This document shows positions 1 to 38,546 of a stretch of DNA of 38,546 nucleotides, in pieces (within the stretch, counting starts at the first letter, position 1; each line of letters begins with the position of its first letter). Position numbers and translations under genes: made by a program. Origin of the DNA: Anaerolinea sp. (GTDB taxonomy: Bacteria > Chloroflexota > Anaerolineae > SpSt-313); contig DYEI01000162.1 in the NCBI GenBank assembly GCA_020725765.1, positions 1-38,546 of the forward strand. Direction: 5' to 3'. The notes beneath the pieces are model-generated. The model saw only the letters and a list, made by a program, of their open reading frames with translations, searched no databases and had not been told where the DNA came from.

Positions 1-209
1 ACCGCGCCGCTGCCGCTCGGCATGTCCCGAACAGCGGTGTGTACGGCGGGCGGTCCGCGGGGATGGGCGCCGGGCGCTAGCTCATGCCCCGTGATGCTGT
101 GCAGCCCGACCTATAGGTAATGCATAGGGGGCGCCGGGGGTGGGGGCCCTGCCAACAGCACAGAAGAGCCTGCCCCCGAACTGAACTACACCCATCGGCC
201 ACCGACACC
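1..209. other. Unassigned left edge upstream of tlyA
   Basis: No gene is recognised here. Two short forward frames run in from the window edge, one ending at a TAG at 78-80 and one at a TAA at 118-120. Either could be the tail of an upstream gene, but neither tail resembles a family I know. The forward frame of tlyA is open back to an ATG at 120, but the extra 42 residues are Arg/Pro-rich and lie before the S4 domain, so I treat them as non-coding. Confidence 0.4.
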
Positions 210-237
210 TTGACACCCCGGCAGCCCTGGGTATTCT
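210..237 (+). promoter_or_regulatory. Sigma-70-type promoter of tlyA (probably leaderless transcript)
   Basis: A perfect -35 TTGACA (210-215) is followed after 16 bp by TATTCT (232-237, 4 of 6 matches to TATAAT). The expected transcription start, about 6-9 bp downstream, falls at 243-246, essentially on the tlyA ATG at 246. There is no purine-rich ribosome binding site before that ATG. Both facts fit a leaderless mRNA. Confidence 0.6.
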
Positions 238-245
238 TACCTCCC

Positions 246-1052
246 ATGGACAGAGTGCGGCTGGACCAACTCATGGTCGAGCGGGGGCTGGCTGAGACGC
301 GGGCGCGGGCGCAGGCCCTCATCATCGCCGGCATGGTAAGGGTCGATGGCCGGACCGTCGACAAGCCCGGCACGAGGGTGCCCGTCGACGCCCAGGTCAC
401 GGTCGAGCAGGGGCTGCCCTACGTCAGCCGCGGCGGCATCAAGCTGGCAGCTGGGCTGGACGCCTTCGGTATTGACCCGCGCGGCATGGTAGTCGCCGAC
501 GTCGGAGCGTCGACCGGGGGGTTCACCGACTGCCTCCTGCAGCGAGGCGCATCCCGGGTCTATGCCATCGATGTCGGCTACGGGCAGCTGGCCTGGACGC
601 TGCGGACCGACCCGCGGGTGGTGGTCATGGAGCGGACGAACGTGCGCTACCTGCAGTCGCTTCCCGAGCCGGTCGATCTGGTGACGATTGACGTGTCCTT
701 CATCTCTCTACGGCTGGTGCTGCCGGTGGTCGTGGGGTGGCTCAAGCCGGAGGGGGCGATCGTGGCCCTGGCCAAGCCGCAGTTTGAGGTCGGGCGGGGC
801 GAGGTCGGGCGCGGCGGAGTGGTACGCCGCCCGGAGCAGCACGTGGCCGTGTTGGGGCAGGTCGCCGACCTGGCGGCGAGCCTGGACCTGCGCCTCGAGG
901 GGGTTGTGCCCTCACCGATTGCTGGACCGGCGGGGAACCGCGAGTTCCTGGTGCATCTGGTGCGGGGAGCGCGGAGGTCGCCGGAGGACGAGGCCGCAAT
1001 GATCGACGGTGCCGTGCGGCAGGCATGGGCGCATGAGAGGCCGGAGGGCTGA
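246..1052 (+). CDS. tlyA: TlyA family rRNA (cytidine-2'-O)-methyltransferase
   Basis: Cytoplasmic methyltransferase of 268 residues, expected to 2'-O-methylate cytidines of rRNA (the TlyA/hemolysin A family). An S4 RNA-binding domain occupies about residues 1-60 ([19 protein letters not shown] start). A Rossmann-like FtsJ-type methyltransferase domain follows. Visible are the family Lys66 in [15 protein letters not shown] motif [10 protein letters not shown] (85-93), and Lys177 in [10 protein letters not shown]. The length matches the family. I chose ATG 246 because it begins the S4 domain and sits right behind a promoter; upstream in-frame sequence has no domain. No Shine-Dalgarno sequence is visible. 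The next gene begins 22 nt downstream, so the two are probably co-transcribed. Family assignment is firm; whether the 16S, the 23S or both rRNAs are modified cannot be read from the sequence. Confidence 0.93.
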
Positions 1053-1074
1053 GGTCTACCGAGAGGGAGGAGCC

Positions 1075-3180
1075 ATGGGCGTGCCTGTTCGCGGCTCAGA
1101 TGCCCGTCGCAATGGCCTGGGTGCCGCGGGCCGCGTCGTGTGGGCATGTGCGAGCGAGCCTGCCAATCTCGCGCTGTGGGGCGTCGTCCTTCTTGCGGCG
1201 CTCACACGCCTGTCGTGTCTTGATCTGATCGAGTTCAAGGGCGACGAGGTCGGACACCTCCTGCGCGCCCTGCGGATCCTGGAGGAGCGCCGCCTGCCCA
1301 CCGTCGGCTCGCAGGCCTCGGTCGGAATCGCGAAGCCGCCTATGATGAGCCTGCTCATGGCGATTCCACTCCTCTTTGGGCGCGACCCGCGCCTGGCGTC
1401 GGGGTTCATTGCCCTGCTTAACGTTGGGGCTGTGGGCGGCTGTTTCCTTCTGGCGCGCCGATACTACAACCTGCGGGTAGCGCTCATCGCGGCGGCCCTG
1501 TTTGCAGTGAACCCCTGGGCCATCGTCTTCTCGCGGAAAGTGTTCACCGCCGACGTGCTGGCGCCCTTTCTCGTCCTGTACCTGTACGCGCTGCACGCCG
1601 CCATCGTAGATCGGGCGGCCTGGGGATGGCTCGTCGCCGTGCTCTCGCTGGGCACCATGCTCTTGATCACCTTCTCGCCCCTGCCGCTGGCGTTGCTGCT
1701 CGTCGTGTGTGTCCTCGGCTGGCGGCGGCAGGTGCGTTGGAGGTACCTCCTGACAGGTGCGGGGCTGGCTCTGCTTTTCTTTGTGCCCTACCTCCGCGCC
1801 CAACTGGCACACTTGCGGGATGTCAAGGCCCTGGCGCAGATGGTGTTGCGGGGCGGGAGCGCTGCAGCGCCAGGGCCCGGGGCCTTGCAGGTTGCGACCT
1901 GGCTCCACTCTGGGCGCAACCTCGGGGCGCTGGCTGGGGCTGCCTTCACTTCCTTCGCCCCTGCTCACAGCCCGCTGCGAGCTCTGGACGGCGTGGCTGC
2001 GCTGCTCTTTGGGCTTGCGATTCTCGGGGTGATCGCGATGGCTGCTGAGGCGTGGGTGCGCGCGGGGAGAAGGGTCCATCGGGCTCGCTACACCCTGCTG
2101 GCTCTGTGGCTCGTCGTCTCGCTGGCCGTCGTCTCATCCGGCATCGTCCGTGTGGAGACGCAGTATCTCATCATCCTCTACCCGGCCGGCTTTATGGCTA
2201 TGGCGCTCGTAGTCGATCGGGCGTGGACGGCGCTGGCCGCTTGCGTGGGGCGCCACCGGAGTTGGGCACGCGTCGTGCAGTCTGGCCTCGGCGCTGTGCT
2301 CGGGGCTGTCGTCATCTGGCAGGTGTACTGCGTGTTCTACCTCTTTGGCTTTGTCGCCGCCCACGACACCTCGGGTGGGTACGGCGTGCCCCTTCGCTCC
2401 TGGCTCGCCATCACGGCTATGGTGCGTCGTGAGGCTGCGGCGACAGGGGTCGACGACGTATGGGCCATTGTCGAGGGGACCGACATTTCCTGCGAGCAGA
2501 CGCCTGCGATCCTGAGCTACCTGCTCGGACCGGAGCTCGAGGTCACGTTCCTCGGCCAGGGTGGCCATGAGGCGCTGCTCCTCCCGGTGGGGCGCCCGGC
2601 GCTCTACCTCCTGGCGCGGGAAGTGTCGCCTCCGGTCGAGGCGATGCTGGGCCGCCTTGGGGCGCAGGAGAGGGCTACGCTGCCCGCCAGCGCCGGCAGT
2701 GCGGCTGCGCGCGTCCTGCTTGTGCCCGGCCACACGCCTTCAGAGCTGCTCTCTCTCGTCCCGCAGCCGATCGATGAGCAGATGCTGGATTTGGGGCTCG
2801 TGCTGCTGGGCTACGAGTGGCCGGCCGACGCCCGGCCGGGGAGCCGGGTCCGCTTTGCAACCTTTTGGAGGTTTGAGGAGATCCCTGCGGCCGAGCGGGG
2901 CGTGGTCCACAGCCTCCTCAACCATCTCCTGGCGGCGGATGGGCAGAAGGTGACGCAACGCGATGGCTTTGGCCTGCCCGAGCGGCACTGGCGGCCGGGT
3001 CTCATGCTGGTGCAGTGGTTCGAGATGGAGATACCGCCTGAGGTGCCAGCCGGGGACTATACGCTGCTCACCGGCATGTACCGCCTCAGCGATCTCTCTC
3101 GTAACAGCGTGGTGGATGAATCTAACACCCCCATTGGAGACTCGATCCGGCTTGGACCCGTCCGCGTGCTCGGTGGCTGA
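1075..3180 (+). CDS. GT39/ArnT-like GT-C membrane glycosyltransferase with C-terminal beta-sandwich-like domain
   Basis: Polytopic membrane protein of 701 residues, resembling the dolichyl-phosphate-mannose (GT39/PMT/ArnT) superfamily, which transfers sugars from lipid carriers on the outer face of the membrane. The first predicted external loop carries the acidic pair Asp57-Glu58 (FKGDEVGH), followed by a KPPMMSLL segment typical of these proteins. About ten hydrophobic segments span roughly residues 30-450. The last 130 residues are soluble. They read like the ligand-like domain often found on Chloroflexota GT39 proteins (LGYEW, then PGSRVRFATFWR, HLL..DGQKVTQRDG, PAGDYTLLTGMY). Start ATG 1075 has a strong site GAGAGGGAGG at 1061-1070. 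The gene lies 22 nt behind tlyA. Donor and acceptor are unknown; the superfamily is well supported, the exact activity is not. Confidence 0.8.
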   Translation: MGVPVRGSDARRNGLGAAGRVVWACASEPANLALWGVVLLAALTRLSCLDLIEFKGDEVGHLLRALRILEERRLPTVGSQASVGIAKPPMMSLLMAIPLLFGRDPRLASGFIALLNVGAVGGCFLLARRYYNLRVALIAAALFAVNPWAIVFSRKVFTADVLAPFLVLYLYALHAAIVDRAAWGWLVAVLSLGTMLLITFSPLPLALLLVVCVLGWRRQVRWRYLLTGAGLALLFFVPYLRAQLAHLRDVKALAQMVLRGGSAAAPGPGALQVATWLHSGRNLGALAGAAFTSFAPAHSPLRALDGVAALLFGLAILGVIAMAAEAWVRAGRRVHRARYTLLALWLVVSLAVVSSGIVRVETQYLIILYPAGFMAMALVVDRAWTALAACVGRHRSWARVVQSGLGAVLGAVVIWQVYCVFYLFGFVAAHDTSGGYGVPLRSWLAITAMVRREAAATGVDDVWAIVEGTDISCEQTPAILSYLLGPELEVTFLGQGGHEALLLPVGRPALYLLAREVSPPVEAMLGRLGAQERATLPASAGSAAARVLLVPGHTPSELLSLVPQPIDEQMLDLGLVLLGYEWPADARPGSRVRFATFWRFEEIPAAERGVVHSLLNHLLAADGQKVTQRDGFGLPERHWRPGLMLVQWFEMEIPPEVPAGDYTLLTGMYRLSDLSRNSVVDESNTPIGDSIRLGPVRVLGG

Positions 3181-3434
3181 GTGGATGTCGACAGACCGAT
3201 GGCGCGGGAGGCGGGTTGCCGGCTGCGGGGGCTGTCCGCACACAGGGTCAAGGCACGGACCGGGCGCAGCTGCCCCGGCACACCTCTTCGAGTGCGCTGG
3301 CGGACAGCTCGCCACGGTGCCGCATTGAGCGCACGGTGGCGCCGAGGTCAGCTATGGGGCTTCATCGGCGCTCCCGAGCCTGGAGGAGGCGGGGTCTGAG
3401 CGGGGACGGGACTCGAGACACTCGGTGCAACAGC
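3181..3434. other. Gap between two GT-C genes, start-site uncertainty
   Basis: No promoter, terminator or RNA gene is apparent. The downstream frame is open back to 3216. An alternative ATG at 3354 has a weak GAGG eight bases before it and would add 27 mostly Arg/Gly residues to the next protein. Confidence 0.4.
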
Positions 3435-5267
3435 ATGCTCGTCAGCGAGGAAGGAGGGGGAGCGGGCGCTTCGAACCCCCTCCGGCTGCCTGCGTCTCTC
3501 CGCCGCCTCCACCGGGCCCTGCCACTGGTCGCTGTGTTGCTCGTGGCTGGCGGCCTGCGCTTCGCGGGGTTGGATTGGGATCGCGGCCTCCTCTTCCACC
3601 CGGACGAGCGGCGCATCCTGATGGTCGTGGCGGGCCTCCGCTGGCCGGAGCCGTGGGACTGGTCGCTCGTGCTCAGCCCGCGGAGCCCCCTCAACCCTCG
3701 CTTCTTCGCCTATGGATCGTTCCCCCTCTACATCCTGCATGCCCTGCGGGAGTTGCTCGGCGCGGAGCGGCTCTACCTGGCCGGACGAGCCCTGTCGGCC
3801 GGGCTGAGCCTGGCGACGGTGGTGGCGCTGTACGGCATCGGGAGCCGGCTGCAAGGACGCAGGGCCGGGCTTCTCGCCGCAGCGTTTCTGGCTGTATCGG
3901 TGCTGCCCGTGCAGCTTGCCCACTTTGGCACCGTGGACTCGCTCCTCGTGCTCCTGTGTACGCTGGTGGTATGGGCACTCATCGAGGTGGCGCAGACCGG
4001 CTCACTGCGGGCAGGGGTGGCGGGTGGCGTGCTCCTTGGCCTAGCGCTGGCCACCAAGACCAGTGCCCTGCCCCTGGCCGTGACCCTGTGGGTCGCCTGG
4101 GCGACGTGGGCCGTGCAGGCCCGCCCGCTGCCGAGGCTTTGGCGAGGCCTGGCAGGCCTGGCAACCAGCGCGGCGGCGGCCGCGGTCACCTTCGTCGTGG
4201 CCATGCCCTACGCGCTGATCGACTGGTTCCGTTTCGCCACGGCTCTGGCGCAGGAAGCGGCCATGGCCGAGGGGTCGCCGCGGGTGCCGTACGTTCTTCA
4301 GTATGTGGGGACGGTGCCGTACCTGTATCAACTCGTCGAGCTGGCGCGGTGGTCGCTCGGGCTGCCGCTCTGCCTGGTGGCGCTGGCGGGCCTGGCGTGG
4401 CTGACCTGGCGGGGCGTAGGACACCGCCGCCCTGAGGACGTCGTGATCCTGGCCTGGGTCTGGCCGTACTTTCTGGCGGTTGGCGCGTTCCACGCCAAGT
4501 TCATGCGGTACATGGCGCCACTTGTGCCCTGGCTGTGCCTGGCGGCTGCGCTCCTGCTTGTGCACATGGGGGAGCGGCCGCAAGGGACGCGGTGGCGCCG
4601 GACAGGCCCGGTCCTCGCAGGGGCGGTGCTGGCGCCGACGCTCGTCTTTGCGCTGGCTTTCACCGGTATCTATCTCCGCCCGCACCCATGGGTGGTGGCC
4701 AGCGAGTGGCTCTGCGGCACGGTGCCGGCGGGTGCCACGCTGCTGATCGAGACGTGGGACCAGCCGCTGCCCGCAGGGCCGCCGGAAGTCTGTGCCGGGC
4801 GCTACAGGGTTGTGTCCCTCGACCTCTACGCTCCCGAGGAGAGCACCAAGCTTGAGGCGCTGCTGGATGCGCTGCAGGAGGCCGACTATGTCATCCTGGC
4901 CAGCCAGCGGCAGTACGCGACGGTGCCGCGTCTGCCGGAGCGGTATCCGCTGGCCTCTGCGTACTACCGGCTGCTCCTCGGGGAACGCCTCGGGTTTCGG
5001 CTGGTACACGTGACCAGCAGCTACCCTCGCCTTGGACCGCTGGTCTTCGTGGACGAGCCCCTTGCAGGCACGGGTCTGCCCTGCCCGGTCGGAGAAGGCT
5101 GTTGGTGCGCGGGGGTCGCGTCCTGGCGTGAGGGTGAGCTCGTGGTGCACCTCGGCAGGACGGACGAGAGCTACTCGGTGTACGATCACCCACGTGCGCT
5201 GATCTTCAAGAGAGAGGCCTCACTGTCACGAGAGCAGCTGCGGGCCCTGCTGACGGGTGGCACGTAG
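3435..5267 (+). CDS. GT39-like GT-C membrane glycosyltransferase, paralogue of the giant protein's N-terminal module
   Basis: Polytopic membrane protein of 610 residues. The first external loop has FHPDER with Asp57-Glu58, then RSPLNPRFFAYGSFPLY. Repeated hydrophobic segments fill about residues 25-430, and the C-terminal 180 residues are soluble. It is collinear with residues 1-650 of the 2424-residue protein encoded at 11439. Both share HPDER, SPLNP, a PRLPERyPL..AYYR segment, LGfR...(T/S)SYP.LGP, and a closing YDHP..(L/I)IF(K/E) motif, the last in the same position. A sugar transferase acting outside the membrane on a lipid-linked donor is inferred. ATG 3435 is chosen because a Gly/Ser-rich cytosolic start runs into the first membrane helix, but no clear ribosome binding site precedes it; ATG 3354 is the alternative. 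Confidence 0.78.
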   Translation: MLVSEEGGGAGASNPLRLPASLRRLHRALPLVAVLLVAGGLRFAGLDWDRGLLFHPDERRILMVVAGLRWPEPWDWSLVLSPRSPLNPRFFAYGSFPLYILHALRELLGAERLYLAGRALSAGLSLATVVALYGIGSRLQGRRAGLLAAAFLAVSVLPVQLAHFGTVDSLLVLLCTLVVWALIEVAQTGSLRAGVAGGVLLGLALATKTSALPLAVTLWVAWATWAVQARPLPRLWRGLAGLATSAAAAAVTFVVAMPYALIDWFRFATALAQEAAMAEGSPRVPYVLQYVGTVPYLYQLVELARWSLGLPLCLVALAGLAWLTWRGVGHRRPEDVVILAWVWPYFLAVGAFHAKFMRYMAPLVPWLCLAAALLLVHMGERPQGTRWRRTGPVLAGAVLAPTLVFALAFTGIYLRPHPWVVASEWLCGTVPAGATLLIETWDQPLPAGPPEVCAGRYRVVSLDLYAPEESTKLEALLDALQEADYVILASQRQYATVPRLPERYPLASAYYRLLLGERLGFRLVHVTSSYPRLGPLVFVDEPLAGTGLPCPVGEGCWCAGVASWREGELVVHLGRTDESYSVYDHPRALIFKREASLSREQLRALLTGGT

Positions 5268-5341
5268 CGGGCCCGATATCCACAGGGCCGGCGCCTCGGG
5301 TCATGACGCGCGGCACTACATAAAGGCGGGTCCCGCTTTCC

Positions 5342-5370
5342 TTGCCCCTCACACCGGTTCCTGCTATAAT
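5342..5370 (+). promoter_or_regulatory. Extended -10 sigma-70-type promoter of the GT4/GT-C operon
   Basis: TTGCCC (5342-5347, 4 of 6) and a perfect TATAAT (5365-5370) are separated by 17 bp. A TG at 5362-5363 makes an extended -10. The predicted start of transcription is near 5377, about 50 nt before the glycosyltransferase ATG. The hexamer ACCGGT lies in the spacer at 5353-5358. Confidence 0.75.
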
Positions 5371-5426
5371 GGCGCCCGCTGTCTCCGGAGCCAATGGATG
5401 ATCATCAAGGAGCGGGGACTCTCTTC

Positions 5427-6563
5427 ATGCGAGTATTGATGGTCTTGACATATTACTACCCCCACTGGACTGGCCTGACGACGCATCCCCAGTGGGTGGC
5501 TGAGAGCCTCGTGCAGCGAGGCCATCAGGTGACGGTCCTCACCTCTCGTTTTCGGCCCGACCTGGCACTGCGGGACCGGCACAATGGCGTCGACATCGTT
5601 CGCCTGCCGACCATCGGGAGGCTGAGCCGCGGGGTGCTGATGCCCTCGTTTCCCGCGGCTTTGCTGCGGCTTGCCCGTGAGCACGACGTGGTCCAGATCA
5701 ACACGCCCATGCTCGAGGCACCTCTCGTCGTGTGGCTCGCCGAGCGAGTGGGGCGCAGGACGCTCGTTACCCACCACGGCGACCTGGTGATGCCGGCGGG
5801 CCTGTTCAACCAGTTCGTCGAGTTTACAGTCACGGCACTGATGCGTCAGGCCCTGCGCTGGGCGCCGGCCATCTCGAGCTATAGCCGGGACTATGCGGAG
5901 AACTCGAGCTTTCTGCGCCCATTCCTGGAAAAGATCACCTGTATCTATCCGCCCATCCAGATCCCTGAACCCGATCCGGAGCAGGCGCTCGCCTGGCGGC
6001 GCGAGCTCGGGCTGGAGGGCCGGCGCCTCGTGGGCTTTGCCGGCCGCTGGGTGGAGGAGAAGGGGTTCGACTTTTTGCTGCAGGCGATCCCGCGTGTGGT
6101 TGAGCAGATCCCCGGGACCCGCTTTGTCTTTGCGGGTGAGAAGAACGTAGTCTACGAGCAGTTCTACGCGCGCTGCCGGCACCTGGTCGAGCAAAACGAG
6201 GAGCACCTGGTGTTCCTGGGGTTGCTGACCGACCGGAAGAAGCTCGCGAGTTTCTACCATATGTGCGACGTCTTTGCACTGCCGAGCCGCACCGACTGTT
6301 TTGCGATGGTGCAGGTCGAGGCGATGCTCTGCGGCACGCCCGTGGTGGCCACGGACATCCCGGGTGCGCGCGTGGCGGTGCGCGAGACTGGTATGGGGCT
6401 CCTGGTGCGACCGCAGGATCCCGAGGCCCTGGCTGAGGGCCTGCTCGAGGTGCTCAAGGCACCGGAGCGATACCGGCGGACGCCGGAGGAGATCCGGCGG
6501 GTTTTCAGCCTGGAGCGCACGATCACGCAGTACGAGCAACTGCTACAGCGCCTGGCGGTCTAG
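5427..6563 (+). CDS. GT4-family glycosyltransferase (GT-B fold)
   Basis: Cytosolic or membrane-associated glycosyltransferase of 378 residues. An N-terminal GT4 acceptor domain starts MRVLMVLTYYYPHWTG, with the usual Gly-rich loop and ESLVQRGHQVTVLT. The C-terminal donor domain has GFAGRWVEEKGFDFLL and a nucleotide-sugar signature around residues 290-312 (CFAMVQVEAMLCGTPVVATD). The first acidic residue of the family's E-x7-E motif is Asp290 here, with Glu298 retained. It probably adds a sugar to a lipid carrier on the cytosolic side, supplying substrate for the GT-C enzymes encoded downstream. ATG 5427 is preferred over ATG 5394 because it begins the first beta strand and has AAGGAG-CGGGG upstream, although the spacing is long. 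It is first in the operon behind the 5342 promoter. Confidence 0.88.
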   Translation: MRVLMVLTYYYPHWTGLTTHPQWVAESLVQRGHQVTVLTSRFRPDLALRDRHNGVDIVRLPTIGRLSRGVLMPSFPAALLRLAREHDVVQINTPMLEAPLVVWLAERVGRRTLVTHHGDLVMPAGLFNQFVEFTVTALMRQALRWAPAISSYSRDYAENSSFLRPFLEKITCIYPPIQIPEPDPEQALAWRRELGLEGRRLVGFAGRWVEEKGFDFLLQAIPRVVEQIPGTRFVFAGEKNVVYEQFYARCRHLVEQNEEHLVFLGLLTDRKKLASFYHMCDVFALPSRTDCFAMVQVEAMLCGTPVVATDIPGARVAVRETGMGLLVRPQDPEALAEGLLEVLKAPERYRRTPEEIRRVFSLERTITQYEQLLQRLAV

Positions 6564-6574
6564 GCGGGGGGTCC

Positions 6575-7429
6575 ATGATCAACGAGCGGGCGCTGGAGCG
6601 GCTGCTGCGCAACGAGTCGGACGTGGCCTACAAGCGGCGCGTCCGCACGATGCTCGAGTTTCTCGAGCCCGCGCCCGGCGACCGCATCCTCGATTGTGGG
6701 TGCGGGATGGGCTTCTACCTGAAGTGCCTGACCTCGCTCAGCAAAGCGACCTGTACCGGGCTGGACTATGACGCGCAGGCACTGGCCTTTGCCCGGGAGG
6801 CGCTCGCTGGCCGCAACGTGCCGATCGTGCGGGGCGATGCGCTCCACCTGCCCTATGCAGATGCGTCGTTTGACAAGATCGTCTGCAGCGAGGTGCTCGA
6901 GCACCTGCCCGATGACCGCAGAGGGCTGGCCGAGCTGCGGCGCGTGCTGCGGCCGGGCGGCCTCCTGTGTGTGACGGTTCCCCACCGCGACTACTCCTTC
7001 TGGTACGACCCGATCAACCGCATGGCCGAGGGCCTCTTCGGCCGACCTATACGTGAGGGTCCGTTCGCGGGGATCTGGGCCAATCACCACCGGCTGTACC
7101 GTCCAGATGAGCTGGTGGCACGGCTGGAGGAAGCGGGGTTCGAGGTCGTGGAGGTGCGCAACCTGACACACTACTGCTTTCCGGGCACGCAGACCATCGT
7201 CTACACCTTTGGTAAGGGGGCGATAGAACGCGGGCTGCTACCGGAGGCGATCCTGCGCAGCACGCACCGCTTCCGCAGCGAAGACAACGCCGGGAGCCCG
7301 CTGAACCCCATCAACTGGGTCCTGGCGCTTTTCCGGGCCTTCGACCGGCTCAACACATTGGACCGCTCTGAGAAGCGGACCTATGCCAACGTCGCCGTCA
7401 AAGCTCGCAGGGGGTCTGATGCGAGATGA
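6575..7429 (+). CDS. Class I SAM-dependent methyltransferase
   Basis: Soluble methyltransferase of 284 residues with a Rossmann fold. Motif I is LDCGCGMGFYL (39-49). An acidic strand-2 end follows in GLDYDAQAL, then a DALHLPYADASFDKIVCSEV motif II/III region and a PGG turn (LRPGGLLCVTVP). These features place it with ubiquinone/menaquinone- or sugar-type small-molecule methyltransferases (Methyltransf_11-like). The last 80 residues beyond the core match nothing I recognise. It starts 11 nt after the GT4 gene behind TAGGCGGGGGG, and its stop overlaps the next start as ATGA. A role methylating a glycan, or its lipid carrier, is inferred only from its place in the glycosyltransferase operon. Confidence 0.85.
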   Translation: MINERALERLLRNESDVAYKRRVRTMLEFLEPAPGDRILDCGCGMGFYLKCLTSLSKATCTGLDYDAQALAFAREALAGRNVPIVRGDALHLPYADASFDKIVCSEVLEHLPDDRRGLAELRRVLRPGGLLCVTVPHRDYSFWYDPINRMAEGLFGRPIREGPFAGIWANHHRLYRPDELVARLEEAGFEVVEVRNLTHYCFPGTQTIVYTFGKGAIERGLLPEAILRSTHRFRSEDNAGSPLNPINWVLALFRAFDRLNTLDRSEKRTYANVAVKARRGSDAR

Positions 7430-9420
7430 GCCCTCGCAGCCGTCGTCTGGCCACGGTCTCTCTGAGCGCGGCCCTGGCGTTGGCTCTGGTTGGGCAATTC
7501 TACTTTGAGAGGCGTCGTGAGTATCCCTGGGACGCCGTGATTCTGTATGCCCTGGGCTCGGTGCTCTTCCTGACGGCGGTGCGGCTGGCGGGACTGGGCC
7601 CTGATGCGCCAGGTGCTGCGGCCGCCGCGTGGCAGGCCGCCCTCGGATGGGTGCGCCGACATCCCTGGAGGGTTGGCGCGGCGACGGTAAGCGCCGTGGC
7701 CGTCCTCGCCGTTGGGAGCCGCGCTGCGCAGCCCCTTACGGCCGCAGAGGGCTGCTTCCTGCTGGGGCTTTGGGCGGGGGCGGTGCTTCTCTTCCTGGGA
7801 GCGACGGTGAGCTGGCCGCGGGCCGCGGCCTGGTGGCGGAGCCTGCCCGCGCGGCTCAGGGCGAGCTGGTGGGAGGTGTCGGCCGTTGCTCTGGTGACGG
7901 CGGTCGCCGCTGCCGCTCGGCTGGTGGCCCTGGACCGCATCCCCTACATACTGGGTGGCGACGAGGCCTCGATGGGTCGCGAGGCGCTGAACGTCCTCCG
8001 CGGCCGGCTCACGAACCCCTTTGCAACCGGCTGGTTTTCGCACCCGACGCTCTTCTTCTACCTCCTCGCTGCCTCGCTGCGCTGGCCTGGCGGGTTGGTG
8101 AGCGGCCTCCGCCTGGTCCCGGCCCTGGCGGGGGTGCTGACGGTTCCGGCGCTGTACCTCCTCGTGCGGGAGCTGTTCGGACGCAGGGTAGCGCTCCTTG
8201 CGGCCGGATACCTTGCCTGCTACCACTATGCCATACACTACTCGCGCCTGGCGCTGAACAACAACCTGGATCCCCTCTTTGCTTCGCTAGGCTTCTATGC
8301 GCTGCTGATAGGGTTGCGCACGCGACGGCCGGTAGCCTTTGCGCTGGCGGGGGTGCTCCTGGGCGTTGGGCAGTACTTTTACATGGGTGCGCGGGTGGTG
8401 GTCATCATTGCCGTGGCCTTTGTAGCGTGGGCGGCGTGGTCGGAGGACGGCTCCTGGCGGGCCTGGCGGGGGAACCTCCTCCTGACGGTCGGTGGTTTTC
8501 TGCTTGCCGGCTGGCCGCTCTTGCTCTTTTTCGCGCGGCACCCGCGGGATTTCGCGGCGCGCATCAACCAGCTCGGCATTTTCCAGTCCGGATGGCTGGT
8601 CAGCGAGGCAGCCAAGCTGCAGAGGAGTCAGCTCAGCCTTCTGTGGCAGCAGTTCACCAGAACGGTGCTGGCCTTCCATTACTACCCGGATCCGGCACCC
8701 TTCTATCGCCCCGGTGTGCCCTTACTGGACTCGCTCAGTGCAGTGCTCTTCACCTTTGGGCTGGTGTATACCATGGCAAGCTTGCGACAGCGCGGGAGCA
8801 AGCTCATGGCGCTGTGGTTCTGGGGGGTGCTCCTCTTTGGCGGAGTGCTCATGGAGAACCCGCCGAGCTCGCAACGGCTGCTGCTGAGCGTCGTGCCCGT
8901 CAGCACCTTTGTGGCGCTGGGGCTATCGGTGCTGGTGGGGGCGGGTGAGCGCATAGGGCGGTGGCGCAGCTTCTCCGTGTGGCTGCTCCTTGGCCTGGCC
9001 GTGGTCGTCCTCGGACAGCGGAGCCTGCGCTTCTACTTCGGTCCCTACACAAGCGCGCGGGTGTACCCCGGCCTGAACACCGAGGTCGGCCATCGGATGG
9101 GGCTCTATCTGCGGGAGCTCGGGCCTGAGTACCACTACTTCTTCTTCGGGCCGCCGCGGATGTATGCCGGCTTCCCTTCGCTGCTGTACCTTGCGCCGGA
9201 CGTAGAGGGCGAGGACGTCTACGAGCTGCCGGGCGACCCCGGCGACTGGGAGCGGCCTGGAAAACGCCCGGTCTTCCTGTTCCTCCCCGAGCGGCTCGGC
9301 GAGCTTGATGCTGTCAGATCCTGGTTTCCCGGTGGCGAGGTCAAAGAGTTCCGGCAGGACTCGGGAGCACTCCTCTTCGTGACCTATGTGCCGGGCGAGG
9401 TGACGGGTGGGACGCAATAG
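7426..9420 (+). CDS. GT39-like GT-C membrane glycosyltransferase
   Basis: Integral membrane protein of 664 residues. An N-terminal extension of about 140 residues holds several extra membrane helices before the GT39-like core. The core's first external loop has LGGDEASMGREA with Asp179-Glu180, then a GWFSHPTLFFYLL segment that resembles the PMT/ArnT loop (small residues, His-Pro, aromatic membrane entry). Roughly a dozen hydrophobic segments follow to about residue 535, and the C-terminal 130 residues are soluble (YHYFFFGPPRMYAG). The ATG overlaps the methyltransferase stop by 4 nt (ATGA), indicating translational coupling. Donor and acceptor are unknown. It shares domain layout with the next gene (long N-terminal membrane extension, active loop near residue 180), so the two are probably tandem paralogues. 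Confidence 0.8.
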   Translation: MSPRSRRLATVSLSAALALALVGQFYFERRREYPWDAVILYALGSVLFLTAVRLAGLGPDAPGAAAAAWQAALGWVRRHPWRVGAATVSAVAVLAVGSRAAQPLTAAEGCFLLGLWAGAVLLFLGATVSWPRAAAWWRSLPARLRASWWEVSAVALVTAVAAAARLVALDRIPYILGGDEASMGREALNVLRGRLTNPFATGWFSHPTLFFYLLAASLRWPGGLVSGLRLVPALAGVLTVPALYLLVRELFGRRVALLAAGYLACYHYAIHYSRLALNNNLDPLFASLGFYALLIGLRTRRPVAFALAGVLLGVGQYFYMGARVVVIIAVAFVAWAAWSEDGSWRAWRGNLLLTVGGFLLAGWPLLLFFARHPRDFAARINQLGIFQSGWLVSEAAKLQRSQLSLLWQQFTRTVLAFHYYPDPAPFYRPGVPLLDSLSAVLFTFGLVYTMASLRQRGSKLMALWFWGVLLFGGVLMENPPSSQRLLLSVVPVSTFVALGLSVLVGAGERIGRWRSFSVWLLLGLAVVVLGQRSLRFYFGPYTSARVYPGLNTEVGHRMGLYLRELGPEYHYFFFGPPRMYAGFPSLLYLAPDVEGEDVYELPGDPGDWERPGKRPVFLFLPERLGELDAVRSWFPGGEVKEFRQDSGALLFVTYVPGEVTGGTQ

Positions 9421-11434
9421 CGAGGGTCTGGCCCCATCGCACCTGATTGCGCAGCGTCTCGGGGCGCTGGGGCTTGTTGCCGTGGGCGCGGTGGGCCTCG
9501 GTGCTGCCTACCTCGGCCAGAGGGCCCTGGACCGGCCGCCGGTGAGGCCGGGGGAGTGGGGGCTGCTCCTGGGCGGTGCAGCGACCTTTGCGTTGTGCTG
9601 CTCGGGCTATGCACTGGAGCGGGCGCGCGAACAGCCGGAGCAGACCGTCGCGCAGCCGCGGCTCTGGCTCCTGGGGCTCGCGCTGGTTCTTGCCGCGGCC
9701 GCGTTTCCCGGCTTTGCGGGGAACCGGTTCCGCCTCTGGTCGGCGGTGCTCTGGATTGCCGCGCTTGCCTCACTATACGCCGCCTTTGCGCGGCGAGGTG
9801 CCGGAGCGGGCGAGGGCGGCGCGCGCAGGGAGGCAGGCGGGGTGCGCCTCTCCTGGGAGACGCTGCTGCTGGCGGCTATCATCCTGGTAGGGGCCTTCCT
9901 GCGGCTCCACCGGCTCGATGCGATCCCGGCGGAGATGGGCACCGACATGCCGCTCAAGTACGAGAACGCACGCGAGATCATGCAGGGGCAACTCATGATC
10001 TTCTGCCCTCGCTATCCTGGCAGGGAAGCGCTGCTGTTCTATCTGATTGCCCTGTATGGCAGGCTCTTTGGGCTGGGGTTCTTTGCGATCAAGGTCACGA
10101 CGGCGCTGCTGGGGGTGGCGACCATACCGGCGCTCTACCTGCTGGCCCGGGAGCTCTATGGCCGCCATGTGGCGGTGGTCGCGGCTGCGCTGCTGGCTCT
10201 GAGCAGGTGGCACGTCACCCTCAGCCGGTCGGGCTACCGGGCGATCCTGGTGCCGCTGTTTCTGGCCCTTCTGATGCTTGGGCTGGTGCGGGCCCTGCGG
10301 CGAGGCTCAGGGGCGGGGTTCGTGGCCACTGGGCTTGTGCTGGGGCTGGGGATGTACACGTACAACTCGTTCCTGGTGGTGCCGCCAACGCTCGTTCTGG
10401 TGCTGGCGGTGGAGATGGCGCGCTCCGGGTGGGGTTGGCTGCGTCGCTACGGGTGGGGGCTGGTTGGGCTAGTGTTGGCGGCCGTGCTGGTCTTCCTGCC
10501 GCTGGGGCACTATATTCTGGAGCAGCCGGAGGTCTATGCCTTCCGCGTGGCGACGCGGCTGACGGATGCCGAAGTGCCGCTGCCTGCGGAGCCCTGGCGG
10601 GTCTTGCTGGGGAACCTCTGGCGGGCGGCAGGCATGTTCAACCTGCGGGGCGATATCGTCGCCTACACTAACGTGCCCTACAGGAGGCATCTCGGGGCGG
10701 TCAGTGGCGTGCTGTTTGCGGCCGGGCTGGGGTACAGCCTCCTGCGGTTCTGCCGTGGCCACAACACCGTGGTGCTGGCCTTTCTAGCTGCGATGATCTT
10801 TCCCACGGCGCTGGCGCTGGCCTTTCCCAATGAGGTCCCGAACGCCGGCCGGGCCTCGGGCGTCATCACTTCGACGTACCTGCTGGCCGCGCTGCCGCTC
10901 GTGGCTCTGTACCGGCGGATGGCGACCCTCCGTCCCGTCGGTTGGGGTCGCACGGGGCTTGGGGGCAGTGCTCCGGTGGCAGGATGGCTACGGGGCGCAG
11001 GCCTCCTCCCGGGTCTGGTGCTGGTTGGGCTCCTCGGCGCCGAGCTGCGAGAGACGTGGCAGGGATACTTTCAGGACTATGTGCGGCATTTGCCACGCGG
11101 CAACTATGCGATATCCTTAGAGATCGCCCGGGTGCTCGATGGCTTTGAGGAGGAGGGCGAGTCCTACGTCGTCGTGTGGCCCCACTGGTTCGATGGCAAC
11201 GCCCTGCGCGCGCAGCTCCGGGTCAAGTCCAAGTCGTGGGACTGGGAGCTGCCGAGGCTGGATCCGGAAGGGCCGCCGCTCTCCACTGTACAGGGGAAAG
11301 TGCTCTTTGTGGTGCATCCCGGCGACAGGGAAAGCCTGGAGGTTCTGCGGGAGTGTTTCCCGCGCGGGGTGGCCATCGGCCACCGCGACAACAACGGCGA
11401 GGTGGCCTTTGTGACGTTCTATGGAGAGAGATAG
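9407..11434 (+). CDS. GT39-like GT-C membrane glycosyltransferase, altered Asp-Glu motif
   Basis: Integral membrane protein of 675 residues with the same layout as its upstream neighbour: about 150 residues of extra N-terminal membrane segments, then the GT39-like core. The usual Asp-Glu of the first external loop reads Gly-Thr-Asp180-Met181 (EMGTDMPLKYENAREI), so only the Asp is kept. The loop continues with a PRYPGREALLFYLIAL segment. The C-terminus has a soluble region of about 130 residues (ARVLDGFEEEGESYVVVWP). The GTG at 9407 overlaps the previous gene by 14 nt, with a GAGG at 9397-9400 as ribosome binding site. It ends 4 nt before the chosen start of the giant gene. It may be a transferase with shifted specificity or reduced activity; the sequence cannot decide. 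Confidence 0.77.
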   Translation: MGRNSEGLAPSHLIAQRLGALGLVAVGAVGLGAAYLGQRALDRPPVRPGEWGLLLGGAATFALCCSGYALERAREQPEQTVAQPRLWLLGLALVLAAAAFPGFAGNRFRLWSAVLWIAALASLYAAFARRGAGAGEGGARREAGGVRLSWETLLLAAIILVGAFLRLHRLDAIPAEMGTDMPLKYENAREIMQGQLMIFCPRYPGREALLFYLIALYGRLFGLGFFAIKVTTALLGVATIPALYLLARELYGRHVAVVAAALLALSRWHVTLSRSGYRAILVPLFLALLMLGLVRALRRGSGAGFVATGLVLGLGMYTYNSFLVVPPTLVLVLAVEMARSGWGWLRRYGWGLVGLVLAAVLVFLPLGHYILEQPEVYAFRVATRLTDAEVPLPAEPWRVLLGNLWRAAGMFNLRGDIVAYTNVPYRRHLGAVSGVLFAAGLGYSLLRFCRGHNTVVLAFLAAMIFPTALALAFPNEVPNAGRASGVITSTYLLAALPLVALYRRMATLRPVGWGRTGLGGSAPVAGWLRGAGLLPGLVLVGLLGAELRETWQGYFQDYVRHLPRGNYAISLEIARVLDGFEEEGESYVVVWPHWFDGNALRAQLRVKSKSWDWELPRLDPEGPPLSTVQGKVLFVVHPGDRESLEVLRECFPRGVAIGHRDNNGEVAFVTFYGER

Positions 11435-11438
11435 TGCC

Positions 11439-14400
11439 ATGCAGGATTGCCTGGAGAGGCCCCAGGTCGAAAGCGGGGGGCAGGGCGTGCTCGCACGGCT
11501 GCGGGCGTATGTGGGCACCCAGCAGTTCGTCAGGCTGGCGCTCGTGGCCATCCTGCTCCTTGGGGCGTCGATGCGCCTCACGGGCGTCAACTGGGATGAA
11601 GGGACCCATCTGCACCCGGATGAGCGTTTCCTGACCGATGTCACGAGCCGGCTGGGTTGGCCAAAGAGTCTGGCCGAGTACTTTGACGAGGCGCGCTCGC
11701 CGCTGAACCCATACAACCGCGATGTGGGCATGTTCGTCTATGGGACGGCGCCCATCTTTCTGGTCAAGGGCCTCGGGTTGCTCCTGAACAAGAGCTCCTA
11801 CTGGGAGGTCCACCTGGTCGGACGGGTTGTATCGGCCGGCTATGACCTGCTGGTCATCGTTCTGGTGTTTCTCATCGGCCGGCGGCTGTATGGGCGGTGG
11901 ATCGGGCTCTTGGGCGCTTTCCTCATGGCGTGCACCGTTCTGAACATCCAGCACTCGCACTTTTACACCGTGGAGAACTATATCACGCTGATGGTGACGC
12001 TGGCGTTCCTCTTTGCAGTGCGCGTCATGCAGGGCGGTGGTTGGGGGGACTGGGCACTCCTGGGGGCGAGCTTTGGCCTCGCTGTGGCCGGCAAGATCAA
12101 TATGGCCATGTTCGCCCTTGTCATCGCGGCGGCGTGCCTGGTGCGGGCGTTGAGCGAGCCGCTGCCGGAGACCTGGAACGCCGGTGTGCGGGTGCTTTGG
12201 CGGCGGAATCTTGGACCGCTGTCGCTACTCATGCAGGTCAACGGGCGCGACGACCGGGCAGGCCGCGTCGTGGCCCTGCAGCGCGGCATCTTGCGTGCCG
12301 GGGCGGGGCTTGCGCTGACCCTGCTCATCGCACTCGTGGCCTTTCGCGTGGCTCAGCCCTACGCCTTCAGTGGCCCAAGCCCCTTCAGCCTGGAGCTTTC
12401 CCCGCGCTGGCTGGAGGACATGAGGCGGGCCGCGGCCATGATGAACGGCACAATCGACATGCCGCCGAGCCATCAGTGGACCGACCGCGAGCCGGTGTGG
12501 TATGCGCTGCGCAACATCGTGCTGTGGGGCATGGGGCTGCCTCTCGGGCTGGCGGCCTGGCTCGGCTGGGCGGTGGCGGGGGTCGAGCTCTGGCGGAGGC
12601 GCAAGGTCGAGCATCTGCTGCCCCTGGTGTGGGTGACCTTCCCATTCCTGTATCTGAGCATCCAGTTCGTCAAGTCGATCCGCTATTTCCTGCCCTTCTA
12701 CCCGGTGCTGGTGCTCCTTGGGGCATACTTCATCTTCTGGCTGTGGCGACAGGCGCGGCGCATTGCGGGGGCCGCGGGCCCGGCCTGGACGCGGATGCTC
12801 GCCCGCCGGGCGCCCGCGGGGGCGATGGTTGTGGCAGGTGTGATCGTGCTGGGCACCTTCCTGTATGCCGAGGCCTTTACCAACATCTACCGTCGGCCCC
12901 TCACCCGGGTCGCTGCCTCACGCTGGGTCTATGAGAACATTCCCCCGGGCGCCACGATCACCTTCGAGCACTGGGACGACCCCATCCCCCAGAACGTCGA
13001 CGGGCGGGACGCCGGCCGGTACTACAACATGCTGGGTACAGACCCCTACTGGGAGGACACGCCCGAAAAGCGGGACGCCCTCTACAGCTGGCTGGACCAG
13101 GCAGACTATATCGTCCTCTCCAGCAACCGGGTCTATGAATCGATCCCGCGCCTGCCTGAGCGCTTTCCGCTGACGACCGCCTACTACCGGTACCTTTTCT
13201 CGGGTGATCTCGGGTTCCGCATCCTGAGGGTGTTCACCTCGTACCCCAACCTCGGCCCCATCGAGCTTGTGGACGACCGGGCCGACGAGACGTTCACCGT
13301 CTACGATCACCCCAAGGTCATCATCTTTGAGAAGACGGCTGCCTACTCCAGCGCGCGGGTGCGGGAGCTCTTGGGCGACATCCCGGTCGACCGGGTGATC
13401 CGACTGAGCCCGGTCCAGACGATGCGTTCCCGGCACCTTCTCCTCCTGCGGCAGGCGGAGCTGGAGGCACAGCGTGCCGGTGGGACGTGGTCGGCGATGT
13501 TCAACCGGATGGACCTGGCCAATCGGCTGCCCGTGCTGGCGTGGCTGGCTGTGACCGAACTGCTGGGGTTGATTGCGCTGCCGATTGCCTATCACGCCTT
13601 CCCGCGCCTGCGGGACCGGGGGTTCATCTTCGCCAAGGGGCTGGGGATACTGCTCGTCTCGTACCTCGCGTGGCTGGCGGCGAGCTTGCACCTTCTCCCG
13701 TACACGAGGCTGGCCATCGTTGCTCAGGTGCTGCTGGTGCTCCTCGTGGCCCTCTGGCTGGCGAGGCGGCGGTGGAGTGAGATGTGGGCCTACCTGCGCC
13801 GGGAGTGGCGCATGCTGCTCCTTGAGGAGGGGCTCTACCTGGCGTTCTTTGGGGCCTTCCTCCTCGTCCGCATGGGGAACCCGGACCTCTGGCACCCGGC
13901 GAGGGGCGGCGAGAAGCCGATGGACCTGGCCTATCTGAATGCCATCATCAAGAGCACGTGGTTCCCGCCCTATGACCCCTGGTATGCTGGTGGCTACATC
14001 AACTATTACTACTTTGGGCACGTGCTGGTTGCGACCCTGATCAAGCTCTCGGGCATCGTTCCGACGACGGCGTACAACCTGGTGCTGCCGACGCTCTTCG
14101 CACTGACCGCCATGGGGGCCTACGCAGTAGTGGCCGGGCTCGTTGGACAGGCGGGAGGCGGCGGTGATGAACCGACCCGGACGTTGGACCGCGCGGCGCG
14201 GTTCGGCCTCTTTGGGGCGCTTCTTGTTACGGTGCTGGGGAACCTGGGGCAGGTGCGACTGCTGACGCAGGCCTTTCAGGCGGCGAGTCAGCTCGAGTTC
14301 CGCAGCACCCTGCCGGGCCTCGCCGGGCTGGTCAGGACGCTGGACGGGCTGTTGCGGGTGCTGGCCGGGCGGCCGCTGGGAACCAACCCGGACTGGTGGT

Positions 14401-17400
14401 TCTGGAACGCGAGCCGCGTGATGGGTGCCGGGGAGATCAACGAGTTCCCCTACTTCACCTTCCTCTACGCCGACTTGCATGCGCATCTCATCGCGCTCCC
14501 CTTTGGGCTGCTGGCTCTCGGCCTGACCGTGAGCCTGCTCAACCAGTGTGTGGGCGCAGCCCGGGCGGCAGCGCGCTCCCCTGAGGAACCGGCCGGACAG
14601 GGCTCGCCCGCTGATATGATGCTGACCAAGGCAGGGCCGACGGCGGCAGTGGGCTTGCCAGGACGTCTGAAGCAATGGGCAGCTACCGTGCAGTGGACCG
14701 AGTGGCTCGGGCTCACGCTGCTGGCGCTCGTCCTGGGCGAGCTGAGGGTGAACAACACCTGGGACTATCCGACGTACCTGCTTGTGGCGGCGGGCGGGAT
14801 GGTCATCGCCCGGATGCATGGGAGGCGGGGCCCCTGGTGGGCTGAGGTCTGGCCGGTGCTGAAGCGGCTCCTCTTCCTGGCGCTCGCCAGTACGGTGCTG
14901 TTTCAGCCCTTCCATGCCCGGTACGGCGCGGCGTATACGTCGGTGGAGCTATGGCGTGGCACGCGCACCCCGCTGGGTGACTATGTGGTGATCCACGGGG
15001 TCTTTCTCTTCATCCTGCTCATCTACGCGCTGAACCGCGCCTTTGGGTACCAGGCACGGGGGGCGTTGGCGCGGAGCGTGCGGCTGACCCTGGGTCAGCC
15101 GCTAAGGATCGGCCGCTACATGCGGCTGGCCGACCGTCTGGTGCAGCCGGGAGCGGCGTATCAGGTGGGATGGCTTGGGATCATGGCTCTCGCCGCATTC
15201 TCGGCGGCGTCGGTGATGGTGCACTGGTGGCTCGTGGGGCTGGCTCTGCCGCTGCTCGTCGTGGGGATGAGCCTGTCGCTGCGGCGGGACCTGCCTGCGG
15301 CGGAGCAATTCGCCGCGATGCTCTTCAGCCTTGGGCTTGTGCTGACCGCAGCGGTCGAGGTCGTGGTGCTGCGCGGCGATATCGGCCGAATGAACACCGT
15401 GTTCAAGCTCTACCTGCAGGTGTGGGTGCTGTGGGGGGTGGCAGCGGCCGTCGCGCTCTCAGCGCTCAGCAGGCGATGGGCAAGGTGGCGCCCGGCATGG
15501 CGGGAGTCCTGCCAGCTCGGCCTTGGGCTCCTCCTTCTCGGAGCAGCACTGTACCCCCTCACGGCGACTGGCGCCAAGATCAATGACCGGTTCGACAGGA
15601 GCCTGGGTCCGGGTCTCGATGGCACCGCCTACATGCAGACAGCCCAGTACTACGATCAGGACCGGCTGTTGGAGCTCCGCCACGACCTCGAGGCCATCCG
15701 CTGGCTGCAGGACAATGTGCGGGGGTCCCCGGTCATTCTCGAGGCTCAGACGCCGCTCTACCGGTGGGGGTCGCGCATCTCGATTTACACCGGTCTGCCG
15801 ACCGTCATCGGCTGGGACTGGCACCAGATGCAGCAGCGTGCGGTGGTGCCGGGCGAGGCGATTCTCTGGCGGCTGGATGACGTCCGTCGCATGTACGACA
15901 CGATCGACGGGGATGAGCTCATCCGGCTCCTCAGGCTCTACGACGTGTCGTACGTCTATGTCGGCGAGCTGGAGCAGGCGTACTACAGCCCGGAGGGTCT
16001 CGCCAAGTTTGAGCGGCTGGCGGGCAGCCTGTTCGACGTCGTGTACCGGCGGGGCCCGGTCACCATCTATCAGGTGCGGCGGGAGCAGCTTGGAGGGCTC
16101 GCCACGCGCCCTTTTCTGCTGCCGCAAGCCGGGGGGAGCGGCAAGGCGCTCCTGCTCTCCGAGCCGGTTGATCAGTTGCCCGTCGTTGCGGACCGTGGCT
16201 GGAACCCCCTGGCCAACGCCGGGCCGGCTGCGGCTGTGCTCATCTGGTGGCTTGCCGTCTGCCTGCTGGGCTGGGCGGCGTGGCCTCTCCTCATGGGTGT
16301 GTGCCGGGGCCTGCCGGATCGCGGGTATCTCCTGGCCAAGGGGGCTGGCTGGCTGATTGTGGGGTACCTGCTGTGGCTGGGCGCCTCGACCCGGGCCCTG
16401 GCCAACCGGGTGCCGTACGCGTACGCAATCCTTGGGCTTCTCGTGGTGGCGGGAGTCTGGGTTGCGAGGCGGCAGCGTCGACGACTCGGCGCCCTGTGGC
16501 GCGCACGGCGATGGCTCCTTCTGCGGGAGGAGTTCCTCTTCTCCGGGGCGTTCCTGGCCCTCGTTCTCGTGCGCCTGGGTAACCCGGACCTCTGGCAGCC
16601 GTGGTTTGGCGGCGAGAAGATGATGGAGTTCGCGTATCTGAACGCCATCCTCAAGAGCGCCCACTTTCCGCCCTACGACCCCTACTTTGCGGGCGGCTAC
16701 ATCAACTACTACTACTATGGCCTGTACCTGGTCAACGTGCTGATCAAGCTCACCGGCATCGTGCCGGAGGTCGCCTTCAACCTGGCCGTGCCGACCTTTT
16801 TCGCGCTCACGGTCGCCATGGCCTTCTCGCTAGGCCATGCCCTCACCTGGCGGCGAAAGGGTCGGCAGTGGCTGTGGAGTGGCGTGGCTGCGGCCGTGGG
16901 GACGGCGCTACTGGCCAACCTCACGGTGCTGGCGCAGTGGGTGGGGGGGCTGGTCTGGCTGGGAGGCGGCCCGACGGAGGGGGCGCCGGGCCTCGAGGCG
17001 ATGCAGCCGCTGCTCGCGGGGCTTGCGCGATGGCTGAGCGGACAGGGGAACCTGCCAGCCTTCGACTACTGGTGGGAGGCCACGCGGATCATCCCCAACA
17101 CTATCAACGAGTTCCCCTTCTTCTCGTTTCTCTTTGCCGACCTGCACCCCCACATGATGGGCATGCCCTTCGCCCTGGGGCTGCTGGTGGCGCTCGTGGC
17201 GCTGGTGGCCCCCGGGGCTGGCTGTGGTCGGCTCGCCACGCAGCGCAGATCAGATCCCAAGGGCTGGGGCACCGTGGGACCCCTCCGAGGAAAGTGGCCG
17301 CTTGCACTGCTCGCCCTCATCGGCGGGGCGCTTGGCCCGCTGAACACCTGGGACTTGCCGACCTATCTGGGGTTGGCGGTGGTGGTGCTGGTGTGGGTGG

Positions 17401-18713
17401 GCATCGAGAGGCGCGTGGGGTGGCGGGCGTGCGTGCAGGCGATGGCCCTCGTGGCCCTGGCGGGCGCGCTGTACGCGCCCTTCTACGCCCACTATGCAGC
17501 CCCGTCAGCGTCGCCCCGGTTTGAGCCGGCGCAGACCCGTGCCCGGTACTTCCTGGTAGTGTGGGGGCTGTGGCTGGTGGCGGCGTATGGGTGGCTCGTG
17601 CCACGGTGGTGGCGCGGGAGGGATGGCGCAGGGCGAGTGTGGCGGCTGGCCTTGGGCCCGAAGGCGGCCCGGTCGCGGGCGCTGATGCGGGCACTGGGTG
17701 GCGGGGGGCTTGCGGCGGCGAGGCTCCATGTGGCACTTGCCGGCGCGGTGCTTGCGCTCACAACGCTGGCCCTCACGATCGGCGAGGCACCGATTGCACT
17801 GCTCATTGCGCCGGTGGTGCTTGGCCTTGCGCTGTGGCTGCGGCGGCGGGCTTCCATGGAAGAGCGGCTGGGTGGGCTGTTGATGGCGGCGGGGTGTGTG
17901 GTGCTGGCCGGCACCGAACTGGCCTTCCTGGCCGATTTCCTTCAGGGTGGCGAGTGGGAGCGCATGAACACCGTCTTCAAGTTCGGCATACAGGCCTGGC
18001 TGCTCCTCGCTGTGGGCCTGAGTGCCGGCCTGCCGGAGGTGCTCGACTGGGTGCGGCGGCGCGGATTCCTGCCCGGGGCCTGGGCGGTCGCCATGGTGGC
18101 GCTGGTGGCGATCAGCCTCGCCTATGTGCCGTTGGGGGTCGCGGCGCGGGTGCACGAGCGCTTTCCCGGCGGGCCTCCGCCGACGGGTACTCTGGACGGG
18201 CTGGCCTACATGCGGACCGGCGTGTACCGGTGGCCCGATGAGGAGCACCCGATCGTCCTGCGCCACGACTATGAGGCCATCGGGTGGCTCCTGGCCAACG
18301 TTCGTGGCACGCCGGTCATCGCTGAGGCTCCCCTCGGCTACTATCGCGAGGGCGGCATGCGCGTGTCCTCGTACACGGGGCTGCCGACGCTGGTCGGGGC
18401 GCACCAGTCGGAGCAGCGACCGGCCGAAGTGGTATCCGAGCGTGCCTCACAGGCCGATGCGCTCTACCGGATGGGTGACCCCGGGGCGACTCTGGCGCTG
18501 ATGCGGCAGCTCCGGGTGCAGTACGTATACTTTGGGCAGCTGGAGGAGGTGGTCTACGGGGCGGCCTCTCGGGCCAAGTTCGACGAGCTGGTGCACCGCG
18601 GCGAGTTGGAGGTGGCCTATGAGAATGAGGGGGTCAGAATCTATCGGGTTGTAGGCGTCGGGGCGAATCGGGCCAGGTGCTGCCCTTCGGGCTGCCCTGC
18701 GCCGACGGCGTGA
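11439..18713 (+). CDS. Giant tri-modular membrane protein: GT39-like module plus two DUF2298 (Chlor_Arch_YYY) modules
   Basis: Membrane protein of 2424 residues. Module 1 (about 1-665) is GT39-like, with LHPDER (Asp61-Glu62) and a soluble segment ending YDHPKVIIFEK. Modules 2 (about 665-1570) and 3 (about 1575-2424) are tandem DUF2298/YYY units. Each has NPDLW, a GGEK-x-M-acidic loop (Glu825 and Glu1726), PPYDP then AGGYINYYY (YYYFG 856-860; YYYYG 1757-1761), a conserved NEFP(Y/F)F region followed by LHAHL or LHPHM, RMNTVFK (from 1317 and 2175), and a soluble tail with RHD.EAI..L..NVRG and YTGLPT. From memory, TIGR03662 describes single-copy members and a two-copy class with an extra N-terminal region and TPR repeats; here no TPR is seen. 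Start ATG 11439 has GGAGAGAG at 11423-11430; ATG 11421 is an alternative. Function is unproven; extracytoplasmic glycosyl transfer is inferred. Confidence 0.88.
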   Translation: MQDCLERPQVESGGQGVLARLRAYVGTQQFVRLALVAILLLGASMRLTGVNWDEGTHLHPDERFLTDVTSRLGWPKSLAEYFDEARSPLNPYNRDVGMFVYGTAPIFLVKGLGLLLNKSSYWEVHLVGRVVSAGYDLLVIVLVFLIGRRLYGRWIGLLGAFLMACTVLNIQHSHFYTVENYITLMVTLAFLFAVRVMQGGGWGDWALLGASFGLAVAGKINMAMFALVIAAACLVRALSEPLPETWNAGVRVLWRRNLGPLSLLMQVNGRDDRAGRVVALQRGILRAGAGLALTLLIALVAFRVAQPYAFSGPSPFSLELSPRWLEDMRRAAAMMNGTIDMPPSHQWTDREPVWYALRNIVLWGMGLPLGLAAWLGWAVAGVELWRRRKVEHLLPLVWVTFPFLYLSIQFVKSIRYFLPFYPVLVLLGAYFIFWLWRQARRIAGAAGPAWTRMLARRAPAGAMVVAGVIVLGTFLYAEAFTNIYRRPLTRVAASRWVYENIPPGATITFEHWDDPIPQNVDGRDAGRYYNMLGTDPYWEDTPEKRDALYSWLDQADYIVLSSNRVYESIPRLPERFPLTTAYYRYLFSGDLGFRILRVFTSYPNLGPIELVDDRADETFTVYDHPKVIIFEKTAAYSSARVRELLGDIPVDRVIRLSPVQTMRSRHLLLLRQAELEAQRAGGTWSAMFNRMDLANRLPVLAWLAVTELLGLIALPIAYHAFPRLRDRGFIFAKGLGILLVSYLAWLAASLHLLPYTRLAIVAQVLLVLLVALWLARRRWSEMWAYLRREWRMLLLEEGLYLAFFGAFLLVRMGNPDLWHPARGGEKPMDLAYLNAIIKSTWFPPYDPWYAGGYINYYYFGHVLVATLIKLSGIVPTTAYNLVLPTLFALTAMGAYAVVAGLVGQAGGGGDEPTRTLDRAARFGLFGALLVTVLGNLGQVRLLTQAFQAASQLEFRSTLPGLAGLVRTLDGLLRVLAGRPLGTNPDWWFWNASRVMGAGEINEFPYFTFLYADLHAHLIALPFGLLALGLTVSLLNQCVGAARAAARSPEEPAGQGSPADMMLTKAGPTAAVGLPGRLKQWAATVQWTEWLGLTLLALVLGELRVNNTWDYPTYLLVAAGGMVIARMHGRRGPWWAEVWPVLKRLLFLALASTVLFQPFHARYGAAYTSVELWRGTRTPLGDYVVIHGVFLFILLIYALNRAFGYQARGALARSVRLTLGQPLRIGRYMRLADRLVQPGAAYQVGWLGIMALAAFSAASVMVHWWLVGLALPLLVVGMSLSLRRDLPAAEQFAAMLFSLGLVLTAAVEVVVLRGDIGRMNTVFKLYLQVWVLWGVAAAVALSALSRRWARWRPAWRESCQLGLGLLLLGAALYPLTATGAKINDRFDRSLGPGLDGTAYMQTAQYYDQDRLLELRHDLEAIRWLQDNVRGSPVILEAQTPLYRWGSRISIYTGLPTVIGWDWHQMQQRAVVPGEAILWRLDDVRRMYDTIDGDELIRLLRLYDVSYVYVGELEQAYYSPEGLAKFERLAGSLFDVVYRRGPVTIYQVRREQLGGLATRPFLLPQAGGSGKALLLSEPVDQLPVVADRGWNPLANAGPAAAVLIWWLAVCLLGWAAWPLLMGVCRGLPDRGYLLAKGAGWLIVGYLLWLGASTRALANRVPYAYAILGLLVVAGVWVARRQRRRLGALWRARRWLLLREEFLFSGAFLALVLVRLGNPDLWQPWFGGEKMMEFAYLNAILKSAHFPPYDPYFAGGYINYYYYGLYLVNVLIKLTGIVPEVAFNLAVPTFFALTVAMAFSLGHALTWRRKGRQWLWSGVAAAVGTALLANLTVLAQWVGGLVWLGGGPTEGAPGLEAMQPLLAGLARWLSGQGNLPAFDYWWEATRIIPNTINEFPFFSFLFADLHPHMMGMPFALGLLVALVALVAPGAGCGRLATQRRSDPKGWGTVGPLRGKWPLALLALIGGALGPLNTWDLPTYLGLAVVVLVWVGIERRVGWRACVQAMALVALAGALYAPFYAHYAAPSASPRFEPAQTRARYFLVVWGLWLVAAYGWLVPRWWRGRDGAGRVWRLALGPKAARSRALMRALGGGGLAAARLHVALAGAVLALTTLALTIGEAPIALLIAPVVLGLALWLRRRASMEERLGGLLMAAGCVVLAGTELAFLADFLQGGEWERMNTVFKFGIQAWLLLAVGLSAGLPEVLDWVRRRGFLPGAWAVAMVALVAISLAYVPLGVAARVHERFPGGPPPTGTLDGLAYMRTGVYRWPDEEHPIVLRHDYEAIGWLLANVRGTPVIAEAPLGYYREGGMRVSSYTGLPTLVGAHQSEQRPAEVVSERASQADALYRMGDPGATLALMRQLRVQYVYFGQLEEVVYGAASRAKFDELVHRGELEVAYENEGVRIYRVVGVGANRARCCPSGCPAPTA

Positions 18714-18743
18714 AGGCGGGCTACCACTCCTGCCGTCAGGCTG

Positions 18744-18771
18744 TTGACACTACCGGTGCTTTCCCTATAAT
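18744..18771 (+). promoter_or_regulatory. Consensus sigma-70-type promoter of the 18890-23711 genes
   Basis: TTGACA (18744-18749) and TATAAT (18766-18771) both match consensus perfectly, with 16 bp between them. Transcription should start near 18778, giving a leader of about 112 nt. ACCGGT lies in the spacer at 18752-18757. Confidence 0.85.
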
Positions 18772-18821
18772 CGGACTGCGGACTCCCGGGACGGTCGCAC
18801 CTGCAGGCCGGTGCGTGAGGT

Positions 18822-18835
18822 GCGGCTGCAGCCGC
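18822..18835. repeat. 14-bp perfect palindrome in the leader of the 18890 gene
   Basis: GCGGCTGCAGCCGC is an exact inverted repeat within the predicted 5' leader, about 44 nt after the expected transcription start and 54 nt before the ATG. It could be an operator half-site pair or a short RNA stem; with no loop it would need to breathe to form a hairpin. In GC-rich DNA a chance occurrence is possible. Confidence 0.4.
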
Positions 18836-18889
18836 GGCGAGGCCGCCCTTTGCGGTCTGCGGCGAGCGCTGGAGTGACGTGATTGCGAC

Positions 18890-20656
18890 ATGCTCAAGCT
18901 GACAGACAAGAGCCAGGCCGGCCAGGGAAGGGCGCCCGACTGGCCGGCATTGACGCTTGAGAGCCTGATCTGCGCCGTGCTGCTCGGCAGCGCGGCCTTT
19001 ATTCGCTTCTATGCCTTGGGTCGCTGGCCGCTCCTTGAGTCGGAGGCGGGTCAGGCCCTGGCTGCCTGGCGGTTCCTGCATGGCGGCGCGCCATCACCGG
19101 CAGCCGTGCCTCTCTTGTTTGACTCTGCTCTTCTTGGCTTCTTCCTCTTTGGTGCAGGCGACGCAGCAGCGCGGCTATTGCCCGCGATCCTGGGTACGGC
19201 TCTGGTGCTCCTGCCCCTCGGACTCCGGCGGCGCCTCGGTACGTGGGGGGCCCTGGCCGCGACCTTGATGCTGGCCTTCTCGCCGACGCTTGTGTTCTAC
19301 TCGCGCACGCTGGCAGGAGCCGTCCCGGGGCTGGCCGGGCTGGGGGCGATTCTCCTCGCCATTGAGTACGCCGGGCGCGGGCGCGATAGGATGGCGAGGG
19401 TCCTGGGGATGGGGGGCCTGGCGGTTGCCCTGACGTCGACCCCCTGGGCCTATTCGGCACTCCTGGCGGGGCTGGTGCTCTATGGCCTCGGCGTGGTCGC
19501 CAGGCGCCGGGGCGACCGGTGGGCCGACTGGAGCGCGCTAACGGCAAGAACGGCCTCGCTCCTCGGCGAGCGCAAGCTCTGGCTGGGTGTTGGCCTCGTA
19601 GTGGTGTTGCTGTCGACTGCCCTGCTCATGCGCCTCGGCGGCTTGCAGGCGACGGCAGATCTTCTGGCCGTCTGGGCTGCGCGCCTGCTCCCTGGCTCTG
19701 GCGGGAGGGCCTTCGGTTACCCATTGGCCATCCTTCTCTTCTACGAGACGGGCACCCTTGCGCTGGGTGTGGCGGGCGTGATTATCGGGCTGCGGCGCCG
19801 AAGCCTGTGGGCGGCCTTTCTCGGCCTCTGGGGGGGGCTGGTGCTCGTGCAGGCGACCCTCTCGGGGGCGCAGGATGGCGAGCTGGTGGCGCAGGCGGTC
19901 GTTCCGCTGGCGCTGCTTGGCGGGGTGGCCGTCGAGGACCTGGTCGAACGCCTGCGCCCCGCGCAGCCGGTGTGGGTGGGCGGGTCGCTGGCTGTGCTGT
20001 CGGTCCTGGTGGGTTTCTGGTGGCTGCAACTCGCGTCCTTCTTCAACCCGGAGGCGGTGGCGCTGCTTGGCAGCTATCTGCAGGCGGTGTGGTTCCTCTG
20101 CCTGGCGACGCCGGTGGTCATTGCAGCGGCGGGTGCGGTGCTCTGGCGCTGGGTCGGCCGCTCGGAGACCCTCTGGGCGGTGGCCCTCCTGGGATTGGGT
20201 CTCGCAGGGTGCCTGCTCGTACGCAACAGCATCAGCCTCAATCACGTCTTTGCCCGCGACCCACGCGAGCCCCTGGTGGTCTCGCCGACTTCGGTTGACG
20301 TGCGGGATATGGTTGCCTTCCTTGAGACCTGGTCTGTGCGGACGGCACTGGACCAGCACGCCCTGAGTATCGCTGTGGGTCCGGACCTGGAGCCTCTGGT
20401 GCCCTGGTACCTGCGCGATTTCGGCGCGCTGCGCCTCTCTGCTGCGCCACAGGACATGGCGGCAGCCGATGCACTGGTGACGGCGGGCGTGGTCGAAGGG
20501 TCGAGCACGGTGGGCTACGCTTCGACGACCTACCGTCTGCGCAACGTCTGTGACGCACCGTTGGCGGACGCGTACAGTGCTTTTGGGTGGTGGCTGCTGC
20601 GAGTGGGAGGCGGGGCCGTGCGGCCCGAGACCTGCCGGCTCTGGGTCAGACCCTGA
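18890..20656 (+). CDS. GT-C-like polytopic membrane protein with non-canonical acidic loop
   Basis: Membrane protein of 588 residues. The N-terminus resembles the GT39/TIGR03663 pattern: one helix (FIRFYALGRWPLLESEAGQA), then a short external loop. The usual Asp-Glu pair is replaced by Ser51-Glu52. It then has GGAPSPAAVPLLFD, and a DAAARLLPAILGTALVLLPLGLR segment that aligns by eye with the second and third helices of the neighbouring TIGR03663-type protein (GRLSAALFSIGSVILILYLR). About ten further hydrophobic segments run to residue 450, and a soluble tail of about 140 residues ends the protein. ATG 18890 is the only sensible start; GGAG at 18871-18874 is rather far upstream. It stops 16 nt before the TIGR03663-type gene, so the two are probably made together and may form a complex, with this one a divergent or inactive partner. 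Confidence 0.7.
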   Translation: MLKLTDKSQAGQGRAPDWPALTLESLICAVLLGSAAFIRFYALGRWPLLESEAGQALAAWRFLHGGAPSPAAVPLLFDSALLGFFLFGAGDAAARLLPAILGTALVLLPLGLRRRLGTWGALAATLMLAFSPTLVFYSRTLAGAVPGLAGLGAILLAIEYAGRGRDRMARVLGMGGLAVALTSTPWAYSALLAGLVLYGLGVVARRRGDRWADWSALTARTASLLGERKLWLGVGLVVVLLSTALLMRLGGLQATADLLAVWAARLLPGSGGRAFGYPLAILLFYETGTLALGVAGVIIGLRRRSLWAAFLGLWGGLVLVQATLSGAQDGELVAQAVVPLALLGGVAVEDLVERLRPAQPVWVGGSLAVLSVLVGFWWLQLASFFNPEAVALLGSYLQAVWFLCLATPVVIAAAGAVLWRWVGRSETLWAVALLGLGLAGCLLVRNSISLNHVFARDPREPLVVSPTSVDVRDMVAFLETWSVRTALDQHALSIAVGPDLEPLVPWYLRDFGALRLSAAPQDMAAADALVTAGVVEGSSTVGYASTTYRLRNVCDAPLADAYSAFGWWLLRVGGGAVRPETCRLWVRP

Positions 20657-20672
20657 AGGAGACAGGTTCGGC

Positions 20673-23600
20673 ATGCAAGACGTCGCTCCCGAGTCGCGGA
20701 AAGACTCGTTCCTGAGGCGGCCCATCTCGACCTGGCTGCGTCTCGACGGTTGGATGCTGGTCGCAGCGCTCATCGTGCTGGCGGCCGTTGTGACGCGGCT
20801 CTGGGACCTGGGGGCGCGCTCCTACAACCATGACGAATCGATCCACGCCTGGGAATCGTGGAAGCTGTATACCGGGCAGGGCTATATTCACAACCCGATC
20901 TACCATGGCCCTTTCCTGTACCATGTCACGGCCTTTATCTACTTCCTGTTCGGGGATAGCGACTACACCGGGCGCCTGTCGGCGGCGCTCTTTAGCATCG
21001 GGAGCGTCATCCTCATCCTGTACCTCCGGCCATGGCTGGGGAGGAAAGGGAGCCTGGTGGCAGCGGCGCTTGCTGTGATCTCCCCCGCTCTGCTCTACTA
21101 CGGCCGCTTTATCCGGCACGACGTCTACTCGGTGTTCTTCACCCTGCTCATGCTCCTCGGAATTCTCAACTATCTCGAGAAGCGCGAGGACCGGTATCTC
21201 TACCTGACCGTGCTGGGGCAGGCGCTTTACTTCTCGAACATGGAGACGGCGTTCATCCAGACGTTCGTCTTCTGGACCTTCCTTGCGGTGCTGTTCCTGG
21301 CGCGGTGGCTGCCGAATCGTTCGCGCTCGTGGCGCGAGTTTCCCGAGTTCGACTTGCTGATCGTGATGGGGGCCCTGGTGCTGCCGCTGGCCTCTCCGCT
21401 GGGGATCAAGCTCGCGGGCACAGTGCTCAAGGATGCACGGTTTGACCCGATCGCCTATGAGAGCGTCGACAGCATCATCCGCTCGGCGATCATCTGGGGG
21501 CTGTGCTTCCTGGGGTCAATGGTGGTGGGGCTGTGGTGGGACCGGCGACGGTGGCTGGTCTCGGCGGGCCTGTACTATGCCATCTACATCGTGCTCTTTA
21601 CGACCTTTTTCACCAATGGGCGAGGCATTGCCACCGGGCAGGTTGGGTCATTGGGGTACTGGCTGTCTCAGCAGACGGTGCGGCGTGGCCAACAGCCGTG
21701 GTTCTACTACCTGATACTCCTGCCGATGTACGAGTACCTGCCACTCACTTTCGGGGTGCTGGGCGGGGCCTACTATCTGCTGCGGCGGCGCCCGGTGCCT
21801 GTGCTTGAGGGCGGATCGGAGAGGGCCGCGGAGCGAGTTGCCCCCTTTGTGCCTCTGGTCATGTTCTGGGCGGTGGGGAACCTCGCCATCTTTAGCTGGG
21901 GCGGCGAAAAGATGCCCTGGCTGCTCGTGCACCTGACGCTGCCTCTCGTCCTGCTCACCGCATGGTTCACGAATCGGCTGCTGGATGCCGATTGGCGGGA
22001 GCTGTGGCAGCGGGGCGCCGGGTGGGTGGCGTTGCTCCTGCCGCTGGCCGTGGTGGCCCTCGCCGGGACGCTCTCCTCGCGGCCTTTCACCGGCACGTCG
22101 ACCGCCAGCCTAAACGCGACCATGGCGTGGCTGGCGGCGTTCGCCCTGCTCCTGATTGTGGGCTACCCCCTGACCCAGTTCGTGGCACAGCTCGGCTGGC
22201 GAGACAGCGCGCGGGTTGCTCTGCTGGTGGCCTTTGTGGTGCTCGGGACCTTTACCGTGCACCACGCGTTCATGGCCGTGTACAAGTATGGGGACGTCGC
22301 GGTCGAGACTCTGACCTACGCCCAGGCCTCGCCCGACGAGCCGATGGTGATGCGCGAGCTCGAATCCATGTCCCGCCGGCTGACGAGCGAGAGGGACCTG
22401 AAGGTGGCCTACGACGATGAGTCGAGCTGGCCCTTTGTGTGGTACTTCCGCAACTGGCCGAACGCCCGGTACTTTGGCAAGGCACCCAGCGGTCCGCTCG
22501 ATGCGGCCGTGGTCATCGTGGGCCCGGGCAATGAGGCGGCGGTCAAGCCGTTCCTGGGCAATGCCTATTACCGGCGGCAGTACCGGCTCATCTGGTGGCC
22601 GCTGGAGGACTACAAGTCGCTCACCCCTCAAAAGCTCTGGCAGTACGTGGTAGACCCGGCGAAGCGCAAGAGCCTGTGGGACATCCTCATGTACCGCAAG
22701 TACGACACCCCGCTCGCGGGCTGGCCGCTGGTACACAACTTTATCATGTATGTGCGGAAAGACATCGCCGCCCAGGTCTGGGACTATGGCCCGGAGGTTG
22801 GGGCCGCCCAGTCCGAGCCGGTGGAAGATCCGTACATCGCCCGCTACCGGTCGCTCACGGCTGCGGCGAGCCTTGGCGGTCCGGCTGAGCTGGCGGATCC
22901 GAAGGGGATGGCCGTTGGTCCCGATGGGCGGCTGTTCGTCGCCGATGGCAAGGGGAGTCGCATCGCGGTCTACGCCAATGGGCAGCTTGTAGCCCAGTGG
23001 GGGAGCCAGGGGTCCGGGCCGGGGCAGTTCAACGAGCCCTGGGGGGTCGCGGTTGGGCCGGATGGGGCGGTCTATGTGGCCGATACCTGGAACCATCGCA
23101 TCCAAAAGCTGGATGGCGAGGGCCGCTTTGTGTCCTCGTGGGGCACCTTTGGCGATACGCAAGGGCGGGCCAGCGGCGAGTCAGACCTGTTCTACGGCCC
23201 TCGCGATGTGGCCGTCGACGCGGAGGGCAATGTCTGGGTGACGGACACAGGCAACAAGCGGGTGTGCAAGTTTGACCCCAATGGCCGGCCGCTTGCGCAG
23301 TATGGCGGCGCGGGCGTGGGCGAGGGGCAGTTCCTCGAGCCGGTTGGCATCGCCATCGATGGCGAGGGCAACATCTATATAGCAGACACGTGGAACCGAC
23401 GCATCCAGGTCTTTGACCGTAACTTTACATATCTGCGCCAGTGGTCGGTGATGGGGTGGGAGGGCCAGTCGGTGGTGAACAAGCCCTTCCTCGCCGTTGA
23501 CAGCGGCGGCAATGTCTACGCCACCGACCCGGAGGCGCACCGGGTGATCAAGTTCTCCAAGAGCGGGGAAGTGCTGGCCGTCTGGGGCAGGCGTGGCATG

Positions 23601-23711
23601 GACATGGGCTCCTTTGAGTTGCCGACCGGTGTGACCGTGGACGCGCAGGGGCGCGTGCTCGTCTCAGACAGTGGCAACGGGCGCGTGCTCCTGTTCGGAC
23701 CTGTCCTCTAG
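20673..23711 (+). CDS. TIGR03663-type membrane protein fused to a six-repeat NHL beta-propeller
   Basis: Protein of 1012 residues. The N-terminal half (about 1-530) is polytopic and carries the TIGR03663 hallmarks near the start: NHDESIHAW (Asp54-Glu55) and YHGP (His78-Gly79-Pro80), related to GT39 transferases. A soluble stretch (about 540-735) follows. Residues about 741-1012 hold six NHL-like repeats, each with (G/A)-(V/I)-A-(V/I)-x-x-x-G, then (V/I)-x-(V/A)-(A/T)-D-(T/S)-x-N-x-R-(I/V) and a W or Y-G turn, consistent with one closed six-bladed propeller, presumably outside the cell. TIGR03663 members are often encoded near TIGR03662 members, as here. Start ATG 20673 has AAGGAG at 20656-20661; a longer open frame to 20550 overlaps the previous gene and is not used. 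The propeller probably binds protein or glycan; inferred. Confidence 0.88.
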   Translation: MQDVAPESRKDSFLRRPISTWLRLDGWMLVAALIVLAAVVTRLWDLGARSYNHDESIHAWESWKLYTGQGYIHNPIYHGPFLYHVTAFIYFLFGDSDYTGRLSAALFSIGSVILILYLRPWLGRKGSLVAAALAVISPALLYYGRFIRHDVYSVFFTLLMLLGILNYLEKREDRYLYLTVLGQALYFSNMETAFIQTFVFWTFLAVLFLARWLPNRSRSWREFPEFDLLIVMGALVLPLASPLGIKLAGTVLKDARFDPIAYESVDSIIRSAIIWGLCFLGSMVVGLWWDRRRWLVSAGLYYAIYIVLFTTFFTNGRGIATGQVGSLGYWLSQQTVRRGQQPWFYYLILLPMYEYLPLTFGVLGGAYYLLRRRPVPVLEGGSERAAERVAPFVPLVMFWAVGNLAIFSWGGEKMPWLLVHLTLPLVLLTAWFTNRLLDADWRELWQRGAGWVALLLPLAVVALAGTLSSRPFTGTSTASLNATMAWLAAFALLLIVGYPLTQFVAQLGWRDSARVALLVAFVVLGTFTVHHAFMAVYKYGDVAVETLTYAQASPDEPMVMRELESMSRRLTSERDLKVAYDDESSWPFVWYFRNWPNARYFGKAPSGPLDAAVVIVGPGNEAAVKPFLGNAYYRRQYRLIWWPLEDYKSLTPQKLWQYVVDPAKRKSLWDILMYRKYDTPLAGWPLVHNFIMYVRKDIAAQVWDYGPEVGAAQSEPVEDPYIARYRSLTAAASLGGPAELADPKGMAVGPDGRLFVADGKGSRIAVYANGQLVAQWGSQGSGPGQFNEPWGVAVGPDGAVYVADTWNHRIQKLDGEGRFVSSWGTFGDTQGRASGESDLFYGPRDVAVDAEGNVWVTDTGNKRVCKFDPNGRPLAQYGGAGVGEGQFLEPVGIAIDGEGNIYIADTWNRRIQVFDRNFTYLRQWSVMGWEGQSVVNKPFLAVDSGGNVYATDPEAHRVIKFSKSGEVLAVWGRRGMDMGSFELPTGVTVDAQGRVLVSDSGNGRVLLFGPVL

Positions 23712-23722
23712 CGCGGATGCGC

Positions 23723-23742
23723 CTCCCCGCGCGTCGGGGGGA
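23723..23742. other. GC-rich hairpin between the NHL gene and sucC
   Basis: CTCCCC and GGGGAG (6 bp) enclose an eight-base loop, 11 nt after the NHL gene stop. No T-run follows, so it is not a classical terminator. No promoter is apparent in the remaining 75 nt before sucC. Confidence 0.4.
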
Positions 23743-23816
23743 GCGGGGGCCGATCCGGTGGCGGGGCGTGCGGCCTGCGGCGCCTGCCTGGTGTTGGTGC
23801 CACAAGGGGGTGGACG

Positions 23817-24959
23817 GTGAAGCTGCACGAGTTCCAGTCCAAGGCGATCCTCGCGCGCTATGGCATCCCCATACCCCGAGGTGAGGTGACGGACACGCCC
23901 GCGGAAGCAGCCGGCATCGCGGAGCGCCTGGGCGGGCGCGTGGCGGTGAAGGCGCAGGTGCTCGTCGGTGGAAGGGGCAAAGCCGGTGGCATCCGCCTCG
24001 CCGCGTCGCCTCGGGAGGCGGCGGAAGCTGCCGCGGCCATCCTCGGCATGACCATCCGCGGGCTGCCCGTCGGCAGGGTGCTGGTTGAGGAGGCCGCAGA
24101 GGTAGAGCGCGAGCTCTACCTCGGGCTCACGGTAGACCGCGCCATAGGACGGGTCAGGGCGATGGCCTCCGCGGAGGGTGGGGTGGACATCGAGGAGGTG
24201 GCCCACGCCCGGCCGGACCGGATCGGTAGCGTTGCCATCGACCCCTTTCTGGGATTCCGCGACTACCACGCCCGCTATCTTGCCTCCTTCCTCGGCCTGC
24301 CCGCTTCCCTCTGGGTACCCTTCTCTGGCATCGCCCAGGGCCTCAGCGCGGCCTTTGCCGAGAGCGACGCCTCGCTGGCCGAGATCAACCCCCTCGTCGT
24401 CACCCGCGACGGCACGCTCCTGGCGCTCGACGCCAAGATAAACCTGGACGACAACGCCCTCCCCCGGCAACCGGAGCTGGCGGCCCTGCGCAACGCCGAT
24501 GAGGAGTCTCCTGCCGAGGCCCGGGCCCGGCTGGCAGGGCTGAGCTATGTGCCTCTGGAGGGGACCATCGGCTGCATGGTGAATGGAGCCGGGCTGGCCA
24601 TGGCCACGCTGGATGCGGTGAAGGCGCTGGGTGGCATGCCTGCCAACTTTTTGGATGTGGGTGGCGGTGCCCGGGCTGAGCGGATACAGACCGCCCTGGA
24701 CCTCATCCTCAGCGATCCCAGGGTGCGGGCCGTGCTGATCAACATCTTTGGGGGCATCACCCGGTGCGATGAGGTCGCCCGCGGTGTGGCGGAGGCGTTT
24801 TCCGGGCGGTCCCCGGGGGTGCCGGTGGTCGTGCGGCTGGTGGGAACGAACGAGGCGGAAGCACGGGATATTCTCGGGCAACTCGAGGGAGTCCGCGTGC
24901 AGCGCTCGCTGGAGGAGGCTGCGCGGCTGGCGGTGAGCCTCGCGGGCGTTGGCGTGTGA
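23817..24959 (+). CDS. sucC: Succinyl-CoA synthetase (ADP-forming) beta subunit
   Basis: Cytoplasmic ATP-grasp subunit of 380 residues. With SucD it converts succinyl-CoA, ADP or GDP and phosphate to succinate, CoA and ATP or GTP, reversibly. It starts [20 protein letters not shown], the family N-terminus. The ATP-grasp nucleotide region has [16 protein letters not shown] (about 44-59), and EINPLVV and [11 protein letters not shown] supply the metal-binding region. The C-terminal CoA-ligase domain includes [25 protein letters not shown] and [16 protein letters not shown]. The length agrees with E. coli SucC (388). It initiates at GTG 23817 behind AAGGGGG at 23804-23810. sucD follows after 57 nt. 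The neighbouring 2-oxoglutarate:ferredoxin oxidoreductase supplies or uses its succinyl-CoA. Confidence 0.96.
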
Positions 24960-24973
24960 CCCTGGGGGTGGCA

Positions 24974-24989
24974 GCCGGCTGATGCCGGC
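24974..24989. other. Short hairpin in the sucC-sucD gap
   Basis: GCCGGC-TGAT-GCCGGC forms a 6-bp stem with a 4-base loop between sucC and sucD. There is no T-run. It may tune relative expression or stabilise the intergenic mRNA; chance is possible. Confidence 0.35.
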
Positions 24990-25016
24990 GGGGTGTCTTC
25001 TCGAGGGGGAGAGGCC

Positions 25017-25907
25017 ATGGCCATACTGGTGGATCACCATACGCGGCTTGTCGTTCAGGGCATCACGGGGCGCGAGGGGACGTTCCATACCCAGCAGATG
25101 CTGGCGTACGGCACGCAGGTGGTGGCCGGGGTGACGCCGGGGAAGGGCGGGCAGCAGGTGCATGGCGTGCCCGTCTTTGACACAGTGCGGCAGGCAGTAG
25201 CCGAAACGGGTGCGAACGCCTCGATCATCTTCGTCCCGGCCCGCGGCGCAGCGGATGCGATCCTCGAGGCGGCCGATGCAGAGGTCGCGCTCGTCGTCTG
25301 CATCTCCGAGGGAGTGCCAACGCTGGACATGGTGCGCGTGCGCCGCGCGCTCCGCGGATCCGGGACGCGCCTCGTGGGCCCCAACTGCCCTGGGGTCATC
25401 ACTCCGGGCGTGGCCAAGGTGGGGATCATGCCCGGACACATCCACGTGCCGGGGCCGGTGGGGGTGGTGTCTCGCAGCGGGACTCTGACCTACGAGGTCG
25501 TGTATGCCTTGACGCAGGCGGGAATCGGCCAGTCGACCTGCGTGGGCATCGGCGGTGACCCGGTGCTCGGCACTGGCTTTGTCGACGTCCTGGAGCTATT
25601 CGAGGACGATCCGCAGACCGAGGTGGTCGTGCTGATCGGTGAGATCGGTGGGTCGGACGAGGAGCGGGCTGCGACGTTCATCCATAGCCGGATGCGCAAG
25701 CCGGTCGTGGCCTTTGTGGCGGGGCGGTCCGCGCCGGCGGGAAAGCGGATGGGCCATGCGGGGGCGATCATCGACGGAGGGGCGGGCACGGCCGAGGGAA
25801 AGATGGAAGCGCTGCGTGCGGCCGGTGTGGCCGTGGCCGAGATGCTGGGAGAGATCCCGGGGCTGGTCAGAGAGCGGCTGGGCCAGCCGGGTGGGCCGAA
25901 CTCTTGA
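25017..25907 (+). CDS. sucD: Succinyl-CoA synthetase alpha subunit
   Basis: Cytoplasmic subunit of 296 residues that carries the phosphohistidine intermediate and the CoA site. The N-terminal CoA-binding domain starts with [20 protein letters not shown] and has [15 protein letters not shown]. The second domain contains GPNCPG and [14 protein letters not shown]. The active-site His247 lies in [12 protein letters not shown]. Start ATG 25017 has GAGGGGGAGAGG at 25003-25014. An upstream GTG at 24993 would add eight residues with no family match. The stop codon TGA (25905-25907) lies inside the -35 element of the next promoter. Confidence 0.96.
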
Positions 25908-25932
25908 CAGTACGCCTGCTTTGGCCTAATAT
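25904..25932 (+). promoter_or_regulatory. Promoter of the 2-oxoacid:ferredoxin oxidoreductase operon, overlapping the sucD stop
   Basis: A perfect TTGACA (25904-25909) is followed after 17 bp by TAATAT (25927-25932, 4 of 6). The sucD stop codon is the TGA within TTGACA. Transcription should start near 25939, leaving a leader of about 65 nt before the korD ATG. Confidence 0.65.
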
Positions 25933-26004
25933 GTCGCCTGGGCCTGCCAGGAGGGGCCGATCGGAGCGGTCTGGTGTCGAGACAGGGAGGTCGCGACAAC
26001 GGCG

Positions 26005-26301
26005 ATGGCAGATGCAACGGAGACGCCCCCCGCGGCAGATGCGACCCCGGAAGGGCAGTCGAAGCCGCGTCAATCGCGGCGAGGCGAAGTGCGTGTATTC
26101 GGCCAGTGGTGCAAGGGCTGCGGTCTGTGTATCGCCTTCTGTCCCCGGAATGTCTTTGCGGCCGGCAGTGATGGCCATCCCCTTGCCGTCTACCCCGAGC
26201 GCTGCACAGCCTGCATGTGGTGCGTAGAGCACTGCCCCGATTTCGCCATCGTTGTTCATGTGATGGATTCCGGGTCGCCGTCGCGGAGGGACGAGGCATG
26301 A
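26005..26301 (+). CDS. korD: 2-oxoglutarate:ferredoxin oxidoreductase delta subunit (2x[4Fe-4S] ferredoxin)
   Basis: Small iron-sulfur protein of 98 residues. Two CxxCxxCxxxCP clusters are intact: Cys36-39-42-46 and Cys67-70-73-77, binding two [4Fe-4S] clusters that pass electrons from the thiamine site to free ferredoxin. The first 30 residues are an Ala/Pro/Gln-rich tail, longer than needed for the fold. ATG 26005 has GGGAGG at 25985-25990, a rather long spacing. The stop overlaps the alpha-subunit start (ATGA). The order delta-alpha-beta-gamma and sizes match the four-subunit archaeal-type KOR. The 2-oxoglutarate specificity is inferred from the adjacent sucCD. Confidence 0.9.
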   Translation: MADATETPPAADATPEGQSKPRQSRRGEVRVFGQWCKGCGLCIAFCPRNVFAAGSDGHPLAVYPERCTACMWCVEHCPDFAIVVHVMDSGSPSRRDEA

Positions 26302-27413
26302 GCGTTCGTCTCATGCAGGGGAATCTGGCGTGTGCGGAGGCGGCGCTGGCTGCGGGGTGTCGCTTCTATGCGGGGTATCCCATAACCCCGTCTTCAGAGA
26401 TCGCAGAGCACCTCTCGCGGCGTCTGCCGGAGCTGGGTGGGGTATGCATCCAGATGGAGGACGAGATCGCCTCCATCGCAGCCGTCATCGGCGCCTCGGT
26501 CGGCGGGCTGAAGGCGATGACGGCCACAAGCGGCCCCGGCTTTTCGCTGATGCAGGAAAACATCGGCTATGCGGCGATGGCCGAGATTCCCTGTGTGGTC
26601 GTTGACGTGCAGCGGACCGGCCCGAGCACCGGTCTGCCGACCTCCCCGAGCCAGGGGGACATGATGCAGGCCCGGTGGGGCACCCACGGTGACCATCCCA
26701 TCATTGCCCTCTCGCCCTCGTCGGTGCGGGAGGCGTTCGACCTCACCGTCAAGGCCTTTGCCTTCTCCGAGCTCTACCGCACTCCGGTGCTCCTGATGAT
26801 GGACGAGGTCGTCGGGCACATGCGGGAAGCCATCGAGCTGCCGGCGCAGGTCGAGGTTGTGGAGCGGCCCCATACCGATGTGCCGCCGGAGTGGTACTAC
26901 CCCTACGAGGCGGGGGGCGCGGATGTGCCTCCGCTCGTGCCCTTCGGGATGGGGTTTCGCTACCACATCACGGGGCTTTTCCACGATCGGGCCGGCTTCC
27001 CGACGGAGCGCATCGATGAGATCGACCCCTGGCTGAAGCGAGTCAATGCCAAGATCGAGCGGAACCTCGGCCGAATTCTGATGTACGCCCTGGATGGCGT
27101 GGAGGGGGCGCGCACTCTGGTCGTGGCGTATGGGGCAACCGCACGCTCGGCCAGGCATGCCGTCGGCATGGCGCGGGCCCGGCGGCACAAGGTGGGCTTT
27201 GTCAAGCTGCTGACCGTCTGGCCCTTTCCGGTGGAGGTGCTGGCCGAGGCGGCGCAGGGCGTGAGGACGGTCGTGGTGCCGGAGATGAACCTGGGGCAGA
27301 TCGCGCTCGAGGTCGAACGGGTTGTGGGCCGCGGCAGGGTGCGGCGGGTCAACCGGGCGGACGGGCAGATGATCACCCCGGCCGAGATCCTGGCAGCAAT
27401 CGAGGAGCACTGA
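26298..27413 (+). CDS. korA: 2-oxoglutarate:ferredoxin oxidoreductase alpha subunit
   Basis: Cytoplasmic subunit of 371 residues containing the pyrimidine-side thiamine diphosphate domain. Family landmarks are GYPITPSSE (26-34), QMEDEIASIAA, TATSGPGFSLMQE, and QRTGPSTGLPT. Conserved PVLLMMDEVVGHMRE follows. The C-terminal domain II has TLVVAYGATARSAR and VGFVKLLTVWPFP. With the beta, gamma and delta subunits it oxidatively decarboxylates 2-oxoglutarate plus CoA to succinyl-CoA, reducing ferredoxin, or runs in reverse. Its ATG overlaps the korD stop by 4 nt. Separate alpha and gamma subunits indicate the four-subunit form. Specificity for another 2-oxoacid cannot be excluded from sequence alone. 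Confidence 0.93.
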   Translation: MSVRLMQGNLACAEAALAAGCRFYAGYPITPSSEIAEHLSRRLPELGGVCIQMEDEIASIAAVIGASVGGLKAMTATSGPGFSLMQENIGYAAMAEIPCVVVDVQRTGPSTGLPTSPSQGDMMQARWGTHGDHPIIALSPSSVREAFDLTVKAFAFSELYRTPVLLMMDEVVGHMREAIELPAQVEVVERPHTDVPPEWYYPYEAGGADVPPLVPFGMGFRYHITGLFHDRAGFPTERIDEIDPWLKRVNAKIERNLGRILMYALDGVEGARTLVVAYGATARSARHAVGMARARRHKVGFVKLLTVWPFPVEVLAEAAQGVRTVVVPEMNLGQIALEVERVVGRGRVRRVNRADGQMITPAEILAAIEEH

Positions 27414-27416
27414 GCA

Positions 27417-28277
27417 ATGAAGCTCGAGCGGCTGGACCCGTACGCCTACCTCAGACCCAAGAAAAAGTTCCCGCCCGTCTGGTGCGCGGGGTGCGGCATC
27501 GGCATCGTCCTTGGAGCCATCATCCGGGCCATCGACAGGACGGGATGGAGCCGCGACGACATCGCCATGATCTCCGGGATTGGTTGCAGCGGGCGCATGC
27601 CGGTGTACGTGGACCTGAACACCATGCACACCACGCACGGGCGCGCCCTCGCCTTCGCAACCGGCCTCAAGCTGGCGCGCCCGGAGATGCACGTGATTGT
27701 GGTCATGGGCGACGGCGACGCGCTGGCCATCGGCGGGAACCACTTTATCCATGCGGCGCGGCGCAACATCGGGCTGACGGCCATCGTCATCAACAACTCG
27801 ATCTATGGCATGACGGGCGGACAGTACTCGCCGACGACGCCGGAGAATGCCCTGGCAACGACGGCACCGCTGGGTCACATCGAGCCCCCGTTTCGAATCG
27901 ATGCGCTGGCCGAGGCAGCTGGAGCGACGTTCGTGGCCCGCAGCACGGTGTACCACACCCGCGAGTTGGATCGCCTCATCGAGATGGCTCTGAAGAAGAA
28001 GGGCTTTGCCGTGGTTGAGGCCGTGAGCTACTGCCACACGACCTTTGGCCGCCTCAACAGGCTCGGCAGCCCGGTAGAGATGATGCAGCAGCTCAAGGAC
28101 AACTCGATCCCTGTAGAGCGTGCGCGGGAGCTTCCGCCCGAAGCGCGGGAGGGCAAGATCGTTCGCGGCGTGCTTGTGGACCGCGACATCCCCGAGTACA
28201 CCGAGCGCTACAGGAGGCTGATCGAGGTGGCGCAGTCTCAGGCGCTGCGCGGAGGGGCGCATGGTGGGGCGCATTGA
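27417..28277 (+). CDS. korB: 2-oxoglutarate:ferredoxin oxidoreductase beta subunit
   Basis: Cytoplasmic subunit of 286 residues that holds the thiamine diphosphate cofactor and active site. It has WCAGCGIG (Cys23 and Cys26), SGIGCSGR (Cys57), and the thiamine-Mg motif GDGDALAIGGNHF (from 98) ending in INNSIYGMTGGQ. The GQ-x-SPTTP loop is family-typical. Length is equal to characterised archaeal KorB. The start lies three nt after the korA stop. Its 3' end overlaps the gamma start by 17 nt, indicating coupled translation. Succinyl-CoA made here is the substrate of the SucCD synthetase encoded just upstream. Confidence 0.94.
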   Translation: MKLERLDPYAYLRPKKKFPPVWCAGCGIGIVLGAIIRAIDRTGWSRDDIAMISGIGCSGRMPVYVDLNTMHTTHGRALAFATGLKLARPEMHVIVVMGDGDALAIGGNHFIHAARRNIGLTAIVINNSIYGMTGGQYSPTTPENALATTAPLGHIEPPFRIDALAEAAGATFVARSTVYHTRELDRLIEMALKKKGFAVVEAVSYCHTTFGRLNRLGSPVEMMQQLKDNSIPVERARELPPEAREGKIVRGVLVDRDIPEYTERYRRLIEVAQSQALRGGAHGGAH

Positions 28278-28839
28278 GGTTCGGCTGGCGGGCGAAGGGG
28301 GTCAGGGCCTGATCCTCGCTGGCGTGATCCTGGCCGAAGCGGCGGCCGTGCACGACGGACTGCACGCGACTCAGACACAGTCATATGGGCCCGAGGCGCG
28401 GGGCGGCGCCAGCAAGTCCGAAGTCGTGATCAGCGATGAGGAGATCGACTATCCCAAGGTCATCGAGGCCGATTACCTGCTGGCGATGAGCCAGGAAGCC
28501 TGCGACCGGTATGTGGGAAACCTGCGGCGCGATGGGCTCCTCATCGTGGACTCGACGCATGTGACGCGCCTGCCTCTCGATCGGCAGGCGGTGCAGGCGC
28601 CGATCACCCGCCTGGCCGAAGAGGCAACGGGACGGCGCATCACGGCCAACGTGGTTGCCCTGGGGGTGCTGGTCGGGCTTACGGGGGTCGTGTCCCGTCA
28701 GGCAATAGAGAAGGCTGTGCGCGAGCGGGCGCCCAAGGGGACGGAGGACCTGAACCTCAGGGCCCTTGCCGCCGGGCTCGACTGGGCAGAACAGCGCCGC
28801 CGGCCGGCAGCCTCACCGGGGGGTGCTGCAAGCCGATGA
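28261..28839 (+). CDS. korC: 2-oxoglutarate:ferredoxin oxidoreductase gamma subunit
   Basis: Cytoplasmic subunit of 192 residues, the gamma domain that binds CoA and helps assemble the complex. The family signature GEGGQG lies at 11-16 (RLAGEGGQGLILAG). Next come QTQSYGPEARGGASKSEVVIS, YPKVIEADYLLAMSQEA and a NVVALG..VGL region. It begins inside the korB 3' end with GGAGGGGC just upstream. Its stop overlaps the Nudix gene start as ATGA. Specificity follows the argument given for the alpha subunit. Confidence 0.93.
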   Translation: MVGRIEVRLAGEGGQGLILAGVILAEAAAVHDGLHATQTQSYGPEARGGASKSEVVISDEEIDYPKVIEADYLLAMSQEACDRYVGNLRRDGLLIVDSTHVTRLPLDRQAVQAPITRLAEEATGRRITANVVALGVLVGLTGVVSRQAIEKAVRERAPKGTEDLNLRALAAGLDWAEQRRRPAASPGGAASR

Positions 28840-29438
28840 GCCGACGGGTGCCGCAGCGCGTCGAGGTTCTCGAGAAGCGGCGGGTCTATGAGGGGTTCAT
28901 GTCGCTGGACCGGGCCGTCGTACGCTATGAACGCTTTGACGGGACGATGAGCGAGCCGGTCGAGCGGCTGATCCTCGAGCGAGGCGACGCGGTAGGGATC
29001 CTGCTGTATGACCCGCAACGCGATCAGGTTGCCCTCGTGGAGCAGTTTCGCTATCCTGCGTATGTGGCGGGCGAGCCGGCATGGCTGCTGGAGATCGTGG
29101 CCGGGACCGTCCGCGCCGGTGAGGACCCCGAGGCGGTGGCCCGGTCGGAGGTGAGGGAGGAGGCCGGCTACGAGGTCGAGCACCTGACGCATCTCGCGAC
29201 CTGCTTCCTGACCCCCGGTGGGAGCTCCGAGAGGGTCCACATCTATGCAGCGACGCTCTCGCTCGATCACAAAGCTGCGCCTGGTGGAGGCGTGGCCAGC
29301 GAGGGGGAGGATGTGCGGTTGCGCTTGCTCGGGCGGGAGGAAGCGCTGGAGCTCGTCCGTTGCGGCGGTGTCCGGGACGCCAAAACGATCCTGGCGCTGC
29401 TGGCGTTCTTCTGCCGTGGAAGCGGCCGGGGCGGTTGA
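28836..29438 (+). CDS. Nudix hydrolase, ADP-ribose pyrophosphatase-like
   Basis: Cytoplasmic hydrolase of 200 residues, similar to ADP-ribose/ADP-sugar pyrophosphatases of the NudF type. Residues 44-75 give LILERGDAV and VEQFRYP, which are typical of that subgroup. The Nudix box spans 90-112 (G90, E96, E105, E108-E109, G111), but the Arg of the RE pair is Ser104. A proline after the box (CFLTPGGSSERVHIY) marks the ADP-ribose type. The start overlaps korC by 4 nt, so it is co-translated with the oxidoreductase. A link to ADP-ribose removal or cofactor turnover is inferred. No close function for the operon context is known to me. Confidence 0.88.
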   Translation: MSRRVPQRVEVLEKRRVYEGFMSLDRAVVRYERFDGTMSEPVERLILERGDAVGILLYDPQRDQVALVEQFRYPAYVAGEPAWLLEIVAGTVRAGEDPEAVARSEVREEAGYEVEHLTHLATCFLTPGGSSERVHIYAATLSLDHKAAPGGGVASEGEDVRLRLLGREEALELVRCGGVRDAKTILALLAFFCRGSGRGG

Positions 29439-29490
29439 TGCTCATACCGCGAAGGTCTCCCTGAGAGGGGCTTGCGACCGATGGTAATCC

Positions 29491-29514
29491 AGGCTCCGCC
29501 ATGTGGTGGAGCCT
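29491..29514. other. 10-bp hairpin before the CCA-adding enzyme gene
   Basis: AGGCTCCGCC and GGTGGAGCCT pair over ten positions (one G-U) around the four-base loop ATGT. The hairpin lies 53 nt after the Nudix stop and 17 nt before the chosen ATG at 29531. There is no T-run after it. An ATG at 29501 sits in the loop. Confidence 0.55.
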
Positions 29515-29530
29515 GACTCGTAGGAGCAGC

Positions 29531-31054
29531 ATGGTGGCAGAAAGAGTGCTGGCCGAAGAGCTCTTGGCCAGGATGTTGCCGGTGGTTGAGGCCCGGCATG
29601 ACGAGAGCTGGCTCGTCGGCGGCTGGGTGCGCGACTACCTGCTTGGGATGGAGACGCGCGACATCGATTTCGTGGTGCCTTCCGGCGCCATCGCGACGGC
29701 CCGCGTCGTCGCCGACATCGTCGGTGGCGACCTGGTAGTGCTCGACAGGGAGCGGGACACGGCACGTGTCCTCGTGGGCGAACGCCGGCATGTCATCTAT
29801 CTGGACTTTGCCATGCTCCGCGCCCCTTCGATCGAGGCCGATCTGCTGGCACGCGACTTTACGGTGAACGCCCTGGCGGTGCCAACGTGGGCCTGGCGTG
29901 CGCCCGAGGGCGCGGTTATCGATCCGGCAGGCGGCCGCAGGGACCTGGAGCGTCGCCTGTTGCGGGCTGTGTCGGTCGATAGCTTCCGTGAGGATCCCCT
30001 GCGCATGCTCCGCGCTGTCCGCCTCAGGGCGTCGCTGGGGTTCGAGATTGAGGGGGAGACGGCCTCCTGGATCGAGCGCGATGCGGAGCTGATCGACGCC
30101 GTGTCGCGGGAGCGGGTGCGCGATGAGCTCTCGCTGATCCTCGCCCAGGTCCGACCGGCGGAGTCGCTGCGCCTGGCGGACGAGCTGGGGCTCCTCGGCC
30201 GCGTGATACCCGAGATTGAGCCCCTTCGCGCGGTTCCCGTAGCGGCGTGGAGAACCGGAAGTACCTGGGACCACTCGCTCGACAGTGTGGAGATCGCCGA
30301 CCGGACAGTGCGCTGGCTTCGGGGCGCCATGTGGGCCGACGAGGCCTGGCCGGGCCAGATGCTGACAGCTGCGCTGGCCCCCTACCGCCTGCCGATTTCG
30401 GAGCATATGGCGGAGGTGTTGCCTGGGGGCCATGATGCGGCCATCCTGCTTCTGCTGGCTGCGCTGCTGCACGATGTGGGCAAGAGTGCGGCAAGGCAGG
30501 AGGGCGCAGGCGATGAGGAGAGGCTGCTGGGGCACGACGTGCTCGGTGGCTCCATCGCAGCGACGGTCACACGGCGCCTCTGCTTCTCGGGTGCCGAGAC
30601 GGACCGAGTCCGGACTGTCGTGAGCAGTCACATGCGGCCGGGGCAACTGGTGCGGGAAATGGGCCCCGCTCCATCCGAGCGGGCGATCTACCGCTTCTTT
30701 CGCGACACGAGGGCTGCTGGCGTCGATACCATTCTGCTCTCCCTGGCAGACCACTGGGCGACCCGCGGTGAGGGTCTGGAACGCGAGCACTGGCGCCGGC
30801 ACCTGGCGCTGAGTAGGGCGCTCTTGGAAGCCTACTTCGAGCGTCGGGAGCAGGTTGTGGTGCCACCGGTGCTGATCGATGGGCACGAGCTGATGGCCTC
30901 GCTGGGCCTTGGCCCCGGCCCACAGGTGGGTGAGCTGCTCGAGAGCATCCGGGAGGCGCAGGCGGCAGGCGAGGTCAGGTCGCGGGAGGAGGCGCTGACG
31001 CTCGCCCGGCGGCTGCTCGAAGGAGGCGGCCCGCTGCAGGCTGGCGCCCACTAG
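29531..31054 (+). CDS. CCA-adding / poly(A)-polymerase-type tRNA nucleotidyltransferase with HD domain
   Basis: Cytoplasmic class II nucleotidyltransferase of 507 residues. The head has GGWVRD (30-35) and the metal-binding DID of ETRDIDFVV (Asp44, Asp46). RDFTVNALA (from 108) is the motif B-like segment. EDPLRMLRAVRLRASLGFEIE is the neck motif. A C-terminal HD domain includes LLHDVGKS (His314-Asp315), a putative metal phosphohydrolase site. The role is addition or repair of the 3'-CCA of tRNA, or poly(A) addition; class II proteins do either and the sequence cannot distinguish these. ATG 29531 is chosen because AGGAG lies at 29522-29526. The in-frame ATG at 29501 lies in a hairpin loop and would add ten residues with no fold. 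Confidence 0.9.
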   Translation: MVAERVLAEELLARMLPVVEARHDESWLVGGWVRDYLLGMETRDIDFVVPSGAIATARVVADIVGGDLVVLDRERDTARVLVGERRHVIYLDFAMLRAPSIEADLLARDFTVNALAVPTWAWRAPEGAVIDPAGGRRDLERRLLRAVSVDSFREDPLRMLRAVRLRASLGFEIEGETASWIERDAELIDAVSRERVRDELSLILAQVRPAESLRLADELGLLGRVIPEIEPLRAVPVAAWRTGSTWDHSLDSVEIADRTVRWLRGAMWADEAWPGQMLTAALAPYRLPISEHMAEVLPGGHDAAILLLLAALLHDVGKSAARQEGAGDEERLLGHDVLGGSIAATVTRRLCFSGAETDRVRTVVSSHMRPGQLVREMGPAPSERAIYRFFRDTRAAGVDTILLSLADHWATRGEGLEREHWRRHLALSRALLEAYFERREQVVVPPVLIDGHELMASLGLGPGPQVGELLESIREAQAAGEVRSREEALTLARRLLEGGGPLQAGAH

Positions 31055-31109
31055 TCGGCAGGTGATGGAGTCGGCACCCTCCGTGTGAGGGGCATCGAGG
31101 CACGACGAC

Positions 31110-31811
31110 ATGGAGTTTCAGGCAGCCGTAGCGAAGGTCCGCAAGTACGCCCAGAGCGAAAGCGGAGACACGGTCGAGATGGTTGAGAGGCCCCACGGAG
31201 GCCTCTCTGTGGTTCTGGCTGATGGTCAGCGCAGCGGCCGGCCTGCCAAGCTGATCTCCAACCTGGTGGCTCGCAAGGCCATCTCGCTCCTGGGTGAAGG
31301 GGTGCGCGATGGCGCAGCCGCACGGGCCACCCACGACTATCTGCGGACGCACCGGCGCGGGCAGGTCGCTGCAGACCTGATCATTCTCTCGCTGGACCTG
31401 GTGTCGCACACACTGGTCATCTCGCGCAACGGGCCCCCAGTGCTGCTACTGGAGCCCGAAGGGGCCCGCGTGCTCGGCGAAGAGTCGGAGGCCGTCGGGC
31501 TTCGCCCGGGGACCAAGCCGGTGATCGTGGAGGTGCCCGTGCAGGAGGGGCTGCGGGCCGTGGCCTTCTCCGACGGGTTGCTCGAGGCGGGGCAGCGGCA
31601 CGGCGAGGCGATGGCGGCCGAGGAGTGGCTGGCACTGGTGGTGGGGTGGGGGCCGCTGCCAGCACAGGAGCTGGCGGATCGGCTGCTGGCGCGCGCGCTG
31701 GAGCTGGATCGGGGCCGATCCGAGGACGACACCAGCATCGTCGTGGTCGGCGTGTACCCGGGAGGCGGGCCTGACGGAGCGCGCCGCCTGAACCTGCGGC
31801 TTCCTCTGTAG
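31110..31811 (+). CDS. SpoIIE-like PP2C-family serine/threonine phosphatase
   Basis: Phosphatase of 233 residues with a compact SpoIIE/PP2C fold and no fused sensor domain. The metal-binding Asp38 lies in LADGQRSGRPA, followed by helices and LDLVSHTLVISRNGPP. Asp155 in AFSDGLLEAG and Asp206-Asp207 in SEDDTSIVVV complete the site. These enzymes remove phosphate from partner proteins such as anti-sigma-factor antagonists or regulatory proteins, a function assigned by family. No membrane segment is seen. ATG 31110 has GAGG at 31097-31100. Its stop is 36 nt before a small P-loop protein gene, and the two are probably co-transcribed. No anti-sigma or antagonist gene is within the window, so its target is unknown. 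Confidence 0.85.
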   Translation: MEFQAAVAKVRKYAQSESGDTVEMVERPHGGLSVVLADGQRSGRPAKLISNLVARKAISLLGEGVRDGAAARATHDYLRTHRRGQVAADLIILSLDLVSHTLVISRNGPPVLLLEPEGARVLGEESEAVGLRPGTKPVIVEVPVQEGLRAVAFSDGLLEAGQRHGEAMAAEEWLALVVGWGPLPAQELADRLLARALELDRGRSEDDTSIVVVGVYPGGGPDGARRLNLRLPL

Positions 31812-31847
31812 AGTTGAGGGTGACACCGCTCCGCCGGGAGGTGCGTG

Positions 31848-32234
31848 ATGGCGGACCTATCGGTGGAGGATGCGATCGTAGTGGTTGGGGTATGCGGAGC
31901 CGGCAAGAGCACGCTGGTGCGGGGGCTCTGCGCTCTGGGGTACCGGGCGCGGGAGTGCGTGCAGGAGCACTCCTATGTGCCGACCCTGTGGTGCCGCCAT
32001 GGCAGGCCTCGCGTGCTCATCTGCCTCAACGCCAGCGCCGATGCGGTCTCCCGCCGGCTTGGAGGCCGGTGGGAGGAGTCCGCACTGGAGGTGCAGCGGG
32101 AGAGGCTTGCTCTTGCGCGGGAGAGCTGCGACCTGTACCTGGAGACGGATGGGTTGACGGCCGAAGGGGCGAGGCAGGCCGTGCTGCGCTACCTCGAAGC
32201 ACATGGGGTGCTCCCGGGGGCGGGGGCGGAGTAG
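31848..32234 (+). CDS. Small P-loop NTPase/kinase-like protein
   Basis: Cytoplasmic protein of 128 residues with a Walker A loop VGVCGAGKST (13-22), then a helix and a short segment resembling adenylate-kinase-type or AAA_18 kinases (PRVLICLNASADAVSRRL). Walker B is not obvious, and a nucleotide-kinase lid is too short to judge. The length (half that of typical nucleoside kinases) suggests a minimal domain. A later Arg-rich helix (QRERLALARESCDLYLETDG) could act as a lid. ATG 31848 is chosen because GGGAGG at 31836-31841 lies six nt before it; a GTG directly upstream (31845) is an alternative. It follows the phosphatase gene closely, suggesting a shared transcript. Substrate and role are unknown. 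Confidence 0.7.
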   Translation: MADLSVEDAIVVVGVCGAGKSTLVRGLCALGYRARECVQEHSYVPTLWCRHGRPRVLICLNASADAVSRRLGGRWEESALEVQRERLALARESCDLYLETDGLTAEGARQAVLRYLEAHGVLPGAGAE

Positions 32235-32286
32235 GGCAGCGCTCCGCCGGCCCGCGTCGCGTGGGCGTGCCGGGCACATGACATAT

Positions 32287-32315
32287 TTGACACTCTCCCT
32301 CCACACCGGTATAAT
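32287..32315 (+). promoter_or_regulatory. Consensus sigma-70-type promoter of secD-secF
   Basis: TTGACA (32287-32292) and TATAAT (32310-32315) are both perfect, with 17 bp between. The expected transcription start is near 32322, leaving about a 207-nt leader before secD. ACCGGT (32305-32310) overlaps the first T of the -10. Confidence 0.87.
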
Positions 32316-32324
32316 CCGCCCCGT

Positions 32325-32353
32325 GCTCGCCTGGCGGGCTCTCGCCGGCGAGC
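32325..32353 (+). other. Structured leader of secD: nested inverted repeats
   Basis: GCTCGCC (32325-32331) pairs with GGCGAGC (32347-32353) at the very start of the predicted transcript. An inner 12-bp palindrome CTCGCCGGCGAG occupies 32341-32352, so two alternative foldings exclude each other. The rest of the leader to 32528 contains a 12-codon open frame (ATG 32389 to TGA 32427) and the secD ribosome site, GGGAGGAG at 32511-32518. Confidence 0.45.
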
Positions 32354-32528
32354 GCAGTTGTGTTTCGGCACCCGAGGGCTCTGGGGAGATGAGGTCCGGC
32401 GTCGTGAGTGGCACAGCGCCCTCATGACCGATCTCTGCCAGGCTCTGCTGTGCGCGCCCGCGGGCGAGGCCTGACGAAGCGCTCTACCCCGCAGGCGGCG
32501 GACAGGGCACGGGAGGAGTCATTCCGGT

Positions 32529-34046
32529 ATGCGCGTGCGCGACAAGCGGCTGTTGGCCGCCATCGTGGCAGTGGCGGTATTTGTGGCCTGGGTGGTATGG
32601 CCTGCCAACCCGGGCATTCACTTTCATGCGCTTGGGCTCAGCATTGACCGGGACATCAAGGTCCGGCAGGGTCTGGACCTGAGCGGCGGCGTGCAGGTGC
32701 TGCTCGAAGCTGACGTCCCGGCCTCGGAGGCTGTGACACGCGAGCAGATGGATGCGGCGCGCGCCATAGCAGAGAACCGCGTGAACGCGCTGGGTGTGGT
32801 TGAGCCCAACGTGCAGTGCGTGGGTAACCGGCGCATCCTTGTGGAGCTGCCCGGCGTCGCGGATCCGGACGAGGCGGTGCAGGCCCTGCGCGGCACGGGG
32901 TTGCTCGAGTTTATCGATGTTGGGAGTATCGATCTTGAACCGGGCACGGTGGTCAAGACCACAGCCCGCAGCGCCGCCGCGGCCGTCGAGACAGAAAGCC
33001 CCATCCCGGAGGTCCCGCCCACCACAGCTGCAACGCCTCTGGCGACGCCAGAGTCGACCCCGTCTGCTCCGGCAGCCGATGTGACCCCAACGGCCGCGGG
33101 AGGCGACGCGACTGCCACGCCGTCAGCCCCGGTCCAGGAGACGATACCGGCCCCTACGCCTGACGAGCCTGTGTACCGGACCGTCCTCACCGGAAAAGAC
33201 CTCAAGTCGGTCTCACTCGGCACCGACGAGTATGGCAAGCCCCAGATCGACTTTGTGCTCAACCCGGAGGGCGCCAAGGTCTTTGCCGAACATACCCGCG
33301 CGAACGTCGGCAAGTTCCTTGCCATCACCCTGGATGGCGTCGTCATCTCTTGCCCGCAGATTCAGACGGGAATCACCGAGGGGCAGGGTCGGATCACGGG
33401 CAAGTTCACCCTGGCGGAGGCAAGGGCGCTGGTCGTGCAGCTCAAGTACGGTGCCCTGCCGGTTCCGCTCAAGGTGGTCGAGCGCCGGACGGTCGGGCCG
33501 ACGCTGGGGCAGGACTCGGTCGCGCGCACAACCCGGGCTGGTGTGATCGGCCTGGTTGTCGTCCTGCTCTTCATGCTGATCTACTACCGGCTCCCCGGGG
33601 CCCTGGCGGACCTGGCGCTCATCATGTACGCCATGGTGACATTTGCACTGTTCAAGCTCATCCCGGTCACGTTGACATTGCCGGGCCTGACCGGCTTCCT
33701 CCTCTCGGTTGGCATGGCGGTCGATGCCAACATCCTGATCTTTGAGCGCATGAAGGAGGAGTTGCGTCACGGCAGGAGCCTCGGCTCGGCCATCGAGGCC
33801 GGCTTCAGCCGGGCGTGGACGTCCATTCGGGATTCGAACCTTTCGACCCTTATCACCTGCTGCATCCTGTTCTGGTTTGGCTCGACCTACGGTGCCAGCG
33901 CGGTGAAGGGGTTTGCGGTCACGCTCTTCCTGGGGGTCGTCGTCAGCATGTTCACGGCGGTGACCGTGACCCGCACCTTCATCCGTGCGGCCTTTGCCCT
34001 CATGGGCGAGCCTCTGAGGGAAAAGCCCTGGCTGCTGGGCGTATAG
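32529..34046 (+). CDS. secD: Protein translocase subunit SecD
   Basis: Integral membrane RND-type subunit of 505 residues that, with SecF, uses the proton gradient to aid protein export through SecYEG. One N-terminal membrane helix spans about residues 8-24. The family signature GLDLSGGVQVLLE follows at 48-60. An external domain follows that contains a low-complexity Ala/Pro/Thr/Ser linker (146-213) before the second half (NPEGAKVFAEHT). Five further helices contain GMAVDANILIFERMKEE. The length is smaller than E. coli SecD (615) because the P1 region is shorter. ATG 32529 has GGGAGGAG at 32511-32518. secF follows after 32 nt. Proton relay residues cannot be assigned with confidence here. Confidence 0.95.
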   Translation: MRVRDKRLLAAIVAVAVFVAWVVWPANPGIHFHALGLSIDRDIKVRQGLDLSGGVQVLLEADVPASEAVTREQMDAARAIAENRVNALGVVEPNVQCVGNRRILVELPGVADPDEAVQALRGTGLLEFIDVGSIDLEPGTVVKTTARSAAAAVETESPIPEVPPTTAATPLATPESTPSAPAADVTPTAAGGDATATPSAPVQETIPAPTPDEPVYRTVLTGKDLKSVSLGTDEYGKPQIDFVLNPEGAKVFAEHTRANVGKFLAITLDGVVISCPQIQTGITEGQGRITGKFTLAEARALVVQLKYGALPVPLKVVERRTVGPTLGQDSVARTTRAGVIGLVVVLLFMLIYYRLPGALADLALIMYAMVTFALFKLIPVTLTLPGLTGFLLSVGMAVDANILIFERMKEELRHGRSLGSAIEAGFSRAWTSIRDSNLSTLITCCILFWFGSTYGASAVKGFAVTLFLGVVVSMFTAVTVTRTFIRAAFALMGEPLREKPWLLGV

Positions 34047-34078
34047 GCGGCGGCACCGGTAGGGATGGAGGACAAGGG

Positions 34079-35017
34079 ATGCTCGACATAATCGGCAAGC
34101 GCAAGTGGTACTTTTTGCTCTCGGCGCTGATCATCATTCCGGGGCTGGTGGCGATCGGGCTATCGTTCGCCCGGTACGGGGCGCCGGTGCGCCTGGGAAT
34201 CGATTTCACGAGCGGTTCGCTCCTCGAGGTCGAGTTCGGGCAGGCGGTGCTCCCCGGTGACGTGCGGGCGGTCGTGGAGGGCCAGGGGATAGCGGACCCC
34301 CGCGTGCAGACCGTGGGCGACGGCCGGACAGTCGTGATCCGCACCAAGACGATTGAGGCCGAGACCAAGCTGGCCATCGAGGCGGCGCTGGAAAGGCAGT
34401 TCGGCAGCCTGACCGAGCTGCGCTTCGAGACGGTCGGCCCGTCGGTTGGCCGTGAGGTGACGCGGGCTGCAGTGGCTGCCGTGGTCGTGGCGGCGCTGGG
34501 CATTCTGGCATACATTGTGATGGCCTTCCGTAAGGTACCGAACGCGTTCCGATATGGCGTGTGTGCGCTGGCGGCGATGCTGCATGACATCCTCGTCGCG
34601 GTCGGCCTGTTTTCGCTGATGGGTCTCCTTGCGGGCTGGGAGGCCGATGCGCTCTTCCTCACCGCCCTGCTCACCGTCATTGGCTTCTCCGTACAGGATA
34701 CTATCGTGGTCTTTGACCGGATCCGGGAGAACGTCCCCAAGCGCCGCGGGGAGCCATATGAGCTGATTGTCAACCGCAGCCTCCTGGAGACGTTGCACCG
34801 CTCGCTGGCCACACAGCTCAATGCGATGTTCGTCCTGATCGCCATCCTGTTTTTTGGCGGGGCTACGATCAAGCAGTTTGTGGCGGTGATGCTGATAGGC
34901 ATGCTCAGTGGGAGCTACTCTTCGATCTTTAATGCCGTGCCCCTGCTCGTCGTCTGGGAGAAGGGTGAGATCGGGAGCTTTTTCCGCCAGCTTCGCAGGC
35001 AGCCGGCGGTGCAGTAG
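34079..35017 (+). CDS. secF: Protein translocase subunit SecF
   Basis: Integral membrane subunit of 312 residues, partner of SecD. The first helix is at about 11-28, followed by the external GIDFTSGSLLE (40-50), the family's GIDF-GG motif with Ser in the place of the second Gly. Five further helices follow, with GFSVQDTIVVFDRIREN (202-218), the highly conserved SecF motif, where Gln replaces the usual Asn of the NDT triplet. Length matches bacterial SecF (323 in E. coli). Start ATG 34079 has GGAGGACAAGGG upstream. An alternative reading of the same frame from 33815 overlaps secD and has no domain match. Confidence 0.95.
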   Translation: MLDIIGKRKWYFLLSALIIIPGLVAIGLSFARYGAPVRLGIDFTSGSLLEVEFGQAVLPGDVRAVVEGQGIADPRVQTVGDGRTVVIRTKTIEAETKLAIEAALERQFGSLTELRFETVGPSVGREVTRAAVAAVVVAALGILAYIVMAFRKVPNAFRYGVCALAAMLHDILVAVGLFSLMGLLAGWEADALFLTALLTVIGFSVQDTIVVFDRIRENVPKRRGEPYELIVNRSLLETLHRSLATQLNAMFVLIAILFFGGATIKQFVAVMLIGMLSGSYSSIFNAVPLLVVWEKGEIGSFFRQLRRQPAVQ

Positions 35018-35039
35018 TCGGGAAGGGAGAGCACGCCGG

Positions 35040-35066
35040 CTGGCTGAGCGAACGACTCGCTGCCAG
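35040..35066 (+). other. Nested hairpin in the secF-thiI gap
   Basis: CTGGC and GCCAG (5 bp) enclose a TG bulge, then AGCGA and TCGCT (5 bp) around a five-base loop. It lies just upstream of the terminator hairpin at 35093-35118. Confidence 0.5.
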
Positions 35067-35092
35067 GCACAGCGAAGAGTGGCGGCACGCTG

Positions 35093-35126
35093 CGAGGGCC
35101 GGGGGCACCTGGCCCTCGTCTTTTGT
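35093..35126 (+). terminator. Intrinsic terminator-like hairpin between secF and thiI
   Basis: CGAGGGCC (35093-35100) and GGCCCTCG (35111-35118) form a perfect 8-bp stem around a ten-base loop, followed by TCTTTTGT. It lies 76 nt after the secF stop and 54 nt before the thiI GTG. No promoter is visible after it, so it may terminate secDF or act as an attenuator for thiI. Confidence 0.75.
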
Positions 35127-35179
35127 CCAGAGCCGGGCCTGGCGACGGCGGGGCTGCTGCGGCAGAGGGGGTAGAGTGC

Positions 35180-36322
35180 GTGGGGCTGATACTGCTGCGC
35201 TACGGTGAACTGGCGCTCAAGGGCGCCAATCGCCCGCTCTTCATCCGCAGACTACGACATAACGTCCGCGACTGTCTGAGGCAAAACAGGATCGAAGGGC
35301 AGGTCGAGTCCGTCGGCAGCCGTCTGTTCGTGCACACCGGGCAGGTTGAGGAGGCGATTGCGCCACTGCAGCGGGTCTTTGGGCTGGTGTCGCTCAGCCC
35401 GGCGACTGAGGCGCCCAGAGACCTGGAGGCTATGGCCGAGGAAGCGGTCAGTCAGGCGAGGGCGGCCGGGCTCGGGCCCGGGCAGAGCTTTCGCATTGCG
35501 GCTCGCCGCGCCGACAAGAGCTTTCCCCATGGCTCGCCCGAGATCGGACGCGTGCTCGGGGCGGCCGTCGTTCGGGCGACTGGTGCTCGGGTGGACCTGT
35601 CGGATCGGGCCGACCTGACCATCGGCGTGGAGGTGGCGCGCGAGGCGGTGCTGCTGTACTCGCGGGTCTACCCTGGCCCCGGCGGGTTCCCGGTAGGGGT
35701 CGCAGGACGGGTGGTAGCCCTCATCTCGGGTGGGATCGACTCCCCGGTGGCGGCCTGGCTGATGATGAAGCGCGGCTGCCACGTGATCCCCCTGCATTTC
35801 CGGCATAACGACATCGAGGCGGCCAAGTTCCTCGACAACGTGAACGTGCTTGGGCGCTGGTCCTATGGCTGGCGGATGCTGCCGGTGGTGCGGGAGCAGG
35901 CTGAGGCCTTCGGACCAACCTACCGACGGTTGCGGGAGCTGGGCGAGGAGCGCTGGACGTGTCTGATGTGCAAGCGGACCCTGCTCCTGGAGGCAGCGAG
36001 GGTGGCGGCAGAGTACAACGCGAGCGCCATCGTGACCGGCGAGAGCCTGGGACAGGTCGCGAGCCAGACCCTTCAGAACCTGGCGGTGATCTCGTATGGC
36101 GTGCCGCTGCCGATCTTGCGGCCTCTCATTGGCCTGGACAAGGCGGAGATTGTGGAGCTGGCGCGGCGGATAGGCACCTTTGAGGTCTCGATCCGCGAGT
36201 CGCAGCCCTGCGCCTACCTGCCACCCCATCCGCTCACACAGGGGCGGATCGAGGCGCTGGAGCGTCTGCTGGAGCGGCTGGGAGAGACGGGAGAGGGAGA
36301 GCATGAGGGCGCTGGTCTTTGA
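35180..36322 (+). CDS. thiI: tRNA 4-thiouridine / thiamine-thiazole sulfurtransferase ThiI
   Basis: Cytoplasmic enzyme of 380 residues that adenylates tRNA U8 for 4-thiouridine formation and may feed sulfur to thiamine thiazole. The N-terminal ferredoxin-like and THUMP domains begin with RYGELALKG. The PP-loop is SGGIDSP (183-189), and RWTCLMCKRTLL follows. It ends without a rhodanese domain, so, as in many Gram-positive-type ThiI proteins, sulfur would come from a partner cysteine desulfurase. GTG 35180 is chosen: GAGGGGG (35165-35171) lies eight nt upstream, and the protein then starts with LRYGEL. The 3' end overlaps the dehydrogenase start by 20 nt. Confidence 0.93.
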   Translation: MGLILLRYGELALKGANRPLFIRRLRHNVRDCLRQNRIEGQVESVGSRLFVHTGQVEEAIAPLQRVFGLVSLSPATEAPRDLEAMAEEAVSQARAAGLGPGQSFRIAARRADKSFPHGSPEIGRVLGAAVVRATGARVDLSDRADLTIGVEVAREAVLLYSRVYPGPGGFPVGVAGRVVALISGGIDSPVAAWLMMKRGCHVIPLHFRHNDIEAAKFLDNVNVLGRWSYGWRMLPVVREQAEAFGPTYRRLRELGEERWTCLMCKRTLLLEAARVAAEYNASAIVTGESLGQVASQTLQNLAVISYGVPLPILRPLIGLDKAEIVELARRIGTFEVSIRESQPCAYLPPHPLTQGRIEALERLLERLGETGEGEHEGAGL

Positions 36323-37271
36323 CGGTGAGCTTCGGGTCGACGAGGAGTACCCCGAGCCGCAACCCGGGCCGGGCGAGGCGTTGGTGCGGGTGACCCTGGC
36401 CGGCATCTGCAACACAGACCTGGAGATCACAAGGGGCTACATGGGCTTCCGGGGCGTGCTCGGGCACGAGTTCGTCGGAGTGGTGGAGCAAGCATCCGAC
36501 CCGGCATGGATCGGGCGCCGGGTCGTCGGGGAGATCAACTGCGCCTGCGGGGTGTGCGTGACCTGTCGGGCAGGCCGGCCCACGCACTGCCCGAACCGGA
36601 CGACGATAGGGATCGCAGGGCACGACGGTGTGATCGCCGAGTGTGCCGTGCTCCCGTTGGAGAACCTCCACGAGGTGCCGGAGGCGGTGTCGGACCGGGA
36701 GGCGGTGTTTGTGGAGCCGCTCGCCGCTGCTCTCGAGATCACCGAGCAGGCGCACGTCCGCCCGACGGAACGGGTCATTGTGCTGGGCGACGGGAAGCTG
36801 GGCCTCCTGACGGCACAGGTGCTGGCACTGACGGGCTGCGACCTGCTCGTGTTGGGTCGGCACGAGCGCAAGCTCGGCATCCTGGGACGCCGGGGCATAC
36901 CGACCCTTCAGGTGCATGACGAGTTGGACCTGGCGGCTGCCGGGGTTGCCGCGGCGGACCTGGTCGTGGAGTGCACGGGCCGGCCGGAGGGACTGGCGAT
37001 GGCCCGACGACTGGTCCGTCCGCGGGGGCGCCTGGTGCTCAAGAGCACCCTGCACGCCGAAAGCCCTCTGAACCTGACGATGGTCGTGGTCGACGAGATC
37101 ACCGTGATCGGCTCGCGCTGTGGACCCTTCGCGCCTGCGCTCAGGCTGTTGGCGCTCAAGCTTGTGGATGTCGAGTCGCTGATCGACAGCGAGTACCCGC
37201 TGAGCGAGAGCCTGGCCGCCTTCCGGCGCGCGATTGCGCCCGGAGCCCTTAAGGTGCTCATCTCAGGGTAA
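36303..37271 (+). CDS. Zinc-dependent medium-chain dehydrogenase/reductase (alcohol/threonine dehydrogenase-like)
   Basis: Cytoplasmic NAD(P)-dependent dehydrogenase of 322 residues. The catalytic zinc ligands Cys36 and His55-Glu56 (LGHEFVGVV) are present. The structural-zinc cysteines Cys82, Cys85, Cys88 and Cys96 are complete (CGVCVTCRAGRPTHC). The cofactor loop is VLGDGKLGLL. A C-terminal Rossmann half ends LIDSEYPLSESLAAFRRA. The family covers alcohol, sorbitol, threonine and glucose dehydrogenases, so no substrate is assigned. It is shorter than most family members (about 340-350). ATG 36303 has GGAGAGGGAGAG at 36290-36301 and overlaps thiI by 20 nt, suggesting coupled translation. Its stop overlaps the trpS 3' end by 9 nt on the other strand. 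Confidence 0.86.
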   Translation: MRALVFDGELRVDEEYPEPQPGPGEALVRVTLAGICNTDLEITRGYMGFRGVLGHEFVGVVEQASDPAWIGRRVVGEINCACGVCVTCRAGRPTHCPNRTTIGIAGHDGVIAECAVLPLENLHEVPEAVSDREAVFVEPLAAALEITEQAHVRPTERVIVLGDGKLGLLTAQVLALTGCDLLVLGRHERKLGILGRRGIPTLQVHDELDLAAAGVAAADLVVECTGRPEGLAMARRLVRPRGRLVLKSTLHAESPLNLTMVVVDEITVIGSRCGPFAPALRLLALKLVDVESLIDSEYPLSESLAAFRRAIAPGALKVLISG

Positions 37272-38246
37272 GCCGACCGCTTCTCTGACCTCCGCGATCG
37301 TCTTCGTCGCGATCTCGCGGGCGCGTCTGGCGCCGTCGGAGAGGATGTCCCACACCTTGTCCGGATCTCTCTCCAGCTCGGCACGACGCTCGCGGAAGGG
37401 CGCGAGCGCGTTGGCGAGGTCGCGAGCGAACTCGCGCTTGTGCGCCACACAGCCGATGCTGGCGTGCCGGCACTGGTGGGCGATCTCCTCGATGCGCTCA
37501 GGGCTTCCCGAGAACAGCCGATGCAGGGTCTGGACGTTGCAGATATCCGGGTTGCCGACGTCGGTGCGGTACCGGCGCGCCGGGTCGGTGACCATCGTCA
37601 TCACCCGTCGCTCGATCTCCTCGGGTGAGGCGGCCAGCTCGATGTGGTTGTTGAGCGACTTGCTCATCTTGTTGACGCCGTCGAGGCCGAGGACGCGAGG
37701 GACCTCGCTGAGCTTGGCCTGCGGCTCGATCAGGATGGGCCCGAACTGAGCGTTGAACCGGCGCACGACCTCGCGGGCGAACTCGAGGTGCGGCAACTGG
37801 TCCTCACCGACGGGCACTGTGTCCGCCTTGTAGAGGGCGATGTCAGACGCCATGAGCACCGGGTACCCAAGCAGGCCGTAGTTGACGTTGTCTGGCTGCT
37901 GGCGGACCTTCTCCTTGAAGGTCGGCAGCCGCATGAGCCAACCCATGGGTGTGACCATGGAGAGGATTGTGTGCAGCTCGGTGACCTGCGGCACCTGGGA
38001 CTGGACAAAGATGATGCTTGCGGACGGGTCCATGCCCGCGGCCAGCCAATCGAGCACCATCTCGTAGGTGTTGCTGCGGAGCTCGTGTGTCTCCCGAAGG
38101 GTCGTGAGGGCGTGCAGGTCCACCACGCAGTAGACGCAGTCATAGTCTTGCTGTAGGGCGACATAATTGCGGATTGCGCCCAGATAGTTGCCGAGGTGCT
38201 GACGGCCCGTTGGCCTGGCGCCGGAGAAGACTCTTCCCTTCTTCAC
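37263..38246 (-). CDS. trpS: Tryptophanyl-tRNA synthetase
   Basis: Cytoplasmic class Ic aminoacyl-tRNA synthetase of 327 residues, charging tRNA-Trp. The HIGH-like site is PTGRQHLGNYLG (from 12; HLGN at 17-20). The KMSKS loop is at 193-197 (VNKMSKSLNN). The remaining landmarks are YPVLMASDIALYKADTVPVGEDQ and FNAQFGP. Length is typical for bacterial TrpS (334 in E. coli). The start is a GTG (complement of 38244-38246) with AAAGGAG (complement of 38258-38264) 11 nt upstream. It has its own promoter. Its 3' end overlaps the dehydrogenase gene by 9 nt, with no room for a terminator between the two. Confidence 0.96.
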   Translation of the reverse strand: MKKGRVFSGARPTGRQHLGNYLGAIRNYVALQQDYDCVYCVVDLHALTTLRETHELRSNTYEMVLDWLAAGMDPSASIIFVQSQVPQVTELHTILSMVTPMGWLMRLPTFKEKVRQQPDNVNYGLLGYPVLMASDIALYKADTVPVGEDQLPHLEFAREVVRRFNAQFGPILIEPQAKLSEVPRVLGLDGVNKMSKSLNNHIELAASPEEIERRVMTMVTDPARRYRTDVGNPDICNVQTLHRLFSGSPERIEEIAHQCRHASIGCVAHKREFARDLANALAPFRERRAELERDPDKVWDILSDGARRAREIATKTIAEVREAVGLP

Positions 38247-38293
38247 GTTCTGCAGGGCTCCTTTCCGGTGATGCTTGCCGTGACGAGGACGCT

Positions 38294-38322
38294 AGTCTAG
38301 CACACTTTGGGAGGGCTGACAA
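38294..38322 (-). promoter_or_regulatory. Promoter of trpS
   Basis: On the minus strand, TTGTCA (5 of 6; complement of 38317-38322) and TAGACT (4 of 6; complement of 38294-38299) are 17 bp apart. Transcription should start near 38287, with a leader of about 40 nt before the trpS GTG. No other promoter is evident. Confidence 0.6.
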
Positions 38323-38546
38323 GGAGTTCCTGCCGGGCAAGTGTTCAGGCTCGCGTGCAGCGCACGGGACGGAGGCAGGCTGCTGGGAGCTCTGTTGGTC
38401 GGGATCGGCTTTGCGCCGGCTCGTCGGGGACCCCCCTCCGTCTGTCCCCCTTCAAGGGCGGACAGCCTTCTTCGGTCGTAGGGCGAGGGCCTTGCCCATC
38501 GAGGGGACCCCCCACCCCTGGGGCATTCCCCGCTTTGCCCGCTGGG
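38323..38546. other. GC-rich right edge with hairpins, no gene seen
   Basis: No gene is supported. Two short inverted repeats are visible: CTGTCC (38442-38447) with GGACAG (38460-38465), and GGGCGAG with a matching CTTGCCC (38481-38497, seven pairs including one G-U, loop of three). The last 40 bases are C/G-rich runs. An unfinished gene entering from the right cannot be excluded. Confidence 0.4.

Follow-up and report, generated by a model that had tools for sequence, protein, structure and literature searches.

Enzymes of the GT-C fold provide the closest described counterparts of the protein discussed here. The GT39/PMT and GT83/ArnT families belong to GT-C class A and use lipid-phosphate-linked monosaccharides as donors, and to our knowledge the characterised GT-C enzymes carry one catalytic unit per chain. 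Another described group is the two-copy class of family TIGR03662, in which an N-terminal extension precedes two copies of the domain and TPR repeats. No functional study was found in the literature on DUF2298, TIGR03662 or multi-GT-C fusions, DUF2298 receiving only two passing mentions. Members of GT66 (STT3/AglB/PglB) and DPY19 (GT98) form a third point of comparison, with 13 TM helices in both OST and DPY19 (PMC6801728) and with D47 and D161-x-H163 as the metal ligands of AglB (PMC7226087). Finally, the Agl23 (TIGR03663) of Haloarcula, considered a putative hexose-P-dolichol flippase, moved lipid-linked oligosaccharide in liposomes (PMC11182771).

The window, that is, the whole stretch of 38,546 nucleotides analysed here, encodes a protein that resembles the two-copy class in having an N-terminal module followed by two domain copies and departs from it in lacking the C-terminal TPR; in addition, its N-terminal module is here identified as a GT-C unit. 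That a single chain holds three GT-C units facing outward, as the earlier note had proposed, is well supported by the predicted structures of the N-terminal module (M1) and of the first copy (YYY-B), and by homology for the second copy (YYY-C). The features of this protein, all on the forward strand, are as follows.

11421-18713 (+): tri-modular ORF, in the order M1, YYY-B, YYY-C; 2430 aa from ATG 11421, 2424 aa from ATG 11439
11421-13490 (+): M1, predicted PMT_2/GT39-like GT-C unit, residues 1-690 (PF13231 E=3e-12; AlphaFold2; PDB matches; topology)
11595-11627 (+): first extracytoplasmic loop (EL1) of M1, D59-E60 ... H65-P-D67-E68-R69, predicted catalytic acids (conservation)
13473-16106 (+): YYY-B module, residues 685-1562 (TIGR03662/PF10060; AlphaFold2; PDB matches; topology)
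13905-14012 (+): YYY-B EL1 signature, GGEK (Glu831), PPYDP, GGYINYYY (Tyr862-864) (conservation of the Glu)
14439-14486 (+): YYY-B EL2 motif NEFP...D1018-L-H1020-A-H1022, predicted metal site (conservation; just before core TM4)
16107-16178 (+): linker between YYY-B and YYY-C, the point at which a sister genus has the two modules as separate overlapping genes (GTGA)
16179-18704 (+): YYY-C module, residues 1587-2428 (36% identity to YYY-B; own clade in the YYY tree)
16608-16715 (+): YYY-C EL1 signature, GGEK (Glu1732), PPYDP, GGYINYYYY (landmark scan and conservation)
17106-17153 (+): YYY-C EL2 motif NEFP...D1907-L-H1909-P-H1911 (conservation)

The tri-modular reading frame and its relatives

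The frame runs uninterrupted to the stop at 18713 from either ATG 11421 or ATG 11439, and both are candidate start codons. The first overlaps the end of the preceding gene (9407-11434) and is followed by an ERD peptide that is also present in the N-termini of relatives, and the second has a GGAGAG-like site upstream. Residue numbers refer to the 2430-aa form, starting at ATG 11421, unless stated. An assembly join between modules had been named in the earlier note among the findings that would refute its reading, and the window does belong, as contig C115, to a MAG of 570 contigs. Nevertheless, a join or a chance ORF is almost inconceivable, since an independent MAG of the same genus ("Anaerolineae bacterium HOT.MB2.62", JAIMBM010000102.1, locus L092) encodes the same ORF with 93% identity, and M1 plus two YYY modules lie in one reading frame in 17 Chloroflexota loci. 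The latter correspond to the window, L092-L095, L098, L099 and ten Chloroflexales-like or other Chloroflexota loci (L054-L059, L072-L075); contig ends truncate L059, L098 and L099, and L055 contains an N run.

Both copies cover nearly the full TIGR03662 profile of NCBIfam (1079 bits against a cut-off of 300.25), and the search for DUF2298 (Pfam PF10060) that the earlier note had recommended gave 746 bits (against 27.8) in two stretches. TIGR03662 was found in 178 of the 251 Chloroflexota genomes sampled. The PHROGs phage families gave no match, and tblastn against plasmids returned only two short partial matches.

The window protein belongs to the known two-copy class as a form without TPR, for which Pfam gave no match at E<=1, as first noticed. 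The GT39-like extension that had been thought to set it apart is indeed present, as a PMT_2 domain, but it does not distinguish the protein, for M1 precedes the first YYY in all 41 M1-YYY fusions examined. These include the Chloroflexales-like relatives with C-terminal TPR tails (L056, L072), whose N-terminal region is homologous to M1. For this reason M1 is very probably the N-terminal region described for the two-copy class.

The tri-modular arrangement is old and common to the relatives, and all tri-modular ORFs have their modules in the order M1-B-C. The sister genus (locus L096) encodes M1-YYY-B in one gene and YYY-C in a second, the two overlapping at GTGA, where a 1-base assembly error could have produced the split. 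A fusion of M1 with a single YYY occurs in about 23 other loci, where a free YYY gene of a third type (S) usually comes next. In a tree of 88 YYY modules, the B modules stood apart from a 100%-supported group of C and S modules, in which the S types and the window-like C types each formed a supported clade. The Chloroflexales-like and Anaerolineae-like C modules did not fall in one clade, so the tri-modular fusion may reflect one ancient event or two. Furthermore, in six genomes of the class Anaerolineae the single M1-fused YYY grouped with C and not with B, which suggests either that a tri-modular ancestor lost B or that a separate fusion took place.

One relative deviates within the fusion itself: in L057 (6989-13990, - strand; 2333 aa) the first YYY is strongly degenerate, with a branch of 2.82 and the EL2 motif missing, and the second is intact. 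Judging by these sequence features, the first YYY of L057 may possibly be an inactive module.

Predicted folds, topology and conserved sites

The PMT_2 domain (Pfam PF13231) was recognised in M1 with 47.3 bits, against a gathering threshold of 26.1, at residues 115-235 of the 2424-aa form. Structure prediction, suggested earlier for each module as a check of the three-unit claim, was applied to M1 and YYY-B, and at significant scores linked M1 strongly and YYY-B more weakly to GT-C structures only. The alignments behind the models had 11 and 20 rows, and a single-protein scan of the genome contigs gave 8 loci. The AlphaFold2 model of M1 (pLDDT 79.9, pTM 0.83) had 34 Foldseek matches in the PDB at E<=0.001, all of them GT-C (best 2.9e-10) and including STT3, AglB, ArnT, ALG12, ALG9, Pmt4, PglB, DPY19 and AftD; a PDB sequence search with the M1 profile gave nothing significant. 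For the model of YYY-B (pLDDT 83.4, pTM 0.89) the best 12 matches were all GT-C, with 4 at E<=0.001. The best were DPY19 (1.1e-5), STT3 (9e-5), AftA, AglB, PglB and the AglB C-terminal domain, and unrelated transporters and channels appeared only from E>0.1. Because its TM-scores to GT-C structures were low (0.24-0.33), significance deriving from Foldseek E-values of 1e-5 to 1e-3, the evidence that YYY-B has a GT-C-like fold is good rather than conclusive. YYY-C would share this fold, given its 36% identity to YYY-B.

M1 thus resembles GT39/PMT and GT83/ArnT in its PMT_2 hit, in a model matching ArnT and Pmt4, and in the Asp-Glu of EL1, and differs from them in forming a subfamily of Chloroflexota, with the sequence WDxxxHLHPDER, that is joined to further GT-C units. 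The acidic loop reported for this module as Asp61-Glu62 is present as HPDER 65-69, the pair being D67-E68 in the 2430-aa numbering, and it was invariant in 40 of the 40 M1 modules having that region.

For YYY the counterparts are GT66 and DPY19. The model of YYY-B matches these enzymes first, its core has 13 TM helices with an acid in EL1, the D-x-H of EL2 recalls the D161-x-H163 of AglB, and the C-terminal domain matches the globular domain of AglB. On the other hand, YYY has no detectable sequence relation to them, carries three extra N-terminal TM helices and shows D-x-H-x-H instead of D-x-D/E/H. No solved structure, STT3, AglB and PglB included, was matched in a PDB sequence search with the YYY profile, and a profile-profile comparison of YYY with M1 found no relation. 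The WWD sequon-binding motif of OST is absent from YYY-B, the C-terminal domain of which has YRWGS...YTGLPT. On both counts, sequence and WWD motif, YYY does not qualify for GT66, and an OST-like mode of working is possible. The C-terminal domain of YYY also occurs in other membrane proteins of about 550 aa that have no YYY core (L109, L110, L111); these were rejected as a guide to the identity of YYY, giving at best a sub-threshold DUF6541 match.

Chance cannot account for the internal repeat (36% identity, 326 bits, E=1e-102), and all the landmarks originally listed for it were recovered in the same order in YYY-B and YYY-C: GGEKPMD at 829 and GGEKMME at 1730, PPYDP at 849 and 1750, YINYYY at 859 and 1760, NEFP at 1007 and 1896, RMNTVFK at 1323 and 2181, RHD.EAI at 1420 and 2281, and YTGLPT at 1456 and 2318. 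Each copy has a YYYxG-type motif (YINYYYFG at 859, YINYYYYG at 1760). The spacing of 901 residues given for both GGEK and YYY is correct as a value; it counts as one fact and not as two, because 30 residues separate the two sites in either module. A structural rule based on this spacing was rejected, the values in relatives being 890, 926, 901, 907 and 960.

Topology was predicted from helices, hydropathy and positive-inside charge bias. M1 would cross the membrane with 11 TM helices (N in, C out) and YYY-B with 16, namely three extra helices and then the 13-TM core (N out, C out), each ending in an extracytoplasmic C-terminal domain. The whole chain would comprise about 11+16+16 TM helices, both YYY modules having the same 3 extra plus 13-TM plan. 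The prediction is consistent across modules, since both YYY modules begin on the outer side, where the C-terminal domain of the preceding module lies. The excess of K+R over D+E was +17 (B) and +33 (C) in the inside loops, and -4 (B) and -9 (C) in the outside loops. As this bias places the acidic EL1 loops outside, the loops of the three units are predicted to share the extracytoplasmic side, in line with the original claim.

The position of Glu831 is occupied by Glu in 87 of the 88 YYY modules and by Asp in the other, and the EL2 D-x-H-x-H is similarly conserved (D1018 in 86/88, H1020 in 87/88, H1022 in 86/88), with no difference among the B, C and S types. The window protein has kept the motifs in all its units, the C module having E1732, D1907, H1909 and H1911. 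Located in EL2 immediately before core TM4, the D-x-H-x-H would correspond, on topological grounds, to the metal-ligand positions of OST.

Possible functions of the fused units

The reading that we consider probable is that of three extracytoplasmic GT-C units, each a sugar transferase, fused as one complex. The protein would reside in the cytoplasmic membrane with the active-site loops of its three GT-C units on the extracytoplasmic face. M1 would act as a GT39/PMT-like unit through the Asp/Glu pair of EL1, and YYY-B and YYY-C as OST/DPY19-like units in which the EL1 Glu and the EL2 D-x-H-x-H are the probable binding site of a divalent metal and of the donor lipid-phosphate. The donor of each unit would most likely be polyprenyl-phosphate or -pyrophosphate carrying a sugar or short glycan, to be transferred to a growing surface glycan or glycoprotein as the presumed acceptor. 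Joint action as one complex, which may extend to the S-type YYY and the Agl23-like proteins of the operon, would best explain why the units were fused.

A stricter model, in which the three units would successively extend one lipid-linked acceptor, always in the same order and each by a different residue, and fusion serves channelling, is a tentative possibility. It suits the separate clades of the B, C and S types, as expected of different specificities, the constant M1-B-C order of tri-modular ORFs and the retention of motifs in every unit of the window protein. Yet many Anaerolineae keep only M1 with one YYY, of B or C type; the full set in one chain is therefore dispensable, and a fused complex with no product channelling fits the data equally well. 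The broader proposition that DUF2298/YYY constitutes a metal-dependent, OST-like branch of GT-C, of which two units behind a PMT-like one would perform three consecutive transfers on the outside face, is doubtful. A chain of three GT-C units, spread as it is through Chloroflexota, a phylum with little-known cell surfaces, would be a natural system to test the coupling of outside-face glycosyl transfers, and DUF2298 would gain a testable enzyme class.

The overlapping B and C genes of the sister genus show the pattern expected of subunits, and in some lineages a free S-type YYY accompanies the one fused to M1. Both observations would agree with YYY-B and YYY-C being an obligate pair that makes one linkage, as in Pmt1/Pmt2, with M1 responsible for a separate step. 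That arrangement is unlikely, given that the split may be the 1-base error mentioned above and that lineages with one YYY per fusion exist. It is less likely still that only M1 is a transferase and that the YYY modules bind lipid-linked sugars mainly to flip or present them. Agl23, a GT-C-like neighbour, did move lipid-linked oligosaccharide across liposome membranes (PMC11182771), but the GT-C catalytic positions of all YYY types are occupied by acids and histidines that hardly vary, which argues for catalysis.

Gene neighbourhood

The genes flanking the tri-modular ORF in the window, all on the forward strand, are listed below.

1009-3180 (+): PMT_2 GT-C-type protein, 723 aa (PF13231 E=2e-9)
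3216-5267 (+): free-standing M1 paralogue, 683 aa, with the same HPDER motif
5394-6563 (+): GT4-type glycosyltransferase, conserved neighbour (PF00534; order conserved)
6575-7429 (+): SAM methyltransferase, conserved neighbour (PF08241)
7426-9420 (+): PMT_2 GT-C-type protein, 664 aa, conserved neighbour
9407-11434 (+): PMT_2 GT-C-type protein, 675 aa, its end overlapping ATG 11421
18890-20656 (+): Agl23-like protein, 588 aa (TIGR03663, 90.9 bits, below the cut-off of 126.25)
20550-23711 (+): Agl23 protein fused to a C-terminal NHL beta-propeller, 1053 aa (TIGR03663, 242 bits, above the cut-off)

An operon of the form GT4, methyltransferase, PMT_2, (PMT_2), [M1-B-C], S, Agl23 is conserved across Chloroflexota, the S-type YYY usually following the fusion. 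The window has the order GT4, methyltransferase, PMT_2, PMT_2, [M1-B-C], Agl23-like, Agl23-NHL, and the third YYY of its genome is of the S type, a free gene on another contig (G000:C226:4084-6438, L078). This context fits a multi-component glycosylation outside the membrane, of a kind that has been described (PMC8035078). Agl23 resembles the tri-modular protein in being its operon neighbour and in having a PMT_2 region too, and differs as a separate family tied to flippase activity in haloarchaea.

Together with the three units of the fusion, the four PMT_2 proteins upstream of it (1009-11434) bring the cluster to at least seven predicted GT-C units, followed by the two Agl23-like proteins. 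The genome has one GtrA-family protein. Two ORFs of 593 and 274 aa (23664-25445 and 25490-26314, both - strand) have no Pfam match and are weakly conserved at that position in the sister genus, and long Agl23-NHL versions recur in related loci.

Follow-up and report, generated by a model that had tools for sequence, protein, structure and literature searches.

A membrane protein of the GT-C type belonging to the TIGR03663 family and an NHL propeller are fused in a single protein of 1012 amino acids, encoded at positions 20673-23711 (+ strand) of the window analysed in this work, a stretch of 38,546 nucleotides from Anaerolinea sp. The reading favoured here, to which a probability of about 0.5 is assigned, is that the fusion is an extracytoplasmic GT-C transferase whose propeller would hold a conserved glycan or protein partner, and that an inactive paralogue encoded immediately upstream would cooperate with it. 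The fusion itself, the conservation of its catalytic set, the conserved propeller face and the gene neighbourhood have been observed directly in the sequences. Each of the parts is known and the protein is present in many public genomes; the combination, the conserved face and the probably inactive partner are undescribed in the open-access papers searched, in which no description of a TIGR03663-NHL fusion was found.

Domain organization of the fusion protein

The reading frame of the fusion is uninterrupted from the ATG at 20673 to 23711. The NCBIfam profile TIGR03663 matched residues 30-595 (20760-22457, + strand, also delimited by alignment) with 241.6 bits and an E-value of 1.7e-71, above the cut-off of 126.25, and the Pfam NHL profile matched the C-terminal part with 161.3 bits (1.1e-48, cut-off 20). 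The TIGR03663 family is described by DE, HGP and two invariant arginines near the N-terminus, and alignments located these hallmarks in the fusion at residues 54-55 (DE), 78-80 (HGP), Arg 145 and Arg 148. The motif HDE (residues 53-55) and the HGP are contained in the first extracytoplasmic loop (20829-20912, + strand), as derived from alignments and topology assignment. A mixed alpha/beta C-terminal domain follows the last membrane helix at about residues 540-705 (22290-22787, + strand), according to the secondary structure of the AlphaFold2 model and to the whole-length ArnT alignment of the paralogue, and the six-bladed propeller occupies residues 732-1012 (22866-23708, + strand; Pfam NHL, AlphaFold2 and fold matches). 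A preliminary description of this DNA had proposed a TIGR03663-type protein with the DE and HGP hallmarks, followed after about 660 residues by NHL repeats, and this organization agrees with the profile scores, the hallmark positions and a propeller onset near residue 732, about 650 residues past HGP. The D-(T/S)-x-N-x-R turns that it regarded as conserved are present in four of the six blades (2, 3, 4 and 6), with DGKGSR in blade 1 and DPEAHR in blade 5 at the corresponding turns. A scan of the window's own genome, which is 97.6% complete, revealed five single NHL blades over the cut-off, every one inside the fusion ORF, and no further significant NHL match.

Among the fused proteins with letters at these positions (five truncated rows were gapped there), HGP was kept in 58 of 58 and DE in 57 of 58. 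The unfused TIGR03663 members keep the identical catalytic set in the alignment, so the propeller would be dispensable for the core reaction in some members.

Distribution of the fusion in Chloroflexota

The best 80 of 572 relatives, chosen by similarity, were used as named loci; all of them are from Chloroflexota, unplaced, or a Sphaerobacter record. These best 80 loci comprised 62 fused and 14 unfused copies and 4 cut by a contig end. Fused records were assigned to Anaerolineae, Ardenticatenaceae, Caldilineaceae, Thermoflexales and unspecified Chloroflexota, and unfused records mainly to Dehalococcoidia, SAR202 and unspecified Chloroflexota. A search for the fusion in other genomes, suggested in the preliminary description, has been carried out in an evenly drawn sample of 400 Chloroflexota genomes with a completeness of 80% or more. 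A single frame spanning both parts was found in at least 124 of them, including 50 of the 58 genomes of the window's class; six of the other eight showed propeller-side matches beginning later in long frames. The fusion, earlier presented as unfamiliar from the family description, is class-wide and not unique. An artefact or chance fusion is ruled out by the fused frame in at least 124 of the 400 genomes and in 62 of the 80 named loci.

The tree of 76 membrane domains required five changes between the fused and unfused states, three of them forced by well-supported branches; the fusion is therefore old, with a small number of losses or gains. No plasmid-borne relative was matched among 72,556 plasmid records. 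A separate propeller that could serve the unfused enzymes was not found either, there being no NHL ORF in the flanking DNA retrieved for the 14 unfused named loci. Some irregular copies were recorded: the fused frame of locus L054 (9896-13294) contains one in-frame TAA (10433-10435), indicating that this copy is broken or misassembled; a fusion frame in another genome (G412, C11:48650-51973) has one in-frame TAG; and in L061 (2433-7193) two further partial TIGR03663 ORFs come after the fused copy, suggesting a tandem duplication with a break.

A conserved face of the propeller

In any propeller the b-c and d-a loops lie on one face. In the 48-row alignment of fused proteins, this face had a mean conservation of 0.70 and the opposite one of 0.50 (p 4e-4); on the latter, only glycines occupied positions with conservation of 0.9 or higher. 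Six residues, W806, N807, R809, W907, W929 and K937, were invariant in all 61 fused propellers, and W790 was present in 60 of 61. These residues were compared with 22 NHL ORFs from the same loci unmatched by the membrane-domain search, a set in which alignment shifts between repeats are possible and in which one short ORF (L068) is perhaps a fragment of another fused copy. W790 and K937 were each found once in this set and R809 and W929 three times each; W806, N807 and W907 were not among the commonest letters, the only ones compared for these three positions. A pattern of this kind would be expected from a fixed ligand or partner, and the propeller face likely has one; the acceptor protein or growing glycan proposed in the preliminary description may be among the candidates, but the face itself speaks only for some such ligand. 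The aromatic residues fit a glycan without proving it, and the ligand could also be a protein.

A degenerate paralogue upstream of the fusion

The ORF at 18890-20656 (+ strand), ending 16 bases upstream of the fusion start, encodes a paralogue of 588 amino acids without the catalytic residues, as revealed by profile score, alignments and model. It scored 90.9 bits against TIGR03663, below the cut-off of 126.25, and is not filed as a member of the family. In the alignment, the paralogue of the window lacks the Asp of DE, the His and Gly of HGP and the second of the two Arg residues. Over 47 paralogues, Asp54 and His78 were each kept in five sequences, Asp150 and Gln341 in three, and Gly79 and Glu191 in one, while Glu55 and Pro80 stayed in 45 and Arg145 in 46; because of this loss of catalytic residues, the paralogue is probably a conserved but inactive relative. 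Neither this degenerate neighbour nor the flippase reading attached to the family name was mentioned in the preliminary description.

The association of both genes was evaluated in informative loci, defined as those in which the paralogue was seen or the upstream flank reached 2.5 kb or more (14 loci with short flanks and 4 cut by a contig end were excluded). The paralogue accompanied the fusion in 47 of the 50 informative fused named loci and the unfused enzyme in one of 12. In the 400-genome sample, at least 62 fused genomes had a separate paralogue ORF, adjacent in 35 and not adjacent in 27, and the non-adjacent pairs suggest retention without close linkage. This joint retention is in line with a different explanation, in which the propeller would be a pure assembly scaffold, its conserved face binding never the substrate but a member of the cluster such as the inactive paralogue or a YYY protein; NHL domains are common protein-binding platforms. 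However, the paralogue also occurs with an unfused enzyme (L108), three fused loci (L066, L106 and L113) have no nearby paralogue, and seven genomes outside the window's class (G126, G182, G190, G316, G365, G370 and G395), among the matches listed, have a paralogue ORF but no fused row, all of which argues that the propeller is not tied to the paralogue alone. Five of these seven are among the genomes listed with the membrane domain only. A pure scaffold is considered somewhat unlikely, although scaffolding as such is a close rival that may be combined with either a transferase or a flippase function. A strict tie between fusion and paralogue was discarded because of the same four loci and seven genomes. 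Three independent contrasts between fusion and paralogue were available on the tree, two in the same direction, none in the other and one with no difference, which is not significant.

Predicted structure and topology

The fold and topology of the fusion described here are those of predictions. The AlphaFold2 model, built from an alignment of 48 fused proteins of the window and the named loci, had a mean pLDDT of 89.6 and a pTM of 0.72. Six blades were predicted in the propeller, and the strand 732-735, located ahead of blade 1, completes blade 6; completion of the last blade by a strand from before blade 1 is the usual way of closing a propeller ring. The closed six-bladed fold of the model is in accordance with the six closing repeats proposed earlier from the sequence. 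The best match among solved propellers was the NHL domain of Thin (6xg7), with Z 42.2 over 275 residues and rmsd 2.5 (VIA-align), and the NHL domain of TRIM71 and the extracellular domain of PknD gave Z 40.4 and 30.3, respectively. The extracellular NHL domain of the kinase PknD may act as a sensor of envelope signals, and the resemblance to it could mean that the propeller of the fusion reads such a signal and switches the enzyme. This sensor function is highly improbable, since the likeness to PknD is common to all NHL propellers in the match list and no signalling part was found in the fusion protein by Pfam and NCBIfam profile matches.

Propellers took up the list of structure matches of the whole fusion model, and for this reason the homologous upstream paralogue was modelled to analyse the membrane domain. 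No meaningful match was obtained when fusion residues 1-709 were compared with PDB sequences (best E 0.86). The paralogue model, obtained from 31 sequences with pLDDT 90.7, matched ArnT with Z 24.7 over 441 residues (rmsd 4.6, spanning residues 22-588) and AglB and STT3 with Z of about 20-22, the sequence identity to ArnT/STT3/AglB-type structures being about 10-15%. A GT-C fold for the fusion's own membrane domain is thus supported indirectly, through the model of its homologue.

Fifteen candidate membrane helices were assigned from model helices and hydropathy, an assignment whose parity could be flipped by a miscounted helix. Lys and Arg were more frequent in even loops (19 in 90 residues) than in odd loops (11 in 125), a bias that fits an inner N-terminus. 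In this predicted topology, 15 of the 17 catalytic-set residues lie in odd (outer) loops and the remaining two border odd loops, and both the C-terminal domain and the propeller are assigned to the odd side. The alignment and the predicted topology also place the acidic residues in the first outer loop, with the active site outside. The predicted topology agrees with the published GT-C model, in which the number of helices is odd and the C-terminus outside in most enzymes (PMC6801728). The active site and the propeller are probably located on the same, extracytoplasmic side. This is consistent with the extracellular propeller proposed in the preliminary description, and the cytosolic C-terminus named there as the contrary outcome did not appear in the prediction.

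These positions also bear on a flippase or scramblase function like that of Agl23 from H. hispanica, by which a lipid-linked sugar or oligosaccharide would be moved across the membrane and the propeller would receive the glycan or dock the next enzyme. The NCBIfam name of TIGR03663 is 'flippase activity-associated protein Agl23', and the work on HhAgl23 supports such a function, reporting that the purified protein translocated M5GN2-PP-phytanol in liposomes without ATP and that it rescued rft1-deleted yeast (PMC11182771). However, the invariant acidic, His, Arg and Glu residues of the fusion cluster in outer loops as in transferases, and simple flipping should need none of them; the paralogue keeps the fold without that constraint on catalytic residues. 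The retention of transferase residues in the fusion versus their loss in the paralogue is left unexplained by the Agl23 experiments, and a flippase is regarded as an unlikely alternative to the transferase.

Gene neighbourhood and related clusters

TIGR03663 genes are found near TIGR03662 genes, and this proximity, invoked earlier for the present sequence, was also found in the window, where a TIGR03662/DUF2298 ('YYY') protein of 2430 amino acids, PMT_2-like in its N-terminal part and containing two YYY domains, is encoded at 11421-18713 (+ strand; profile match of 1079 bits). YYY matches were located near the fusion in most named loci with sufficient flank. In L039, the PMT_2-like and YYY parts of this protein are split into two overlapping ORFs of 1556 and 901 amino acids. 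A run of PMT_2-type GT-C genes, a GT4 glycosyltransferase and a methyltransferase are also present upstream of the fusion. Downstream, the genes at 23817-28839 resemble, with their translations judged by eye, those for succinyl-CoA synthetase subunits and for a set of 2-oxoacid:ferredoxin oxidoreductase proteins; they are probably unrelated to the glycan cluster.

In the clusters of relatives, further GT-C proteins carry PA14 and NHL ends in five of the six scanned (L045 13072-16737, L050 15794-19426, L067 8586-12020, L076 15306-19664 and L082 17381-21259). The addition of propellers to outer glycan enzymes is therefore a habit of these genomes, and the presence of PA14 and NHL on other GT-C proteins fits a glycan-facing side. 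The protein of L076 (15306-19664) has in addition a zinc ribbon at its start. Caldilineaceae also encode NHL propeller proteins of 445-486 amino acids, such as that of L076 at 19628-21085, with a zinc ribbon ahead of the propeller, and similar ones in L084, L086 and L090.

Proposed function

In the favoured transferase mechanism, the TIGR03663 enzyme would take a sugar from a putative polyprenyl-phosphate donor and hand it to an acceptor, presumably at the outer face of the membrane. The NHL propeller, on the same side, would serve as a carbohydrate-binding or docking module, and its invariant Trp/Asn/Arg/Lys face would bind a single conserved glycan or partner close to the active site. The upstream inactive paralogue and the YYY proteins would be the likely partners, perhaps with a live/dead GT-C pair formed by both TIGR03663-related proteins. 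A broader proposal, possible but tentative, is that the surface glycans of Chloroflexota are built by an undescribed extracytoplasmic machine that includes a live GT-C enzyme with a substrate-reading propeller, a dedicated inactive GT-C paralogue and YYY proteins, in which the propeller face would set the choice of acceptor or the chain length.

The TIGR03663 family joins transferase-like catalytic residues with the flippase activity reported for its namesake Agl23, and the invariant propeller face together with a naturally inactive paralogue offers a direct way to separate both functions. The substrate or partner would be identified by what the propeller binds, and comparison of the live/dead pair would test which residues serve catalysis. 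The fusion is also an entry point to the little-known surface glycans of Chloroflexota.

Comparison with known systems

The membrane domain of the fusion resembles the TIGR03663/Agl23 family in its score of 241.6 bits and in the DE, HGP and conserved Arg residues, whereas the family model, with 435 positions, stops before the propeller and the fusion has an extra C-terminal domain and six NHL blades. The likeness to GT-C transferases whose C-terminal domains are extracytoplasmic (ArnT and STT3/AglB/PglB) lies in the fold of the paralogue model (Z 24.7 with ArnT and 22 with A. fulgidus AglB) and in the same predicted topology. The C-terminal domain of ArnT is periplasmic, and to our knowledge none of these enzymes has an NHL propeller. 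The six-bladed NHL fold is common to the fusion propeller and those of Thin, TRIM71 and extracellular PknD (Z 42.2, 40.4 and 30.3), but these have other partners, their ligands including RNA and protein, and are not joined to a comparable membrane enzyme. In the mycobacterial AftB-FecB-MMAR_1667 complex, the GT-C enzyme AftB is supported in trans by the propeller protein MMAR_1667, for which a role like that of a carbohydrate-binding module has been proposed (PMC12802301). That system consists of separate proteins, with an eight-bladed WD40-type propeller and a GT-C enzyme of another branch, unlike the fusion; nevertheless, it combines, like the fusion, a GT-C transferase with an extracytoplasmic propeller and is the nearest working precedent.
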